From Arthrobacter antibioticus (GTDB lineage: Bacteria > Actinomycetota > Actinomycetes > Actinomycetales > Micrococcaceae): a stretch of DNA of 64,000 nt. Below, in pieces: positions 1 to 64,000 of this stretch; within the stretch, counting starts at the first letter, position 1; every line of letters starts with the position of its first letter. The notes under the pieces were generated by a model that was given only the letters and a program-made list of their open reading frames with translations, searched no databases and had not been told where the DNA came from. Location of the stretch: assembly GCF_030063205.1 (NCBI RefSeq), contig NZ_JASISQ010000009.1:62001-126000 (forward strand). Reading direction: 5' to 3'. A program made the translations under genes and the position numbers.

Positions 1-480
1 GACACAAAAAATCAGTATCTAGACGCCTTCACATGAACAAGCCCCACGGGCTCTGCGAGGAAGCACCGCTCCTGGAGGCAAAAGACTTTTGAGAGACGTG
101 TTCCTCTTGTGTTCTCGGTAATCGGTCTTGCGTATGTCGTCGTGCTGGGCATCCAAATCGAACTGGACCGGCAACGTATGAAAGAGGCGGTTATAATCAA
201 CGTTAAGTCCAGTGGCGGGGAGGTCATGAGGATTGTTTGGCCCGCTCCCAGAGAAAAATCCGGGTACGCCGTAGTTATGTTCGATGGCCAGCGAAGTGAA
301 TGTCTGCTGCATCTTTTGGATCGGGATCCGTCCGTTTTCAAGTGCGAGCCGTCTGTCAAGCGTCAAGGAGGTACCGGTTGAACTTCCATGGTCTTTGCCC
401 TAGCTGAGACGCAAGGGCCCGGCTATCGGTCAGATCCCACGCTACATAGGCCCACGAGCCGGGTCTCACCTACACCACAA
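1..480. other. No confident gene
   Basis: Several short overlapping open frames exist on both strands, the longest about 115 codons. None has a recognisable domain or a convincing ribosome binding site, and their translations are low in family-like character. The stretch could hold the end of a gene lying to the left of the window. I see nothing supportable here. Confidence 0.4.
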
Positions 481-507
481 CACGATTGAAGCCAAATGTT
501 ATTATAA

Positions 508-671
508 TAAATAATTATGTCATGACGTAATGAAAGACAGCCATAATTATTTAGATCTATGCTTCAATGAAATAGTGAGGCAACTGAACCACCGCCTTGG
601 GGACCGGTGAGATTCGATTCTAGTGAAGAAATAGGGATGATTAAATAATTACGTCAGGACATAATGAAAGA
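508..671. repeat. Repeats upstream of parA (centromere or operator)
   Basis: A 12-bp motif TAAATAATTATG occurs at 508-519, as its reverse complement at 542-553, and as TAAATAATTACG at 642-653. A fourth, inverted copy lies at 1825-1836, just after the parB-like gene. The first and third copies are the starts of a 28-bp direct repeat (510-537 and 644-671) with three mismatches, ending in TAATGAAAGA. The copies bracket the parAB operon, as centromere or autorepressor sites usually do. The role is inferred from position. Confidence 0.6.
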
Positions 672-728
672 TTGACGTATAGACGTACATCTGTCATTCT
701 TTAAGTAAATATTCTTCAAGGAGGGCTT

Positions 729-1505
729 ATGTCGACGGTGATAACAGCGGTGGGAAACCGTAAGGGTGGTGTTGGTAAGACATCAGTGACCCTCGGTCTC
801 GCTATTGGGTTGAGCCTGCTGGGGAAACGAGTTCTCGTCGTTGATCTTGATCCACAGGCCAACGCTACGACAGCACTAGAAGCCGAGGGTGAATTTAATA
901 TCTTTGATGTCCTTTATGGGGGAGAGGCCGGCACTCTTGGGCAGGCCATCGTCGCTACTTCTTGGTTGGGCATTGATGCAGTGCCTGGCTCCGAAAGCTT
1001 GTCACGCATCGAGTCCGAAGTGCTCATGACACCTGAATTAAGGCTAAAAACGGCTGCGTGGACCTCAGTAGAGCTCGAAAAGTACGACCACATTCTGATC
1101 GATCTCCCTCCGGCCCTAGGCCGACTCACTCTTAACGGCCTGATTTGGGCAGATCAAGTCATTGCAGTCACTGAAGCCGCGGCGTTCTCCGTAAGGGGAG
1201 TGACTGAATTTCTGGAAACTGTAGCCAAAGTCCAGTCATTACCCCATCTGAACCCGGAGCTTAAATTCGCTGGCATCATCATCAACAAAACTAGTGCACC
1301 GTTGACGGGGGAGCATTCCTACCAAATAGGTGAACTCCAGGCCGAGTATGGTGACAGCGTGATGATGCCAGCCGTACCTCAACGGACAGCCATGCAGGAC
1401 TCCGTTAGCTCACGAACGCCACTAACAAAATTGTCCGGTCCAGGTGCCGCTGCTCTGACGGAGATTTTCGTGAAGCACGCACGACGATTAAATGGGGAGA
1501 AATAA
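729..1505 (+). CDS. parA: ParA-family partition ATPase
   Basis: This 258-residue protein is a deviant Walker-A ATPase of the ParA/MinD family that drives segregation of plasmid copies over the nucleoid. The N-terminus has the signature KGGVGKTS at residues 12-19, followed by VDLDPQAN at about 38-45 and a Walker-B-like ILIDLPPALG near residue 125. No N-terminal DNA-binding domain is present, so it is a short type Ib ParA. The start is preceded by AAGGAGGG at 719-726. It overlaps the next gene by one base, forming a parAB operon. The AT-rich repeats upstream are the likely binding sites of its partner. Confidence 0.9.
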   Translation: MSTVITAVGNRKGGVGKTSVTLGLAIGLSLLGKRVLVVDLDPQANATTALEAEGEFNIFDVLYGGEAGTLGQAIVATSWLGIDAVPGSESLSRIESEVLMTPELRLKTAAWTSVELEKYDHILIDLPPALGRLTLNGLIWADQVIAVTEAAAFSVRGVTEFLETVAKVQSLPHLNPELKFAGIIINKTSAPLTGEHSYQIGELQAEYGDSVMMPAVPQRTAMQDSVSSRTPLTKLSGPGAAALTEIFVKHARRLNGEK

Positions 1506-1813
1506 TGGCATCGATTGAACGCAAATCATCAATTCGTAAAGCGCCGATTGCGGATGTTGTCGAGTCACTGACGAGGCCGTCAGAGACCATATCATCCGAG
1601 CAAGGTATGGATGGACGTACCAGGCTCGAAGAGCGTAGTGAGGTAATTCGCCCCGGCCCTGGCCGGCCCCGATCCAAGCGACGTATGGAGCCCTTCTCGT
1701 CCAAGATAGAAATTAGCCTACGAGACGATCTGGACGACTATCTTGCACAGCATAGGATGACAGTTGTCGACTTTCTGGACGAAGCATTTAGGGACAGGTT
1801 ACAAAAAAAATAA
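1505..1813 (+). CDS. Small ParB-like partition protein
   Basis: This 102-residue basic protein is translationally coupled to parA, its ATG overlapping the parA stop. The first 60 residues are charged and probably flexible. They include a PGPGRPRSKRR stretch resembling an AT-hook or arginine finger that could contact ParA or DNA. Residues 62-100 (roughly FSSKIEISLRDDLDDYLAQ) fit a ribbon-helix-helix fold, the usual DNA-binding fold of the centromere-binding partner in type Ib systems. The family call rests on size, position and this pattern. The inverted 12-bp motif at 1825-1836 lies right after its stop. Confidence 0.7.
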   Translation: MASIERKSSIRKAPIADVVESLTRPSETISSEQGMDGRTRLEERSEVIRPGPGRPRSKRRMEPFSSKIEISLRDDLDDYLAQHRMTVVDFLDEAFRDRLQKK

Positions 1814-1824
1814 TTATATCTTTA

Positions 1825-1836
1825 CATAATTATTTA
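1825..1836 (-). repeat. Fourth copy of the parAB 12-bp motif
   Basis: CATAATTATTTA is the exact reverse complement of the motif at 508-519. It lies 12 bases after the parB-like stop codon in an A/T-rich tract. Confidence 0.5.
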
Positions 1837-1982
1837 TTTTTATATTCGCTGCTTTGCCCAGATTCTCCGGGAGGTGAATCTCTGTCAGTAGTGAATGGTC
1901 GCAATGAGGATTCTTATCAGTTCGGGTTTTTTCAATTAGTCATTGGGGTTATCGGAGCTGTGGCTGGCGCGAGGCGCTTGGT

Positions 1983-2123
1983 AGTGTCGCGCAACAGTGG
2001 GTGCCTACCGCGACTCCATTTTTTTGTTTATGGGACATGACTGCAAGTCAGTGACGCACGTGAATTACATGGAATCGTAAAGTGTCTCGATCAGTTGTCA
2101 CGCAACCCTAGGGCAGACCCCCT
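1983..2123 (+). other. res-like site copy 1 (S1)
   Basis: This 141-bp stretch is clearly homologous to the region upstream of the resolvase at 29.5-30.1 kb. It begins with AGTGTCGCGCAACAGTGG, shares GCCTACCGC, and ends with AAGTGTCTCGATC followed by a half-site and CCCTAGGG. The crossover-like part is TGTCACGCAACCC (2096-2108), central TA, then 2111-2123. An extra half-site TGTCTCGATCAGT lies at 2083-2095. It has the same orientation as the copy at 30115-30254. No resolvase gene is next to it. Confidence 0.7.
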
Positions 2124-2206
2124 GCTAACCAGCGCCGACGATATGATGGCTACCCATACCACCGGGGCAGACGCTGCAGAGCTCCTGAATTGTCTCGTCG
2201 ATACCG

Positions 2207-3209
2207 CTAGGCAAGACAGGCGACGCCTCGAGAGCGTGTTTGCCATTGTCGGTGTGATGGCGCCGCCGTTTTGTGGGCGGCAGCGTCGGGTAACGAGCCG
2301 GAATTTTCACCATAGTAGATGCGCTCAAATTCCTCTGGAGTCTGGTGACCCAAAGAAGAATGCAAGCGAAGGTTGTTGTACCAATGGACCCAGTCAAAGA
2401 CGATCTCTACGACGTCAGATTCGGTCTTCAACGCACCGCTGCGGAAGGGCGATCCCTTCGCCACGGCTTCGTTCTTAAACAGGCCCATGACCATTTCTGC
2501 GGCGGCATTATAGTAAGCGTCGCCGCCGCTGCCAATCGAAGGCACCAGTCCCTCAATTTCCAGGGTGTCGGTGTAGCGGATCAAAGTATATTGGCTGCCG
2601 GCATCTGAGTGATGTAAAGCCCCTTGTCAACAGGTCTATTACTGTGTTTTCGACGCCACAGCGCCATTTTCAGGCATTGCTCCTCGAACGCTGTGTCCTT
2701 CACGGTGGAGGTTTCCCACTCCACGATGGCCCTCGAATATAGGTCAATCACCAAAGCCACGTAGACGAAGCCGGAATACACCGGGACATATGTGAAGTCC
2801 GTGACCCAGATGCGGTTGGGGGTGTTGGCGCTGAAGTTCCGGTTCAGAAGGTCTCCGGCACGTTTGCAGTCCTTGGCGGGGATGGTGGTGCGGGTCTTGC
2901 GCCCCCGGATCAGGCCGTTCATGCCTTCGTCACGCATGAGCCGGTCCACGGTGTGTTTGGAGACCACTGGGAAGTCGTTGCGGCGCAACCAGGCCGTCAT
3001 TTTCCGGCGGCCGTAGAGGATTGCTGGCCTCGGTCTTCCCTTACGGTCTTATTCTTTGAGGCTGCGTAACGTGTCAATGACCTTCGCGTCCTCGATGGCC
3101 CGCAGGGCCGGCAGTCGTGTTTTCCAGGCTCGGTAGGTTCGTGCGGCGACCTGCACCCCCTGCTCACGCAGAGAGGTACAGATCGACTCTTTACACATGA
3201 TCTTTGCAT
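2207..3209 (-). pseudogene. IS3 transposase OrfB, frameshifted
   Basis: The DDE transposase is broken into at least two frames. Bases 3000-2581 encode the middle, with RIWVTDFTYVPVYSGFVYVAL covering the first catalytic Asp and VIDLYSRAIVEWE the start of the core. Bases 2584-2207 encode the end, with the K-E region NEAVAKG and HWYNNLRLHSSLG. The usual DxYDNAxAE motif reads DAYYNAAAE. The N-terminal part is scattered over 3000-3209. No functional protein is expected. Confidence 0.8.
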
Positions 3210-3218
3210 CGCTGTTGG

Positions 3219-3545
3219 TCAACGAAACGGCAGATTAGCGGCGGCGAGGGTCGAGCTCCCTCGTGAAAAAATCGATGCCGCTTTCAGGATTTCGTTAGCT
3301 TCCGTCAAGTCCCGATTTTCGACCCGCAACGCCTTGAGCTCATCAAGTTCAGCGGTCGTCGGCCCCTCCTTCACACCGGTATCGACCTGGGATTGGAGCA
3401 CCCAGCGCCGCAATGATTTGGGGCCGACATCAAGCTTCGGGGCCAGGGCCTTGCAGGCTGCAAACACGGAGGGATATTCGGAGAGTCGGTCATTGATCAT
3501 CCGCACGGCACGGTCGGAGACTTCGGCAGGGTATTTTTTGGGCAT
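3219..3545 (-). pseudogene. IS3 OrfA, frame-shifted end
   Basis: This is a helix-turn-helix transposase subunit of about 108 residues starting at ATG 3545. It has the IS3 OrfA pattern: YPAEVSDRAVRMI at the start, then SLRRWVLQ and the leucine-zipper-like stretch ELKALRVENRDLTEANEILKAAS. The normal ending FxRELDPRRR is found in the neighbouring frame just after IFSRG, so an indel near 3270 has shifted the last 15 codons. It belongs to the decayed element covering 2207-3596. Confidence 0.7.
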
Positions 3546-3851
3546 GGTTGCTATCTTTCTCAAGAAAGACAGCGGCATCAAATCTGGGACAGTTCACTAA
3601 AGACTATTCGAATGGTCAGTTGACCGCCAAAAAGCGAGTTTTTCTGGCAGAAACAACCGAATATTACTGCCCTTTTGGTTAGTTTGATGCAGAAATTTCA
3701 TCTGTAGAATCTTCTTTCCAAGGAGAGGCCCCACGAGTTTCTAGTTTTTCTGAGCAAGGTCATATATGCTCTTCGAAACAACTCAAAAGTACCGAAATTG
3801 TGGCGTAAAGTTTCAGTTTTAACATTTTGGACAAATCTCTTTGGGGTAAAT

Positions 3852-4751
3852 TTGGCTATTGCTGTGGCTATAAAAAATTTAAGTCGAAACTATCGTGAAG
3901 TTAAAGCTCTTTCAGAGATTAATCTTTCACTGGAGTCTGGTGAAGTTCTTGGGCTTCTAGGTCCAAATGGTGCGGGAAAGACTACTTTAATTCGTATCCT
4001 TCAAGGCGTTTTGCAACCGAGCCAAGGATCAGTAGAAATCTGGGGGTCAAACCCTAGCGCGTCTTTAGTGCGTACGAAATGTGGTAACACACCACAGGAC
4101 GATGCCATTCCAGAAGGACTCACTGTTAACGAAGCCCTATCTTATGTGGCACGACACTACCCTGCGCCTCGATCTCTTGGGTCAATCCTCGAGCAATTTA
4201 GAATCCAGGACATTGCGAAACAACGTATGTCGAAACTCTCGGGCGGTCAACGAAGACGCGTGTCAGTTGCCATGGCATTCATTGGCTCCCCATCATTAGT
4301 ACTGCTAGATGAACCAACAGCGGGGCTCGACGTTCAGGCGAGACGGGAAATAATTGAAACTATCCGATACGAGCTTTCTCGGGGAGTTACTGCCGTCATT
4401 ACGAGCCACTATCTTGACGATATTGAGGCATTGGCAGGAACTGTAGCGGTACTCCAAGCTGGCTACTTGCGCACATCAGGTCCATTGGACAAATTTGTCG
4501 GAAAAACCGATGATACCGTCATAACAATTCACAGTCTCTTTCCATCACAAGTGGCAAATTTTTTCTCTGATCTTGATAGGTATGATATTCAAGATAATCT
4601 CATACGTGTCAAAACGACTCAACCCGAACTGATACTTCACAATCTCCACACGTCTTTTGTAGAATTTGAAATTCGCTCCTTAGAGCGTGGAAATCTTGAA
4701 GAAGCTTTTGTTGGTCTCTTGCGAACAGACAGGAGTTCAAGTGACAGCTGA
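3852..4751 (+). CDS. ABC transporter ATPase of the azole-peptide cluster
   Basis: This ABC ATPase of about 299 residues energises export of the modified peptide and may give self-protection. It has Walker A GPNGAGKTT, the signature LSGGQRRRVS and Walker B LVLLDEPTAGLD. Its C-terminal 90 residues look like the usual accessory domain of drug and peptide exporters. I chose the TTG at 3852 behind GGGGTAA; the frame stays open back to 3798 and a GTG at 3864 is also possible. It overlaps the permease by 11 bases. It is the first gene of a run in which every gene is adjacent or overlapping, and it matches the ABC pair of the plantazolicin cluster. Base composition is more AT-rich than the flanks. 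Confidence 0.88.
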   Translation: MAIAVAIKNLSRNYREVKALSEINLSLESGEVLGLLGPNGAGKTTLIRILQGVLQPSQGSVEIWGSNPSASLVRTKCGNTPQDDAIPEGLTVNEALSYVARHYPAPRSLGSILEQFRIQDIAKQRMSKLSGGQRRRVSVAMAFIGSPSLVLLDEPTAGLDVQARREIIETIRYELSRGVTAVITSHYLDDIEALAGTVAVLQAGYLRTSGPLDKFVGKTDDTVITIHSLFPSQVANFFSDLDRYDIQDNLIRVKTTQPELILHNLHTSFVEFEIRSLERGNLEEAFVGLLRTDRSSSDS

Positions 4752-5511
4752 AACAGTCAATACTTTCCGACTTGGTCTCACACATGCCCACTACCAGTTC
4801 CTGGATCGGATTCGATCGCCATTTAGTTTGGTACTCGGGCTCGGGGCGCCTGTAATGACCTTCACATTCTTCATCGTGCCACAACGTGCACTTGCAAACG
4901 ACCCAGGTATCGCAACCGCGGCACTTGTGGCGTTCTGCGTTTTTGCAGTCATGGCAAACTCCCTTTTTGGATTCGCAGTAGAAATCGCACAGAATCGGGA
5001 AAAAACGTGGGGCGTATTTCTAAAGTCGCTTCCGGGATCAGTTTTGTCAAGATTACTGGGCTACGTGCTTTCCGCTGGATCGCTGGCGATTCTTTCAATT
5101 ATTCCGCTACTAGTAGTGGCGTTCCTGACCACTGAAGCCCGCATTGATGGAAAATTCTGGATACCCGGTCTATTAACACTCGTACTTACCAGTGCTCCCT
5201 TTATGCTGATAAGCGCCGCAATTGGTTTCATTGTCTCTGCACGTACATCGGTTGCTATCGTTCAGGTGCTAATGCTTGGTCTTGCTTTTGCAGGCGGGCT
5301 ATTTATGCCACCGAGCGCGTTTCCTCCATGGTTGGATGTTGTTTCTACTCTCTTGCCTTCGAGAAGCGCACTGGAATTGAGTTTGTGGGCCGCCACCGGT
5401 GGGAGCTTCCCTATAAATCACGCATTGATTTGGTTGGTTTGGATGATAATTTCCTTGGCAGCAGCCTTGGCATGTGCAACTTGGGACCGTACTAGAAGGG
5501 AGAGCCGATAA
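4741..5511 (+). CDS. ABC-2 type permease
   Basis: This 256-residue integral membrane protein has about six hydrophobic segments, the architecture of ABC-2 drug exporters (DrrB, NodJ-like). It is the membrane partner of the preceding ATPase. The GTG start at 4741 is supported by AGGAG seven bases upstream and by overlap with the ATPase stop. A motif near residues 190-205 (GLAFAGGLFMPPSAFPPWL) is typical of the last loop of this family. Substrate specificity is inferred from the cluster. Confidence 0.85.
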   Translation: MTAETVNTFRLGLTHAHYQFLDRIRSPFSLVLGLGAPVMTFTFFIVPQRALANDPGIATAALVAFCVFAVMANSLFGFAVEIAQNREKTWGVFLKSLPGSVLSRLLGYVLSAGSLAILSIIPLLVVAFLTTEARIDGKFWIPGLLTLVLTSAPFMLISAAIGFIVSARTSVAIVQVLMLGLAFAGGLFMPPSAFPPWLDVVSTLLPSRSALELSLWAATGGSFPINHALIWLVWMIISLAAALACATWDRTRRESR

Positions 5512-5512
5512 C

Positions 5513-6196
5513 GTGGCTGTTAAATATTGGGGAGCCAGATCTGAGATTTTTACCAGTCGCTTTGATCCGTCACTCAACATGCAGATCGCGGATCTAGCTG
5601 CGCCTGGAGGTCCACTAGACAGCGACGATTGTCCTAAGTGGTGGGACGAGAAAGCGCCCACCATAATTCTTTCTATTCGAAGATACGACCTCAATGACCA
5701 GCTGGGTGTTAGAGAGGCGAGGATTCTGGAACGTGCTTCACCGGCAGTCATTCTACGTTGCTCTCCATTGGACAGGAGTATTCCTATTTATAGAGAGTGG
5801 TCTTCGTATGGGGGCCTGTTAGCGACGTCCTTTGACCCAACGGGTGTTGCATGGCTTGCTCTGGATGACCTAGTAGCCGCAATGACAAAGATGTCATCGG
5901 CAATTGAGAATAGAGCCGGCAAAGCCTATGACATCACCGGACCTCGGAAGTTTTCTATGAATGAAATGGCCGATATATTTGCCAATCAACTGGGCTCTAG
6001 TGTTTCCGCAGAGTATGTATCCCCTGAGGAAATGATGAAGTACTTGGTTCAGAATGGCGTCGATAAAGAATTCGCTAGATGGACCGTAGAGCTTCAGGCC
6101 GCAACCTCGGATACGCGTTTACCGGATTCCTCCACCACATTAGAGCGAATTTTGGATCGACCACTCACAAATCCTTTCGATTCTGTAAATATTTAG
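5513..6196 (+). CDS. Truncated NmrA-like protein in the azole-peptide operon
   Basis: This 227-residue protein starts at GTG 5513, one base after the permease stop, behind AGAAGGGAGAG. Residues 100-225 align by eye with the back half of NmrA or SDR-type NAD(P)-binding proteins (WLALDDLVAAM, then AYDITGPRKFSMNEMADIFANQLG). The N-terminal half lacks any GxxGxxG Rossmann motif. It is therefore either non-catalytic or a reductase that has lost its cofactor site. No gene of this kind is in the plantazolicin set I know, so its role is open: regulation, immunity or a tailoring step. Confidence 0.65.
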   Translation: MAVKYWGARSEIFTSRFDPSLNMQIADLAAPGGPLDSDDCPKWWDEKAPTIILSIRRYDLNDQLGVREARILERASPAVILRCSPLDRSIPIYREWSSYGGLLATSFDPTGVAWLALDDLVAAMTKMSSAIENRAGKAYDITGPRKFSMNEMADIFANQLGSSVSAEYVSPEEMMKYLVQNGVDKEFARWTVELQAATSDTRLPDSSTTLERILDRPLTNPFDSVNI

Positions 6197-6211
6197 TTAG
6201 GAAAGATAAGT

Positions 6212-7243
6212 ATGGTTTCTCTTCTATATTCATTTTCATTGCAAAAATCACTTGCCGTAGGCAAGGAATCAGTATTTGCATTGGAGAGTGAGCATGCAAT
6301 CAGACTTAGCGCTGCTGGCATGCCAGAATTTATAACAAAGCTGAACGAAATAGGTCTTGATGCAGAATCAGGATTATCATGTGCTGAGCTATGCCACGCA
6401 CTCAAAGTCAATGAAGACGAGCTTCAACCGATGCTGGACAAGCTTGTCGAAGTCGGAGTCCTAACTGTAAATGATGGGGCTAGCACCTCCTTCGCTGTGC
6501 TTGCTGCACAACGATCCGGTGGGGGCCATAAGCCTGCTGATGTTCAAGCCAATCTTGATCGAACATCTATCAGGATTCTTTCCAAGAGAGACTCCCCACT
6601 TACAGATGCAATCGCTGCTGCCTTGAATCGGGTTGGGGTGAGCGTGTCTGATAGCGAGTCTGCGGATTTGACTATTGTTATAGGAACATCTGCACTCGAT
6701 ACAGATCTCTTCGAATTCAACCAAAAAGCCTTGTCGGACATTGCGATCGGACCGTGGCTAGCCGTAGTACCCTTCGATGGTGGAAATGCCTGGGTTGGGC
6801 CATTCCAACTGCCTCACAGATCGGCATGCTACACCTGTTATCGTCTACGGCGGTCAGGCAACTTTGGTGATGAAGTCGTTCGCGGAGAGCTACTCGAGCT
6901 TACCGGTCTTCCTACTCCAAATTCCGTTATCCTCGATCACCCGGTCACTTTAGTCCAGGCAGGTATCGTCGCAAATATTGTGTCAGATTGGGCTGCACTA
7001 AGGGAGTATGCGCCATCAGCTATCCCAGGTGCGGTATCGAGGATTACTCTTGACACATCGGGAATTTCGGTTGATTCGAGTCGTGTTCTGCGAGTACCTC
7101 GCTGCCCAGAATGCTCGCCCGCCCGAGATATAGGATCTCCTCAAGTATGGTTCCATCGGGCAGACACTGATCTTGATTTCGAACATGAAGTCAACATGAG
7201 TATTGGAGTTCCTGTGGGTGCTTCGGGGTCTAACAATGAGTAG
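6212..7243 (+). CDS. TOMM cyclodehydratase C protein (leader-binding E1-like)
   Basis: This 343-residue protein is the partner that binds the precursor leader and presents the core to YcaO. Its first 90 residues fit a winged-helix leader-recognition domain (RiPP recognition element). A degenerate E1/ThiF-like domain follows, with two CxxC pairs, CYTC near residue 209 and CPEC near 298, that form the usual structural zinc site. RBS AGGAAAG precedes ATG 6212. The stop overlaps the YcaO start by 8 bases, as expected for a stoichiometric C-D pair. It is the counterpart of plantazolicin PznC. Confidence 0.85.
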   Translation: MVSLLYSFSLQKSLAVGKESVFALESEHAIRLSAAGMPEFITKLNEIGLDAESGLSCAELCHALKVNEDELQPMLDKLVEVGVLTVNDGASTSFAVLAAQRSGGGHKPADVQANLDRTSIRILSKRDSPLTDAIAAALNRVGVSVSDSESADLTIVIGTSALDTDLFEFNQKALSDIAIGPWLAVVPFDGGNAWVGPFQLPHRSACYTCYRLRRSGNFGDEVVRGELLELTGLPTPNSVILDHPVTLVQAGIVANIVSDWAALREYAPSAIPGAVSRITLDTSGISVDSSRVLRVPRCPECSPARDIGSPQVWFHRADTDLDFEHEVNMSIGVPVGASGSNNE

Positions 7244-8573
7244 TTGGACTGCGCTTAAAGATTCACATCGAGTGCTAGAGACATTTGCTGACCCTTATGT
7301 AGGTCTAGTAAGTCAAGAATATGAGAAACTGAATGACTTAGACGATGTTCGTGGCTTTTCCTTCGGATCCCATGCTACAGATTCGCTTCACCTTCTGGGT
7401 GCCCGGGGGAACGCCTATAACGGTGGGGGAGCTAGGAGCCGACTAGCTGCTCGTCTGGCTAGCATTGGAGAAACTGTCGAGCGCTATAGTGCCGCTTACC
7501 TTCCAACTATCTCGGATGATTTATTCAAGGATAGCCAAGCTTCGGTGGTAGGCAAGGGCGGCGAAGTCTGGACGCCAGAGACACTCGGCCTATTTGCCCC
7601 AGAACAGTACGATAGCCCGGGATTCAAATATAAAAGGCTTCCACAAAATACCGATATTGTGTGGCGAAGAGGAGCTAACCTATCCACAGGAACTGAAGTT
7701 CTGGTTCCAGCCCAGTTCCTTTATTTTGTTCCGGATTGGCCAGGCGAACCGGTCTTGGGATATGCGACAAGCAACGGGCTGGCTTGTGGAATTCAAGATG
7801 TTGAGGCTTGCCTCTCCGGACTTTTTGAGGCAGTCGAGCGCGACGCATTTATGATCGCATGGTACAACAGGCTAAGTATGCCTCTAATCGACATCGAGTC
7901 CTCTCCGATCCTTTCGGCACTTGTGAATCGGCATGTTGAGACTACTGGGCTGAAATTGGAACTGATTGACATGAGTGCCTTTTGTGGGTTACCTGCAGTG
8001 GTCGCAATTGTAAGAAATCCCAATACCAGTGTCGCACCATTCGCTATTGGAGCGTCATGTGCTGCGACTATAGAACGCGCAGCTGAAAAGGCTATGTTTG
8101 AAGGCTTACACACTCGAGCCTGGATAAAATCTGAGCAGAGAGCAGACAACGTTCTCTTTAGTGACGATTGGACTAGAGACATTAATAGCTTTGAGGATCA
8201 TGTGAAGCTTTACGCTAATCCGGAATTCACGCACCATGCAGATTTCTTGGATGCATCTGACAAGCGAACTAGGGTCGAGGATATCCCGAGATTCGATGAC
8301 AGTGATCCCGAAATACTTTGGGAAACCCTAGTCTCACATTTGACGAACCGAGGACTGGAAGTGGGCGTCTTTGACATGACCAGTCCCGACGTCCGCGAGG
8401 GCGGCGCCTCAGTCATGAGAGTTTTGATTAAGGGTCTGATGCAACTGGACGCTCCTTATGGAGGACGAATGTATGGGGGTGGACGTGTACTCAAACACGC
8501 TCATGACCTAGGTATCTCAACAAAAGTACTGGCCCGTGAAGAACTCAATTCAATTCCTCATCCATTCCCATAA
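7236..8573 (+). CDS. YcaO cyclodehydratase (azoline-forming)
   Basis: This 445-residue YcaO ATP-dependent cyclodehydratase activates backbone amides so that Cys, Ser and Thr side chains close to azoline rings. Visible family features are GGGARSRLAARLASIGETVERY near residue 63, the ATP-site stretch EAVERDAFMIAWYN, and AEKAMFEGLHTRAW. The C-terminus ends SIPHPFP, the proline-rich tail that azoline-forming YcaO enzymes place in the active site. The start at 7236 overlaps the upstream gene. It is the counterpart of plantazolicin PznD. Confidence 0.92.
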   Translation: MSSWTALKDSHRVLETFADPYVGLVSQEYEKLNDLDDVRGFSFGSHATDSLHLLGARGNAYNGGGARSRLAARLASIGETVERYSAAYLPTISDDLFKDSQASVVGKGGEVWTPETLGLFAPEQYDSPGFKYKRLPQNTDIVWRRGANLSTGTEVLVPAQFLYFVPDWPGEPVLGYATSNGLACGIQDVEACLSGLFEAVERDAFMIAWYNRLSMPLIDIESSPILSALVNRHVETTGLKLELIDMSAFCGLPAVVAIVRNPNTSVAPFAIGASCAATIERAAEKAMFEGLHTRAWIKSEQRADNVLFSDDWTRDINSFEDHVKLYANPEFTHHADFLDASDKRTRVEDIPRFDDSDPEILWETLVSHLTNRGLEVGVFDMTSPDVREGGASVMRVLIKGLMQLDAPYGGRMYGGGRVLKHAHDLGISTKVLAREELNSIPHPFP

Positions 8574-8584
8574 CGAGGTAAATC

Positions 8585-9418
8585 GTGACTGATATTAAGA
8601 GAACAGATATAGACCGCCACGCTACGAACCTGGCTGACGTCGTTTATGGCAATGAATCCCTCCGATTTGACGACGCCGGTGAGAACTGGTTCGAGGCCAC
8701 CAAAATATACAGGGACTCGATGTCGTGGGACGCCCCAGGGGTCGGAGCTCTGCTCAGATCTCAGGCGTTGCAGAAGATGAGTCAGCGAGCGGGAAAACGC
8801 TATACCAACCGGCCCGTCGTGCGGCTTCCGAAGGCCGCGGAAACGAAGGCTTCGTTTACTGATCTGCTAGCCAATCGATGGAGTGATGATGAATTTGCGC
8901 CAGGTCCCGTTAGCCTTGATGTCGTAACCGCCGTTCTTGAAGCGGGATATGGTGTTATTTCCAGACGAGACGGGTTACGTCGTCCTGTTCCTTCGGGCGG
9001 TGCGTTGTATCCACTGGATCTCTACTTGCTCCCTCGAAATGTCGAGGGTCTTGAGGACGTGATCTACCATTATGATCCTTTCCGTAGACTTCTGGTCGCT
9101 CTGGGTGATTTTGACGATTCAGAATTCTTGAATTCAACGCTTCGGGCCGATGCGCTCGAGAACATGGCATTCTCGGTGGTTGTATCAGCTACATTCTGGC
9201 GCTCTCGTTTCAAATACGGTCCTCGAGCTTACCGTTTCGCCTTTCTGGAGGCGGGCCATATTATGCAGAATATGCTTCTCATGGCGAACGCGCATGGCAT
9301 AGGGGCCAGGCCTTATGGAGGTTTTATCGATGACGAACTAACAGATATTCTCATCGACCAGAATGGAGTGGATGAAGCTCCTATTTATATGCTGACAGCA
9401 GGCCGGCGTGTTGAATGA
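8585..9418 (+). CDS. SagB/McbC-type FMN dehydrogenase
   Basis: This 277-residue nitroreductase-fold protein oxidises azolines to aromatic thiazoles and methyl-oxazoles with FMN. Recognisable parts are RRPVPSGGALYPLDLYLLP near residue 136 and the late stretch FLEAGHIMQNMLLMANAHGIGARPYGGF, typical of SagB/ThcOx. The start is GTG 8585 behind ACGAGGTAAATC. The stop overlaps the next start as ATGA. It corresponds to PznB of plantazolicin. Confidence 0.9.
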   Translation: MTDIKRTDIDRHATNLADVVYGNESLRFDDAGENWFEATKIYRDSMSWDAPGVGALLRSQALQKMSQRAGKRYTNRPVVRLPKAAETKASFTDLLANRWSDDEFAPGPVSLDVVTAVLEAGYGVISRRDGLRRPVPSGGALYPLDLYLLPRNVEGLEDVIYHYDPFRRLLVALGDFDDSEFLNSTLRADALENMAFSVVVSATFWRSRFKYGPRAYRFAFLEAGHIMQNMLLMANAHGIGARPYGGFIDDELTDILIDQNGVDEAPIYMLTAGRRVE

Positions 9419-10083
9419 GTTCTTCCACCGCGGTGCTACTTGGCGCCACGGCCTGTGTACATTTGGCCCTCCCGCTACTCCTTCGCCTGCTAGCAAGGAA
9501 CAAACGTGCGGGAGGCTTATGTTCATGGGGGCGAGCACAGTATCTCTATGATTCGTTCACCTTTGCGCTAGCTCTAGTAGCTGTATGTATCGGGTCGCGC
9601 GTCTTGGGAACCGTGGAATCTATGTGGGGTCCTCGCCCAATTTTGGGTGGAGTAGTCGGTCTCCTTATTGGAGGCTTACTACCTTTTTTGATAGCGGCAC
9701 TGCGCGGTCGCAGGTTGATGTTTTCCAGTGGGCTTCATGAAACCAAATTGAGTTTGCAGTGGTTGATAATGAGCGCGACCGGCGAAGAAATCATTTGGAG
9801 ATGGGTGGCCGTTCAGGCCTGCATATCTCTGGGTTTTTCGAATATCACGTCTTACTTCATTGCTTCAGTCGGTTTTATTGTGGTTCATATTGTGTCTTTT
9901 GGAATGAGATCCGTTCCATATATATCGATATTCACCATATGTGTGGCCCTTGTTGCAATGGATGGGGGCTTGCCAGCGGCCATTATCATGCATGTAATGC
10001 ACAATCTTGTTATTTCAAGAACGGTTTCATCTCATGTTGTAGTCAGAAATGAAGTTGTCCCTCCTCGTACCTCTGAATGGTGA
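9415..10083 (+). CDS. CPBP-family membrane protease (likely leader peptidase)
   Basis: This 222-residue protein has about six membrane segments and the three CPBP (CAAX protease/bacteriocin-processing) motifs: EExxxR as EEIIWR near residue 122, FxxxH as FIVVH near 160, and HxxxN as HVMHN near 197. In azole-peptide clusters it is the candidate that removes the leader after heterocyclisation, like PznE; some family members act in immunity. It is coupled by ATGA to the dehydrogenase gene. Confidence 0.85.
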   Translation: MSSSTAVLLGATACVHLALPLLLRLLARNKRAGGLCSWGRAQYLYDSFTFALALVAVCIGSRVLGTVESMWGPRPILGGVVGLLIGGLLPFLIAALRGRRLMFSSGLHETKLSLQWLIMSATGEEIIWRWVAVQACISLGFSNITSYFIASVGFIVVHIVSFGMRSVPYISIFTICVALVAMDGGLPAAIIMHVMHNLVISRTVSSHVVVRNEVVPPRTSEW

Positions 10084-10098
10084 TAAAGGTAACTAGTG

Positions 10099-10902
10099 AT
10101 GAAATCCTTGCCAAGAAGCTCTCGCCGAAGGAACGCCATACGGTGGTTTGAAGACGAAGATCTTTATCAAATAAGTTCTGCTGTAGATGACCGCGAATCC
10201 GAATTCAGTCAGATTCTTGGTCCAGCCTTTGCCTTGGACCGGTTTGAAAGACTCTTCGGGCGGCCTGCGCGTTCTGTTTTAGATGCGGGCTGCGGCAGTG
10301 GCGCCATGCTTCAAGAATTCAAAAGACTTGGTGTCGTAAATTGCCATGGCTTTGACCCGTCTACTCAAGCGGTTCGTATGGCGGAATGTTCATCCGAAAT
10401 TGTTTGCTGGGTAGGTGAGGCTGAAGAGGCTAGCACTTATGACCATTTGACCGTGCAACCTGACGTGATTGTTGTACACCTCACATTGGCTTTGTGGTCA
10501 GATCCGGTCCAGGGGCTAATCAATCTAGTGAGTGTCTTGCCTGAAGAGGGATTGATTTACGTTATGGATTTATCGAGTGATGCCGAAGGCCTCATTAAGG
10601 CAGGTAGGAATGAGCTCGAATGCGATTATCTCCGGGATCAAATTGATTCATCTTTCAACCTGACGGAAATCCAAGGGGTCCTTGCGATGGCTGCGCCCGG
10701 CTTGGAGATTGAGACTGGAAATGGTCCGATTGGTGGATTTAACCTGCCCGATCAAAAGGCCCAAGAATTATTGATGGGTTTTAGAACAATGGCCGCTTTG
10801 CGGCAGATTTCAACCATGGCTGGATCGGTAGCACCAGATGAGTGTTTCCTTAGTGGTTGGATATTGAAAGGAGGTGAATTGAATGAACGTTCCGTCAGTT
10901 AG
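10099..10902 (+). CDS. SAM-dependent methyltransferase (PznL-like role)
   Basis: This 267-residue class I methyltransferase has a clear motif I, VLDAGCGSGAML near residue 60, then GFDPST and an acidic-Pro region PDVIVVHLTLALW. By analogy with PznL it would dimethylate the N-terminal arginine of the trimmed core, and both precursors here begin their core with Arg. ATG 10099 or the GTG three bases before it follows AAAGGTAA. Its last 20 bases overlap precursor 1, and the precursor ribosome binding site lies inside its coding sequence. Confidence 0.85.
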   Translation: MKSLPRSSRRRNAIRWFEDEDLYQISSAVDDRESEFSQILGPAFALDRFERLFGRPARSVLDAGCGSGAMLQEFKRLGVVNCHGFDPSTQAVRMAECSSEIVCWVGEAEEASTYDHLTVQPDVIVVHLTLALWSDPVQGLINLVSVLPEEGLIYVMDLSSDAEGLIKAGRNELECDYLRDQIDSSFNLTEIQGVLAMAAPGLEIETGNGPIGGFNLPDQKAQELLMGFRTMAALRQISTMAGSVAPDECFLSGWILKGGELNERSVS

Positions 10903-11008
10903 TCAACTGCGCATCACAACCCATGGGCCGTCGAATGAGCTTTTTGAGCCCATGGCCGCTCGCTGCACAACGACTACTCTCATTTCAACGACTTGTACGT
11001 GGGCTTAG
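10883..11008 (+). CDS. Plantazolicin-like precursor peptide 1
   Basis: This 41-residue precursor is too short for standard gene callers. A strong AAAGGAGG lies 8 bases before the ATG at 10883. The leader ends LFEPMAA, the same block that precedes the core of plantazolicin. The predicted core is RCTTTTLISTTCTWA. It shares the plantazolicin plan: Arg, five Cys/Thr, two aliphatic residues, five Ser/Thr/Cys, an aromatic residue. Here the aromatic is Trp and one extra Ala follows. Ten residues can form azoles. It overlaps the methyltransferase end by 20 bases. Confidence 0.92.
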   Translation: MNVPSVSQLRITTHGPSNELFEPMAARCTTTTLISTTCTWA

Positions 11009-11125
11009 CCTGATGTACGAGAGCAGTGCGCTGGTGGACTGATTTGTCGAGTAAGATGTGTCTCCGCTGGTAACTGTTTTCTATGTATCCAATATCGAAT
11101 CTAGAATTGAGAGGAGGTGGAAGAT

Positions 11126-11251
11126 ATTAATATTCCTTCAGTAGTCGAATTGAGTATTACGACACACGGGCCTTCAATTGATTTGTTTGAGCCAATGGCT
11201 GCCCGTTGCACGACAACTACGTTGATTTCTACAACTTCATGTTGGGGATAG
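11126..11251 (+). CDS. Plantazolicin-like precursor peptide 2 (ATT at the start position)
   Basis: This is a second 41-codon precursor copy. The leader again ends LFEPMAA and the core is RCTTTTLISTTSCWG. GGAGG sits 8 bases before codon 1 exactly as in precursor 1, but codon 1 is ATT instead of ATG (11126-11128). The only other in-frame option is GTG 11117, which overlaps the ribosome binding site. It may be read from ATT at low efficiency, or be a silenced duplicate. The codons downstream are intact and the core keeps all ten cyclisable residues, which argues for recent or continuing use. Confidence 0.8.
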   Translation: MNIPSVVELSITTHGPSIDLFEPMAARCTTTTLISTTSCWG

Positions 11252-11336
11252 TTATCAACCGGCATAGTTCATAGGTCTCATTCACGCATTTGGCGATACG
11301 TTCGAGATTCAAGAATTATGTTTTACGGTAGTAGTG

Positions 11337-11371
11337 GAAGAGTCCCCGCGCTCGGTTCGCGGGGACTCTTC
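11337..11371. terminator. Hairpin terminator closing the peptide cluster
   Basis: GAAGAGTCCCCGCG (11337-11350) pairs perfectly with CGCGGGGACTCTTC (11358-11371) around a 7-base loop. It lies between the plus-strand precursor genes and the converging minus-strand gene, and can serve both. Confidence 0.8.
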
Positions 11372-11580
11372 TATGGGAGTTCAGTCAGCGATTTCTCAAT
11401 AACTGCGAGTCTTTCATCGATGGAGTTTAACTTGGTGGTCACTTCATTGATTGACTTGCTAAACTTATCTGAGCTTTCGGCTTGAGCTGTTTTGGTCTTG
11501 GACCAGGACGAGACGCTGTAGGCGGAGTAGCCTAGAGTCGCGATTACAATAATAATTAGAGGAATCCAAAAATAGTCCAT
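11371..11580 (-). CDS. Small membrane protein with coiled-coil tail
   Basis: This 69-residue protein has one N-terminal membrane segment (FWIPLIIIVIATLGYSAYSV) followed by a charged heptad-like tail (SINEVTTKLNSIDERLAVIEKSL) that probably forms a coiled coil in the cytoplasm. It lies 15 bases after the ArsR-type regulator gene on the same strand, so the two form an operon. Such a pair could sense and report membrane state or the peptide product. It has no recognised family name. Confidence 0.65.
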   Translation of the reverse strand: MDYFWIPLIIIVIATLGYSAYSVSSWSKTKTAQAESSDKFSKSINEVTTKLNSIDERLAVIEKSLTELP

Positions 11581-11595
11581 GACTTATCCTATCGA

Positions 11596-11904
11596 TTAAT
11601 CTGATTCAATCGTCAGTGACTGATGAATCGATTCGTTTACCGTGTCAATGTTGATAATTAGGTTGAAATTAACGAGTTCGTATTCTTTAATTGCTTGTCC
11701 AGTTTTTGACAGCTTGAGGTCTCCTTTTACTATTCCACAGTCTTCAAGTTTGGCTAGATGCATATATAGAAGTGGTCGTGATATTCCTACGCGACGCGCG
11801 AGTTCACTGACATGCAATGGACCGTCTGTTAGCTCAGCGATCGCCCGAAGCCTAGTTTCACTGCCTAAAGCAGAAAGAGACTGGACCAACTCTTCGAGTT
11901 TCAT
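11596..11904 (-). CDS. ArsR-type winged-helix regulator
   Basis: This 102-residue winged-helix protein has the ArsR pattern LSALGSETRLRAIAELTDGPLHVSELARRVGISRPLLYMHLAKLEDCGIVKG. No metal-binding cysteine pair is present in helix 3. I start it at ATG 11904 behind GGGAAG; the frame is open to 11961. It converges on the peptide cluster and is the likely cluster regulator, comparable to the ArsR-like gene reported in plantazolicin loci. Confidence 0.8.
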   Translation of the reverse strand: MKLEELVQSLSALGSETRLRAIAELTDGPLHVSELARRVGISRPLLYMHLAKLEDCGIVKGDLKLSKTGQAIKEYELVNFNLIINIDTVNESIHQSLTIESD

Positions 11905-12100
11905 AGCGCTTCCCATCGTTGTCATAATAAACTTACATATGTAGGTTCTTGGTGTCAACATCTAACTGGAAATTGCCTAGATCCCGCGTTTCTTGGTCCG
12001 ACAGAGGGCGGTGCCATACCCTCGAAGCAACAACATAGTTGAATAGAGGAGTCGCTAGTGGGGCGCAAGGCGTTGTCGTTTTCGGATCGGGCGGACACTA

Positions 12101-12346
12101 GTGATGGCCGCATGTGCCTTAGGCTGTGACGCCGTGTACGAACGCGGATACATCAAAGTCAACCAACAAGGGGTCATCGAAAAAGGCCCCCGCCCAGCAA
12201 TGACCAATCACCTCACAGCCTTCGTCGAGGACCTAGTGGGTAAAGACGTCTCAGCGTTTACGGAACACACAGTGAAGTACTTCGCCTGGCACCGAAAATG
12301 GCACAACCAAAAGATTCAGTCTCCGACACCAGCGCACGTCCAGTAA
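12101..12346 (+). pseudogene. C-terminal fragment, possibly of an HNH-type nuclease
   Basis: The 81-codon frame starts abruptly after unrelated sequence. The part CDAVYERGYIKVNQQGVIE followed by KYFAWHRKWHN resembles the end of HNH endonuclease proteins, where a Cys/His cluster precedes a D-x-L/G-Y-I strand. The upstream catalytic part is missing. It is probably a remnant left by an earlier rearrangement next to the IS3 insertion. Confidence 0.4.
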
Positions 12347-12666
12347 GTCCTCTTATACCTCCATGTGCATGACTGATAGTAATGACTGACCGACCAGAGC
12401 CTTCTTTCGCACGCAGACAGAACACTCAACTTCTGGCATAGCTTTTGGGACACGCAAGTTACGCAGAATCTTGGTGTGTGTCGTGGGGAGATTGTCCCAA
12501 TGGGGGACTGTTCCAGTTCTAAGGAAGTGGAACGGTCCCTGTGGACCGGTCTTTTCTCAGATTGCGAGGATCGATACAGGGGGGCAGGCTATTGTGCAGT
12601 TGCGTTCTATGACTACCAACTGAGGTGTATTACTGATGTGAGACAGTCTTTGAAAGGATTGTTCCC

Positions 12667-12963
12667 ATGTCTTCTCGACCAACCTATTCCGATGAGTTCA
12701 AAGCTGATGCTGTTGCCTTGGCTGAATCCTCTGGCCGCCCTTTAGCTCTTGTAGCTGCTGAACTCGGCATCTCCCTGACCGCACTCAAACGCTGGATCAA
12801 GCTCTCCCACGAGGGCCACGAAGGCGGCGGCCGGAAACCTGATTTACCCGTGGATACCGCTAAATACAAGGCCATGGAAGTGCGGCTACGTGAGCTTGAA
12901 CGGGAGAATGAATTCCTAAAAAAAGTTTCAGCGTGTCTATCGCCAGAGAACAACGGTAGATGA
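12667..12963 (+). CDS. IS3-family transposase OrfA
   Basis: This 98-residue DNA-binding subunit has a helix-turn-helix (AAELGISLTALKRWIK) and a leucine-zipper region (VRLRELERENEFLKK). The slippery run CTAAAAAAAG at 12916-12925 is where IS3 elements shift by -1 to make OrfAB. The normal OrfA ending SIAREQR is found one frame back, so a single base appears lost near 12934. This also puts OrfB out of the usual -1 register. Confidence 0.8.
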   Translation: MSSRPTYSDEFKADAVALAESSGRPLALVAAELGISLTALKRWIKLSHEGHEGGGRKPDLPVDTAKYKAMEVRLRELERENEFLKKVSACLSPENNGR

Positions 12964-13006
12964 CCTCTATCGTCTTGTTCAGCAGCAGGAGAACGCTGGA
13001 GAAAAA

Positions 13007-13852
13007 GTGGCCTGGATGTGCCGAGAACTACGCGTCCCACGGTCGTCGTATTATCGCTGGAAAGAAGCACCAGATACGCCCACAACCATTCGCCGCCGGG
13101 AGCTGACCGATCAGGTGGAGACTGTCTTTAAATCCTCCGACGGGATCTTTGGCCACCGCATGGTCCACGCAAAACTCAACACAGCCGGTGTTGATATCTC
13201 CGTGGGAACGGTGGCCTCGATCATGGCGGAGAATGGCTGGGCAGCCAGACGAATGCGGGCTTTCAGACGCACCACCATCCCCTCAGACCCGGAGAAAGTC
13301 TTCAAAGACTTGATCGGCCGAGACTTCACCGCTGCAACTCCAGGCACCCGCCTAGTCGGCGACATCACCTACTTGCGCACCGGTGAGGGGTGGCTGTACC
13401 TGGCCACCGTCATCGACCTATGCACCCGTATGATCGTTGGCTGGGCCATGGCAGATCACATGCGTGCCTCCCTGTGTGTCAGCGCGCTGACGATGGCCAG
13501 AGACCGCGGCCATCTACAACGTGGTGGAATTTTTCACAGCGATCATGGCGTGCAATACACCTCCCGTGAACTTGGATCCTGGTGCACTGGCAACAGCATC
13601 CGCCAGTCCATGGGAGCCAAGGGCGTATGTTGGGATAATGCCGTGGCTGAGTCAGTCTTCTCGTCCCTGAAGAACGAGTTCTACCACCACTACAGCTTTG
13701 ACACCCGCCAAGAAGCCAGGCGGGCCACCATGCGCTACATTGAGGTTTTCTACAACCGGTGGAGACCACACACCCACAATGACGGCCTACCGCCGGCAAC
13801 GGCCATGGCCAACTTCACCACCCAAAACCAGCAACAACACCTCGCTGCCTAA
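13007..13852 (+). CDS. IS3-family transposase OrfB
   Basis: This is a DDE integrase-fold transposase of 281 residues from the first ATG. The same frame is open upstream to about 12926 and reads FQRVYRQRTTVDDLYRLV, so the true start is by fusion. The catalytic residues are the Asp of LVGDITYLRT, the Asp of HSDHGVQYTS and the Glu of DNAVAESVFSSLKNE. The C-terminus FYNRWRPHTHNDGLPPATAM is typical of this family. Confidence 0.88.
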   Translation: MAWMCRELRVPRSSYYRWKEAPDTPTTIRRRELTDQVETVFKSSDGIFGHRMVHAKLNTAGVDISVGTVASIMAENGWAARRMRAFRRTTIPSDPEKVFKDLIGRDFTAATPGTRLVGDITYLRTGEGWLYLATVIDLCTRMIVGWAMADHMRASLCVSALTMARDRGHLQRGGIFHSDHGVQYTSRELGSWCTGNSIRQSMGAKGVCWDNAVAESVFSSLKNEFYHHYSFDTRQEARRATMRYIEVFYNRWRPHTHNDGLPPATAMANFTTQNQQQHLAA

Positions 13853-13941
13853 CCCAGAAAAAAACTAAACAACTGTCCCAGATCCTTGACACACCTCAAA
13901 CACCCCAGCCCGTCCGCGATGTTGGTTCCGAAGCGGACTGG

Positions 13942-14178
13942 CTACTCTCTCGCAGAGCTCTCATCGTTCGCGGTCTGCTCTATCCAGTCGATTGCCTCAT
14001 CTGACAGTGAAAGTCCGTCGCGCCCGGCGTCGTGAATCCAGGAATCATCCGCCGTGGGCTGGCCTGCAACAACCGTGATCTGATCCATAATGTCTGGTGG
14101 GACGACGTCGCCGTTGTTGTCGATCAACCGTTGTTGGATTGAAGAGTCAAGTTGCGGCCACCAGTCCTGAATATTCAT
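13942..14178 (-). CDS. Small acidic hypothetical protein
   Basis: This 78-residue acidic protein starts at ATG 14178 (MNIQDWWPQL). It has no membrane segment or cysteine pair. Short acidic proteins of this type are common next to actinobacterial genes of unknown function. I cannot assign a role. The longer frame up to 14328 is not supported by composition. Confidence 0.5.
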   Translation of the reverse strand: MNIQDWWPQLDSSIQQRLIDNNGDVVPPDIMDQITVVAGQPTADDSWIHDAGRDGLSLSDEAIDWIEQTANDESSARE

Positions 14179-14376
14179 GGTCTCATTCTGACACCGCCCT
14201 GGCCGCAATGGGAACCTTATCCGGACAGTCGCCTGTGGTGGTGTAATTTCGCTACTATTTGCTGCACGCTGGCCATACGCTGAAGCACGCGGTAGGCCAA
14301 TTCGTGGCGGAATCATGAACCTCGCCACCCACGAACTTTTTCCTGGGTGGTCGGTGCCTCATATGTCGGAGAAATT

Positions 14377-14553
14377 ATGAACAGAGAAAGAAAAACCTAT
14401 GCTTCGATGATCATCGTGGCGCTTTTATTCGTGGCATTCGCCATCTTTCTTTTCTTGGAGGGTCCTTCAACGCTACCGATACTGATCCTGATCTGCGCGG
14501 CCGTGCTGTGCTCAATTGGTTTGTGGGGCTCATTGAGAAACAGGAAAAAGTAG
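14377..14553 (+). CDS. Small two-segment membrane protein
   Basis: This 58-residue protein is preceded by GGAGAAATT before ATG 14377. Two hydrophobic segments, SMIIVALLFVAFAIFLFL and LPILILICAAVLCSIGLW, are joined by a short EGPST turn, and the end is basic (RNRKK). No family recognised. Confidence 0.6.
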   Translation: MNRERKTYASMIIVALLFVAFAIFLFLEGPSTLPILILICAAVLCSIGLWGSLRNRKK

Positions 14554-14724
14554 TCAAGATGCCGTCCGTAGCTTGAGGCGATCATGGCACGGCCACTATT
14601 CTTATCCGACAATCCAGACCTCGAAGGTCAGCAGTTCTATTTGGGAACGTTGACTGGGACAGCGAATACCAGCCTGCGACCCATATTCAGTGCCCTGGCT
14701 CACCGGACACACTGCCAGAAATGT

Positions 14725-15276
14725 CTACGGCGCCCCCAAACTCGCCTGACTCGGGCCCCCGACCAGAGACTCCGCATCAACCATGGGGTTACCCTGGCGA
14801 TTCAAGATTTCGCCGCTGGCTGTAGTGAACTGAACATCAATGAAACTCGCCCCAGTGTTTGACGGGGCGATTCCTACGACGATTTTCAGATCGCTACGAC
14901 CCGGTATATCAAATGCGGCTAATGACACGATCGTTTCATCTGTCAGAGTCAAGCTTCCACCCGTGGCGACGTCAGGTGCACCAATAATGAAGATAGAATC
15001 GCGATCTGTTTCCCCCATATTACAGATTTGTGTGCCGACGGCGGCGAGGACAGAACCGTTACAATAGCCGTTAAGCTTGCCGGTGACCTTAACCTCGTAA
15101 TCGCCGTCCACATTCGGTTTTCCGGCGACCCATATAGTGGACTCCGCTGTCGTGCCTACATTATGGAAACCAGTAGCGGTGAGTGTCTCCTCTGAGGATG
15201 GGGCACAGCCGACTAGTACAGACGCTAAGATAGCCAGTCCGGCCAATTTGGGTTTCATTCGACGCCTAGAGCTCAT
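14725..15276 (-). CDS. Predicted secreted lipoprotein
   Basis: This 183-residue protein starts at ATG 15276 behind GGGGAAAGCG. A basic start (SSRRRMKPK) is followed by a hydrophobic stretch and the lipobox LVGC, so it should be lipid-anchored outside the cytoplasmic membrane. The rest is Thr- and Gly-rich with two Cys (NGYC, ICNMG) and looks like a beta-sandwich. Function unknown. Confidence 0.7.
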   Translation of the reverse strand: MSSRRRMKPKLAGLAILASVLVGCAPSSEETLTATGFHNVGTTAESTIWVAGKPNVDGDYEVKVTGKLNGYCNGSVLAAVGTQICNMGETDRDSIFIIGAPDVATGGSLTLTDETIVSLAAFDIPGRSDLKIVVGIAPSNTGASFIDVQFTTASGEILNRQGNPMVDAESLVGGPSQASLGAP

Positions 15277-15578
15277 TCGCTTTCCCCTGTTCCTTTCCAA
15301 TCACCCTAGACTGCCCAACAGTGCTTCAAGGATTTGTAGACAATCTCTTGAGGCCTTGTTCTTGCCAGCGCGCTGCAATCTCCTCGATTGCCCTTGGTGA
15401 CACCTACAGGAAAGCTTGGCCAAAAACGACCGATTTTGGAGGGCTGGCCAGTTCGAGGTGCATGTCATTTTTCGAAGGCGACTGTACTGAGTGTCCGAAG
15501 TCCGCTTCTGTACGCCAAAGTGCCCTCAGGGAACGGTTTACGGGACAAGCTGATGTTTATCAAAAGTAGACGAGCCGC

Positions 15579-15956
15579 TCAGCTTTGCCGAGACTTAGCT
15601 TGGTCTGTGCGGCGCGCTGCGATGGCTTCGATTTCGACTAGGAATTTCGGATCGATGAGTGCGGAAACTTGCACGAGGGTGCTGGCTGGTTTTGGATCTT
15701 CGAAGAACTCGCCAATGACTTCGCGGAGCTGAGGCAGATCGGCCATATCGGTGAGGAAATAGGTCAGTTTCACCACGTCAGCCAGGCTGTAGTCCTCTGC
15801 ATCTAAGATGGCGGATAGCTGTTGGAAGACCACTCTCGCCTGTTCGCGGATTCCACCGTCGACGGGTTTTCCTTGTGCGTCCAGCGGTATCTGTCCCGAA
15901 ATGAAAAGTAACGGGCCATCGGCGGTGCGGGTTTGACTGAAGGCGGGCGGGGTCAT
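15579..15956 (-). CDS. RidA-family deaminase
   Basis: This 125-residue RidA/YjgF/UK114 protein is a trimeric enzyme that hydrolyses reactive enamine and imine intermediates. Family features are SGQIPLDAQG near residue 20 and the conserved Arg-containing strand region DVVKLTYFLTDMADL. It overlaps the end of the SDR gene as ATGA, so the two are cotranscribed. Confidence 0.85.
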   Translation of the reverse strand: MTPPAFSQTRTADGPLLFISGQIPLDAQGKPVDGGIREQARVVFQQLSAILDAEDYSLADVVKLTYFLTDMADLPQLREVIGEFFEDPKPASTLVQVSALIDPKFLVEIEAIAARRTDQAKSRQS

Positions 15957-16648
15957 TTGTGCACCTGGTGTGCCGGGTTGATGTTGATCGAATCGATCGC
16001 GGCATTGCTTCCGAGGTCAAGGGCGGACAGGACCACTGATGCCACTTGGGTCGGATGTATCCATGCCCCGCCGTCGTATTCCTTTTGCTCCCAGGAATGC
16101 ATTTGTTCCTGCATGGGTGTGTCGACACGGCCCGGATGCACCGATGTTACCCGGACGCCGCGCGGTCCTTCTTCTAGACGGAGTGCGTCTGCGAAAGCCC
16201 TCATACCGAATTTGCTGGCACTGTAGGCACCTGAGCCAGGGACCGAGCGGTGACCCAGTCCGGAATTCACCATGACTAGGTGACCGGCGCTTTGGCGCAA
16301 TTGCGGCAGCAATGCCTGCGTGAGCGCCACGGGGGCTAGGAGGTTAAGTTCCAAGCTCTCCCGCCACTGGTCCAGGCTAAGTTCTTCGACCGTTCCCAGG
16401 TGGAGAACTCCTGCGCTGTGAATTAAGACATCTAGGTTTTGCACGCCCGAAGTGACAGAAGCGATGCCGGATTCCGTTGCTAGGTCCCCGATGAGCACCT
16501 TGGCGGAGGGCAAACCGGCCGCGAGGTTTTCCAGCGATTCACGATTGCGTCCTGCAAGGTAAAGGTGGAACGTGGGCGCCAAAGATTCGGCGATTGCCCG
16601 TCCGATTCCGCCTGATGCTCCTGTAATGAGTGCGGTTCGTTCCATCAA
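15953..16648 (-). CDS. Short-chain dehydrogenase/reductase
   Basis: This 231-residue classical SDR has TGASGGIGRA at residues 9-18, NSG in the LVMVNSGLG strand and the catalytic YSASK near residue 147 (AYSASKFGM). The end is typical (HPGRVDTPM). The substrate is not evident. It is operon-linked to the RidA gene. Confidence 0.88.
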   Translation of the reverse strand: MMERTALITGASGGIGRAIAESLAPTFHLYLAGRNRESLENLAAGLPSAKVLIGDLATESGIASVTSGVQNLDVLIHSAGVLHLGTVEELSLDQWRESLELNLLAPVALTQALLPQLRQSAGHLVMVNSGLGHRSVPGSGAYSASKFGMRAFADALRLEEGPRGVRVTSVHPGRVDTPMQEQMHSWEQKEYDGGAWIHPTQVASVVLSALDLGSNAAIDSININPAHQVHK

Positions 16649-16999
16649 AATACCCCATAGTTCGTTGTGTCATTCATTTGGACCCTGTACGTAACGCCCC
16701 GGTCTGTCACCCCATGGGTGGTCGTACTTCTAGGATGCTTGGCGCGCACCCTGCGGCATTGCAGTCAACACTAGGGCTGCGGGTAGAAGCTCAACTCCAA
16801 GACTGCATGTGTTTTGGCTCACCTAGGCAAAAGTGACCGCTACCGCCGCACTTTCTGGTTTAGAGAATGCAGTCCCTGTCGCTTTCCGAAGGCGACTGCA
16901 CTGGTGTCCGCAGTCCTCTGCACTGCGATTGTGCGTCCGTAGGCGGAACCTCCTGTGGGACACGCAGGTGCGGATTCGTGAAGGCCGACCGCCTGATTG
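16649..16999. other. Intergenic stretch without a gene
   Basis: About 350 bases hold no supportable gene. It should contain the promoter for the SDR-RidA pair reading left and the end of the aminotransferase gene to the right. No clear hairpin or repeat was noticed. Confidence 0.5.
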
Positions 17000-17779
17000 C
17001 TAGATGATGTCCCAAGGGCTAGATTCGTAAACATCCGCGATGGCTTGAACAGGGGCCTCATCATTGAACACAACAGACCCGATCCTTGAGACGCCGACTA
17101 CACCGACAGAATTCGTGAGGAGCGCTCCGGAGAATCCTGATATATCGTTGAGTGTGACGGACTGTCTCCGGGTCCTGATTCCTGCTTCAGCTAGGGCGGT
17201 ATCGAGCATCTGCCAGGTGATGCCATACAGCGACGGTGCTGACGGCCACACGAGCGTTCCATCGGCTTCAATGAAGGCGATATTGGCGGTGGCTGTTTCG
17301 GAAATCTCGCCGTCCGCTGTTGTGAGAAGCGCGTCGTCGAAACCTTGTCTTGTTGCCATGCGACCAAAGTACAGCTGACCAAAACCGCCTACGTGTTTGA
17401 TATGCGCGGCGGGACGCTGATAAACGATTGGAAGAAGGCCAGTTGGTGCACCGGCCGGTGCGACGGGTGGACGCAACGCGGTCATGACCTGCACGTTCCC
17501 CGGATCGCTTTCGAAGAGAGTCACGCGAAGGTATGAATTAGGTGCATCACTCGCGGCTTCCCGGACTCTGTCGAGGATGAGCGCTGGATCAGCGATGGTT
17601 CCGTAAAGCTCGGCGTGAGCGGATTGGAGGCGATCAAGATGGAGGGAAAGCCCTCGTACTCGCCCGTCGCGAATCTGCATCGCTGTAAAGTGCCCGTAGT
17701 TGACCAGGGCGAGTTGTGCAATTGCGTTGTCGAGTATTTCAAGGCCGTCAACTCTGATACTTACACTGTCTGTCATCAT
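17000..17779 (-). CDS. Aminotransferase class IV (PLP enzyme)
   Basis: This 259-residue fold-type IV PLP enzyme is related to 4-amino-4-deoxychorismate lyase and D-amino-acid or branched-chain aminotransferases. The PLP lysine is expected in the region LYFGRMATRQGFDDALLTTADGEISETATANIAF. The ending part SGALLTNSVGVVGV matches the family phosphate-binding loop. In this sub-branch the lysine position should be checked by alignment. Confidence 0.8.
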   Translation of the reverse strand: MMTDSVSIRVDGLEILDNAIAQLALVNYGHFTAMQIRDGRVRGLSLHLDRLQSAHAELYGTIADPALILDRVREAASDAPNSYLRVTLFESDPGNVQVMTALRPPVAPAGAPTGLLPIVYQRPAAHIKHVGGFGQLYFGRMATRQGFDDALLTTADGEISETATANIAFIEADGTLVWPSAPSLYGITWQMLDTALAEAGIRTRRQSVTLNDISGFSGALLTNSVGVVGVSRIGSVVFNDEAPVQAIADVYESSPWDII

Positions 17780-17934
17780 CTCAGCCTATGGCAGGGCAGA
17801 TGCATGTAACTCGGACCGTCCGTAACTTGCAACAAAGAACTGCTTGGGCCGGTGGTCGTGCAGTTCCTACAAAGGGAAGGCCCTTACCGGGACGGATTTC
17901 AGCTCGGCCGTCAATCGGCAATTGGCAATTGGAG

Positions 17935-18348
17935 CTAGTGGATCGTATGGTCCGGGTTGGCGACATCGTAGTCGGTGCGGGAGTTCGCGATGTCTTCCCG
18001 GTGTGCAAGAGACCAGTCTGCGAGTTGCTTCACTAGGTGGGTAAGGCTGGACCCTAGGTCGGTGAGTTCATAGGTGACTTGTGCCGGGACGGTCGGGAAG
18101 ACGGTCCTGGCGACCAGCCCGTCACGTTCCAGTCGGCGGACGGTGAGGGTGAGCATTCGTTGAGATATGCCGTCGATGGCGCGTCGCAGTTCCCTGAACC
18201 GCCGGGTGCCTGAGGCGAGTTCGACAATCACTAAGACTGACCATTTATCCCCAACTCGGGTCAGTACGTCCCTGATGCCGCAGTCGGGATGCTCTTCCTT
18301 TCCGCAAGGTTCGAGCAGTGCGGTTACTTCCATGTGCCCCTGTGACAT
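17935..18348 (-). CDS. HxlR-family regulator
   Basis: This 137-residue winged-helix protein starts at ATG 18348 behind GGAGGCACTTTG. The HxlR signature is present: Cys in HPDCGIRDVLTRVGDKWSVLVI, then RRAIDGISQRMLTLTVRRLERDGLV. The single Cys of DCGIR is the redox or quinone sensor in several relatives. It is divergent to the NmrA-type quinone reductase gene at 18430, its probable target. Confidence 0.88.
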   Translation of the reverse strand: MSQGHMEVTALLEPCGKEEHPDCGIRDVLTRVGDKWSVLVIVELASGTRRFRELRRAIDGISQRMLTLTVRRLERDGLVARTVFPTVPAQVTYELTDLGSSLTHLVKQLADWSLAHREDIANSRTDYDVANPDHTIH

Positions 18349-18429
18349 CAAAGTGCCTCCTTGTGCGTTCTTCGGTGGGTACTGATGATGATCATAGTTA
18401 CTTTTCAGAACCACAGTTAGGAATGCCTC

Positions 18430-19230
18430 ATGATTTTAGTTACCGGTGCTTCGGGCCAGCTGGGCAGCGCCATCGTTGAATCCCTGAAGGCGGCAAGCTT
18501 GCCCCATATTTCGGGTACACGCAGCCCTGTCGTTGGTTCCAGTGATCGCTATGTGGATTTTGACGACCCTGACACCCTTGATCTCATCGGCATTGAAACT
18601 TTAGTGCTCGTTTCTGCAGGCTATGCAGAGGATGACATTGTCATTGCCCGCCATGAACGTGTTGTCGCAGCCGCGCAGCGCGACGGGGTGCAGCACCTGA
18701 TTTATACGAGTCTGGCCACCGCTGGAGACCATCTGGGCTTTGCGCTGGCACACCGTTGGACCGAGCGCCGCATCCAGGAAAGTGGATTGCAGTGGACGAT
18801 TCTCCGCAATGGGATCTATGCCGATCTGCTCGGTTCGTTGATGGCACCGGATGACGGCGTCATCACTTCACCGCTGGGCAAGGGTGGCGTGGCCGTGGTG
18901 ACCCGGGAGGATCTGGCAGAAGCAGCCGCTGTTGTGGCGAGTAAGCCTGAGAATCACGCCGGGAAGATCTACGATCTGGTGGGTTCCCACGCGATCACGG
19001 CCGAAGAGGTCGCCCGGTATGCAGGACTTCCCTACAATCCTGAATCCCTGAATGTACGGCGAATGACACTTAATGCCAGCGGTATGCTGCCGTTTCAGCC
19101 AAGCATGCTGCTCTCGCTGTACTCGTCCGCTGCACACAGATTCCTGGAAGGTACGGGCAGCGATCTGCAACAGCTGCTTGGGAGGCCCCTAACGGATACG
19201 GTCCCGGTTGTGGTTGCAGCACTTCGATAG
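18430..19230 (+). CDS. NmrA-family NAD(P)H quinone reductase-like protein
   Basis: This 266-residue atypical SDR begins MILVTGASGQLGSAIVESL, with the NAD(P)-binding GASGQLG. The lack of a YxxxK at the usual place and the end EEVARYAGLPY fit the QorB/NmrA group that reduces quinones or senses redox state. It is divergent from an HxlR regulator gene, the same arrangement as QorR-QorB. Confidence 0.85.
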   Translation: MILVTGASGQLGSAIVESLKAASLPHISGTRSPVVGSSDRYVDFDDPDTLDLIGIETLVLVSAGYAEDDIVIARHERVVAAAQRDGVQHLIYTSLATAGDHLGFALAHRWTERRIQESGLQWTILRNGIYADLLGSLMAPDDGVITSPLGKGGVAVVTREDLAEAAAVVASKPENHAGKIYDLVGSHAITAEEVARYAGLPYNPESLNVRRMTLNASGMLPFQPSMLLSLYSSAAHRFLEGTGSDLQQLLGRPLTDTVPVVVAALR

Positions 19231-19399
19231 CGACAAGCACTAATGGGGAGGTCCTCACCAGCTGAGCGAACTATGAAAAGTGCATTGCACGGAAGGGGAA
19301 TCCTAAATGGGGCCGATTGACGCGGACGTAGCTTGAATAGCGGCCGCGTCAGGGCACCCTCTAGGCATGCGCTTGGGCGATGGGGTTTCTGCCGTGTGA

Positions 19400-20452
19400 C
19401 TACGGAATCAGTCGCTGGTCTCGGAGGCTCTGGAAGATTCTCATGAACATCGCTTCGCTGTCGACATATGTGTGGAAACCAGCACGCCTTGACTTCGAGG
19501 TGTCGGCGATGACGTCGTAGTCCCATGCAAAGACGAAGTCACCAAACTGCCAGGAGGCCACATCGGAGTATGGTGTCTTCTCCAGCGCGTGCTTCGTGAC
19601 CATTGATTCCCAGAGGTCGAATTTGTCCGCCATCACCTCGTTCAAACTCATCTGCAAGGGTGGTGCTACGTCGAGGTCGAAGAACGCCGCAATTTTGGGC
19701 CACATTGAGGACCACCGGAACATGTCGCCATTGGTGATGTTAAATGCTTGGTTTTTGCTGCCGGGGTTCGTCGCAGCCCAGACGGTCGCTTCTGCCAACA
19801 GCCCCGAGTCCGTCATTTCGATCAGGCTCGTGTAGGCCCCGGGCTTGCCTGGGAATCGGAAAGGAACGCGGAGTTCTTTGCTGATAGAGGCGTACACGGC
19901 AATGACCATGGCCAGGTTCATGGGATTGCCGAGTCCGATGCCGGCCACAACCGAGGGTCGGAGTGCGGACCACGACCACGTTGCGTTGGCCTGTCGGCGT
20001 TCAAGGAATTGTTGCTGGTCGACGTTGAATTCCGGCGGCATGTGCGGGGGATCATCCTCACGAGCTGGGGTCGTAAACGCCCCCAGATGAGCACCGTATA
20101 CCTTGTAGCCTTGCATTAGGCTGATGTGTTCCAGGTTCGGGGCCACTGGCTCGATCGCGTCGACGACATTGGTCAGCATTGCCAAATTCGGCGGTACCAG
20201 TTCCGCCCAACTGGCCCGATCCTGATATGCCGCGTAGAAGATGTGCGTGACTTCGGTCAGTCTGGAGAGCTTCAGTGCGGCGTCTTCCTTGTCCAGGAGG
20301 TCAACAGCGATATGCCGAACCGAGCCCTGGCTGACACCTCCCCGCCGCGACAGTCCGATGATCTCCCACCCACCGGCGCGGTCGAGGTGCTCGATCAGAT
20401 TGCCCCCGATCACACCCCGTGCTCCAACGACCAATGCAGTTCTCGTAGCCAT
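19400..20452 (-). CDS. PRISE-like SDR oxidoreductase
   Basis: This 350-residue extended SDR has GARGVIGGNLIEHL at residues 11-24. QGYKVYGAHLGAFTTPARED and RPSVVAGIGLGNPMNLAM place it near the progesterone-5-beta-reductase/iridoid-synthase-like bacterial enone reductases. Substrate unknown. It is divergent from the ArsR-type regulator at 20549. Confidence 0.82.
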   Translation of the reverse strand: MATRTALVVGARGVIGGNLIEHLDRAGGWEIIGLSRRGGVSQGSVRHIAVDLLDKEDAALKLSRLTEVTHIFYAAYQDRASWAELVPPNLAMLTNVVDAIEPVAPNLEHISLMQGYKVYGAHLGAFTTPAREDDPPHMPPEFNVDQQQFLERRQANATWSWSALRPSVVAGIGLGNPMNLAMVIAVYASISKELRVPFRFPGKPGAYTSLIEMTDSGLLAEATVWAATNPGSKNQAFNITNGDMFRWSSMWPKIAAFFDLDVAPPLQMSLNEVMADKFDLWESMVTKHALEKTPYSDVASWQFGDFVFAWDYDVIADTSKSRRAGFHTYVDSEAMFMRIFQSLRDQRLIP

Positions 20453-20548
20453 GAAATTCCTTTCATCGTAAAAACGTGATTTAACGATCTAAGTAGTATC
20501 ACATAATCGTAGGATCGCGATATTACGATCTGGAGGTATGCTGGAGGC
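20453..20548. promoter_or_regulatory. Divergent promoter with CGATCT-type repeats
   Basis: The gap between the SDR and the ArsR gene holds AACGATCTAAG and TTACGATCTGG plus TAATCGTAGGATCGCGA. These form short repeats suited to an ArsR-type operator covering both promoters. Assignment is by position. Confidence 0.5.
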
Positions 20549-20863
20549 ATGGGAGAACTAAATGACGATCAACTGGTGAGCGCGTTCAAGGCCCTCGGTC
20601 ACCCAACTCGCTTGGAGATTCTGGGCTGGCTCAAGGACGGAGATTCGTTTCCGCCGCAAGATCGGCCAGCGGAGGAAGTTGGGGTGTGTTTGAAGCACAT
20701 CCAGGCTCGTGCGGAAGTTTCCCAATCCACCGCCTCGCAGTTCATGGCGACGTTGCAACGCGCGGATCTTGTGATCTGTACCCGCATCGGCCAGTTCTCT
20801 CACTACCGACGCAATGAGCAGACCATCGCCGAGCTCAGCAAGGCCATCGGCAGCGACGTCTAA
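20549..20863 (+). CDS. ArsR-family regulator
   Basis: This 104-residue winged-helix protein reads ALGHPTRLEILGWLKDGD and QARAEVSQSTASQFMATLQRADLV. It has one Cys in VGVCLKHIQ and one in LVICTRIG, not the classical CxC metal site. GGAGG precedes ATG 20549. It probably represses the divergent reductase gene in response to a small molecule. Confidence 0.85.
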   Translation: MGELNDDQLVSAFKALGHPTRLEILGWLKDGDSFPPQDRPAEEVGVCLKHIQARAEVSQSTASQFMATLQRADLVICTRIGQFSHYRRNEQTIAELSKAIGSDV

Positions 20864-21086
20864 GTGCCCTGTTGTCATAGGATCGCCGTACAGCCACAAA
20901 CAAGCTGGCGCTCCTACAGGTGACCGCAAGTCGAACCCTTACAGGTCACCTCGGGTGACAGAGTCAAGCCCTAGCAGGACGAGCTGTCTTTCGCCTGCTG
21001 GCAGACTGGACCTGTGACCTCACCCATGATTGCTTCTCTGACTGCCATCAATTCGCTCGTTGAGAATAGCAAAGGACTGATTTGAA

Positions 21087-21443
21087 GTGCGACGAATGCC
21101 ACTAAGAGGATGGCTTACATTTTCCTTCCTCTCCTTCCTTGCCATCGGTGTTACGTATTTCATCGGGATATTCGCCTCCGGCAAGGACATTGACGAGACA
21201 TGCGCGAAGTCAGGCCAGCTGCTTGACAATACCTATCGGGCGCAGAACTGGCTAGAACCAGGGCAGTTCTTCCCTTTACATAACAAATGCAACGCCGCTT
21301 ATGACATGATCCCGGTCTGGGTCAATCCTGCTCTGGTGATCTTCGCCGTTCTAACGGCCACATTTGTCTGCGCGTTTATCGTCGCGGCAGCCAAACGCTT
21401 GAAAGCACACCGACGAGAAAGCCAAGTTTCAAACAATCCCTGA
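21087..21443 (+). CDS. Small membrane protein with extracytoplasmic loop
   Basis: This 118-residue protein has two hydrophobic segments, LTFSFLSFLAIGVTYFIGIFA at the start and VNPALVIFAVLTATFVCAFIVAA near the end. Between them is a loop with two Cys (ETCAKSG, HNKCNAA) that may form a disulfide outside the membrane. Function unknown. Start GTG 21087. Confidence 0.65.
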   Translation: MRRMPLRGWLTFSFLSFLAIGVTYFIGIFASGKDIDETCAKSGQLLDNTYRAQNWLEPGQFFPLHNKCNAAYDMIPVWVNPALVIFAVLTATFVCAFIVAAAKRLKAHRRESQVSNNP

Positions 21444-21669
21444 AACCTGTGGATCGCAGCAATAAATGGGGCTTTTTCGCAACGCTGAATGTCATCCCCG
21501 GGTGCCCGCAAGAAACCCTCTGTGGGAAAAGGATTAAGTGGCGGCAGTTTGGGGTGAGAATTCATGGCACTATATTGGGTCCCGGCCAGCGGGTCCACGA
21601 GTCATCACCTTCCTAAACGATCGAAGGTAGCAGGCTGCTTTTCGCGTGTTCTGGCGGTAGTGTCGCCAT

Positions 21670-22227
21670 ATGCCCGCGATCATAGAACCGAGAAGCAAAC
21701 TGATTCCGGATCCGGCCACAGTTGCTGCCCTGGTGGCTCAACTGGTGCAAGGAACTTGGCCCAGCTCCGATCAGGAACAGGAGACCCTATTCAGGCGCCT
21801 CCACTTCAAAACCGGAGAACGCTTGGATCACGCCTCGGACGAATCATCTACGGCATCATTCACCCTCCTCACTGAAGTGCCAGGCATTTCCTTCGCCTCA
21901 TGGGACTCGTTTCGTGGCAAGTTCCTGGGCGTCCACTTTCACCTATATGCCTTCCCTGAGGCGCAGGCTTCTGCGAGCCTCCTAGGCCACGACCTCGTGT
22001 CGAACAATTTGACGGATCTCTATGGCCAGCCAATAAGGCCGTGGGAAGACGAAGAAGTGCCCCCCAGCATCTGGAAGGCAAATGGCCGCGAAATAGTCAC
22101 CCATCTCTTCGCCATGCGCGACAGCACCCTGATGCTCAGCATTTCCGATGAAGTGCTTGCTGCGGATGCCGAAGCAGAAGCAATCAATAGGTCCCGCTCT
22201 CCAGGCAAGAATGAGCAGTCCCCATAG
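21670..22227 (+). CDS. Hypothetical protein, 185 residues
   Basis: The product is soluble, acidic and without recognised motif. The sequence is well balanced and ends with a charged tail, so it looks like a real protein. Start ATG 21670 lacks a strong ribosome binding site. No function can be given. Confidence 0.6.
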   Translation: MPAIIEPRSKLIPDPATVAALVAQLVQGTWPSSDQEQETLFRRLHFKTGERLDHASDESSTASFTLLTEVPGISFASWDSFRGKFLGVHFHLYAFPEAQASASLLGHDLVSNNLTDLYGQPIRPWEDEEVPPSIWKANGREIVTHLFAMRDSTLMLSISDEVLAADAEAEAINRSRSPGKNEQSP

Positions 22228-22300
22228 GGGGAACGCTGAGCGGGCACGATAGTGGGCAGGAGCGTGTTTCTTTTTGTCGAAGGTCAGCATGACTGTGCAG

Positions 22301-22609
22301 TCATTGCAGGAAGAAGGGGTCCTGAGCCGAGGGTGAGCCCTCCTGTGTTGGTTCCCATCCGCGCAGCCGAGCCATGCCGGTGCCGCCTTCGTAGCTGTAC
22401 TCGACCCAGATCACGACGTAGCGTCCACGACGGTTAGCTTCTGCCCACGCCAGGACATCGTCAATGCTTTCCGCGTTCTCCAGACGGTTCTCGTAGCTGG
22501 CGCGGGTTTCGTCCCAGAAGTCCACCCTATATACGGGACGGGGCTCTTCCTCGCTGACATATCGAGGGTCAACGCCAGTGACCTTCAGGTTTTTCGTGCC
22601 CATGAGCAC
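22301..22609 (-). CDS. Hypothetical small soluble protein
   Basis: This 102-residue protein is rich in aromatic and acidic residues (VYRVDFWDETRASYENRLENAESIDDVLAWAEANRRGRYVVIWVEY). The pattern of short strands and helices recalls small actinobacterial immunity-like proteins, but no family can be named. Confidence 0.55.
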   Translation of the reverse strand: MLMGTKNLKVTGVDPRYVSEEEPRPVYRVDFWDETRASYENRLENAESIDDVLAWAEANRRGRYVVIWVEYSYEGGTGMARLRGWEPTQEGSPSAQDPFFLQ

Positions 22610-22739
22610 ACTCTACGTGCGCGGCTAAGCATTCGTCAGAGGCCCACGAATTTCAATTGAGGAACGTCCTGCGGGACTAGTTCGACTCTAGTGGCTGTCA
22701 GTCAGTCGCGTTGAAGTTCAGGTCACCTGTCGATGGGCT

Positions 22740-23177
22740 TCAGAAATCGGTAGTGAGGATGTTCTCGTGAATTTTCTTCCAACCGGAATCCTCGATTTTT
22801 GATGTGTCGTAGCCATCGGATACAAGCATGGTCGACTTCTGGTCTGGACCGGTGGTGTTCAGTAATTCACCGGAGCGAGGAATCCCTGTACTGCATGCCG
22901 CGATCGACTGGCCTGGTTTTTTACTGGGGTAGATGGCGACACAGAGTGTTTGGCTAGCCGCGTCTCGTCCAAGGTAGTACTGCTTGCCGTTTTCCTCGGC
23001 AACGAGTAATACTTTTTCGATGTCCAGGTCAGGAGCAAAGGACAGTTCCGCGGGCAATGTGTCGCTAGAAGTGGCTGGGCGTTCCAGAGCGTTGAAGACT
23101 GGTTCGCTGGAACATCCCGACAGCAGTAGCCCCGAGATGGCAGAGGCGACGAAGACGAACGTAAGTCGGTTTCTCAT
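22740..23177 (-). CDS. Predicted lipoprotein
   Basis: This 145-residue protein begins MRNRLTFVFVASAISGLLLSGCSS, a clear lipoprotein signal with lipobox LSGC. The mature part has two further Cys (QTLCVAIY, IAACSTG). Function unknown; extracytoplasmic and membrane-anchored. Confidence 0.75.
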   Translation of the reverse strand: MRNRLTFVFVASAISGLLLSGCSSEPVFNALERPATSSDTLPAELSFAPDLDIEKVLLVAEENGKQYYLGRDAASQTLCVAIYPSKKPGQSIAACSTGIPRSGELLNTTGPDQKSTMLVSDGYDTSKIEDSGWKKIHENILTTDF

Positions 23178-23414
23178 GGACTAACCCCCAGTTAGCGCTG
23201 TTCAACAATGTCTTGAGCTTGCAGCCTACCCTTTTTGATCTGCCTCTTTCGGGCCGCGCCATGTTTTTGTGGCCAGAAAGAGGCTGCGATCGTACCCCAT
23301 AGGCCACTCGGCACTCGGTCTACAGGAAAACCAGCCGGCGGTTTTATCGCCGTTGCGTATTCCTAAGGGGAAGCTCCTTCGGGACGCCGTAGGCAGTTGA
23401 TCTAGGCCTTTCGA

Positions 23415-23846
23415 TTATTTGATTGAGTCTTCCCAAGCATAAATAAGTGCCGTGGATCCTTCCGGGTACAGGGGCTGCTCCATACAAGAGATGTTGAACC
23501 AAGCGACTGTACTTCCCTCATCCAGAACGTACAGTTTTGAGTCGAGCGAGATCGAGTCGATTTCAGCAGACTGGACGCCGCAGACATGAACTATCTCATG
23601 CCCGGGTTTTCCCTCGTATTCAAAAAAGTTCTCGATGACTCCGAGTAACTGAACTGCACCGAGTTCGATTTCCAGTTCCTCAAGGAACTCCCGTCGCAGC
23701 GCTTCCTCGGCGGTCTCGCTGAACTCGATTCCACCGCCGATTGCGCGCAAGTAGTCCGTGCCCTTCACAGCGTCGTGCCCTACTTGCGCGAGAATGTGGC
23801 CATTTTTGATCGGCAAGCCCACAGCAAGGTTCCGGATTGAAGACAT
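23415..23846 (-). CDS. NUDIX hydrolase
   Basis: This 143-residue pyrophosphohydrolase has a Nudix box starting GGGIEFSETAEEALRREF and continuing LEELEIELG (Gx5Ex7REUxEExGU). The substrate, a nucleoside diphosphate linked to a moiety, cannot be told from sequence. Single gene. Confidence 0.88.
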   Translation of the reverse strand: MSSIRNLAVGLPIKNGHILAQVGHDAVKGTDYLRAIGGGIEFSETAEEALRREFLEELEIELGAVQLLGVIENFFEYEGKPGHEIVHVCGVQSAEIDSISLDSKLYVLDEGSTVAWFNISCMEQPLYPEGSTALIYAWEDSIK

Positions 23847-24058
23847 GATCTCAACTCTACATTTCCGGGACTGATCAACTGATTTTTCACAGCATCCTTG
23901 AAGGCATGGGAGTGCCCACGGGGGAACCTTGAACGGAACAGATTGACACCTGCGATGTCCTGGCGCCAGGTCCGCAGCAAGTGAGTCCAGCCGGTCAGAA
24001 CCTGCGGGCCGGAGGCTAGGGTCCGTTGGACACGTTGCATAACTGGCATGCTATTACT

Positions 24059-25222
24059 ATGGCCTATTCACTCCCCGATGACACGGAAACCGGCGAGCAC
24101 CTCAAACGCGGACCGCTACGAGACTTTGGTCCACGGAGGCCCGACGACTCCTACGCATCCAAGCGGCATACTTTGAGTTTTCATGATTTCCCCGTGCCGC
24201 GCCTATTGGCATACTCTCTGCGGATCGCTGGCTTGAAGACTGGTGGACCGGGCGAAAAGGTTGAGTGGTGGGCCTCATTCACATACAAGGGTGTTGGTGC
24301 ATCGCTAGCGCACGAGAAGTTCGGCCTGCGTCTCTATCTCCCGGCCGATCTAACGGAAGACGCGAGCATAGAGCTTCTTGCTGAAATTCAGACGCGGCTT
24401 CGATCAGCGGTGCGAGCTGTTGAAAAAGTCCTTCTGGCAAGGGCGCCAGAGATGCTCGGGCAGGGCCACGCCACTGTTGTGAACCAACATTTCTCTCTTG
24501 AAAGGGCTTACGCATACTTCCGCTCCCGTGCGCTTGATCCTACTTTGATTGAAGACGAGTACAAGGTCTACGGTTTGGACGAACTCCCTAAAGGACTTGC
24601 AAGCGCATCCACTTTCCAAGACGGAAAAGCGTTGATGCAGCTAAACGCCTTCCATGACATGATCGCAGCCATTACGGCATATCTCAGCAGACTGGAACAC
24701 GATCTAGTGCTGGCGTTTGCATTCTCTAACTTCGATCCTGACTCGGACAATCTAACCTCGTTCATCGGGTCACGTTGGGGGGAAAAGTTCAACCGGGTAC
24801 TGAACACGGTCAGCGGCTCTCATCAATACCGCAGCCAGCTCACTGCGGTCGTGGAACGGTGGCGCAACCCGTACTCACACGGTGGCTTCGAAAAGGGGCA
24901 TGCCGCTACGATATATCTCCATGCACCGGGCATCGGAGCGGTTCCAGTCGGTCTCACGAAAGCCAGGGAAAGCCCCCTATTTTCTTTCCTGCCGGCGACT
25001 GAGTCCACGATCCAAGAGGTTTTTCACCTGTTCGACGAACTAGATGCATGGATACAATCTCAACTGCCTGACGCCATTCAGTGGATCAGGTCGGGTCTCG
25101 ATGTCCGATTCGATCCTGATTTTCGAGCACTGGTAGAAGAAGCTCTGGAGAGTGACAAATTCGAAGAACTCGTGAGCCACTTCGAGCACCGCAAGGCCAT
25201 TGCCGACAACATGGACTATTAG
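24059..25222 (+). CDS. Hypothetical protein, about 387 residues
   Basis: A large soluble protein. The stretch VVERWRNPYSHGGFEKGHAATIYLH resembles a HEPN-like R-N-P-x-S/A-H motif seen in apparent nucleic-acid or stress-response proteins. The rest is helical and acidic. I place the start at ATG 24059; the frame is open from 24026. No characterised relative recognised. Confidence 0.6.
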   Translation: MAYSLPDDTETGEHLKRGPLRDFGPRRPDDSYASKRHTLSFHDFPVPRLLAYSLRIAGLKTGGPGEKVEWWASFTYKGVGASLAHEKFGLRLYLPADLTEDASIELLAEIQTRLRSAVRAVEKVLLARAPEMLGQGHATVVNQHFSLERAYAYFRSRALDPTLIEDEYKVYGLDELPKGLASASTFQDGKALMQLNAFHDMIAAITAYLSRLEHDLVLAFAFSNFDPDSDNLTSFIGSRWGEKFNRVLNTVSGSHQYRSQLTAVVERWRNPYSHGGFEKGHAATIYLHAPGIGAVPVGLTKARESPLFSFLPATESTIQEVFHLFDELDAWIQSQLPDAIQWIRSGLDVRFDPDFRALVEEALESDKFEELVSHFEHRKAIADNMDY

Positions 25223-25376
25223 CTTCGTTTCTGCAGCGCTTTGTGATCGACTACCTCATAGTCCCGTAAGCCGGTCCTCTAGAGGAGCGCCCGGAAGCCG
25301 AACGGTATATGGGACGGGGATTGCATTCATACTTCGGTAAGCCGGGTACTCTTTGAACCAACAGAGGAGGAGGTAA

Positions 25377-25661
25377 ATGCGAAAAATGAGTGCGTTGGCG
25401 ATCCGGGGCTCGATCAGGTTCGTGGCAGGATGCTTGGGCATGGGTGTTGGGTGGATCATTTGGTCAGCACTCTGGGCCAATTTCACAGCCGAGGTGTCCC
25501 CGGCGACTTTCGAAAACGTACGTAGCTCAAGCACGTTTGGTGCCATGCTCGGACTGCTTGCAGCATTTCTTATTGTCGGCTCTGGGATGCTCTTATCGAT
25601 TCTGGCTGATCAGGCAGTAATCCGGTTCAACCGCGCTAAACCCACAAGTTCAGTCTCATAA
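25377..25661 (+). CDS. Small membrane protein
   Basis: This 94-residue protein has two hydrophobic segments (GCLGMGVGWIIWSALWANF and MLGLLAAFLIVGSGMLLSILA). GAGGAGGTAA precedes ATG 25377. No family recognised. Confidence 0.6.
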   Translation: MRKMSALAIRGSIRFVAGCLGMGVGWIIWSALWANFTAEVSPATFENVRSSSTFGAMLGLLAAFLIVGSGMLLSILADQAVIRFNRAKPTSSVS

Positions 25662-25773
25662 ATTCTGCAAATACGGCTTCATTGCCAGTTCGGGAACGCT
25701 GAGCGGGACGGTCGAAACCTTACTGACGGCACCAGCGTAATTAACACGTACGCAAAGTGTGAAGCATGTGGGT

Positions 25774-26259
25774 CTACGGGGCAGGGATGCCGTGCTCCGG
25801 GTCGTCTTGGAATATCCGGGCTAGAAGGCCGCGCTTCACCGCGTTCCTCAAGAAGAGTGCGCTTGCTCCGAAAGCGATAGAGGCGAGAAGCCCGAAGAGC
25901 ATAGCGGGGGTGCCAATGTTTGCAATGAAAGTGGCGTGCATGATGATGCCGACCAGTGTTGCTGCGGTGAAGAGGAGGCAGGTTGTCATGAAATTGACCC
26001 AACGCATTGGTGACCCGGGGACAGTTGCTCCCCGCTTCACAATTGAGAGAATTTGCCAGACCGCCAGCAGTGCCAGCTCAAAGCCAGCGATTGCAACGAC
26101 GACTGCGTCCGTATAGGGAAGTTCCAGGTAGGCGACCTCGGGATATGCTGCCGCTAAGGTCCTCGCGACGTGTGGCGTGATGAAGATTTGAGCCAGGATC
26201 GACCCAAGCACAAGCATGACGACGGCGATACGCAGGAGTGGGATCTGTTGGATGTTCAT
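25774..26259 (-). CDS. DUF2975-like membrane protein
   Basis: This 161-residue protein has four hydrophobic segments in the arrangement of DUF2975 proteins, which are often paired with a small helix-turn-helix regulator. No such regulator gene is adjacent here. Function unknown. Confidence 0.7.
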   Translation of the reverse strand: MNIQQIPLLRIAVVMLVLGSILAQIFITPHVARTLAAAYPEVAYLELPYTDAVVVAIAGFELALLAVWQILSIVKRGATVPGSPMRWVNFMTTCLLFTAATLVGIIMHATFIANIGTPAMLFGLLASIAFGASALFLRNAVKRGLLARIFQDDPEHGIPAP

Positions 26260-26530
26260 GCTTCATCCAAACACGGCTGAGCCTTTCACTTCATCCACCC
26301 GCAGGGGGAACCCTCTGTGAGGCAGTGGGGTCAGGTTTGAAGTCCGTTGCGAGTCGTCTGTGACAGTCGTCCCGCCTAGTCTTTTGTTTCCGCCTTGTGT
26401 GATGGATTTGGATTTTGAGAAGTCCCTGTTGCCCGGCACGGTGGGGTCCGCCTCTCTAGCCCTCCGAATTCCAGAAGGATGATGTGCGCTGGCTTTTTGC
26501 AGAATTGGCGGAGTTCTATAGCCTTAGCCC

Positions 26531-27097
26531 ATGTTGCAAGTTCCCTATCCATTGGTCTCAGAACGGCTGGTTCTTCGCCGGTTTGAAACGGGAGACATTG
26601 ATGATTACTTCGCGTATCAGCAGCTTCCTGAAACGGCTAGGTACTTGTTCGGTGAACCTCGCAGTTATCAGGAGTGCCTTGGGCGGGTGCAGATGTACAT
26701 CGATTCGCCCTTCCAGCAGGAGGGCGATTGGGCGAGCTTCGCTGTTGAACGTCGCGATATGGCCGGTCTCATTGGCAAGATTTCCCTTAAATGGGGGGCT
26801 GGCGGTAAGCCAGAGACGGCTGAATCTGGCCCTCAGCGGGTTGGCGAACTGGGCTGGTCCCTCGCGCCAAAAGCGCAGGGCGCCGGGTTCGCCACCGAGG
26901 CAGCCCGGATGGTTCTCAATATGGCATTCGGTGAGCTAGGGTTCCATCGATTGGAGGCACGGCTAGACCTCCGGAACAGTACCTCTGCAGCCATTTGTGA
27001 ACGACTCGGTATGCAGCTCGAAGGTGTACATCGAGACTGCAGTTACCAAAAGGGCGAGTGGATATCGGATGCGGTCTACGCTGCCTTACGCGACTGA
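26531..27097 (+). CDS. GNAT acetyltransferase
   Basis: This 188-residue acetyltransferase is of the ribosomal-protein or small-molecule GNAT type. It has SERLVLRRF at the start, the acetyl-CoA site LAPKAQGAGFATEAARMVL near residue 116, and NSTSAAICERLGMQLEG near the end. Substrate unknown. Confidence 0.87.
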   Translation: MLQVPYPLVSERLVLRRFETGDIDDYFAYQQLPETARYLFGEPRSYQECLGRVQMYIDSPFQQEGDWASFAVERRDMAGLIGKISLKWGAGGKPETAESGPQRVGELGWSLAPKAQGAGFATEAARMVLNMAFGELGFHRLEARLDLRNSTSAAICERLGMQLEGVHRDCSYQKGEWISDAVYAALRD

Positions 27098-27226
27098 CCA
27101 CGAGCTCCGAGGTCACCTAGAGTTTTGAATAGAACGGACCGTCCCAGTCGGGAAGGGCCTATGGGTCATGGATATATTGCTGCATTTCGCCTTGCTTCGG
27201 ACGCAGGAGAAGGCTAGAGGTGAGTC

Positions 27227-27277
27227 TGCCTGTGCGAGTGATCCCGTTCGTTGAATCACTCGCACAGGCAAGTTTTT
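27227..27277. terminator. Intrinsic terminator
   Basis: TGCCTGTGCGAGTGAT (27227-27242) pairs perfectly with 27255-27270 around a 12-base loop and is followed by a run of seven T. It ends transcripts from the GNAT side and lies just beyond the stop of the converging gene at 27304. Confidence 0.85.
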
Positions 27278-27303
27278 TTGTGTACCGCATTTGAAAGGGC
27301 TGG

Positions 27304-28341
27304 TTAGGGCGCTGAGTCAACCACGGTGGTGCGGATGGTTGTCCAGCCGATCGTTGCCCCGGCCGGTACCGAGCCCATGGCTTCCAGAGCAACCTGCCGT
27401 TCTCCAATTAACTGGCCCGTGGCCGAGTCGATGATGATGTCTTGGCGAACGTTTGATGCGCCTTCAACCCGGCCGATTGCCACCCCGCGTTGGCCGTCCA
27501 ATGTTGCTTGGTTGTCGGTGACGGAAACCCCTGGAATGAGTGATGCGGCCTTGTAAAGTGCCGCACGCAAATCTGCAGGTACTAGGCCAGTGCGTAGCAG
27601 GTCAGCAATCCAGACGAGCGCTTCGCCGTCAAGGGACTGGCCGGCACCAAGGGTCTTTAGATAGATGTCGTTGAGCAACATGCGCGGGTCCCTGGAGTAT
27701 CCGGCCAGTTCCTTTTCACTGGGTAAAGTGCTGGGCGACCCGTAAAAGGCGCCGTTGGCAGCCCTGAGGTGCTCGGAGGTGTCCCCGATGTCCTTCGCTT
27801 GCTCCAAGGCAGTTTCCTTGGCCTGCGCGCTAAAGAATGTGGTGGGTACGCGACCCGAGCGGTCCCAGACCCATTCCTGGTCACGGTCTGCGGGCACGTA
27901 GATGGACATCTTCTCGGTGTCCAGCCAGGACACAGGTGTACCGGCCACGAATTTATCGCCCTCCGCTACTGCCGGGGTTGATTCAGACAACCATAGGTTG
28001 GTGCTGTCAATCTTCAGGTATTGCCCCGGCGCCAACACCGGGTCCGTGCTGTTGATGGCCAGCTTGGCTGCGTTGTTCAAAACTTCGGCTGCCTCGGCGC
28101 TGGCAGCTCCCCGCCAGCCTGCCAAACCAATCACGTTCCCACCCACCAGAGCCGTGACAAGTCCCAGCGTTGCTGCTGTCATCAAAGTGATGCGCAAGGC
28201 CTTCCGGGGACGGCGTTTGCTTTTCTTGACACCCCCAGGGGCGATGCGATGGAGCAGCTGATCACGGCCGCTGTCGATCACTGAATCCTTGACGATTGGA
28301 ATGTCGTTACGCATTTCACGCAGTAGCTTGAGCTCGTCCAT
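27304..28341 (-). CDS. Membrane-anchored anti-sigma-like protein (CU044_5270 type)
   Basis: This 345-residue protein has a cytoplasmic N-terminus of about 45 residues, one membrane segment (ITLMTAATLGLVTALVGGNVIGLAG) and a large extracytoplasmic domain. It overlaps the ECF sigma gene by 26 bases. The arrangement is that of a sigma factor and its cognate membrane partner in Actinobacteria, which holds the sigma factor until a signal arrives. No zinc HxxxCxxC motif is visible. Confidence 0.75.
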   Translation of the reverse strand: MDELKLLREMRNDIPIVKDSVIDSGRDQLLHRIAPGGVKKSKRRPRKALRITLMTAATLGLVTALVGGNVIGLAGWRGAASAEAAEVLNNAAKLAINSTDPVLAPGQYLKIDSTNLWLSESTPAVAEGDKFVAGTPVSWLDTEKMSIYVPADRDQEWVWDRSGRVPTTFFSAQAKETALEQAKDIGDTSEHLRAANGAFYGSPSTLPSEKELAGYSRDPRMLLNDIYLKTLGAGQSLDGEALVWIADLLRTGLVPADLRAALYKAASLIPGVSVTDNQATLDGQRGVAIGRVEGASNVRQDIIIDSATGQLIGERQVALEAMGSVPAGATIGWTTIRTTVVDSAP

Positions 28342-28903
28342 GCTCTGCCTCCTCAGTGTCGTTTCGGAAAGGGCCGGCGGCGTCCTTCAGGATGCGGCGG
28401 GCCCGGTTGAGTCGTGACCTCACAGTGCCGATCGGCACCTTTGTTGCCTCGGCAATGCCCTCATAGCTCAGCTCCGCCCAGGCGAAAAGAAGGATGCATT
28501 CCCTATCAGCTGCAGAGAGTGCGCGCAGCGCACCGGCCATGGCCGAGGCGGCTACCGCAGCGTCCAGCCGCTCGGCAATCCTGTCAGTGCTGTCCACATA
28601 GGAATCACGGCCAGAGGACTTTGCCAGGACTTTGAGGTTTTTCGCCTCGGCCCTGTGGTGTGTGCGCAGCAGGTTCGTTGCGATGCCAAATAGCCAAGGC
28701 CTGGCATCCTCGCGTGCTTGGTCGAAGGAGTCCCGCCGCTCAAAGGCAACGAGGAAGGTTTCGGCCATAACGTCTTCGGCTGCCGATTCACCGGCGCGGC
28801 GGGCGGCGTACCTGTGGATCATGCGTGCGTATTTGTCGTAGAGCTCGGTGAAGGCCTGAGGGCTCTCACGGGATCTGCGAATGATGTCGGCGTCTGTAGT
28901 CAC
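28316..28903 (-). CDS. ECF-type RNA polymerase sigma factor
   Basis: This 195-residue sigma-70 family ECF factor begins at GTG 28903. Region 2 reads YDKYARMIHRYAARRAGE then AEDVMAETFLVAFERRDSF; region 4 reads LSAADRECILLFAWAELSYEGIAEATKVPIGTVRSRLNRARRIL. The overlapping downstream gene encodes its probable membrane regulator. Target promoters cannot be identified here. Confidence 0.9.
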   Translation of the reverse strand: MTTDADIIRRSRESPQAFTELYDKYARMIHRYAARRAGESAAEDVMAETFLVAFERRDSFDQAREDARPWLFGIATNLLRTHHRAEAKNLKVLAKSSGRDSYVDSTDRIAERLDAAVAASAMAGALRALSAADRECILLFAWAELSYEGIAEATKVPIGTVRSRLNRARRILKDAAGPFRNDTEEAEHGRAQATA

Positions 28904-29495
28904 ACTATGTATTGCCCATTGGGAGGAAAAGAGTTCACGGAGAAATGGAAACCTTCAGAATATTGTCCAGGAAACGGATGGACAGGGCCGCCGAATTGAC
29001 ATCAGGTGGTTGGGCGATGGGACGAGAGCGCACTAGCCCCGGTCGCGCCTCAACCCTAGCAAAGAGGCCATTCCCAAGATTCCTAACCACTGTCATCATC
29101 TCCGTCTGCACAAACTTCAGCACTTAGATGACCAGTCGTCCGTACCCGTGGGAGGACACCTCGATGGCAACTAAAATGCCATCCATGACCGTAAGGCGTG
29201 TCTCACACATACGTTTAAAGTTGTCCCGTAAGCCGGTCCGCCAACGGACGTATCTGCTGCTGAGCTGCTGCCTTGTCAGCGGTGGCTAATGAAGTGTCCG
29301 TATAGGGTGTCCGGTGAGCTGTCCGGTGCGCGGGCGTCATACGCTACAGGGTAAATGGCTTTGGGTGACGTTCATCTGGGTGGGGGAGTGGTCTGGCCTG
29401 TCTCGATTCTAGGGGACCAGCGGTACAGTGGTTGGCGATAAGCGCATGGTCATTTCATGCCCTGGATTTCTATCGCCGACCCGCCTCGACAAGAT
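28904..29495. other. Intergenic stretch without a gene
   Basis: About 590 bases contain only short doubtful frames. It should include the promoter of the ECF pair. The sequence around 29.22-29.33 kb has several GTCC-rich direct repeats (GTCCGTATAGGGTGTCCGGTGAGCTGTCCGG in pieces), possibly old transposon-end material next to the resolvase. Confidence 0.4.
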
Positions 29496-30101
29496 TCAAC
29501 TTTGGGTGGTGATCCAGCTTTGGGCGTCGATCTCTGCGATGCGCCGGTAGAGGGTTGCCCGGGACATGCCTAGGTCCCTAGCGACGTGGGTGGCGGATTG
29601 GCCGGCATCGATGAGTCGTCGGGCATTGTCGATCTGGCTATTGGTGAACTGTGGTCGACGTCCGCCGAGGTCTTTGCCGGCGGCGCGGCGTTTGGTCACT
29701 GAATCGGTGATGCGTTCTCGTTTGATGTCTAGCTCCATTTGGGCCAGTGCTGCCATGACGGTGAAGACCATGGAACCCATGGGCGTGCCCGTGTCCACGT
29801 CGCCGCCTCCTAGATTCAACACACGCAGCCCGATTCCGCGCTCCCGGAACCCCTTGGAGAGATCTAGCATGTTAGCGGTGGATCGCCCGAGCCGGTCCAG
29901 GGTCGTGATCACGAGGGTATCGCCCTCGTGGAGGGCTTTGAGGGCTTTATCGAATCTTGGTCGGTTGGCTCTGGCGCCGCTGACTCCGTGGTCGGTGTAG
30001 AGGTCATCGCGGCGCACCCCGGCGCCGAGTAGGTCAGTGATTTGCCGGTCGGCGTCCTGTGCGCTGGTCGATACGCGTGCGTACCCGATGAGCTTGCCCA
30101 T
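29496..30101 (-). CDS. Serine resolvase 1 (TnpR/Hin family)
   Basis: This 201-residue site-specific recombinase has the catalytic serine in YARVSTSAQD (Ser 10). Arginines are in DRLGRSTANML, and the family stretch MAALAQMELDIKRERI is followed by a C-terminal helix-turn-helix (SATHVARDLGMSRATLYRRI). Its length is that of a Tn3-type resolvase. No transposase gene is linked to it in the window. The 140 bp upstream of its start carry a res-like site. Matching crossover sites at five other places suggest it has shaped this plasmid. Confidence 0.9.
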   Translation of the reverse strand: MGKLIGYARVSTSAQDADRQITDLLGAGVRRDDLYTDHGVSGARANRPRFDKALKALHEGDTLVITTLDRLGRSTANMLDLSKGFRERGIGLRVLNLGGGDVDTGTPMGSMVFTVMAALAQMELDIKRERITDSVTKRRAAGKDLGGRRPQFTNSQIDNARRLIDAGQSATHVARDLGMSRATLYRRIAEIDAQSWITTQS

Positions 30102-30114
30102 TTATCGTCTCCAA

Positions 30115-30254
30115 AGTGTCGCGCAACAGTGGTTGCCTACCGCAATCCCAGCCCTTGCTTGTAAGACATAGTAGCAAGACAGTGAAAACGTTGAATTGCT
30201 CGGGAACTTAAAGTGTCTCGATCGGCTGTCTTGTATCCCTAGGGTTAGGGGACG
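30115..30254 (+). other. res site of resolvase 1 (S2)
   Basis: The segment upstream of the resolvase starts AGTGTCGCGCAACAGTGG and ends in the crossover-like part TGTCTTGTATCCC (30227-30239), TA, GGGTTAGGGGACG (30242-30254). An extra half-site TGTCTCGATCGGC lies at 30214-30226. The crossover part lies at the end away from the resolvase gene, as in Tn3-type res sites. The 141-bp copy at 1983-2123 is its homologue. Confidence 0.75.
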
Positions 30255-30525
30255 CTGAATTTGCCCGCATGTAAAGGTGGATGCGATAGCAACTGTTCTG
30301 CACCAAGCTGGTCAATTGGTCTAGGCAGGCTTAGTCGACAGTGTGGACTGTAATTTTGTTGACCCGTGGGGCGGTCCATTTTAATGACGAGGAAATATGG
30401 AGTCATCACCGTTGACGCATGTCGTTTGAGGCTTCATAGTCAAGTAGGACGTGCGTGCTCATACTTCGAGGACTAGTGCAGGTCGCTTAGGTCCTGCGCC
30501 ATCATTCCAAACAACGGAGTTATCA

Positions 30526-32679
30526 GTGACACTGCCTAGTACCGATGAAGAACCTGTCGTTTCTGAGGAGCTCGCCGATTACCGGATCACCATCAGGAAC
30601 TGCAACAGCATCGGTGAAGCGATAATTTCGCTTCGCTCTGGATCGTTGAACATCAAGTACGGTCCCAATGGGCTCGGCAAGAGCACTATCGCGCGCGCGC
30701 TAGCTCTGGGCGCTGCAGACGGCGGAAGCCTCGAGGAGCTGACGCCTTTTAAGCACAGAGCCGCAGAGGAGGGGCTCAGGCCCGAGGTCGACGGTGCTGA
30801 GTTAATCGGTTCGGTATTGACATTCAACGACGACTACGTGTCTCAGTTCGTTTTCCAACGCGACGAAGTGCTGAAGAACAGCTTTGAGATATTTATCAAT
30901 ACGGATGAGTACAAACAAGGGCTCAAGGACATCGCGACGATGTTTGTAGCACTCAAAGACACGTTCACTGAAGAAGCGGAATTTGACGAGGCTCTCATCA
31001 GTTTCGGGGAATTGCGAGACGCCTTCAACGTGACCAAAGGCGGCGCGCTGGCTAAGACGAGCAAGGCGCTCAAAGCCTTCGGTGTTGGAGGCAAGATTAA
31101 GAACATTCCGACACCACTCCTCGGCTACAAGGGTTTCATCGACAGCGCCAATCCAGCTAATTGGATCACCTGGCAGTCGAAGGGAAAAGAATTCCTAGAA
31201 CTCTCGGACAATTGCCCTTTCTGCTCTGTAGAGAGTGTTGACAAGGCAACCGCCACTCAAGTCTCCGTGGAATACGAGTCAGCAGCTGTCAAGAACATGA
31301 GCGCGCTCCGAATCGCCATTAACAAGCTTGGGCGCTATATTGAGCCAACCTACCTTGAGCAACTCGAGGAATTGACTACATCCCTCAAAGAGATGACGCC
31401 AGAACAGACCACGTTCCTAGTGACACTTCGAAGCCAGATCGAAACGCTCCTGCGCAAGCTCTCGGATGTTCGGGCACTTTCATTCCACGCCCTTCGGGAC
31501 GAAAGCAACGTAGCGGACGTCCTCGATGAACTAAAGATAGACCTTAAACTCCTCCATGCACTGAACTCTGAGGCCACAGTCTCAGTCGTGGAGCTCATCA
31601 ACGGCAAGTTGGACCAGGTCGGAGCGCAAATAGGTGATGTCAAGCGTCGAATCGGCGAACAAAATACGCGAGTTGCCAAGCTCATTCGGGAGAACCAGAA
31701 AGCGATCAACGGCTTCCTTACCTCTGCTGGTTACCGATATTCAGTTCGCATCGAAGCAAATGGGGATTCCTACAGAATGCTTCTCGAGCACGAGGACGCC
31801 CCTGGACACTTAGAGTCAGCTGCAAGCCACCTCAGCTACGGTGAAAAGAACGCCTTCGCCCTCGTACTATTCATGCACCATGTTCAGCGAGCTAAACCCG
31901 ATCTCGTCGTTTTAGATGACCCAATCTCCAGCTTTGACAAGACGAAGAAATTCGCTATTCTCCATCAGCTTTTCCAGGGCAAAAATAGTCTCCGCAATAC
32001 CACATCACTTTTGTTGACTCACGACATCGAGCCTGCTATCGACATGGTTAGGTCCGGGACAGCGGGTAAATTCCGCGAAGTTGCACCAGTCGTCCACTTC
32101 CTCGTTGGTAAGTCCGGCACTGTAACGGAGCTTCCCATCGAGAGTGCAGACATCAAGACCTTCTCGCAGGTTTGTGAAACCAATATTGCCTCCTCCAGCG
32201 ATCCCATCATCAAATGTATCTACCTTCGTAGGTTCTTTGAAATCCATGGCTCCCGCGGTGCTGGGTATGAGCTTTTGTCAAACCTTGTCCACTTGCGGAA
32301 CGTGCCTATCCGAAAGTCGATGGCCGTAGGTGATGTTGAGTTGACAATGGAAGAAATGGATAGGGCAACCAAAGAAATTCAGGAATATATTACCGAATTT
32401 GACTACGCAAAGTTACTGTCAGAGCTCAGGGACACTGAAGCGCTAGCGGCACGGTTCCACGGTACTGATGTCGGCTATGAGAAGGTCCAACTATTCAGGA
32501 TTATGTCCACGCTGCACCCTGTCGCTCTAAAAGGCGACGACGTGTTTACGAAGTTCGTCAATGAGACTTACCACATTGAGAACGAATACGTTATGCAGCT
32601 GAACCCTAGAGACTTCGACGCTGTACCGGAATACGTGATCGCTTCGTGCACCGCCCTGCTGAGCAAGGTCGAAGCTTAA
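30526..32679 (+). CDS. AAA ATPase with zinc-hook (AAA_13 / RloC-like architecture)
   Basis: This protein of about 717 residues starts at GTG 30526 behind GGAG (frame open to 30451). It has an SMC/Rad50-like plan: Walker A GPNGLGKST near residue 50, a coiled-coil middle with a CPFC zinc hook near residue 230, signature LSYGEKNAFALVLFM, Walker B LVVLDDPISSFD and a late FVNETYHIENEYVMQLNP. RloC and PrrC anticodon nucleases share this plan, but the RloC C-terminal nuclease motif is not evident. It is the only gene between sites S2 and S3 and is a candidate defence ATPase. Confidence 0.8.
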   Translation: MTLPSTDEEPVVSEELADYRITIRNCNSIGEAIISLRSGSLNIKYGPNGLGKSTIARALALGAADGGSLEELTPFKHRAAEEGLRPEVDGAELIGSVLTFNDDYVSQFVFQRDEVLKNSFEIFINTDEYKQGLKDIATMFVALKDTFTEEAEFDEALISFGELRDAFNVTKGGALAKTSKALKAFGVGGKIKNIPTPLLGYKGFIDSANPANWITWQSKGKEFLELSDNCPFCSVESVDKATATQVSVEYESAAVKNMSALRIAINKLGRYIEPTYLEQLEELTTSLKEMTPEQTTFLVTLRSQIETLLRKLSDVRALSFHALRDESNVADVLDELKIDLKLLHALNSEATVSVVELINGKLDQVGAQIGDVKRRIGEQNTRVAKLIRENQKAINGFLTSAGYRYSVRIEANGDSYRMLLEHEDAPGHLESAASHLSYGEKNAFALVLFMHHVQRAKPDLVVLDDPISSFDKTKKFAILHQLFQGKNSLRNTTSLLLTHDIEPAIDMVRSGTAGKFREVAPVVHFLVGKSGTVTELPIESADIKTFSQVCETNIASSSDPIIKCIYLRRFFEIHGSRGAGYELLSNLVHLRNVPIRKSMAVGDVELTMEEMDRATKEIQEYITEFDYAKLLSELRDTEALAARFHGTDVGYEKVQLFRIMSTLHPVALKGDDVFTKFVNETYHIENEYVMQLNPRDFDAVPEYVIASCTALLSKVEA

Positions 32680-32859
32680 CTTACCCGATGTCCGTGTCTC
32701 CTGCCGACACCTACTCTGAAGTTCTTTATGCGCGTTCTTCAGTGGGCGAGGATTGGGTCCCGCTGCAGGCCAAGTCCTGGTGATAATGACACGGGGCTCA
32801 ACTATGCTTCTAGGCAGGCGTCGGCGGGGGGCGCGCGTGTCATAGCGTGTTCGGCACAA

Positions 32860-32903
32860 TGTCTTATAACCTATGTGTCTTGTATCCCATAGGTTTCGAG
32901 ACG
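32860..32903 (+). other. Crossover-like site S3
   Basis: Accessory half-site TGTCTTATAACC lies at 32860-32871. It is followed by TGTCTTGTATCCC (32876-32888), central AT, and AGGTTTCGAGACG (32891-32903). The core is 28 bp with the shape of a serine-resolvase site I (13-2-13) and the same orientation as S2 and S4. Confidence 0.65.
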
Positions 32904-32964
32904 GTCAATCAGTAGCTACTGACACAGAAATGTAGATTGAGTCTCAGGCGCCTACAGCTCGCCC

Positions 32965-34326
32965 CTATTCATTTTTGTGGTTGTTCTGTATCCATTGCAA
33001 AGCATCTGAGAGAGTAAGAAGGCCCATTGATGACCTGAGGTATTCTCGAACCGCAGGTTTGTGTCCTGGATGGTCGATTGCGTGGCGGAGCAATACGTAC
33101 AAGGCGGTTGTATCGAGGATCAGGCCCTTCTCAGCAGCGAAAGGAAGGATCTCGTCCTCACGGAGGATGGTGCTACGGACGTAAGGATCCTTTTCGATCT
33201 CGCGATTTAGTAGGTACCACTGACCCGGGATGCGTACAGGCTTTTCTTCGAAGACAAATTTAGTCACGTACCCTTGCAGCGCTGTTATTTTGCCGCCTTT
33301 TGCGTTTCCACGGACCCCGGTAGCCTCACCGAGGACCAGCCATTGAGAGTCATCCGAGTCCGAAATCCTGAAATCTTCACGGCGTTCTTTCTCGTCCCAT
33401 TCCAGATCCATGTCCCTGACTGTGAATCCTAATTCTTCCAAAGCATCACGAAGAGCGTCTTGCAGCGGGTCATCTTGCCCGGATAGGAGTTGCCGGCTTC
33501 CTGATGAGGCTACTTCTCGGGCAGCTTCCAGCTCGGATTCAAGGGTCTTGAGAACGGCATCGAATTTCGTCTTCGCTTCTTCAAACCTAGTTGTTTCGTC
33601 AGCAATTTTTCCAGCGATGGCTGTCTCACCCGCTGAGTACCATTCAGGGGAAGCCCACCAGTCAGGAATCCCTGGGAACTTCGTGGAATCGCGTCGACGC
33701 CAGTTCACGAACGCAGCTGTGATCCAGGGCCGTAATGTACTGACCTCGCTTGGAACAAACCACACTTCACCTCGCCCGGGCATATTAAGGCTTCCGGCTA
33801 AGACAAGTCCCTGAGGACCAATGGCGAAGCTGTCCAAATCGACACCTTCAGGGACCTCGCCGGGATTCATCAACCCCGTTTGAGTGGGACGGCTCTCCGC
33901 TGCTTGAATAAGAGATTCACGCAGTTCACGGTCTAACCCTTGTCGGACTGAGACTTCGTGCCCTGCGACTCCCCATTCGAGCCTTAATGTGACAGGATCC
34001 TCGGTCTGATTCAGAGCCTTGACGCGGTCTAGGGTTCCGTAACTGCCGTACCTTGTGCTGGGCAGTACATTGAAAATATACAGGTGCTCTGCCGCTCTGC
34101 TATATGACCGAGGGGTACCAAATCCACCGCTCGCAATCAGGTGCTCTCTAATCGTGATGAGAGCATCCCATTCATTCTGATCAACTTCAGCGAGGTCGGC
34201 AATTACTCTTACTGTTCCAGGTAAGTCCCCTTCACCATTTACTCGCTCAGCAAACCCCTTACTATCATCGAGGATTAGGATTCGCGGGTATTCGCGACGG
34301 TTTGCGACTGCGTGTGTAACTGGCAA
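32965..34326 (-). CDS. Possible PD-(D/E)XK-like nuclease
   Basis: This 453-residue protein starts at TTG 34326 behind GGAAG. The N-terminal half has no recognised domain. Near residues 300-345 the pattern LRDALEELGFTVRDMD, then EDFRIS and WLVLGEATGVRG, resembles a PD-(D/E)XK core in which the usual ExK reads EAT. A coiled segment lies before it. It is the only gene between sites S3 and S4. A role in defence is inferred from its neighbours. Confidence 0.55.
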   Translation of the reverse strand: MPVTHAVANRREYPRILILDDSKGFAERVNGEGDLPGTVRVIADLAEVDQNEWDALITIREHLIASGGFGTPRSYSRAAEHLYIFNVLPSTRYGSYGTLDRVKALNQTEDPVTLRLEWGVAGHEVSVRQGLDRELRESLIQAAESRPTQTGLMNPGEVPEGVDLDSFAIGPQGLVLAGSLNMPGRGEVWFVPSEVSTLRPWITAAFVNWRRRDSTKFPGIPDWWASPEWYSAGETAIAGKIADETTRFEEAKTKFDAVLKTLESELEAAREVASSGSRQLLSGQDDPLQDALRDALEELGFTVRDMDLEWDEKERREDFRISDSDDSQWLVLGEATGVRGNAKGGKITALQGYVTKFVFEEKPVRIPGQWYLLNREIEKDPYVRSTILREDEILPFAAEKGLILDTTALYVLLRHAIDHPGHKPAVREYLRSSMGLLTLSDALQWIQNNHKNE

Positions 34327-34588
34327 TGATCTTCCAATCTAGATGAGAGGCTCAGGTCTTTGGAGGCTCACTTGGGCGGTTCAAAACACACTTTTTGGCC
34401 ATTCGGCCGCGGGAGAGGGTTACATTCTGTCCACAGCTCTGGCTCAAATCTAACCCGATGTAAAAATCATAGAGGAACGTCCATAGACAGCTCCCCATTC
34501 AGGTCGGAAAAGTGGTGAATGACAGTACTCGAACCTGTGCAAGAGTCTTTTGGAAATAGGGACGGTCCATTCGTGGGATCGTGATAAC

Positions 34589-34632
34589 TGTCTCATAACC
34601 GAGGTGTCTCGAAACCCATGGGATACGAGACA
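34589..34632 (+). other. Crossover-like site S4 (best palindrome)
   Basis: Accessory half-site TGTCTCATAACC (34589-34600) is followed by GAGG. Then come TGTCTCGAAACCC (34605-34617), AT, and GGGATACGAGACA (34620-34632). The two 13-bp arms match at 11 of 13 positions when inverted. This is the clearest 28-bp crossover-like site in the window. Confidence 0.7.
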
Positions 34633-34746
34633 ACTGGGTCTGCCCAAGAATTAGTTGACAGGGTCGGCGGGCAATATGGATCGCGCCTCTGTTTGGACCC
34701 CAGGCCGATAAGCTCAGGTGCATTCGAGAACGAACCGGGGAGAACA

Positions 34747-35649
34747 ATGAGCGGCATGTCTGCTGGATTCTACAAAAAGAAGATGCCCGAGAAATGGCGG
34801 CGGCACTTCATGCTGTATCGCGCCAAGGTCAGCATCTATCTCGATACTCCGGATTTCGGCCTGCCACTCATGATCGATACCTCGGAAATAATGAGCTTTT
34901 TACCCCACGATATTAACCGGTCATCTTTCGTAGGCAAGATTGGACCGGTCAAGCCCGGTGCTGAGGCGCTCTGGATTGAAGCCGCACTTCCCGAAGGAAC
35001 GCCATCGCGCCCAACTGCTCGGCGCATCGGGGCCATGGTCCATCAAAGCCAAGTGCGAACCAACGTGATGCGTGAGGCGTGGACAGATGCAGATAACGAA
35101 TATCGGGTCGAAATGTATGTGCGAGACAAAGATAACCTTTCGGTGAAGCTCGAACCGGACGTTCGATTCAGGCTCAATGCCAATGGCTTTCTGGATGGGG
35201 TGGAGTTCATCTCCTACGGGCCGAAGGGCAGCGCTGTTTTAGGACCTGACTATGCTGGCATGAGTTCATCCGTTACCGAGTACGGAACGACAGACCCTGA
35301 TAAGTCAGGGGCATTGGAAGTGATGAACAGGGTTTTCTTTGCACTCGCTCTGATGAATTGCCGCAATGTGGAGCTCCGGGCGCGCGCCGGCGCAAAGGGT
35401 GCGCGGGGCGCTACGGCGACCGGTGACGCGTTCCACGAGGTCGTCATTGATGGCAAAACCAGAGCCTCAAAAAATTCCGACGCCAGCTCTGGTGACACAA
35501 ACAGAAATCACCTTGCCCGGGGCCATTTCAAGACCTTCACTGAGGAAGCGCCTCTGCTGGGAAAACACGTGGGCACCTATTGGTGGGGCTGGCAGGTCAG
35601 GGGTCAAGAAGGCAAAGGAACAGTCGAGAAGGTCTTCACCCTCAAGTAG
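34747..35649 (+). CDS. Hypothetical protein, 300 residues
   Basis: Start ATG 34747 follows GGGGAGAACA; the longer frame begins inside site S4 and is not used. The protein has a conserved-looking C-terminal part (NHLARGHFKTFTEEAPLLGKHVGTYWWGWQVRG) seen in uncharacterised phage- and plasmid-borne proteins. The N-terminus is basic. The gene ends before a strong terminator. Function unknown. Confidence 0.65.
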   Translation: MSGMSAGFYKKKMPEKWRRHFMLYRAKVSIYLDTPDFGLPLMIDTSEIMSFLPHDINRSSFVGKIGPVKPGAEALWIEAALPEGTPSRPTARRIGAMVHQSQVRTNVMREAWTDADNEYRVEMYVRDKDNLSVKLEPDVRFRLNANGFLDGVEFISYGPKGSAVLGPDYAGMSSSVTEYGTTDPDKSGALEVMNRVFFALALMNCRNVELRARAGAKGARGATATGDAFHEVVIDGKTRASKNSDASSGDTNRNHLARGHFKTFTEEAPLLGKHVGTYWWGWQVRGQEGKGTVEKVFTLK

Positions 35650-35693
35650 CCACCAGCGCAACAGGGGAGGCGAACGGACCTATTCCCAAAACA

Positions 35694-35731
35694 AAAAGCC
35701 CCGCCTGATCCTCGGATCAGGCGGGGCTTTT
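35694..35731. terminator. Bidirectional intrinsic terminator
   Basis: AAAAGCCCCGCCTGATC (35694-35710) pairs perfectly with GATCAGGCGGGGCTTTT (35715-35731) around the loop CTCG. A runs and T runs flank both sides, so it ends the plus gene at 35649 and the minus gene at 35761. Confidence 0.92.
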
Positions 35732-35760
35732 GTGTCAGGCGTCAGAGGTTTCTCAAACTG

Positions 35761-36924
35761 TCAGCCGGCGTCGCCAGCGGTCACAGGCTCCAGGCGCCAA
35801 TCTCGCACTCCGCGGCTCTTGGTGAATTGCCATTCACTGCGGCACTTGTCGCAGAGGATGCGCACGTCATGCTCCCGGAAGCCAGGCGTGTTGTCATGTT
35901 CCTCGATGACTTCACCATCACCACAAGGACACTGGTACGTGTAGATCTCTAGGGACCCTGCGCCCCATCCGGGGGTGTTGCTTGCGGTGTCACTGATCAG
36001 CCCAGTGCGGATACCCAAATCCTCACGTTGATCCGCGGGTGCAACCCCGGCCCACTCTTTGATGGTAGTTAATGCTGCGTCTCGCGCATCGCGGGATGAC
36101 GAGACTTCAGCCAGGATGTCCAGCAAATCCTTGGGAGCGCGAGCGATCCTGTTGGAGCTGTCCCGGACGCCGGCGGCGTAGTCGCCGGTCACGTCGCCGA
36201 CCAGGTCATCGCGACCAGCCTGCTGAATCAGCCACCCATGGAATGAGAACACCTCAGTCGACGGCGCCGGCCGCTCCCAGCGATCAAGGACAGGCTCTCC
36301 GGCGGCACACTGCTCAAGCACTGTTTTGAGGTGAGTCATCCCCGCCGGGCGGTGGTGATGCCCTCGCGGCTTGGGTTGACCAGCGTTGACCATGCGCTTG
36401 ACGTAGTCATGCTCGGTCTCTGAAATGCCGATCATGAGGTTGAGGCCACCCTCTTGCTCCACCATAGGAAGTCCTAGCGCGGCAGCCGCCCAGATCAGTC
36501 GTCCGTTGGTGACATACGAGCAGTGCGGCGCAAGGAATTTCTCTGCGGTGTGTTTCAGGGAGTAGCTGCTCACTTCCGGTGTTTCTCCTGGCGCTATGGG
36601 AGTGAACATGCGCAAGAAGTCCACCAGCAGCGTCAGCTCGATGAAGTCGCTGGTCTGGTTGAAGCTCCACGCCTTGTCTGCGTAATAGCCGGCTTCACCG
36701 AGGATGAAGTCACCACCGTCTGCACCCACGAGAAGGTGGTCTTCGAGGGTGTTGATCAGGTGGCGGGCACTGGTTCGCTCAGCCAGGAATCCCTGGGCAA
36801 AGGGCGACTCAACCTGTCGGAGTGCAGTTGTGTAGTTGATGTCAGTGAATGTTGCCCAGGCGCGAGTATCTTGCTTGATCTTGCGATCGCGGGTTTCACG
36901 GGGGTCGTTAATGTTGGAGCTCAT
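35761..36924 (-). CDS. YozE-domain and zinc-ribbon protein of unknown role
   Basis: This protein of 387 residues starts at ATG 36924. Near the middle FHGWLIQQAGRDDLVGDVTGDY matches the YozE SAM-like domain. The C-terminus has a CxC...CxxC arrangement (CPCGDGEV and ILCDKC) suited to a zinc ribbon. The rest is helical. It converges with the gene at 34747 on the shared terminator. Confidence 0.65.
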   Translation of the reverse strand: MSSNINDPRETRDRKIKQDTRAWATFTDINYTTALRQVESPFAQGFLAERTSARHLINTLEDHLLVGADGGDFILGEAGYYADKAWSFNQTSDFIELTLLVDFLRMFTPIAPGETPEVSSYSLKHTAEKFLAPHCSYVTNGRLIWAAAALGLPMVEQEGGLNLMIGISETEHDYVKRMVNAGQPKPRGHHHRPAGMTHLKTVLEQCAAGEPVLDRWERPAPSTEVFSFHGWLIQQAGRDDLVGDVTGDYAAGVRDSSNRIARAPKDLLDILAEVSSSRDARDAALTTIKEWAGVAPADQREDLGIRTGLISDTASNTPGWGAGSLEIYTYQCPCGDGEVIEEHDNTPGFREHDVRILCDKCRSEWQFTKSRGVRDWRLEPVTAGDAG

Positions 36925-37208
36925 CTCAATCTTCAATCCGGGCATCGCAACCCACGTCAGCAAGCCCTGTTTGATTTAAGAGAGATCTCTATCCAGGTAC
37001 TGCGATTCTGGATCTGTGGCAGTTGTCTTCGGCGTCGTCGTTACGTGGGAACTCAGACTCAGAGGAAGGCAGACCAGACTGCCTTCCTTCCATTATACAG
37101 GCAAGAAAAGGGTGGGTTGCAGAAGCGCTCTGGGGTTGCGCGGCGGGAGACAGCCGTCCGCGGCGTATCAATGGTTTCAATGTCAGAGGCCTGTGACAGG
37201 CTGGCTTC

Positions 37209-37406
37209 ATGACGTTTGAAGAAGATCGGACTAAGCTGCCTCGGGCCTACGTTAAGCTCCCACATGACCACCTCTATCAAGACCATGAAAAAGACTTGCT
37301 GGACACTATCAAGTGGTGTCTTGCCCAGGCTGGCGGCGATGCAAGCAAAATCGGCATTCAGGCCGGTCACAAGGATGATCTCGAACAGGATCCCTTGCTT
37401 ATTTAA
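37209..37406 (+). CDS. Small hypothetical protein
   Basis: This 65-residue soluble charged protein (MTFEEDRTKLPRAYVKL...) starts at ATG 37209. No strong ribosome binding site. Its composition is protein-like but no family is recognised; confidence is low. Confidence 0.4.
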   Translation: MTFEEDRTKLPRAYVKLPHDHLYQDHEKDLLDTIKWCLAQAGGDASKIGIQAGHKDDLEQDPLLI

Positions 37407-37986
37407 TTCGCGACCATGGGAGCCAAGGTCTATTTAGACTTCCGAGGGAGGATGGCTGATCTGCCGTCTGGACCTGTGTTGATGTACCGCCCACTGGATT
37501 TGCACCTTTGGGCTGTAGATAACAAGCGAATGCCGTCAGCCGTGGCAGCTTTTGGGATCACGGGACCAGAACACTTCGCAGACAGATTCGGCCTTCAAAC
37601 CACTGCATTTGGGTGGACCACTCATCCAGGCCAAAGACCCCATAGTGGCCCAGTGCTCCTGTAACTGTTGTGAGGGGCAATGAAGTGTGAGAACTTCCGA
37701 CTGTTATAGGGGATTTATCCGGCTTGGTGTTGTGTCAGGTTGGATTCTTAGGTTCATGGGCTTCGGCGTCCGGAAAACGAGATATGGAGTCCAATCTGAC
37801 AGATTTTAGCCCCATATTGGACGTCTGGCGGGGCTACACCCCAACTTGGCGGCTCACGACACGTCTAGGAGTACTGGACCACCCACAATGCCACACCGCC
37901 GACCGCCTTCCACTGTCTGGATTGCCCCTGGCGACACCTTCATGAGTACCGGGCCGAAAGGGAAGATCCACGGTATTCGCCCGGTA
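37407..37986. other. Degenerate stretch with repeat copy and gene fragment
   Basis: No intact gene. It holds a MITE-like element copy (37649-37955). Right after it a 30-base remnant encodes GKIHGIRPV, similar to GKIHGIRTV in the gene fragment at 44.6-45.1 kb, and it is cut off by the Tn3-type repeat at 37987. Confidence 0.5.
37649..37955 (+). repeat. MITE-like element, copy 1
   Basis: The left end GGCCCAGTGCTCCTGTAACTG and the right end GAGTACCGGGCC are inverted. An internal part with GAAAACGAGATATGGAGTCCAATCTGAC (in pieces) is shared with the copy at 39628-39867. A nested inverted end GGAGTACTGGACC lies at about 37868. No coding capacity and no clear target duplication. Confidence 0.55.
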
Positions 37987-38203
37987 AGGATGGCTTGTGA
38001 AAAAGTGAAATATCCGACGCTAGAGCTATTTCCCGCCAGAAGTATGTACCCGGTGACCTGCAATCTGTCCAGTCTGTAGCTCTGTGGCCGACCTTCGCAG
38101 GCATTATGTATCGAAAAGACCGGGTGACGTTACATTGGCGCGTACACGGGAAGCGCTACATTATGGGCTGCGTGGTTCGACGGTTCCAAGAGGCAGGGTG
38201 GAG

Positions 38204-38231
38204 TGTCTCACGAACGATCGTTATCGAACGC
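38204..38231 (+). other. Crossover-like site in element A
   Basis: TGTCTCACGAACG, AT, CGTTATCGAACGC form a 13-2-13 palindromic site. It lies at the inner boundary of the 245-bp end shared with element B; sequences diverge beyond it. Confidence 0.65.
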
Positions 38232-38326
38232 TGGGTGAGCCGATGGTGTTGAGTGGGAACTCTCTTAGCGCTAACGACTGTTCAGTTCCTACTCAACCCC
38301 CAGCTTGTGAATGAGAGAGTATCTGA

Positions 38327-38914
38327 ATGGGAATTAAAGAACGCCCGGAAGCCATGTCGCTTGCTCATCGGGGTTTCACCGAAGCGGCGTGGCGCACGCT
38401 CTATTCAATGCAACGGAAACACATTCTATCGGCGGCCGTGGCGGCGACCGAAGCCGTGAATTGGGTCTGCGCACTGGATGAGCAGCTAAGGAAAGAAGGT
38501 GGTGGATATGTAGGGCGAAGAGATGGCGACGAAGAAGGCCGGGTGATCCCTGGTTTGCGCTATGCCCGTGATCGTTCCATGCACCAGGTAGTCATTTGCA
38601 CTAGTGAAGACGCCAGATCGTTCTATAGGCCCCGCCGTGGTGTGGTGTACATAGCTTCATCGTTTCCGATTTGGGCGCCTACCGACAGTCTTCCAGGTTC
38701 TGAAAATAAGGACCCATACGATCTGAAAGGATCGTATGAGAACTATGTTGCCGAACAGCGTGCGCACAAGCCATTATTCGAAGCATTGAACTTCATTACC
38801 CGAGAGCTGACAGGTCTAGTCTCTCTTGTAACAATCGATCAGCCCGATTGGTTCCAGGAACTTACAGACGAGGAAAGGGTGGCCGTCAGCGAAGGTCCAA
38901 TGATGCAGCTTTGA
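38327..38914 (+). CDS. Cargo protein of element A, unknown
   Basis: This 195-residue soluble protein reads LAHRGFTEAAWRTLYSMQRKHILSAAVAATEAVNWVCALDEQLR, then YARDRSMHQVVI and RRGVVYIASSFPIWAPTDSLP. No recognised family. The regular helix followed by strands suggests a compact globular domain. GAGAG precedes ATG 38327. It is the sole cargo between the res end and the right inverted repeat. Confidence 0.65.
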   Translation: MGIKERPEAMSLAHRGFTEAAWRTLYSMQRKHILSAAVAATEAVNWVCALDEQLRKEGGGYVGRRDGDEEGRVIPGLRYARDRSMHQVVICTSEDARSFYRPRRGVVYIASSFPIWAPTDSLPGSENKDPYDLKGSYENYVAEQRAHKPLFEALNFITRELTGLVSLVTIDQPDWFQELTDEERVAVSEGPMMQL

Positions 38915-39015
38915 CTGTCCGATGGTGATCAAAAGGTATTGAGGTCACGCCAGATACTCTTGCTCATCGTTGGACAAAACCTTAGCGTCGGATATTTTAC
39001 TTTTTCACAAGCCAC

Positions 39016-39533
39016 CCCATATACCCAGCGGTGTCGAGGTGCTGGTGAAGTTGAGGTAGGGAGTACAGCTCGTCGGTGAGCCAGTGGGCGTCCCATGCTT
39101 CGTGAGTGGGATTCTTGGTCATGAGCCCGGAGTATCCGCTGTCTCCGTCTACTGAGCGGCGTAGGCCCTCGACGACGGCGGCCGAGTAGGCCAGTGCTTT
39201 GCGGGAGGCGTATTCGGTGCGGGTCACGGGTTCCTGTAGCGCCCAGACGGCGTGCGCATGGCCGTTGGTGGGATTCTCCACGATCGCATTGGGGAGCCAC
39301 TCATGACGATCCCACATGGCGCGGAGGTGAGCATCGCTGTGGTCGATGTCCACGACGAGGAGGTTTGAGAGCGCCTTAGGGTTCGCCTCAATGTAGCGAC
39401 GTTCTAGCGCCGGGCCGCGGCCCATCCGGTAGATCCCTTCCTTGAGATCGTCGGATGCGTAGGGCCAAAGCGGGAACCAGAGTTGTTCCCATTGATGCCC
39501 CGTGGGTGCTGTAGTGGTCATGTAATGACTCAA
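39016..39533 (-). pseudogene. repA: RepA replicase, N-terminal part
   Basis: This is the N-terminal 172 residues of a pAL5000-type theta replicase. Features include YRMGRGPALERRYIEANPKALSNLLVVDIDH and WDRHEWLPNAIVENPTNGHAHAVWAL, the metal-binding and primase-like core of this family. At GYM the frame runs into the inverted repeat of element A and stops a few codons later (38997). The missing part is at 42905-43315. Confidence 0.88.
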
Positions 39534-39627
39534 CCACGTTCAAACCACGACACAGGGGATTTCACCCTAGCGTGTTCAAAGTCCGCCCGAAACCAAGTCA
39601 GATGTTTCTTGTAGCCGCCGCTTCAGG

Positions 39628-39867
39628 GCCCAGTGCTCCTATAGCTGCCATGAGGGGCACTGCTGTGGAAAACTCCGCTTACTTCAAGGGCTTTTCGGGT
39701 CTCGCATTGCGTCAGGGCGGGTTTTTAGATTCATGGGCTGCGGTGTCCAGAAAACGAGATATGGAGTCCAATCTGACGGATTTTTGCACCATATTGGACG
39801 TCTGGTTGGGGTAAACCCAACCAGACGTGTGATTGTCCCTGGCGACACGTTCAGGAGTACTGGGCCC
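39628..39867 (+). repeat. MITE-like element, copy 2
   Basis: A 240-bp unit with inverted ends GGCCCAGTGCTCCTATAGCTG and GGAGTACTGGGCC. Internal similarity to the copy at 37649-37955 covers about 170 bp. It lies upstream of repA in the captured plasmid. No coding capacity. Confidence 0.55.
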
Positions 39868-39978
39868 AATGCATGAGGTGTGACAGATTTCAGGTCCTCA
39901 GTTGAAGCAAAATCGAAGGCAATCCAATGCACGTATACTACCGTGCGATATGGTTTCGGCAGACGTTATTATTGGTGG

Positions 39979-40491
39979 ATGGACTATGAACAGGCTGCAA
40001 GTTTTTGCCCGAACTGCGGGAACGGGTTCCTGACCGACTCCACACGTCCGGGGAGGCCTCAAGTGTGGTGCTCTCCGGCGTGTAGGCGTGAGGCTTCAGC
40101 GAGTCGTTTAGGGGCTGCAAAAGCGCGGAATCCGGTACGTGTGGAAACGGTGGCTACTGAGCGGATCAAGTACACCAGCGTTCCGATAAGTAAACTCAAA
40201 GAAGCGATCGCACAAGACCCACGGTTAGCGACTGAGTTGGCGAAAAAGCTTGAACAGATCACGACCGAAACATACGACCAGGTAACGATCACTACGATCC
40301 GGGAAGCCCTCGATGCGGCCGGTCTAATTGCGGTAAAAAAGGCCAATCAGAACCTCGACGTACGCGAGAAATCTCTAAAAATTCGCGAAGATCGGTTAGA
40401 GGCCCGTGAGCGAGCTTTAAAGAGCCGAGAGCAACACCGGCCAGCGACCACTCAACACGCACCGGGATCGTCATTCAGCCGCCCACAATAG
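39979..40491 (+). CDS. Zinc-finger protein of the small plasmid
   Basis: This protein of 170 residues starts at ATG 39979 after GGTGG. An N-terminal CPNCGNGF...WCSPACRRE zinc finger is followed by a basic segment. The C-terminus is a regular charged helix (LDVREKSLKIREDRLEARERALKSRE) that should form a coiled coil. It may bind nucleic acid in plasmid maintenance. Family not named. Confidence 0.65.
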   Translation: MDYEQAASFCPNCGNGFLTDSTRPGRPQVWCSPACRREASASRLGAAKARNPVRVETVATERIKYTSVPISKLKEAIAQDPRLATELAKKLEQITTETYDQVTITTIREALDAAGLIAVKKANQNLDVREKSLKIREDRLEARERALKSREQHRPATTQHAPGSSFSRPQ

Positions 40492-40799
40492 CCATGGTGG
40501 GAAGAACATGAGGCAAAGCGCCGATAGCTAGTCGCCCAACAAGGTTCGAATCTGATCAACCCTTGACGAACAATGGAACAGTATCCCAGTATCCGGCGGT
40601 AAAGGCTCGTAGGCCAGGCCAGGCCAGGCCATCGCCAGAGAAGGCGGAAAATATTTCCGGCTGAGTACTCTTGTAAGCCATGGGTTTCGAGACACTCAGG
40701 TTATGAAACACATCAACAAAATCGAGCGACGCCCGATTAGAAGAGCATTGTCAAAGAAATGGGCGGCTACTTGCGTCATCATATTATTCCGTCAACGGC
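40492..40799. other. Intergenic stretch with short tandem repeat and site S5
   Basis: Contains four AGGCC units (40611-40630) and the inverted crossover-like site S5 (40667-40710). No gene seen. Confidence 0.5.
40667..40710 (-). other. Crossover-like site S5 (inverted)
   Basis: On the minus strand the accessory half-site TGTTTCATAACC (40710-40699) is followed by TGTCTCGAAACCC (40694-40682), AT, and a weaker arm (40679-40667). The orientation is opposite to S4, with the same half-site and central AT. It lies about 90 bases beyond the end of the TIR gene. Confidence 0.65.
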
Positions 40800-42032
40800 T
40801 CATTCCTCCCCTCCGAGCTGCGCATCCGTTGCCTCACTAAGGGATGGTTCGTATGGCCAACTAACCGCGTCGATCAAATCGGACCATTCTTGCATGATCG
40901 CTTGTCCGTCAAGAATATTCTGCGAGCCAGTTTCATATTTCTTTAGAGGCGGGCGCAGGTCTCTGGAGAGTCGAGCGAGACCGCGACCGGCTTTAATAGC
41001 TTCTTGTACGCTTTCGGTCGCTTTCTTGCCTGATTCCACCATTGATTGCACAGACTGCTGTGCCGCAATAAATGAGGCGCGGCCTGCCGATGTCTGCAAG
41101 TGCCCAAGCTCTGCAAGGGCCCGAAAGGATGGATCAATTTCGAGGAGATCCTTCATATATTGCTCACCGGCCTGTTCGATGTTCCTCGCTGGGACGTCCA
41201 GGTCTTCAGCCACTCGTCGAAGAATCACAATTTTCGAGGCGAACGGATTGCCATTCCCACCTACAGCATTGAGTTCCCCCGTACCCTCATTGAGGATCCT
41301 GTTGAATTCATTAGAGGCTTCCTCAAACCTACCCATGGTCTTCATCCAGGCATTTGAACGATCAGGTAGTTCCGCGACGAGCTCGATAGCTGACGGAGCA
41401 TCGTCGTATGGGTCATCTTGGTCATCGGTCGCCGAGGTAGCAATAGTTTGGAGCGATGAGTTTGACCTTCGGAAGAGCTCACCAGCGCCGGAAGCCGCCG
41501 CGTCTTTAGCAGGCTGGGTTTGAACTTCACGCATCAGCTGACGAAGCTCCTGAGCCAGCTCATTGATGGCTAGACGATGTTGGGCACTACTTTCATCGAC
41601 TAGTCTCAGATCTTCCCAGTTTTTGTACTGAGTTTCGGCGGCGATGGCTTTTGCTCGGTCAGTGCTCTCTGCAACAAGGTCGTCTACAGGTGCGTAGCGA
41701 AGCGCTAGGAGATAGCGAGGGACACCCAAAGACCTGGTCGTGTTAAAGAACTCGAAGAACTCCCGACGGCATTCGTTGCTCGCGAAAAAAGAGGGGGACA
41801 ATACGGGGATGAAGAACGTGGTTGTTTGCAGAGCCCCATCGATGCGCTCTTTCCATTTCTGCCCCCACCGTAGGTCAGATCTATCCACAAATATTTCAAG
41901 TTCTTGGCCTGTTAGAACCCGATATTCAGACTGAATTTGTTTCGCCAATCGTCTGATGCGTCCCTCGTCCGCTTCATCGTCAAGGTGGGAATAGCTTAGA
42001 AAGCCAACGGCATTGTCAATTTCAGAGTCCAT
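40800..42032 (-). CDS. TIR-domain protein
   Basis: This 410-residue protein starts at ATG 42032. The N-terminal 150 residues are a TIR domain: VGFLSYSHLDDEAD, EIFVDRSDLRWGQKW, and FFIPVLSPSFFASNECRREFFEF, with the Glu after Cys in the position used for NAD cleavage in this family. The rest is helical and has no recognised effector. A NADase defence role is inferred from TIR proteins in Thoeris-like and other systems. It is the sole gene between S5 and S6. Confidence 0.75.
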   Translation of the reverse strand: MDSEIDNAVGFLSYSHLDDEADEGRIRRLAKQIQSEYRVLTGQELEIFVDRSDLRWGQKWKERIDGALQTTTFFIPVLSPSFFASNECRREFFEFFNTTRSLGVPRYLLALRYAPVDDLVAESTDRAKAIAAETQYKNWEDLRLVDESSAQHRLAINELAQELRQLMREVQTQPAKDAAASGAGELFRRSNSSLQTIATSATDDQDDPYDDAPSAIELVAELPDRSNAWMKTMGRFEEASNEFNRILNEGTGELNAVGGNGNPFASKIVILRRVAEDLDVPARNIEQAGEQYMKDLLEIDPSFRALAELGHLQTSAGRASFIAAQQSVQSMVESGKKATESVQEAIKAGRGLARLSRDLRPPLKKYETGSQNILDGQAIMQEWSDLIDAVSWPYEPSLSEATDAQLGGEE

Positions 42033-42053
42033 AATAAGATTCTGCCTCATCGA

Positions 42054-42165
42054 TGTTTTCATAAAAGACAGTCTCGCATCCCTAGGCCCCGTGCTCCTAT
42101 AGCTGTCCTGAGCCACCATGAAGTGAAAACTCCGCTTGTTTCATTGGCCAAACGAATAGGTGGCG
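42054..42165 (+). other. Crossover-like site S6 fused to a MITE-like end
   Basis: AGTCTCGCATCCC (42070-42082), TA, GGCCCCGTGCTCC (42085-42097). The right arm is not a res arm but the left end of the MITE-like family, which continues with TATAGCTGTCCTGAG and AAAACTCCGCTT. A degenerate accessory half-site (TGTTTTCATAA, 42054) lies to the left. The junction suggests recombination between a res-like site and a MITE end. Confidence 0.5.
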
Positions 42166-42168
42166 TGA

Positions 42169-42648
42169 TTATCGCAGCCGGTTCCACCAGTGGGCCGGCC
42201 TTCTAGCCGACTCCTCCTTTTCGACCTGCGGTCCAGGGGCTGCAGGTGTTCTAATGAGGCCTGATTCGAGCATGAGCAGGGCACGCTCGGCGGTCTCTGC
42301 ACGTTTCTCGTGAGCCAAAGCTACCTGTTCACTGGCCACCCTATGAGCGCGCTCAGTGGCCAGGCTGATTTCCAGCGTCTTTATGCGGTTTTCTAGGTTT
42401 ATCTGGTTCACCTGAGCTAGTGCATCTTCAGGGTGAACTATGTCAGTGACCACACCTTGGCCAAGGGGTGGAACAGGGATGAATCCCGCGGCCAGGAGGT
42501 CGGTGAGCGGGATCCGCCATTGGCCAGCCCGGTCGAGGTATGCGCCAGGGAATTTTCCTTGATCAAGACGACGACGCAGTGTTGAGCGGCTAGCCCCAGT
42601 GCGCTCCACGGCTTCCCGCATCGTCCACTTCGGGCGGGTTTCAGTCAT
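42169..42648 (-). CDS. Helix-turn-helix protein downstream of repB
   Basis: This 159-residue protein begins MTETRPKWTMREAVERTGASRSTLRRRLDQGKFPGAYLDRAGQWRIPL, an excisionase/MerR-like helix-turn-helix. A coiled-coil stretch follows (NQINLENRIKTLEISLATERA). It is coupled to repB as ATGA, so it belongs to the replication operon and may control replication or partition. Confidence 0.7.
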   Translation of the reverse strand: MTETRPKWTMREAVERTGASRSTLRRRLDQGKFPGAYLDRAGQWRIPLTDLLAAGFIPVPPLGQGVVTDIVHPEDALAQVNQINLENRIKTLEISLATERAHRVASEQVALAHEKRAETAERALLMLESGLIRTPAAPGPQVEKEESARRPAHWWNRLR

Positions 42649-42908
42649 GCGCTCACTACAGGTGCGTCGGCTTCTTTGGAATAGGTCGCCACCAGTCCCA
42701 AGGAGACGCCTAGCTCGGCGGCGATGACACGCATCGTCATGCCCTGAGCGCGCTTCTCAGCTATCAACCGGCGCCGTTCATTGGCCCGTCGTTCATATTC
42801 GCCCCGAGGCTCTGCCATGATCCGTTGAATTGTGCGTTCAGAAACGCCTAATTGAGCAGCTAATTCCTTGGCAGTGTGTTGCCTTCTTATCGGTTTTAAA
42901 GCAGTCAT
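42645..42908 (-). CDS. repB: RepB-like origin-binding protein
   Basis: This 87-residue protein starts at ATG 42908, overlapping the repA stop as ATGA. It has two helix-turn-helix-like segments (TAKELAAQLGVSERTIQRIM and MTMRVIAAELGVSLGLVATY). pAL5000 relatives have the same repA-repB order with RepB binding the origin. The coupling and size fit. Confidence 0.8.
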   Translation of the reverse strand: MTALKPIRRQHTAKELAAQLGVSERTIQRIMAEPRGEYERRANERRRLIAEKRAQGMTMRVIAAELGVSLGLVATYSKEADAPVVSA

Positions 42909-43315
42909 TTTTTGTCCGCTTTCATGGCTCGCGACACTAGTTCTTCTAATGTTTGTCCGCCGCGGCGGGTGAGGCCGGATTGGATCCCGCCTTTGCGTCC
43001 GCGTGCGGATTGGATGGTGCTGAAGGTGGCCTCGTAGACGGCGGGTCCGTCTTGCCACATGCGGGATTTAGTGATGATCCATTTGTGGATGCTGGTGGCG
43101 ATTGCTTTGCTTTCGGAGAGCGGGAGCGGTTCGCTGAATGTTGCGTTGAGGGAGTGCACTTCGTCGTTAATGACGCGGTGTAGTCCTGAGGGGTCTCCGA
43201 AGTGGTGGCGGAGTTCGCGGTATGCCCAGGTGCGGGCTGTTTCGAAGATGGTGCAGTTACGACCGAGGCCTACGGGATCACGGCGTTTGGTGCGTTGCCA
43301 GGAGACAGGGGGCAT
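42905..43315 (-). pseudogene. repA: RepA replicase, C-terminal part
   Basis: These 136 codons carry the end of the replicase. TARTWAYRELRHHFGDPSGLHRVINDEVHSLNATF is followed by SIHKWIITKSRMW, the usual DNA-binding end of pAL5000-type RepA. Joined to the part at 39016-39533 across the ATATA duplication it restores a continuous protein of 307 residues. It is cut off at its 5' side by element B. Confidence 0.88.
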
Positions 43316-43475
43316 ATAGGGGTGGCTTGTGAAAAAGTGGAATATCCGACGTTAGTCTGATTTGTGGCTCTTCAGAATCCAGAGTGTTTTCAGGGCTGCC
43401 GTGAGCTGACCCTGTTGTCACCGTGCGGACAGGGCGAGAACCATCAGCGATTCCGACATGAAAGTGCGGGCGTCA

Positions 43476-44252
43476 TCATCTGGGCACCTGGTAGGGAACG
43501 GCATGTCCTATCTCCTCTCGGACTTTTAGCCACTCGGCAAGGCGCGGCTCGGTCTTTTCCGGAGGAATCAGGTGGATGAGCTGTGGCGCCCCAAAGAGCT
43601 TCGGTCCGGTTGCGGACTTAGCCTTTAGTTCCTTGAGTGCTTTTGGTACACGTTCATCCCTCAATTGCAGTAATGCGCAGTCCATGCTGAAAAGATCGAG
43701 AAATAGGTCTCCGAAGTGAAGAGTTCCACCGGAAGGGTAGAAGACACGCAATGCCTGTGTGACTGGACCGTCCTGACCGGGGGGTGTCCGTAGACTTAGA
43801 CCATCTTTGGAGATGTGCCAGTCGACGATAGAAGGCCTGCCTGCAAGGACCAGTGCGTCCAGCTCCCCGTCAAAGTGCTCGAAGGCGTTTCTAATCTTCC
43901 TGACGTTGAGCACCGGGAAGTCCTCGTCTAGCTGGAGGATGTCATTGAGCTGATGCGAACGCTCGGTGAGCCTTTGCTGCCTCTGTGTTCTGGTCGACTT
44001 CGGATGGTGTGACGCGTCATTTGGCTGGACCATCCGCTGAATGACAATACAGGCGAAGAGGGAAGCTTGCAGGTCGCCCCAGACCATCGTGTCGTGAGTG
44101 TCAGTCTCCGGTCGCATCGCCCTTAGCCACGCCCGCGTTAGGAAGCGGCTGGCAATTTCTGCCTGCCGCCCCAGTTCCTCAACATAGACACTGAGTTGAA
44201 GCGCTTGGGTGATTTCCTCGGTCTCCCCAGATATGGACCGCAGCTTGTTCAT
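43476..44252 (-). CDS. HEPN-like cargo protein of element B
   Basis: This 258-residue helical protein contains FPVLNVRKIRNAFEHFDGELDALV near residue 115. RNAFEH fits the RX4-6H motif of HEPN RNases and resembles Cthe_2314-type HEPN proteins. The rest has no recognised domain. HEPN proteins often serve as toxins or abortive-infection effectors; a partner antitoxin is not evident. The gene is transcribed toward the left inverted repeat. Confidence 0.6.
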   Translation of the reverse strand: MNKLRSISGETEEITQALQLSVYVEELGRQAEIASRFLTRAWLRAMRPETDTHDTMVWGDLQASLFACIVIQRMVQPNDASHHPKSTRTQRQQRLTERSHQLNDILQLDEDFPVLNVRKIRNAFEHFDGELDALVLAGRPSIVDWHISKDGLSLRTPPGQDGPVTQALRVFYPSGGTLHFGDLFLDLFSMDCALLQLRDERVPKALKELKAKSATGPKLFGAPQLIHLIPPEKTEPRLAEWLKVREEIGHAVPYQVPR

Positions 44253-44368
44253 GGTTACAGCCTATGTGGGCATCCCGAGAACGCACGTTCTGGTGTGCAT
44301 GTTGGCAGCATGGAGTTTTTGGGCTGGGGTACTGGTAGCGAAATATTGGACGCCAAGCCTGGCGCGCT

Positions 44369-44396
44369 GCTCGGTAACGATCGTTGCTGAGACACT
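44369..44396 (-). other. Crossover-like site in element B
   Basis: On the minus strand TGTCTCAGCAACG, AT, CGTTACCGAGCAG, the 13-2-13 counterpart of the site in element A. Homology to element A ends here. Confidence 0.65.
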
Positions 44397-44612
44397 TCAG
44401 CCCTTGTTCTCGGACCCGTAGAACGACGATGCCTATGATGTAACACTTCCCGTGTACGCGCCAATGTAACGGCCAACGGTCTTTGCGATACACAGCGTCT
44501 GCGAAGGTCGTCCCCACAGCTAAGAATTGGACAGATTGCAGGCCGGCGGCGGCACACTTGTGGCGGGAAAACACGCTATCGTCGGATATTTCACTTTTTC
44601 ACAAGCCGCGCC

Positions 44613-45145
44613 AAGACGCCCGTGGAAAACGAGCCGACAGCTACCTCCTAAGCCTGCCGAAACAATTCGAGAATGTGGCACAAGCCACCGCTTGGCGAAA
44701 GGGCAAGATCCACGGCATCCGCACCGTCTTCAGAGCACTCGGGGCACCCTCAGCACTGGTCTACGAAGCAGTGGAGCGAGGGCGCCACTCCCCCACCACG
44801 GCTGACATCGTGAGGGCAACGGGGTTGAGTCGACCCACGGTTACCAAAGAACTCACCATCCTGGCAGAACTATCCATGATCGAACGCCACCACGGACTCT
44901 GGCAGATCATTCACACCACCAACCTGGGAAAAATTGCCGAATGGTTAGGTGTCCAAGAAGACTACGAACGGCAAAGTGCCCTCATCAGGGAACAGCGCCG
45001 GCAATGGCACGCTCACCTTGAACGATTCACGGAACCAGTGATTCACGAAGAGGACCTCTACGACCAGGAACAAAGCGAATGGGACCCGTGGATCCCCTAC
45101 AACAACGACCAATCCGCCTTGCAACGTTTCCTGCAGGCCGCCTAA
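44613..45145 (+). pseudogene. C-terminal fragment of a plasmid protein
   Basis: About 175 codons follow the right end of element B. The fragment contains a winged helix (TTADIVRATGLSRPTVTKELTILAELSMIERH) and a charged end. The N-terminal part is missing, so the gene was cut by element B or an earlier event. A related GKIHGIR fragment lies at 37957-37986. It is probably part of a replication or mobilisation gene of the larger plasmid. Confidence 0.6.
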
Positions 45146-45365
45146 CCCGTGGTGGCTCATAAACATGTCCAAGCAGAAGACCAGCGCGGCACCCTCAGCT
45201 AGACCAAAAGTCCTGATTGGGGCGAGAAGTTCGTGGCGGACTTCGCGGCGGCTAAGCAACATCGTCACCGTTCAAACATTGACCCCTGTACCAGCCATGC
45301 ACGAGGTCCGGACTTCATAACCGCTCCATGTTGTGGGCCCGCAATTCGCTGTGCCGCGCAATGCA

Positions 45366-45653
45366 TCTAATATATCCATAATAACTTGTGGATACATTAG
45401 AAGCGACGCATCAAATGGGGCGTGAATATCCACTAGAGCCATTGGACTGACTTATATTAATGGATAGAATGGATCTATTAGACTCTTTGGACACGATGGA
45501 TACCATGTGTTTGAATATCTAATGTATCCATTGTGGCCTGTAGATACATTAGATGTTTTTACCTTTCCCAAAAATGACGCATCAAATGGGGCGTAAATAT
45601 CCACTGGAGTCATTGGACTGACTCACCTTATTGGATATAATGGATCTATTAGA
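45366..45653. repeat. Centromere-like array upstream of parA2
   Basis: Two dyads, TCTAATATATCCA with TGGATACATTAGA (45366-45401) and TCTAATGTATCCA with TAGATACATTAGA (45518-45553), each have 13-bp arms and a 10-bp spacer. A 78-bp direct repeat follows each dyad (45405-45482 and 45576-45653), starting GACGCATCAAATGGGGCGT. The whole dyad-plus-repeat unit is thus duplicated just before parA2. Such arrays are typical partition sites and operators. Confidence 0.75.
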
Positions 45654-45668
45654 TAGATTGGATAAACA

Positions 45669-46502
45669 ATGACAGCGCACATCAAGGCCCTCATCAACCA
45701 AAAAGGTGGGGTGGGCAAGACAAGTTGCACCATTAACTACGCTAGGGTTGCCGTCAATGCTGGCATGAGGGTTTTGGTGATAGACGCTGACCCTCAGGGG
45801 AACCTGAGTGGGATTTTGGCGGCAGAAGAAGTTCTCGCTGATCAACTGAGCTTCGCAGATGTACTGGTGGGGGAGAGGGTTGCCGAGGCGACAGTTGCCG
45901 GCATTTGGCCGAACCTGGATGTACTTCCAGGGAATCAGAACACGTCGAAGGCAACCCAGCAGCTCCACACGGAGCATGGGCGCGAGTACCGCCTCAAAGA
46001 AGCGCTAACCGCCGTCCAGGACGACTATAACCTCGTGCTTATTGACTGCGCCCCGAGCCTTGACCTGCACACCGTCAATGCCCTGACCGCAGCAGATCAA
46101 GCGGTTGTTATCACCCAGCCTGGCAAGTTCTCACTTGATGGGCTCAGTGAGTTGCTGAAGAGCTTTGACAGCGTTCAGAAGTACTACAACCCACTCTTGA
46201 CGGTCGCCGGCATCGCTGTGAACGGACTCAGAAATACCATCAGCCACCGCTCTTGGATCAGCGAACTGGAAGAGTTCTCACCTTGGCTCATTCTCACCCC
46301 ATACATTCCCCTGTGGAGTGTCATTCAGGATGCTCAGGAAGCTGGCTATGGCCTCGATGAGTGGAAGGCGGATGCCGAAAAGGCGCGTGAGGCATATGAA
46401 ATCTACGCACGGCACTTTGTAGGTATTGAAGGCTTGGACCTCCATGGGCACCTCAGTGCACTCTTCCCCAACCATGATTACTCGCAGCTGAAGGAGAAAT
46501 AG
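45669..46502 (+). CDS. parA: ParA-family partition ATPase 2
   Basis: This 277-residue ParA-type ATPase has the deviant Walker A KGGVGKTS near residue 12, then VIDADPQGNLSGIL and Walker B LVLIDCAPSLDL. It has little similarity to the first ParA beyond these motifs. The array upstream suggests autoregulation. The parB-like gene follows after 5 bases. Confidence 0.9.
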   Translation: MTAHIKALINQKGGVGKTSCTINYARVAVNAGMRVLVIDADPQGNLSGILAAEEVLADQLSFADVLVGERVAEATVAGIWPNLDVLPGNQNTSKATQQLHTEHGREYRLKEALTAVQDDYNLVLIDCAPSLDLHTVNALTAADQAVVITQPGKFSLDGLSELLKSFDSVQKYYNPLLTVAGIAVNGLRNTISHRSWISELEEFSPWLILTPYIPLWSVIQDAQEAGYGLDEWKADAEKAREAYEIYARHFVGIEGLDLHGHLSALFPNHDYSQLKEK

Positions 46503-46507
46503 GCGCA

Positions 46508-46939
46508 ATGGCACAACGACCAGCACCCAAGAAGAGCAATTTTGGGGCATCTCACCCCATCGAGCACGTCGAATCGCAGGTTGCAACGCAGCCTGAAATG
46601 CAGGCTGTGCCCGCCAGGCAAACGCCCGAACCGCCTACCCCCAGCCAGATTGTTGTGCCCGCCGTTGAGGTCCCTGAAGGGAAGAAGAAACCAGGACCGG
46701 CCCCACAAGGGCGTCATAAGTCCAAGGCCGCACTGTTCACCGACGAAGAGGTCATCGACCGCCTACGTGCAGCCTGGTTCCATACGCCCACCATGTCGGG
46801 AGAGCGGGAAGCCTCATTCTCCGACTTCCTCCTGGAGGCTGCGCTTGTGCGCACCAGGGAACGTGAAGAAAAGTACAACAAGGGTGCAGAGTTTCCCCCG
46901 GTCAAGGCGGGAAAGATCGGCGCCGGGCGGAAGGGGTAA
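46508..46939 (+). CDS. ParB-like partner of ParA2
   Basis: This 143-residue protein has a proline-rich N-terminus, a KKPGPAPQGRHKSKA basic patch and a helical C-terminus (DFLLEAALVRTREREEKYN). Position after parA2 and size suggest a centromere-binding partner, possibly ribbon-helix-helix. It has the same PGPxPxGR type of arm as the first ParB-like protein. Confidence 0.65.
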   Translation: MAQRPAPKKSNFGASHPIEHVESQVATQPEMQAVPARQTPEPPTPSQIVVPAVEVPEGKKKPGPAPQGRHKSKAALFTDEEVIDRLRAAWFHTPTMSGEREASFSDFLLEAALVRTREREEKYNKGAEFPPVKAGKIGAGRKG

Positions 46940-46962
46940 CTTCTCGAATAGGGCGTACTGAT

Positions 46963-46988
46963 CCAATGTATCCATAAGATCTATTGGA
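46963..46988. repeat. Single partition-type dyad after the parAB2 operon
   Basis: CCAATGTATCCATAAGATC and TATTGGATA resemble the TCTAATGTATCCA motif upstream of parA2. It lies 24 bases after the parB-like stop. Confidence 0.5.
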
Positions 46989-47313
46989 TATACCAGCTGT
47001 GGTCCAAACCGTCACTGCTAGCAGCTCGCTGCTAGTCCGTAACCCTCGACAGCAGATACTTGATGTACACAAAGATTCTTATACCGGCAGTGAGTATGAA
47101 TTTTCCCGTGATCCTCTGTGATGGGCCGAGCAATGAGGTGCTTTGCCAGGAACTCAAGAGCAGGGAATGGGTGCCTTGGCACAGCCAAGACGTACGGGCG
47201 GGAGATTATCATCCTGGGCCGGGCCGGGCCGGTGTCCAGGGCGGGCCGGACTGGTCCATGAAACGCGACATGCTTTCACCGCGCTACAGCACCCATCCGG
47301 AGGAACTCTTACT

Positions 47314-47352
47314 GGGGTGGCTTACTGAAAAAGTAAAATATCGAACGCTAAG
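47314..47352 (+). mobile_element. Solo Tn3-type inverted repeat
   Basis: GGGGTGGCTTACTGAAAAAG is followed by TAAAATATCGAACGCTAAG. It matches the repeats of elements A and B except for one extra base and two changes. It points to the right, toward the biosynthetic cluster. No partner repeat was found up to the end of the window. Confidence 0.65.
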
Positions 47353-47739
47353 ATTCTGGTAGCGCGGATCCAACGAGAATACTGTGACGGGCTGGCACGC
47401 CGTTCTTCTTCGAAGGGAATCGACCTGAATGTCTATAGGCTTCAGGGCCTGGAGGACCTAGCATCGACGCCGCGTCACCGAGTCGCGCATCCGAACGAGT
47501 GCCGCATCCCCCTTCGTCGCGAGAAGTGGAGGTAGCGGCCCCGGATTTTGTCGCACTTTCGACGGGCCATTTATGGGCAGACCATTGGGAAGCCCTGAGA
47601 GTCAGCCAGGTGCTCTTTGGGTAAAGCGTGCCAAATTGCTGCTGCGCCGGGCGGAGGTCCTTCCTAACCGAGGTGGCGCGACTTATTACACCATTGGCCA
47701 CAACCGCATTAGCGGTTTGCCCGCGAATTAGATCCGGCG
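47353..47739. other. Stretch without a supportable gene
   Basis: An open frame on the minus strand (47348-47803) has an unlikely composition. I see no domain or ribosome binding site. Together with 46989-47313 this gives about 750 bases of non-coding sequence around the solo Tn3 repeat. Confidence 0.4.
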
Positions 47740-48330
47740 CTAGATGAGAAGCCTTTTCGGAGTGGGCCATGCGAGACGGATGTGATGGTTCCCAAACCAC
47801 CATCCGTAGGTCAACATCTGCATGGCGTCGGAGTCGGATCGTCGCACCTCGGCAACCCGATGGCCTGGCCTGTCAGGCACGGGCAATGTGAGGATGCGGT
47901 TGGGAGCTGTGCCGAGTCCCACGCCGAGTGCTTTGCCCGCGGCTTCCTTTGCTGTCCAGATCTCGGTCAAGCAACTTTCTTCACTAACAGCCAACTCAGA
48001 GCGTTCCTCGGGCGAGAGGGCCCATGCAAGGTCAGTGGTGGCTTCGTCGGAGAGCTGGCGCTCGACATCAACACCGACAGGGGTTGCAGCGACCGCCAGA
48101 ACGGTGACGGCGCTGGTATGGGACACGGAGTAGTAGCTATCGCGATGTCGTAGTGGGAACGTCCGCTCTGGGCTGCGGTAATAGTTCAGCGCTTCAGGGC
48201 CAAGATTCTCGGAGATGAGCTGTGCGGTAACTTCTGCCGCCTTGGTCGACGCAATGCGGAGAGAAGCGGTGTACGGCGTGGGGGCATGTCGAATGTTAAC
48301 CAATATTTTTACTGGATTTGATGTATGCAC
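47740..48330 (-). CDS. 4'-phosphopantetheinyl transferase (Sfp type)
   Basis: This protein of roughly 195 residues has the Sfp signature: VGVDVERQ for Mg and CoA binding and WTAKEAAGKALGVGL for catalysis. It would load the phosphopantetheine arm onto the carrier protein at 49813. The start is uncertain (GTG 48330, or TTG 48303). It is divergent from the adenylation gene, and the operator palindromes lie between them. Confidence 0.88.
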   Translation of the reverse strand: MHTSNPVKILVNIRHAPTPYTASLRIASTKAAEVTAQLISENLGPEALNYYRSPERTFPLRHRDSYYSVSHTSAVTVLAVAATPVGVDVERQLSDEATTDLAWALSPEERSELAVSEESCLTEIWTAKEAAGKALGVGLGTAPNRILTLPVPDRPGHRVAEVRRSDSDAMQMLTYGWWFGNHHIRLAWPTPKRLLI

Positions 48331-48363
48331 ACGCAATATCCTAAGTTGATGTATGTACATCAA
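48317..48363. promoter_or_regulatory. Palindromic operators between the divergent genes
   Basis: TTGATGTATGTACATCAA at 48346-48363 is a perfect 18-bp palindrome. A related half, TTTGATGTATGCACACG, begins at about 48317. The same kind of sequence occurs at 53085-53100 and 53602-53622 next to the MarR gene, so these are its probable binding sites. Confidence 0.7.
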
Positions 48364-48432
48364 ACAACATGCGCTAGGGCCTGCCCGGGACACTCACGCC
48401 TTAGCCGAGAACACGTCAGGAAAGGAGCAACC

Positions 48433-49809
48433 ATGATCACTTCAACAGTAAAAGCCGGCCCCGAAACCTTTCACATGGCGTTGTCGACAGATCGCCTCAG
48501 AGAGAGAAACGACGTGAGTATGAGCGGTGGCTTTCAAAGAAGCTCCGGAACATACCGCGCCACGAAGAACCCCCAGCTCCTCCGGGAGTGCGTCAAGGTC
48601 ATCTGTCAAGGCGGAGTGGCTGCGCTCGTGCCGACGTCGGCAGCTGATGCTTATTTGGACACGATCGCTACCCAGGTCGAGGGATTTGCCCGAGCATATT
48701 CGGTCTCTTCTGGCTCCGAGGTCGGAGGGATCCTCGCGCTTCCTACCTCCGGCTCAACGGGATCCCCCAAACTCGTAGCTATTCCAGCCACAGGCATCGC
48801 TCAGTTCCTCGATTGGGGCAAGAACTACTTTAATTTCAATAGCTCAGCAGTGTCGCTCAGCCTGAGCCCATGGAACTTCGATGTCTCATTGTTGGACACC
48901 TGGGCGGTACTGGCAGGGGGCGGGACAGTCGTCGCCGTGGAGTCTGCACGGTTGCACGACGCCAAGTACTTGGCGGATCTGATGCGGCAATACCAACCAA
49001 CTTTCGTTCAAGTTGTACCCTCCACCCTTGACGCCTTGATTAAGGCAGCCGGGGATGATGTTTGTGGATCAGTCCATGACGTTGTGCTCACCGGTGGTGT
49101 GGCCTCCCGAGCCACCCGTGCAGTAGCTGCACGGCTTTTTCCCGCGGCGGTCTTTCACAACGTCTACGGCGCAACTGAGGTCAATGATTGTCTGATTGCG
49201 ACGATGTCAGCCCAACAATTCGCCTCATCGGAGACTCTTCCCTTGGGGATCCCCATAGCAGGTTGTGAGATCTTTCTGAGGTCAAACGGTGAAGTTCAGC
49301 CGGTAGGGCCATTGATGGAGGACAGCGAGGGTGAACTGCTGGTCCGTGCACCGTGGATGGCGTTGGGTTACATCACCGAGGGCGAGCTGCAACCCCTGCC
49401 GTGCACCCAGGTCGATGCCTACGGCGCTCTCTACCCGATGAAAGACCGGGCCATTTCCGCCGCGGGATGTTTGGAGTACCTAGGGCGCAGCGATCGAACG
49501 ATTAAGCTGCGAGGGCAGCGCATCAACCTTGACGAGATCGAACATGCCGCCCGTCAGACGGATCTGACAGCAATGACCTGCGCATGGCTCGATGAATCTA
49601 CATCGACACAACAGCTGCATCTGGCTTACACCTCACCTGAACGCGGTACAACGCCGGTGTCCGGTCTTCAGCTCCGACTGAAGATGAGCCGGCTCCTTCC
49701 CGCTTTCTCCATGCCCAACTATCTGCATCCCTTTGACCGTCCGTTCCCGCTTAACGGGAACGGGAAGCCAGACCTGCCCGCAATCAAGACCCTGATAGAG
49801 AGCAAATAG
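48433..49809 (+). CDS. Free-standing adenylation domain
   Basis: This 458-residue NRPS-type adenylation enzyme starts at ATG 48433 after AAAGGAG. Motifs are A3 TSGSTGSPK, the substrate-pocket Asp of WNFDVSLLD (Asp235 position, so an amino acid substrate), LTGGVAS and NVYGATEVND, then YLGRSDRTIKLRGQRINLDEIE and the A10 lysine PLNGNGKPD. It would activate an amino acid and load the carrier protein encoded next. The substrate cannot be read from the code by eye. Confidence 0.88.
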   Translation: MITSTVKAGPETFHMALSTDRLRERNDVSMSGGFQRSSGTYRATKNPQLLRECVKVICQGGVAALVPTSAADAYLDTIATQVEGFARAYSVSSGSEVGGILALPTSGSTGSPKLVAIPATGIAQFLDWGKNYFNFNSSAVSLSLSPWNFDVSLLDTWAVLAGGGTVVAVESARLHDAKYLADLMRQYQPTFVQVVPSTLDALIKAAGDDVCGSVHDVVLTGGVASRATRAVAARLFPAAVFHNVYGATEVNDCLIATMSAQQFASSETLPLGIPIAGCEIFLRSNGEVQPVGPLMEDSEGELLVRAPWMALGYITEGELQPLPCTQVDAYGALYPMKDRAISAAGCLEYLGRSDRTIKLRGQRINLDEIEHAARQTDLTAMTCAWLDESTSTQQLHLAYTSPERGTTPVSGLQLRLKMSRLLPAFSMPNYLHPFDRPFPLNGNGKPDLPAIKTLIESK

Positions 49810-49812
49810 GAC

Positions 49813-50070
49813 ATGTCCCTAGTCACTGAAGTCAAGCAATACATTGTTGACAAATTCGCCACCGACATCGCACCGGATGAACTGCCCTCGGACATTGATC
49901 TGCTGTCAACCGGCATCCTGACCAGCGTAACCACGGTCCAACTGCTCGGCTGGTGCGCAAGAACCTACAGGATCCCCATCAACTCCATTTCTATTAACCC
50001 TGAGGAACTGAAAACCCCCGAAGGCATCGCGGGTTTCATCGCGTCAAACCGTACTAACCCAATAGCCTAA
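49813..50070 (+). CDS. Acyl/peptidyl carrier protein
   Basis: This 85-residue carrier protein begins three bases after the adenylation gene. The phosphopantetheine site is GILTSVTTVQL (Ser 38). The usual DSL is LTSV here, with Thr in place of Asp. The flanking helices and length are normal for a free-standing PCP. Confidence 0.82.
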   Translation: MSLVTEVKQYIVDKFATDIAPDELPSDIDLLSTGILTSVTTVQLLGWCARTYRIPINSISINPEELKTPEGIAGFIASNRTNPIA

Positions 50071-50089
50071 CCCGAAGAGGAAATACATT

Positions 50090-50464
50090 ATGTTCACCCG
50101 CTCAAAGAATGAAATCGCTCCCGTCGAATGGGGCAACGGAACCAGCCACCGTCTGCTGGTTGAAGCCGACAACATGGGCTTCGCGGTCGCGCACACCGTT
50201 GTCAGAGCAGGCACTGAGTCCAAGCTGGAATACCGCAGAAACCTTGAGGCCTGCTATTGCATTCATGGATCCGGCAACATCGAGGACACCGAGGGTAACC
50301 GCTTCGAGATCGTACCCGGTGTCGTCTACGCCCTGGATGGCAACGAACCGCACTACCTGCGGGCAGCCGAAGGAGAAGACCTCGAACTCGTCAGTATCTT
50401 CAACCCGCCGATCCGCGGAGATGAGAAGCACACTCTCAGCGACAGCGGATTCAGCACATATTAA
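50090..50464 (+). CDS. Ectoine-synthase-like cupin (EctC family)
   Basis: This 124-residue cupin is close to EctC. It has MGFAVAHTVVRAGTESKLEYRRNLEACYCIHGSG then VPGVVYALDGNEPHYLRA and FNPPIRGDEKH. Glu 53, Tyr 80 and His 88 match the iron ligands of EctC (Glu57, Tyr85, His93) in spacing. EctA, EctB and EctD are absent. It may close a cyclic amidine or do another condensation on a carrier-bound amino acid. Confidence 0.85.
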   Translation: MFTRSKNEIAPVEWGNGTSHRLLVEADNMGFAVAHTVVRAGTESKLEYRRNLEACYCIHGSGNIEDTEGNRFEIVPGVVYALDGNEPHYLRAAEGEDLELVSIFNPPIRGDEKHTLSDSGFSTY

Positions 50465-50474
50465 GGAATCGGCA

Positions 50475-51608
50475 ATGACAACAACGATGACAAACACCCG
50501 ATGGTCCGGTTTCATTGAAGCGTTTGGCGCCACAGGCAACGATCATGCTGAGCACCGCAGCGATGGTCTTGCCGTTGACATGTGGGAACAGTTGTCCGAG
50601 AGCGGAGTCTTCGCAACCTTCGCCGAAGCCGACACAGAGCATGCTGGATTGAAAACTGCTGTCAGCCGCATGCGGGAATTAGGACGAACAAGCCCGGACC
50701 GTGGGCTAACATTCTCGGCGGTGACTCAACTGGCCAGCACCATCTACTGCCTGCGCGCCTTCGCAGACCGCGGCATTCAGGAGCGTTATCTTCCGGAAGC
50801 CGAGACCGGAACTGCCATCAGCGGCCACGCGATCACCGAAGCTGAGGCGGGCTCCGACGTGATGAACATGTCCACTACCGCGACCCGGCACGGTGATCAC
50901 TACGTCCTAACGGGAACGAAGCGTTTCATTACGAACGCCCCGGTGGCTTCGACGCTGGTGGTTTACGCCAAAACCGTTGAGGAGGACGGCTCTGACAAGG
51001 GTCTTTCAGCTTTCCTTGTGGAGACGTCGTGGCATGGAATGGACACCACCGGCGTCATGCCAACAGCGGGGTTGCGGACCTCGCCCATTGGTACGGTCAG
51101 CATGGACCATGTGAAGGTGCCCGCAGGAAACAGGATTGGCCACATCGGTGCCGGATTGCTCATTCTCGATCAGGTCATGAAACGTGAAACCCTCCTTGCC
51201 TTCGCTGCGAACCTCGGAGAGATGGAACAAGTCGTGGCCGACGCCGTTCGGTATGTCAATCAACGTAAACAGTTCGGTGTCACGATCGGCAGCAATCAGC
51301 TGGTGGCAAACCGCATTGTTGAAACACAGGTCGCCATCGAGCTCGGCGGAGCACTACTGAACTCAATTGCTGACCGCCTTGATGGCTTCGAGGACGTGAC
51401 GATTCCCATTGCCGCGGCCAAGATTTTCATCAGTGAGGCCAACGTCCAATCCGTGATCAATGCACTTCAGGTTCACGGTGGAAATGGGTATCTTAGAACC
51501 TCTCCGCTTGCTACTCATCTTTTGGATGCGGTACCAGGGGCGATCTATTCAGGTTCGAATGATCTGCTGCGCACGAAGATTGCCACGATGCTGGGAGTAG
51601 CAACATGA
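50475..51608 (+). CDS. Acyl-CoA dehydrogenase-like flavoenzyme
   Basis: This 377-residue protein starts at ATG 50475 after AAGGAATC. It is an ACAD family flavoprotein with GHAITEAEAGSDVMNMSTTA, the middle beta domain, and YVNQRKQFGVTIGSNQLVAN. Near the end GAIYSGSNDLLRTKI stands where MCAD has YEGTxxIQR, so the classical glutamate base is replaced. Free A domain, PCP and ACAD together are the set used to desaturate prolyl-S-PCP to pyrrole or pyrroline units. Confidence 0.85.
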   Translation: MTTTMTNTRWSGFIEAFGATGNDHAEHRSDGLAVDMWEQLSESGVFATFAEADTEHAGLKTAVSRMRELGRTSPDRGLTFSAVTQLASTIYCLRAFADRGIQERYLPEAETGTAISGHAITEAEAGSDVMNMSTTATRHGDHYVLTGTKRFITNAPVASTLVVYAKTVEEDGSDKGLSAFLVETSWHGMDTTGVMPTAGLRTSPIGTVSMDHVKVPAGNRIGHIGAGLLILDQVMKRETLLAFAANLGEMEQVVADAVRYVNQRKQFGVTIGSNQLVANRIVETQVAIELGGALLNSIADRLDGFEDVTIPIAAAKIFISEANVQSVINALQVHGGNGYLRTSPLATHLLDAVPGAIYSGSNDLLRTKIATMLGVAT

Positions 51609-52270
51609 GTCGTATCGACCCTCTCCTGACCAACTCAACCCAGGTCTTCGACTTCGAAAACCCTGCAGTCTTGAAGTTCATCAAAGACTCCGGCTGCTAC
51701 GTGGAGCCGAACATCGCCAAAGCAGTTGAAAAGCTACACGATGAGGTCCGCGACACCATTGACTACAACGTATTCAACGTCTCCCTGCACCCCGGGCTCA
51801 CCGCTTCCGAGGTTATTTCCGAATCATCGGGTTTCTGCCTTCATAAAAGCGTTCTCTTCGTCGCATGTTGCCGGAAGCTGGGGGTGCCGGCGCTGCTGTG
51901 CTCTGACGTCGTGACCAACCACGTTGCCGATGCTGCGATGCTCGAACTTGTCGGCGGCGAAGAATTTCTGCACTGGTACGCGCGGATCTATCTCAACGGA
52001 CGGTGGATCAAGGCGGCACCAATCTTCAACAGTCTGTTGTGCATGATCTACGGCATTGACGTCCTGCGCTTCAACCCTGACGGGGACTCCATTGAGCAAC
52101 GCAACGGCAGAAGCTCGAAAATGATCTACAGCGGCCAGCAGCACTCATACCCCAATCCATCAATGGAAGAACTAATCCAGGTAATACGGGACAAACACCC
52201 CAGAATGGTTAGCGACACCGGACGGACCCCAGCCTCCCACACCCTGACTGGCACGAAAATCGCCAACTAG
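51605..52270 (+). CDS. Transglutaminase-like protein
   Basis: This 221-residue protein of the transglutaminase/arylamine protease-like fold overlaps the ACAD gene as ATGA. The nucleophile Cys 78 is in SSGFCLHKSVLFVACCRKLGVPA and His 123 in FLHWYARIYLNGRWIKA. In pathways with carrier proteins such enzymes can transfer an acyl group to an amine, releasing the product. Role here is inferred. Confidence 0.75.
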   Translation: MSRIDPLLTNSTQVFDFENPAVLKFIKDSGCYVEPNIAKAVEKLHDEVRDTIDYNVFNVSLHPGLTASEVISESSGFCLHKSVLFVACCRKLGVPALLCSDVVTNHVADAAMLELVGGEEFLHWYARIYLNGRWIKAAPIFNSLLCMIYGIDVLRFNPDGDSIEQRNGRSSKMIYSGQQHSYPNPSMEELIQVIRDKHPRMVSDTGRTPASHTLTGTKIAN

Positions 52271-52284
52271 AAAGGCAGAATGAC

Positions 52285-53058
52285 ATGTGGAAATACGACG
52301 GCTGGGAATCCGATTTCAAGCTCGGGATCTTAACGCCACACGCAGACGTTGGCCCCGAAGCAGAAGCCCAAGCAATGCTCTCCGGCCTGCGGGCAACTGT
52401 CCACGGCGCGCGGGTTGACTTCAGCCCGATGCATCCGGGAGGAAGCATCGACGAAAAAATTGCCCACGATCCAGTCCTGAGGTTCATCCATCCAGAGGTA
52501 ATCGACCACACAGTTCAGAGTCTGTCTCACTCACCCTTGGACGCAATCGGACTTGCATTTACCAGTTCTTCATTCAAAATCGGTGCAGAACGGGAGCAAC
52601 GGCTGCTTGCGAGGCTGGCCACCGTCAGCTACGGGATCAGACTTGAAACTACTGGTACTGCGGCTACTGCAGCCATAAAACACCTTGGCTTAACTTCGAT
52701 CGCCGTCATGGCGCCATCCTGGTTCGATGATCAGCTTTGCCGTGAGGGAGCTGCTTACTTCGTAAACCAGGGAATTGACGTGATTTCTGCGACGCCAAGC
52801 GGCCCGCCCGGAGGTCCTCGAGCGATCACAGCGGAGGCCATGACGCATGCAGTTAAGGAACTTGTTGATACAACCGGCGCGAAAGCGGTGTTCATAGCCG
52901 GCAATGGGCAGCGGGCCATTGGTGCGATCGACCACCTTGAGCGCCATCTTGGCATCACTGTGCTGACGGCAAATCAGGTTCTCCTGTGGGCAACTCTGGC
53001 TGGCACCGACCTGCAAAACAAGATCACGGGCTATGGGCGGCTCTTTGCGGAAGGGTGA
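52285..53058 (+). CDS. AMDase/maleate-isomerase-like protein lacking catalytic Cys
   Basis: This 257-residue protein has the Asp/Glu racemase superfamily plan of arylmalonate decarboxylase and maleate isomerase: DFKLGILTPHADVGPEAEA, GLAFTSSSF near residue 90, TTGTAATAAIKHLG and AVMAPSWFDD. Where relatives have their two catalytic cysteines, this protein has LAFTSSS and FIAGNGQRA, so both are missing. A second protein of the same kind is at 58840. Different chemistry or a non-enzymatic role is likely. Confidence 0.75.
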   Translation: MWKYDGWESDFKLGILTPHADVGPEAEAQAMLSGLRATVHGARVDFSPMHPGGSIDEKIAHDPVLRFIHPEVIDHTVQSLSHSPLDAIGLAFTSSSFKIGAEREQRLLARLATVSYGIRLETTGTAATAAIKHLGLTSIAVMAPSWFDDQLCREGAAYFVNQGIDVISATPSGPPGGPRAITAEAMTHAVKELVDTTGAKAVFIAGNGQRAIGAIDHLERHLGITVLTANQVLLWATLAGTDLQNKITGYGRLFAEG

Positions 53059-53084
53059 TTGAGAGAATTCAATATGATATAGTT

Positions 53085-53100
53085 ATATGCATGTACATGG
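53085..53100. promoter_or_regulatory. MarR operator at the marR start
   Basis: TATATGCATGTACATGG overlaps the start of the MarR gene. It shares TGTACAT with the palindrome at 48346 and fits autoregulation. Confidence 0.5.
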
Positions 53101-53573
53101 ATTCTTCTTCTGATTCGGCGGGGGGGGTCCGCATACGCGACCTCAGCGCAGGCTGGTGCCAGGTTGCCGCGGTAGTGGCTGCGGTAGACACTACCCTCGG
53201 TAAGTGGCTTGCGGAAAACTATGGCATTGGTCTTACCGAGTACCGTGCAGCACTTCTTCTCAGTCGGGCCCCGAGCAACGAGCTGCGAATCGCGGAGCTC
53301 GCACACAGGGTCGGGCTCACCCAGAGCTCAGTGACTCGGCTGGTGGGTCGCATGGAGAGTAAGCATCTGGTCGTCCGCGACACCTGTCCCGACGATGGGA
53401 GGGGTGTCTATGCGGTAATCACCGACCGGGGGCTGGACGCCATTAAGGAAATCCACGAGCCCTACGGGGCTAAGATCTCTGATTTGCTGCAGAATGCAGC
53501 AGATCTTTACCCGCAGCTCGACATTGTGGACTTAGACCACACCTTCGAAACGATCGGTAAATTGATTTCCTGA
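53091..53573 (+). CDS. MarR-family regulator of the cluster
   Basis: This 160-residue winged-helix regulator starts at ATG 53091 (or 53097). It has RIAELAHRVGLTQSSVTRLVGRMESKHLVVRDTCPDDGRGVYAVITDRG, the MarR DNA-binding core and wing. It is placed inside the operon, and palindromes of the TTGATGTATGTACATCAA kind lie at the divergent promoter and around its own gene. A hairpin terminator follows. Confidence 0.88.
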   Translation: MYMDSSSDSAGGVRIRDLSAGWCQVAAVVAAVDTTLGKWLAENYGIGLTEYRAALLLSRAPSNELRIAELAHRVGLTQSSVTRLVGRMESKHLVVRDTCPDDGRGVYAVITDRGLDAIKEIHEPYGAKISDLLQNAADLYPQLDIVDLDHTFETIGKLIS

Positions 53574-53578
53574 TCTGG

Positions 53579-53622
53579 AACCCTGCGGGGTTTTTTAATC
53601 TTATACATGTATGCACATGCAA
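53579..53622 (+). terminator. Terminator and operator after marR
   Basis: AACCCTGCGGGGTTTTTT (53579-53596) is a short hairpin with a T run. It is followed by TTATACATGTATGCACATGCA (53602-53622), an operator-like palindrome upstream of the next gene. Confidence 0.6.
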
Positions 53623-53666
53623 ATTTTATGCTATGTGCCACGACTAAGAATGAGGGGTTGTTCAGA

Positions 53667-54290
53667 TTGAGCACAAAAGTAGATGTCTTCGTGGACTATG
53701 TCTGTCCATTCTGCTTCCTGGCCGAGGACGCGATCGAGGAACTGAAACGTGATCGGGATGTCGAGGTGCGGATCCGTCCGTTTGAGCTGCGGCCAGCCCC
53801 GGTTCCTACACTACGGCCGGAGGACGACTACCTGCCGCGCATTTGGAATGCCTCGGTCTACCCGATGGCATACCGCATCGGAGTTCCCCTTACGCTGCCC
53901 TCGGTCTCTCCGCAGCCGCGAACGGAAAAGGCATTCATGGTGTTGCAGCTGGCCCAGGAAGCGGGCAAGGCGGATGTGTACTCCAATGCCATATATAAAG
54001 CGTTCTTCCAAGACGATCTTGACATAGGTGATGATGCGGTTATTACTGACGTCGCCGTTTCTGTTGGACTTGACAAAGCTGGGGTGGAAGCGGCCCTGAT
54101 AAGTGACGAACGCCGTGCCAGACACCGCGCCAATCAGGATCATGCAGTGAACACTGTGGGGATCACCTCAGTGCCCGGCATCATGATTGAAGGGATCCTG
54201 CTTAGCGGCGTTCCCGACGCGGGCCGGCTGAAGAGGGCTGTTGACAGCTTTACTGGACTTATCCCTGTGGTTCCGGTAGTTCGGTCATGA
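53667..54290 (+). CDS. DsbA/FrnE-like oxidoreductase
   Basis: This 207-residue thioredoxin-fold protein starts at TTG 53667 after GAGGGG. The CPFC active site is in VDVFVDYVCPFCFLAEDAIEEL, and GITSVPGIMIEG holds the cis-proline. It belongs to the FrnE/2-hydroxychromene-2-carboxylate isomerase group. In antibiotic clusters such proteins do disulfide or thiol chemistry. It overlaps the deaminase gene as ATGA. Confidence 0.82.
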   Translation: MSTKVDVFVDYVCPFCFLAEDAIEELKRDRDVEVRIRPFELRPAPVPTLRPEDDYLPRIWNASVYPMAYRIGVPLTLPSVSPQPRTEKAFMVLQLAQEAGKADVYSNAIYKAFFQDDLDIGDDAVITDVAVSVGLDKAGVEAALISDERRARHRANQDHAVNTVGITSVPGIMIEGILLSGVPDAGRLKRAVDSFTGLIPVVPVVRS

Positions 54291-54802
54291 AGGCTTCTTC
54301 TCCCGAGTTGCTGAAGCTAATGGAGGAAGCTGTAGCGCGGTGCGTTGCTCACGTTGAGGTCGGGGGACTGCCTTTCATGGGGGTAGTCGTTGATGGTAAT
54401 CGAGTTATTTCGACGTTTGGTGTCAATCAGGTCCGGGAGACGCATGACCCTACCGCTCACGCCGAAATTGTCGCAATGCGGGACGCAATGTCGGCTCAGG
54501 GACGCACGGACCTGGCTGGAACAGTCCTGTTGGCAACAGGCGAGCCGTGCGGGCTTTGCTACCGGTTTGCGATCGACCACGGCATCGAAACCATTTACGT
54601 TGCCGTCGACCGCGACACGGTGGCCGAGTGGGGCTTCGACTATCGCTCCAGCTACTCGTCGCTGGAGGTATCCGACGAAAGTCGTGCCGGGCTTTATCAT
54701 CCACTCCCCGTTGAGCATGGCAACGAGCCGTTCATACGCCATCTGCAAACGCCAGGACTCACCGAGCACAAAGATCTGCGTTCACACAACCAATTGAACT
54801 GA
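54287..54802 (+). CDS. Zinc cytidine/guanine deaminase-like protein
   Basis: This 171-residue protein is of the CMP/dCMP deaminase fold. HAEIVAM supplies the zinc His and catalytic Glu. TGEPCGLCYRF supplies the two zinc Cys. The closest group is guanine deaminase/tRNA-adenosine-deaminase-like. It could act on a nucleobase or pterin-like precursor of the pathway. Confidence 0.85.
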   Translation: MKASSPELLKLMEEAVARCVAHVEVGGLPFMGVVVDGNRVISTFGVNQVRETHDPTAHAEIVAMRDAMSAQGRTDLAGTVLLATGEPCGLCYRFAIDHGIETIYVAVDRDTVAEWGFDYRSSYSSLEVSDESRAGLYHPLPVEHGNEPFIRHLQTPGLTEHKDLRSHNQLN

Positions 54803-54815
54803 AAGGAACACCATC

Positions 54816-55136
54816 ATGAATTGGCTCTACCTGGGCATCGCCGTTATCTTCGAGGTTGCCGTCGGCATCCTAGCCGGAAAAGCACAAGGATTTACCAAAC
54901 TCTGGTGGACGATCGCCACTCTCATCAGCGGCGCAATCGCCACCTTCTTCCTCAGCCTTGCACTCCTGACGTTCGACGTTGGCGTCGGATACGCGATCTG
55001 GACCAGTGTCGCCGGGGTCGGGATTGTTATCATCGGCGCCCTTTTCCTCTCCCAGCGTCTGACCTGGAAGAAATTCATCGGCATCGCCGTCGTTATCGCC
55101 GGTGTCGTAGGGCTGAACCTCAGCGCCGCCGCTTGA
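54816..55136 (+). CDS. SMR-family exporter subunit 1
   Basis: This 106-residue four-segment SMR protein has the essential Glu in the first segment (AVIFEVAVGILAG) and GVGYAIWTSVAGVG. It pairs with the next gene. Paired SMR proteins work as heterodimers exporting cationic compounds. A and GGAACACC precede ATG 54816. Confidence 0.88.
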   Translation: MNWLYLGIAVIFEVAVGILAGKAQGFTKLWWTIATLISGAIATFFLSLALLTFDVGVGYAIWTSVAGVGIVIIGALFLSQRLTWKKFIGIAVVIAGVVGLNLSAAA

Positions 55137-55170
55137 TCCTCACTCCCAACATCCTGAAAGGACTCCTAAT

Positions 55171-55605
55171 ATGACCACCACAACAAATGCTTCAAACAAT
55201 TCGGCAAAGATTGCAGCCGAGAAGAAAACAGGCCCATGGGCAGCTCTGCTGCTAGCCGGAATATTCGAGGTGGGCTACGCCCTCACTGTGAACGGAAGCG
55301 AAGGCTTCACCAATCTCACATGGTCCCTGATTGCAATTGTGTTCTTCCTCTTCACCCTCTTCTTCCTCAGCGTGGCCCTAAAGAAAATCGACGTTGGAAT
55401 CGGCTACGCAGTGTGGGCGGGGATCGGTGCAGTGGGGGCTGCACTTCTGGGTCCTGTCTTCTTCGACGAAACCCTGACCTTGACCAAGGCGTTCTGGCTA
55501 GCAGTCATCATAGGGGGTGTCGTCTGGCTCAAACTCGCCGACAGCCCCGCGCTCGAAGCCAGGAAACAAACCATTGGGAAAACCACTCCAGAACCAACTC
55601 AGTAA
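55171..55605 (+). CDS. SMR-family exporter subunit 2
   Basis: This 144-residue SMR partner has an N-terminal extension of about 25 residues. The conserved Glu is in LLAGIFEVGYALTVNG and the family stretch is GIGYAVWAGIGAVG. It probably forms a heterodimer with the preceding subunit and exports the pathway product or an intermediate. Confidence 0.88.
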   Translation: MTTTTNASNNSAKIAAEKKTGPWAALLLAGIFEVGYALTVNGSEGFTNLTWSLIAIVFFLFTLFFLSVALKKIDVGIGYAVWAGIGAVGAALLGPVFFDETLTLTKAFWLAVIIGGVVWLKLADSPALEARKQTIGKTTPEPTQ

Positions 55606-55885
55606 CGACGAGAATTCCCCCTCGACCCACGGCATGCTAGGCACTCTAGCCGCTGCGGACGGGCTTCAATCGGCAAATTCGATGATGTCGATGATTTTAT
55701 ACATCAGAAACCAAATCACCGCGGAAAGATGTGGTTCCCTACACAAAACCACATTTCGCGCTCTCCGTCCTACGAGGCCTTAGTGGCTCTCATACAGACA
55801 CGCCACCCGCTCACGGTCAATGAAACGGGTCTTGTAACCATCGCGGCAGCGCTATTCGATCCCGCAGGAACCCAAGGAATTCATA
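55606..55885. other. Intergenic stretch with a weak operator
   Basis: About 280 bases with no gene. TGATTTTATACATCA near 55690 resembles the MarR operator and may control psuG. Confidence 0.45.
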
Positions 55886-56818
55886 ATGTTAAATGACTAC
55901 ACAGACGTATCAGACGAAGTACGTTCCGCCCTTTCTGAGGACAGACCCGTCGTTGCGATGGAGACATCAGTTGTCTCCGGCGGAAAGTACCCCACCAATT
56001 TTGCCTCCGCCCAAGAAGTCGATGACGCCATCCACGCAGCTGGAGCGACACCCGCACGCGTAGCTCTCATCGATGGTCGAATCAAACTAGGCCTAACGCC
56101 AGAAGAACTCGAGCGTCTCGCCCACGAAAACTCCCCCCGCAAAGTCGGAACCCGCGACCTTGCCGTCGCGCTCTCAACAAACCTGACAGCTGGCACAACT
56201 GTTTCATCTAGCATCATCGTCGCGGCCAGCGTCGGCATCAAGGTCTTCAGCGTCGCAGGAATCGGAGGCGTCCACCGAGGAGCTGAAACCTCCTTGGACA
56301 TCTCCACTGATCTTGAGGAATTAGCACGCCAACCGATCGCCGTGGTTTGCGCCGGAGCAAAATCACTCCTCGACCCGGCACTCACCTTGGAGTATCTGGA
56401 AACTAAGGGCATTCCAGTGGTTGGCCTGGGAACACAGATGTTCCCGAACTACTATGGAGTGTCCTCCGGGCAGGAAGTCCCGTGGACACTTAACAGCATC
56501 GATGAGGTGGCCAAATTCATTGGTATTCACCTGGCGTTGAACCTTCCCGGAGGTGTGATCGTCACCAAGCCCATTGCTGACGATGCAGCCCTCGCGCCGG
56601 AAATACTCAACGACGCTGTCGAGGTAGCTTTGACCCAAGCGCGGGAGCAGGGGGTCAGAGGCCAGGCCCTGACCCCAGTGGTGCTCTCCGCCATCTCAGC
56701 GTCGACGGACGGGGCAAGCGTGCACGCTAACAGGGCTGTTCTCGTCTCAACAGCAGTAGCCGCGGCGGAAATTGCCAACAAATTGCAGGTTGGGGTTCTC
56801 AGTGGCAATCATATTTGA
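55886..56818 (+). CDS. psuG: Pseudouridine-5'-phosphate glycosidase
   Basis: This 310-residue PsuG/IndA protein reversibly joins uracil and ribose 5-phosphate to pseudouridine 5'-phosphate. It has VVAMETSVVSGGKYP, GTRDLAVAL, TTVSSSIIVAASVGIKVFSVAGIGGVHRG, CAGAKSLLD with the catalytic Lys, and the metal-binding region. The HAD gene overlaps its end. PsuG with a HAD phosphatase is also found in indigoidine and minimycin loci. Confidence 0.92.
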   Translation: MLNDYTDVSDEVRSALSEDRPVVAMETSVVSGGKYPTNFASAQEVDDAIHAAGATPARVALIDGRIKLGLTPEELERLAHENSPRKVGTRDLAVALSTNLTAGTTVSSSIIVAASVGIKVFSVAGIGGVHRGAETSLDISTDLEELARQPIAVVCAGAKSLLDPALTLEYLETKGIPVVGLGTQMFPNYYGVSSGQEVPWTLNSIDEVAKFIGIHLALNLPGGVIVTKPIADDAALAPEILNDAVEVALTQAREQGVRGQALTPVVLSAISASTDGASVHANRAVLVSTAVAAAEIANKLQVGVLSGNHI

Positions 56819-57455
56819 TCTTGACGGAACCCTGCTGGATACACCCATGGGAATTGTTCATGTAGTAAACATGACAGCAGAACAACTGGGCCTCGCGGCT
56901 CCATCAGATACAACCATTCGTGCCATGATCGGCAAACCTCTCCAAGAGATGTTCATCTCCTTCGGCTGGCCTGCTTCCACGTCCGAACAATCACTCACTA
57001 TTTTCCGCTCCCTGTTCTCCGAACACGTTGTAAGTATGGCCCCCTCCCTAGTCTTTCCAGGAATGCGGCGATCACTTGAAGCTCTCATGTCGGAGCATCG
57101 CCTCGCCGTCGCCACCAGCAAAGTCCTCCAAAGCGCCGAAGAAATACTCACAGCGGCGGGGCTCCGCGAATATTTCGAAGTCGTGCTCGGCGCTGACAGC
57201 GTCCCCAAACCCAAACCAGCTCCTGACATGGCGTTGCTTGTCGCCAGCTGTCTCGGAGTCTCCCCAGATTCATGCACCGTCATAGGAGACTCCGTCCATG
57301 ACATGAAGATGGCTATTTCCGGGGGAATGACCGGCGTTGGAGTGACCTGGGGTGTCGACACGCGTCACGCTTTGTCCGTAGCAGGAGCTTCTCTCATCTG
57401 GGATGAGCCCACCAAAATTCCCAGTTCCCTTCTCTCCCAGCCACTTCAGCACTAA
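56802..57455 (+). CDS. HAD-family phosphatase
   Basis: This 217-residue protein starts at GTG 56802, overlapping psuG by 17 bases. It has IIFDLDGTLLDTP, motif II VATSKVL and motif IV VIGDSVHDMKMA. It is the expected phosphatase that converts pseudouridine 5'-phosphate to pseudouridine, or releases another sugar phosphate. Confidence 0.88.
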   Translation: MAIIFDLDGTLLDTPMGIVHVVNMTAEQLGLAAPSDTTIRAMIGKPLQEMFISFGWPASTSEQSLTIFRSLFSEHVVSMAPSLVFPGMRRSLEALMSEHRLAVATSKVLQSAEEILTAAGLREYFEVVLGADSVPKPKPAPDMALLVASCLGVSPDSCTVIGDSVHDMKMAISGGMTGVGVTWGVDTRHALSVAGASLIWDEPTKIPSSLLSQPLQH

Positions 57456-57467
57456 GGAAGTCTGACT

Positions 57468-58850
57468 TTGACTACGACTAGCACGCCCGTCGAAAAGCGA
57501 ACGGGCGTACAAACCCTGACACTCATCGTGATATCCATTGCACAGTTCATCATCGCACTGGACTACTCCATCGTTTACGTCGCACTACCCAGCATCGGAG
57601 CCGAGCTGGCAATGAACGGTGCATCACTCCAATGGGTGGTCAGCTCCTACGCACTTCTCTTCGCCGGACTCCTTCTCCTCGGCGGACGAATCGTCGATAA
57701 ATTCGGCGGCAAGAGTGTCTTCATCGGATCCATTCTGCTTTTTGGGCTCTCCAGCCTCTTAGGCGGCATCGCCGATAACGCAACCCTCCTCCTTCTCGCC
57801 AGAGCACTCCAGGGCATTGCCGCCTCAGCATTACTCCCCTCTGTTCTAGCCCTCCTTAGCCAGACCTTTCCTGGCGGTAAACTGCGCAGCAACGCCTATG
57901 CCATATGGGGCGCGGTCGGGGCTTCAGGCCTAGCTGCGGGCGTAGTTTTGGGCGGCCTGTTAACCACATTCTCCTGGCGATGGACCTTCCTGATCAATAT
58001 CCCGCTCGTTATCATCTGCGGAATAGGTGCTGTTAAAACCTTCCGCAGTAAAAACCCCCAGACAAAACCGACCACCATTCCGGTGATGTCTAGCATCGCC
58101 GGCACGGCAGCCATACTCCTTGTCGTACTGACTCTCACTCTCCTGGCAGACCCAGAAACATCACCAGGGCTCTTCTGGTCAGTGACGGTGCTGGCCATTC
58201 TCGCGGTCCTGGCATTCCTGTTCAACGAACGCCGCTCCGACTCACCCCTCATAGAGAGGCCACTGCGTAAATTACATGCATTGAGAGCAGGCACAATCGC
58301 GGCAGGTCTCTACATGGCCAGTGTCGGCACCGAGTTCTTCCTGGTAACCCTCTACCTCCAAGAACAACGAGGCTACTCCGCCCTCGCCGCCGGGATTGCT
58401 TTCCTCCCCCTCGCTGCCATGGTTACTGCCGGCAATGTCGTTGCTGGCAAGCTGATTGTCAGCAACAGCGTCCAACGCGTCCTTGGTCTGGGTTTCGCAA
58501 TTTCAGCCGGGGGACTGCTACTGCTGGCAGTTTCCCTCGGTATCGACAACTTCTGGTTGGGACTATTGCCAGGATTCCTCTTGAGCGGCTTCGGTCACGG
58601 GCTCATCTATACCGCGATGTTCGTGCTCGGCACCTCTGACGCTCCGCAAGAAAGCCAAGGCGCCGCTGGATCGTTGATCACAACATCTCAATACGTAGCA
58701 GGCGGCATAAGCCTTGCCCTGCTCGTACTCGTCATAGCATTAACAGGTCCTGAGCTGGGGTATCCGCTGGCATTCGGCATAAACGCAGCCTTCGCCCTGA
58801 TAGGTGTTGTCGTGGCACTCACACTCAAGGTTCGCTCCAATGCCACTTAA
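57468..58850 (+). CDS. MFS exporter (DHA2, 14 segments)
   Basis: This 460-residue major facilitator starts at TTG 57468 after AAGGAAG. Motifs include LDYSIVYVALPSIG, GGRIVDKFGGK and a family motif ARALQGIAASALLPSV. Fourteen hydrophobic segments can be counted. It is a likely exporter of the cluster product together with the SMR pair. Confidence 0.88.
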   Translation: MTTTSTPVEKRTGVQTLTLIVISIAQFIIALDYSIVYVALPSIGAELAMNGASLQWVVSSYALLFAGLLLLGGRIVDKFGGKSVFIGSILLFGLSSLLGGIADNATLLLLARALQGIAASALLPSVLALLSQTFPGGKLRSNAYAIWGAVGASGLAAGVVLGGLLTTFSWRWTFLINIPLVIICGIGAVKTFRSKNPQTKPTTIPVMSSIAGTAAILLVVLTLTLLADPETSPGLFWSVTVLAILAVLAFLFNERRSDSPLIERPLRKLHALRAGTIAAGLYMASVGTEFFLVTLYLQEQRGYSALAAGIAFLPLAAMVTAGNVVAGKLIVSNSVQRVLGLGFAISAGGLLLLAVSLGIDNFWLGLLPGFLLSGFGHGLIYTAMFVLGTSDAPQESQGAAGSLITTSQYVAGGISLALLVLVIALTGPELGYPLAFGINAAFALIGVVVALTLKVRSNAT

Positions 58851-59607
58851 CAGCACCCCGGAAACCCCCGAAAAAAACCACGACCGATACCGAGTGGGGA
58901 TCGTTGTGGTAGACAACGATCCAGTTCCAGAAATGGAGATCAACCGACTGGCACCGCTGGGGGTCTCCATACATGTCAGCCGATTCAGGCTTCCTCGGGA
59001 AATTGGAGAAGAATTTCTGGGCGACCAGATTCCCGCGCAACAGCCAGGAGCGCATCTGGTTGCTGCATTAGAAACACTAAACCGAATCGGAGTTGACGCT
59101 GTCGGTCTCTGCTTTACCAGCAGCAGCATCTTCGACCCGGAAACCTTCGACAAATCCTTCATTAACGCTGCGCTAGAAATCAACGGAGATTGGAACGTTG
59201 CCACAGCAGCACAAGCAATCATTTCTGACATGGAACGCAAGGGTGCCCGCAGCCCTTACATCGTTGTGCCTCCATGGTTCACAACTCCCACCATCGACGC
59301 CCTGATGTCCTATCTAAAGCTCTACGACATAGGATCTTCCGGATTCCACCAGCACGAGTTAGGAACTACATGGGACGCCTACCCGCGCCAAGATCGCTTC
59401 GACTTAGGAGCAAAATGGGAAATTCAACCTCGACAGCTAGTTGATGATCTGCACTCTCGGAACCTGATGGGTGCTGACTCCATACTCATTCCGGGCAGTG
59501 GATTCCCTAGTCTGGACCTCCTTAGCAAAGAACCAGCCCAGCCCCCGCTCCCCCTTTTCAGCGCCAACAAATCTCTGCTGAACGAACTCCTCCGCCAAGC
59601 CCATTAA
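58840..59607 (+). CDS. Second AMDase-like protein lacking catalytic Cys pair
   Basis: This 255-residue protein overlaps the MFS gene by 11 bases. It has the same superfamily plan as the protein at 52285 (RYRVGIVVVDNDPVPEME, AVGLCFTSSS, AAQAIISDMERKGA, SPYIVVPPWF). Its second Cys position reads LIPGSGFPSL with Gly. The only Cys near the first site is one place from the usual position. It may pair with the earlier protein. Confidence 0.72.
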   Translation: MPLNSTPETPEKNHDRYRVGIVVVDNDPVPEMEINRLAPLGVSIHVSRFRLPREIGEEFLGDQIPAQQPGAHLVAALETLNRIGVDAVGLCFTSSSIFDPETFDKSFINAALEINGDWNVATAAQAIISDMERKGARSPYIVVPPWFTTPTIDALMSYLKLYDIGSSGFHQHELGTTWDAYPRQDRFDLGAKWEIQPRQLVDDLHSRNLMGADSILIPGSGFPSLDLLSKEPAQPPLPLFSANKSLLNELLRQAH

Positions 59608-60362
59608 AGAACGAAGGGAGTCAAAAATGGTGCACTCAACAATGGCAGATCAGGCCGCCTCTGCCCCCCGAATGGTCATCACAAGTCACCGCAAAACCGG
59701 CTACACCATACCGGCCCGTCACTAACAATGGAACGGGATCCGGCGCTATGGGGCTCTGGCTCGTGATGCCTGATCACGGAGCCAGCCAAACCTGCCGTCC
59801 TTTTCTGGTCGGTCCCTGCTCCATCCCGGGAGCACACGATCCAGAATCTGCTCCACAACGTGGGTATGTTGTGATGCCTCCCTTGTTGTACCGATGACGT
59901 AACCGGAATATTGATTTTTCACTCTCCGACTCACTAGCTCGGGTCTACCCAAGGTTTAATTGACAGGTTGTGCAGACCCCTTGGTTGGTAATTCTCGTAA
60001 CTATGTCTCACAACGTTCTGCTTGAATGGGGGCGAGTTCAGGTGGTGAGTGCAACACCCCTCAGAACTCAAGGTGTTGCACTCACCCCCTGAAATCGCCG
60101 GGTGTGTACACCGTTAGTTACGAAAAACATCGGAGCAGCCCTTCACGGCACCAAGAGGCATGACACGCAGCTGATTCTCGTTCCCCAACTAAGCATCCCA
60201 GTACCTTCATGCCGTCTGGAGGCAGCTCACCGTCAGATGCCACGTACTGGGTGGGACCCAACCACCGCGTTTGTCGTGAGGTCCCGCGTAGCTCCGCGCA
60301 GAGCTCACTGACAACGGCACTTAGACGTATAGAGGAAACGGGTAGCATCGAATGATCACGGC
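59608..60362. other. Long non-coding stretch with an inverted repeat
   Basis: No supportable gene in about 750 bases. A near-perfect 28-bp inverted repeat (60031-60058 with 60072-60099, two mismatches) around a 13-base loop contains GGTGAGTGCAACACC. Its size exceeds a usual terminator and it may be a relic of insertion-sequence ends. Confidence 0.5.
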
Positions 60363-61199
60363 TCAGGTTTTAGGCCCACTGAGGACAAATTGAATCACGG
60401 ACAGAAGAAGAGTTGCAAGAATGGGAAGTACTACTTTCAAATCCGTGCGGGGTATGAAATCAAACCATCGACGTTCAACGTGAACTAAGGCGTCCAACTT
60501 TGACACTTGTGTCCAGTTCCCGGATCCAACTCGAAGGATTGCCCTAGCAAAGTCGCTGCGCAGATTAGTTATAGCTGATACATCTCCGTGCATGGCCACC
60601 ACCACGTAGCGACGCAAAACCGTGGCGCATTGCCTTGCTTGCCGTTTGTGCGGTCGCCTAGAGCTCTTAACCAATCCTCCCATCTTTCTATATGACGTTT
60701 GAAAAATGGCGGCAGCACTGTCTATTTCTTTAGCCAGCTGCAGTCTTAATCTGACCGACGTGTCGTTCGTCAGTAAGTTCTCTGAAATTTCGAGGACTCG
60801 CAGGAGCCTGTTTATGACTCTCATGTCTATATAGGTCGATTCGATACGTGAGGCTCGCAGAAGAGGGAGCACCACAATGGCGACGGCAACAAAAAACAGC
60901 GTTAATACGAAAAGAACGTCGACTCTATTATCGACTTTATATAGTGATACGGGAATGGAAATGAGGAGATAGCCAAGGGCTCCCAAAATGACGGGCAGCC
61001 ATACTACGACGACGTACTCACGCTGGCTTGGCATGCCTCTAAGTCGTGCGGCTACCCGAGCAGCAGCACTATGGTCCCAAGCCACGTCGGTGAGGAACTC
61101 AAGCATGTGAGTTGAAATTGAAAAATTCTGCTTCGAGCGCACTGGGACTCTGGGTGTTCGCCAATTCTGCAGCAGCAGTGAACGTATGGGGGTGCTCAT
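60363..61199 (-). CDS. Hypothetical membrane protein
   Basis: This protein of about 278 residues starts at ATG 61199 (an ATG at 61106 is also possible). Two hydrophobic segments lie in the first third (YVVVVWLPVILGALGYLLISI and VLFVLTLFFVAVAIVVLPLL) and one at the C-terminus (LKVVLPILATLLLSVIQFVL). A helical basic cytoplasmic middle follows the first pair. No family recognised. Confidence 0.65.
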   Translation of the reverse strand: MSTPIRSLLLQNWRTPRVPVRSKQNFSISTHMLEFLTDVAWDHSAAARVAARLRGMPSQREYVVVVWLPVILGALGYLLISIPVSLYKVDNRVDVLFVLTLFFVAVAIVVLPLLRASRIESTYIDMRVINRLLRVLEISENLLTNDTSVRLRLQLAKEIDSAAAIFQTSYRKMGGLVKSSRRPHKRQARQCATVLRRYVVVAMHGDVSAITNLRSDFARAILRVGSGNWTQVSKLDALVHVERRWFDFIPRTDLKVVLPILATLLLSVIQFVLSGPKT

Positions 61200-61369
61200 A
61201 CGTAACCGTCTTGAATTTCTCTCAGAGGGATCATTGCCCAACAATATCTGGACATCGAAAGATCAGAAATTGGCGTCGCCTACCGGGCCCAATCATGTCG
61301 AGACGTTCATTGCAGACGCTGGGCGCTTTGAGCCTGGCGCCCAACGTCCATCAGGGTGTACCCGTGCGA

Positions 61370-61451
61370 ACAGGTAATAAACGGCGCCATCGGACGTATA
61401 TCAGGGTCCGCTTCAGTTATTGTTAGACATAACTGACGGAGGGTCTTAAAG
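61370..61451 (+). promoter_or_regulatory. Dyad region upstream of resolvase 2
   Basis: Contains CGGACGTATATCAGGGTCCG and CAGTTATTGTTAGACATAACTG, two dyads that could be recombination or operator sites of the resolvase encoded just downstream. They do not match the half-sites found elsewhere in the window. Confidence 0.45.
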
Positions 61452-62045
61452 ATGGTTGGTCATAAAGGGCAAGTGGTTGGCTATGTACGGGTTAGTGCTG
61501 CCGACCAGAACGAGGCGCGCCAACTTGAAGCACTTGGCCCGGTCGATAGGTTGTTCTCTGAAAAAGTCAGCGGCAAGGACACAGATGGCAGAGCCCAACT
61601 CCAAGAGATGCTCACCTACGTCCGGGACGGGGACAAGGTTCGGGTGAAGTCACCGGATCGGCTGGCACGGTCCACGACGGACCTTCTTGCTCTCGTTGAA
61701 CAACTCAAAGCCAAGGGCGTTGCTTTAGAGTTCATCGACAACCCTGCCCTGAATACCGACACACCTCAGGGCGAGTTCATGCTTACTGTCCTCGCTGCCA
61801 TCGCGCAGTTGGAACGCAAGACTATCCGTGAGCGACAGGCCGAAGGTATTGCCATCGCCAAGAGGAACGGCGTCTACGAGCGGGTTCTGAAGCTTACATC
61901 GGAGCAGATCCAGCTGGCACGCGAGCGGATTGGCCAGGACGTGCCCAAAGCCAAGGTGGCTCGAGATCTTGGAGTCTCACGACAGACGCTGTACGCAGCC
62001 CTGAACGGCAGCGGGAAGTACGCCCAGGTGAGTTCAGGACTCTGA
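61452..62045 (+). CDS. Serine resolvase 2
   Basis: This 197-residue recombinase starts at ATG 61452 after GGAGGG. The catalytic serine is in YVRVSAADQNEARQ, arginines in PDRLARSTTDLLAL, then LAAIAQLERKTIRERQAEGI and a C-terminal helix-turn-helix (AKVARDLGVSRQTLYAAL). It differs from resolvase 1. No transposase is near; it may be a leftover of the Tn3-type unit whose repeat stands at 47314. Confidence 0.9.
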   Translation: MVGHKGQVVGYVRVSAADQNEARQLEALGPVDRLFSEKVSGKDTDGRAQLQEMLTYVRDGDKVRVKSPDRLARSTTDLLALVEQLKAKGVALEFIDNPALNTDTPQGEFMLTVLAAIAQLERKTIRERQAEGIAIAKRNGVYERVLKLTSEQIQLARERIGQDVPKAKVARDLGVSRQTLYAALNGSGKYAQVSSGL

Positions 62046-62282
62046 TTCTATTTATGAGCGATGGATAGGACATCTTTTAAAGGCACACTATCCCTGCCGC
62101 GATTTTTTTCAAGATGGACGTTGTCAACAAGGGCGGGAAAGTTCAGGCGAGTGAAACCTGGCCTTTGACGAGGCTCTCGACTCGTTATCTGCGATGACAG
62201 TATGCGAATCGGGAACCCGCAGTTCCTGCATTTGTAATGGTGGGCACCCTGGTTCAAGTGCCCACCACTATTGACGTGACGT

Positions 62283-62402
62283 CTAGCCCTTGCCGAGCGT
62301 GGATCCTGCTTTGGATTTTGCCGGTTTGCTCGAGGAATTCGAGGCTAGTTTAGCCCCCGCCTTTGAGAGTGCAGCTTTTGATGGCTTCGATGGAGTGCCC
62401 AT
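62283..62402 (-). CDS. Tiny basic Ser/Ala/Lys-rich protein
   Basis: A 39-residue protein too short for standard calling. GGAGG lies 6 bases before ATG 62402. The sequence MGTPSKPSKAALSKAGAKL continues with short SKPAKSKAGS repeats. It matches the composition and rhythm (SKAA, AGxxLxS, SxSSKxAKSxAGSxL) of a small protein family I know from many bacteria. Function unknown. Confidence 0.65.
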   Translation of the reverse strand: MGTPSKPSKAALSKAGAKLASNSSSKPAKSKAGSTLGKG

Positions 62403-62488
62403 GTTTGACCTCCGTTCTTGGTTTTCCTGCCACTGGTGCAGATAGGCCAGAGATTACAATGAGGCTCAGACATTTAGCAGTTGAAGCA

Positions 62489-63529
62489 TTACTCGGTGTC
62501 GTGGGGCAGAGTATCAAGAGCTGCGGTGAGTTGGTCCTCTGCAGGCACCAGCGCACGGTCAGAGCTGGTGAGCTGGTCGTAGGTGTAGGAAGCAACAGCC
62601 ATCGGTGAAGTGGACCGGCCGAGTGCGTAGCGCACAGTGTGGTCGTTTTTACTGCCGCAGATGAGGATGCCTACAGTGGGGGAGTGGGCCTCTCGGCGGA
62701 GCTTGTCATCCACCAAGGCGACGTAAAAGTTTAGTTTGCCGGCGAACTCAGGCTGGAATTTACCGGTCTTGAGCTCGATGACAAAATAGCGCAGCTGTTC
62801 GACATGGAAGAACAGCAGATCGATGTAGAAATCGTCTCCTTCCACTTCTAGATGTACTTGGCGCCCAACAAAGGCAAACCCAGGACCCATTTCACGCAAG
62901 GTTTCCACAATACGGTCCATGAGTGCCTGCTCAAGATCGCGTTCAGCGACCTCGCCTGAGAGCCCTAGGAACTCGAACGCGTAGGGGTCTTTGGCGACTT
63001 GTTGTGCTAACTCCGAGTCAGGGGCTGCTAGATGCTGGGTGAAATTCGAAGGTGCGGTCCCGCTGCGCTGCATGGACCGGTTCATCATCATGTTTAGCAG
63101 GACGTTGCGCGACCACCCATATTCCACCGCAGCGGCCGTATACCACTGACGTTCCTCTGTGGAATGAGCCTTGTCTAAGAGGGTGCGGATATGTCCCCAT
63201 GGCAATTGCGCCACAAGCTGTGGCACATTTGCCTCGCCGCCCCATTCACTGGCCATCGTCCGCATATATTGCAGATTCCGTTGGGAAAAACCACGCATCT
63301 GTGGGAACTCTGCCCGCAGGTCGTCGGCTAGTCGACGAATGATCCCGGCACCCCACCCATGGGCCTCTTGTCGGAGCAGGATCTGGCGGCCAATGCCCCA
63401 ATACAGGCCAATTAGTTCCGTGTTTACTCTGCGTTGAGCGGTTAGCCGTGACTGGCGTACCTGGTCCTTCAACGCCGCCAGCACGTCAGCATAGTCATCA
63501 GGAAGGGGAAGTATCTCAGCATCGGTCAT
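62489..63529 (-). CDS. YhcG-type PD-(D/E)XK nuclease
   Basis: This 346-residue protein is a full-length YhcG/DUF1016 family member. The N-terminal helical domain has YWGIGRQILLRQEAHGWGAGIIRRLADDLR and FSQRNLQYMRTMA. The C-terminal nuclease domain has LEVEGDDFYIDLLFFHVEQLRYFVIELKTGKF with D and ExK. Proteins of this type occur with restriction-modification and other defence loci. Confidence 0.88.
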   Translation of the reverse strand: MTDAEILPLPDDYADVLAALKDQVRQSRLTAQRRVNTELIGLYWGIGRQILLRQEAHGWGAGIIRRLADDLRAEFPQMRGFSQRNLQYMRTMASEWGGEANVPQLVAQLPWGHIRTLLDKAHSTEERQWYTAAAVEYGWSRNVLLNMMMNRSMQRSGTAPSNFTQHLAAPDSELAQQVAKDPYAFEFLGLSGEVAERDLEQALMDRIVETLREMGPGFAFVGRQVHLEVEGDDFYIDLLFFHVEQLRYFVIELKTGKFQPEFAGKLNFYVALVDDKLRREAHSPTVGILICGSKNDHTVRYALGRSTSPMAVASYTYDQLTSSDRALVPAEDQLTAALDTLPHDTE

Positions 63530-64000
63530 TCTTCCACCCTATCCAAGCGTGCGGACATCCTGGGGCTTGAGCCGGAGGATACATTTTATGGGCACTCGAC
63601 CAGTTCCAGATGTCGAATAGATACTTCTTATGGAGACTGGAATATTCCCATCTGCAACGAGTTGAAGAAACTCGGTGGTGAACCAGCCCGTACTTCATAG
63701 ACGCCATCCTGGGCGTCTAACCGGAGAGATCCTGATCATCATGCCTGCTGCAAAGCAGTCGCAAGAATGCTACGCGACGATTCAAAGGATATTTTCCTTG
63801 ATGATGAGAAATCTCCGGATGAGACACTTTGGTGGGATGTTTCGGAGTCTGCACAAGTTGCCTATACCCTGCGATTTACTCCGCTGGCTGTCAGTCTGGG
63901 AAGTGGCTGTTGCTTGTCTTGTTAATGGTTCCTTTGTTAGGACAACAATCAGTCGAGACAATACCTTTGTACAGATGGTACTATCCTCATCCTTACTTTG
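63530..64000. other. Right edge, no confident gene
   Basis: Apart from the tentative small peptide, a frame from ATG 63741 with GGAGAG upstream stays open to the window end but has an unlikely composition. A gene may begin here and continue beyond the window. Confidence 0.35.
63767..63925 (+). CDS. Possible small Cys-ended peptide
   Basis: A 52-codon frame encodes an acidic first half (LRDDSKDIFLDDEKSPDETLW) and an end SLGSGCCLSC. No Shine-Dalgarno sequence is at its ATG. A GGAGAG at 63723 instead suits a different frame starting at 63741 that runs off the window. It could be a peptide precursor or chance. Very tentative. Confidence 0.25.
   Translation: MLRDDSKDIFLDDEKSPDETLWWDVSESAQVAYTLRFTPLAVSLGSGCCLSC

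Follow-up and report, generated by a model that had tools for sequence, protein, structure and literature searches.

A predicted plantazolicin-class operon with two precursor genes on a plasmid-like contig of Arthrobacter antibioticus

The window, a stretch of 64,000 nucleotides of Arthrobacter antibioticus DNA, contains between positions 3852 and 11251 of the plus strand what is, from its sequence, a complete operon for a linear azole peptide of the plantazolicin class. The locus is a new member of this known class, and it is very probably a functional operon carried on an Arthrobacter-type plasmid.

The components of the operon and its surroundings are presented in Table 1. All eight longer genes and precursor A1 are open frames. 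The ABC pair, C protein, YcaO protein, SagB-type oxidase, CPBP protease, methyltransferase, precursors and ArsR-type regulator listed in the sequence-only reading were all identified, as were the PxPxP-like tail of the YcaO protein, here PHPFP, and the leader end LFEPMAA before Arg, seen in both precursors; gene J and the missing ATG of A2 were absent from that reading. The ATPase starts with the TTG at 3852, an upstream TTG at 3798 being a possible alternative; in Leifsonia sp. 71-9 a homologue at 44% occupies the syntenic place, and the permease has a counterpart in the same organism (59%). The E protein is likely the leader peptidase. The stem-loop is a probable terminator between converging genes and does not figure among the ten sites reported by the consensus scan, in which neither promoters nor terminators were in clear excess over shuffles (10 vs 9.5 and 10 vs 8.0). 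The ArsR-type protein is a possible regulator of the operon.

Table 1. Genes and other elements of the plantazolicin-class locus, in window coordinates
Element	Positions	Strand	Support or remark
ABC transporter ATPase (exporter)	3852..4751	+	PF00005 110.6 bits, 1.2e-31
ABC-2 type permease (exporter)	4741..5511	+	PF01061 42.7 bits, 6.2e-11
J protein, short NmrA-type (atypical SDR) Rossmann protein without GxxGxxG	5513..6196	+	
C protein (leader-binding partner of cyclodehydratase)	6212..7243	+	TIGR03882 54.6 bits (cut-off 36.9)
D protein, YcaO cyclodehydratase, C-terminus PHPFP	7236..8573	+	TIGR03604 303.3 bits (cut-off 219.25)
B protein, SagB-type flavin dehydrogenase	8585..9418	+	TIGR03605 109.2 bits (cut-off 78.4)
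E protein, CPBP-family membrane protease	9415..10083	+	PF02517 34 bits (cut-off 22.4), 3.8e-08
L protein, PznL/BamL-type alpha-N-methyltransferase	10096..10902	+	phmmer: BpumL 9.8e-24, BamL 1.4e-22
Precursor A1	10883..11008	+	ATG start; overlaps end of L; TIGR04218
Precursor A2	11126..11251	+	no ATG; ATT start preferred; TIGR04218
17-bp stem-loop after operon	11334..11374	.	-31.6 kcal/mol, z -4.43
ArsR-type regulator	11596..11961	-	PF01022 1.7e-12

The plantazolicin group, as described in PMC4603692 (section 13), comprises clusters with a D protein of one isofunctional group (BLAST E < 1e-54), a plantazolicin-specific N-methyltransferase and a precursor of about 45 aa, whose Arg-initiated core has 5 heterocyclisable, 2 nonpolar and 5-6 heterocyclisable residues; further traits are a polyazole backbone with N,N-dimethyl-Arg and a narrow-spectrum antibacterial action. 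In two-sequence BLASTP the D protein of the window matched that of a Bacillus-type cluster carrying the exact plantazolicin core RCTCTTIISSSSTF at E 1e-166 (464 bits, 51%) and the C protein its counterpart at E 3e-76 (37%), the B protein being 57% to Bacillus B. BpumL and BamL are the best solved relatives of the methyltransferase, with the next solved enzyme at 9.7e-4, and both precursors fit the core plan. In the YcaO tree the window, Leifsonia sp. 71-9 and the two Bacillus clusters with that core form a clade (100/100), apart from the Brevibacterium, Corynebacterium, Rothia and Rhodococcus clusters. The functional set proposed earlier (C, D, B, E, L and transporters) is supported by TIGR04218, the BpumL/BamL matches and this tree, and the YcaO and C proteins, for which best matches in another azole peptide class had been named as refuting, match a Bacillus plantazolicin-type cluster.

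For J, no fold or role is named in the literature listed on the subject, and no Pfam family scored over its cut-off. J and C are neighbours in 9 of 11 related loci, as they are in both Bacillus loci. Its fold is a Rossmann fold of the NmrA/QOR2 kind, but the GxxGxxG cofactor motif was identified in none of the nine homologues compared over their first 60 residues, G-x-R being present instead; L016, L101 and L102, which have J and are near copies or belong to the same branch, were excluded from this comparison, and L020 entered the alignment for the model and not the nine. J shares the fold and is not classed here among the SDR enzymes that bind NAD(P). Its nearest folds are all NADPH reductases (QOR2, triphenylmethane reductase and SimC7), so that J might be an active NAD(P)-dependent reductase altering the peptide (through reduction of one azoline, for example), a rather doubtful reading given that the glycine-rich loop is missing in all nine homologues, with G-x-R in its place, and that window J has 227 residues, some 50-60 fewer than the fold relatives (275-287). 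More probably J serves the modification complex as a scaffold or as a partner with no redox function. The relation of J proteins across the two branches appears, from place, length, G-x-R start and intermediates, to be one of homology, and is less sure than that with Bacillus and Leifsonia: the first alignment of window J with those of Brevibacterium and Rothia was weak (21-26% identical), and phmmer at E 0.01 found no J of the Brevibacterium/Rothia branch with window J as query, these being found with the Rothia J. No J was found in the Corynebacterium tuberculostearicum plasmid locus nor, with window J as query, in more distant loci; Kocuria (L020) presented a weak match (1.6e-4) away from C.

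The two precursors have 41 residues each, with core RCTTTTLISTTCTWA in A1 and RCTTTTLISTTSCWG in A2, both fitting the plan of Arg followed by five Cys/Thr, two aliphatics and five Cys/Ser/Thr. A1 obtained 49.6 bits against TIGR04218 (cut-off 45), and in the genome-wide search A2 obtained 50.9 and A1 48.4 bits; these scores being above the cut-off, the matches are not due to chance. In A2 an ATT is located at the proper distance from a strong ribosome site, with the same Shine-Dalgarno spacing as in A1. A GTG at 11117 was rejected because it sits within the Shine-Dalgarno sequence, and for this reason the ATT at 11126 is the preferred start, from which A2 is probably translated. The 41 codon positions of the two genes comprise 10 identical, 21 silent and 10 replacing (the start among these 10); with the start excluded, dN was 0.17 and pS 0.84, the synonymous sites being saturated. 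Since most of the differences are silent (p 3.6e-07 against neutrality, in a test that averages the whole past and is blind to recent loss), A2 has long been kept as a gene. Its missing ATG could mean that function was lost recently or that the sequence contains an error, the locus being available as a single copy.

The region 3852-11961 has a G+C content of 48.3%, versus 52.7% in 1-3600 and 55.3% in 12001-64000, where none of 88 segments of 8,110 bases was as low (minimum 53.9%); it is therefore more AT-rich than its flanks, as had been proposed. It also lies between mobile elements, with transposase genes on both sides: the upstream one (2581-3581) is fragmented, has an 84.9% match to an IS3 transposase and an HTH part scoring just below the Pfam cut-off, and the downstream one occupies 12667-13852. 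A composite transposon is not supported: a search for terminal repeats (14 exact bases, spaced by 600 or more) gave none on either side, and blastn gave no match between the two flanks. The contig has 140,746 bases and four stretches with 94.9-97.2% to plasmid pAsp15-1 of Arthrobacter sp. TMP15, which agrees with the plasmid suggested in the sequence-only reading; its ends showed no terminal overlap that would indicate a closed circle. A second, different YcaO cluster is located on the same 141-kb contig. No TIGR04218 precursor match was obtained in 22 of 23 genus genomes, one of the same species included, and only a distant YcaO (26%) was identified, in 1 of 22 other genus genomes. From this distribution the cluster may have been acquired recently or only in passing; the likely acquisition proposed earlier is favoured by composition and by the lack of a match in the same-species genome.

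The upstream transposase in pieces, the same-species genome lacking a precursor match and the absence of an ATG in A2 could also be signs of a plantazolicin-class cluster in decay, with A2 as a dead copy and the operon possibly silent between insertion elements, but this is unlikely: the reading frames of A1 and of the eight longer genes are uninterrupted, A2 retains leader, core plan and Shine-Dalgarno sequence with the spacing of A1, and silent changes predominate between the two, in the whole-past test to which a recent loss is invisible. It is very improbable that the cluster belongs to some other class of linear azole peptides, such as the streptolysin S-like or goadsporin-like ones, and resembles plantazolicin in gene content only, for while C, YcaO and SagB genes are common to several such classes and C has a weak match to the SagC family model (2.9e-06), TIGR04218 over its cut-off, the BamL-type methyltransferase, the Arg-initiated 5-2-5 cores and the YcaO tree all argue for the plantazolicin class.

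In the proposed pathway, A1 and A2 would be made as short precursors, A2 at a lower level than A1 on account of its ATT start. C is taken to hold the leader while C and D would convert core residues (Cys, Ser and Thr) to azolines, most of which B would oxidise to azoles; E would then cleave after LFEPMAA, L dimethylate the freed Arg and the ABC pair export the product, probably also providing immunity. Two products are expected, both with the 5-2-5 heterocycle plan and ending in Trp-Ala (A1) and Trp-Gly (A2), and an antibacterial activity may be anticipated. For ten rings, of which nine are oxidised, plus two methyl groups, the predicted [M+H]+ is 1488.57 for A1 and 1460.54 for A2. Desmethyl A1 would also have 1460.54, equal to dimethyl A2, and so only fragment spectra would separate the two. 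Applied to the plantazolicin core, the same formula gives 1336.48, which is the value of plantazolicin A. A tentative proposal is that, in most of the class, J is a dedicated cofactor-less NmrA-fold member of the maturation complex, and that the AUU start of the second template fixes the ratio in which the window cluster produces its two plantazolicins.

With this locus, a plantazolicin operon of the Bacillus type is placed on an actinobacterial contig that is plasmid-like. Its two oxazole-rich cores were identified in no other locus fetched and are not printed in the literature text searched, a search outside which lay supplements, most subscription papers and the published Corynebacterium core. 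As naturally occurring variants they can be used to test which core positions determine the narrow target range, and J, beside C in most related clusters, gains a fold and a testable role.

Among the relatives compared, the C. tuberculostearicum cluster (NZ_CP073097.1, L007) is plasmid-borne, as in the window, and shares methyltransferase, ABC pair, C, YcaO (38.7%), B and a FEPTAAR leader, but lacks a detected J and has a core outside the 5-2-5 plan. Brevibacterium aurantiacum, Rothia aerolata, Corynebacterium (G590, G630) and Rhodococcus present RC[ST]CTTxPCCCC-type cores; they share J, C, D, B, a BamL-like methyltransferase and FEPTAAR leaders, and differ in belonging to another YcaO branch, in an extra membrane protein and in L being elsewhere. 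One scan of viral contigs for a YcaO relative gave four pattern matches, none confirmed. Leifsonia sp. 71-9 (core RCSCTTIACCCCSWG) presents the identical order ATPase-permease-J-C-D-B-E-L-A of nine genes, with one precursor, a Cys-rich second block and a D protein in two reading frames of the metagenome assembly, the larger piece being 60% over 297 residues. The Bacillus pzn-type clusters (G1492, G1498) have in common with the window the order J-C-D-B-E-L, the LFEPMAA leader end, the Arg start, the 5-2-5 core, the BamL-type methyltransferase and the YcaO clade. The permease is only 24-25% and E, with its homologue at the same place, 28-29% alike to the Bacillus counterparts, values that count against the likeness. 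The window has two precursors, after L and on the same strand, whereas the Bacillus loci have one, before J and on the opposite strand; the first core block is CTTTT in the window and CTCTT in Bacillus, and the cores end in WA or WG in the former and in F in the latter.

The operon of the window is well supported as plantazolicin-class. The gene parts of the plantazolicin-like set named in the sequence-only reading were present where it placed them, by the ORF list, the DNA and profile searches; two points were missing from it, gene J (an NmrA-type Rossmann protein) and the absent ATG of the second precursor, A2. From the ABC ATPase through both precursors the operon runs on one strand, densely packed as far as A1. 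A 69-residue frame (11371-11580, minus strand) adjoins the ArsR-type regulator; it has no Pfam family, resembles by eye a one-helix membrane protein and may be part of regulation or immunity.

Features of the plantazolicin-class operon and of a second, distinct YcaO cluster on the same contig
Feature	Position	Strand	Remark
ABC ATPase	from 3852	+	first operon gene
J	5513-6196	+	extra gene
Precursor A1	10883-11008	+	
Precursor A2	11126-11251	+	without ATG
17-bp hairpin	downstream of precursors		
ArsR-type regulator	downstream of precursors	-	
Second YcaO cluster (L090)	G000:C21 12857-19943	-	outside window
Two ABC exporters	in L090		one scanned, CydD-like
SagB-like dehydrogenase	in L090		weak match
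YcaO	in L090		TIGR03604 208 bits, slightly below cut-off 219
CocE/NonD-like hydrolase	in L090		

The precursors are A1 (leader MNVPSVSQLRITTHGPSNELFEPMAA, core RCTTTTLISTTCTWA) and A2 (leader INIPSVVELSITTHGPSIDLFEPMAA, core RCTTTTLISTTSCWG). In each core two five-residue blocks of Cys/Ser/Thr, ten such residues in all, flank Leu-Ile, a layout that section 13 of PMC4603692 gives for plantazolicin-group cores, and both precursors lie above the TIGR04218 cut-off in the profile search. Among 23 genus genomes this family matched only the window's own, a same-species genome giving no match. It was also rare above cut-off in wider, partly overlapping samples. In the order 3 of 248 genomes matched, the window's own among them, and in the class 1 of 394, again the window's own. 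The family sample of the Leifsonia genome gave 1 of 249, namely the Leifsonia genome; 2 of 201 genomes matched in the sample of the Corynebacterium genus and 2 of 44 in the genus taken for Bacillus. For the last, we infer Bacillus as the genus of the two Bacillus-type loci on two grounds: the DegQ family, matched in 9 of 398 genomes and, as a control, in B. subtilis, and the exact plantazolicin core.

A1 and A2 differ in 31 of 41 codons, 21 of these silently. Without the start codon, pS is 0.84 (synonymous sites saturated) and dN 0.17, and the changes depart from neutrality (binomial test, 3.6e-07); A2 is thus an old copy, long kept under selection on the protein. The ribosome site of A2, AGGAGGTG, is located six bases 5' of ATT, a spacing equal to that of AAAGGAGGTG before the ATG of A1. 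ATT is a rare yet known start codon, as in infC of E. coli. A recent loss of the start is possible, as is a sequence error behind the missing ATG. The single in-frame ATG, GTG or TTG upstream, GTG at 11117, was rejected because it falls within the ribosome site.

YcaO relatives were collected by one profile scan of genome contigs with a four-row alignment (93 loci confirmed, 80 kept), and eleven loci were inspected gene by gene; L008 coincides with L012, and L009 with L010. Nine of the eleven have a single recognisable precursor and two, L103 and L020 (Kocuria), none by the motif used; both Bacillus-type loci have one apiece, and among all these only the window has two. A related cluster on Corynebacterium tuberculostearicum plasmid NZ_CP073097.1 (locus L007, 8058-14170 of that locus) lacks J; the core of its precursor frame, RCSCSSSTCCVLCVKK, is outside the 5-2-5 plan, and the frame is unlisted in the (incomplete) PLSDB table.

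The YcaO tree comprises 28 rows hand-chosen from available loci. Window, Leifsonia sp. 71-9 and both Bacillus rows form a single clade (support 100/100), with window and Leifsonia together at 96/91; several deeper forks are weak. The Leifsonia row spans only 307 residues because the gene (L013 9836-11358) reads in two overlapping frames in the metagenome assembly, either a frameshift or an assembly error. Near-identical YcaO proteins (end branches 0.004 and 0.0075) are carried by the plantazolicin-type clusters of Rothia aerolata (L010) and of G630 from the Corynebacterium sample (L101), whose hosts belong to different orders, which suggests a recent transfer.

The window covers positions 62001-126000 of a contig 140,746 bases long. 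Parts of this contig match Arthrobacter sp. TMP15 plasmid pAsp15-1 at 97.2% (ParA region), 95.1%, 94.9% and 95.7%, in a comparison of the contig outside window 50001-64000 and outside contig bases 20001-62000. Within window 1-25000 only 371-2113 matched, and other genes follow the ParA gene in the plasmid's first 15,000 bases, so the cluster was not seen on pAsp15-1 in these stretches. The higher AT content claimed from the sequence was borne out, the cluster's G+C being 48.3%, lower than in 88 of 88 downstream windows tested. Composition names no donor, since related clusters lie above (Leifsonia, 61.4%) or below (Bacillus, 34.4%). A YhcG/PDDEXK nuclease-family protein occupies window 62489-63529, and the plasmid matches indicate a second such protein at contig ~6.8-7.8 kb. 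Near the second YcaO cluster is a 655-residue protein (L091:2031-3998), by eye prolyl oligopeptidase-like.

Against their Bacillus counterparts, the window proteins reach 57% (B), 51% (D, E-value 1e-166), 37% (C, 3e-76), 35% (J, 2e-41), 33-34% (ATPase), 30-31% (L), 28-29% (E) and 24-25% (permease). The methyltransferase matches six solved sequences below 1e-20 (the next is at 9.7e-4): BpumL, BamL and two whose sole label is 'Methyltransferase domain family' and whose alignment resembles that of BpumL. By analogy, the operon would work as the Bacillus pathway does, where PznL dimethylates Arg, as activity requires (PMC11285071), PznE is the leader protease, and ten cyclodehydrations and nine dehydrogenations take place (PMC5100339). 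What J does and where A2 starts are the most useful questions. The nine-gene order is identical to that of the Leifsonia sp. 71-9 locus, and what is new is a further member of the plantazolicin class, with a two-template twist.
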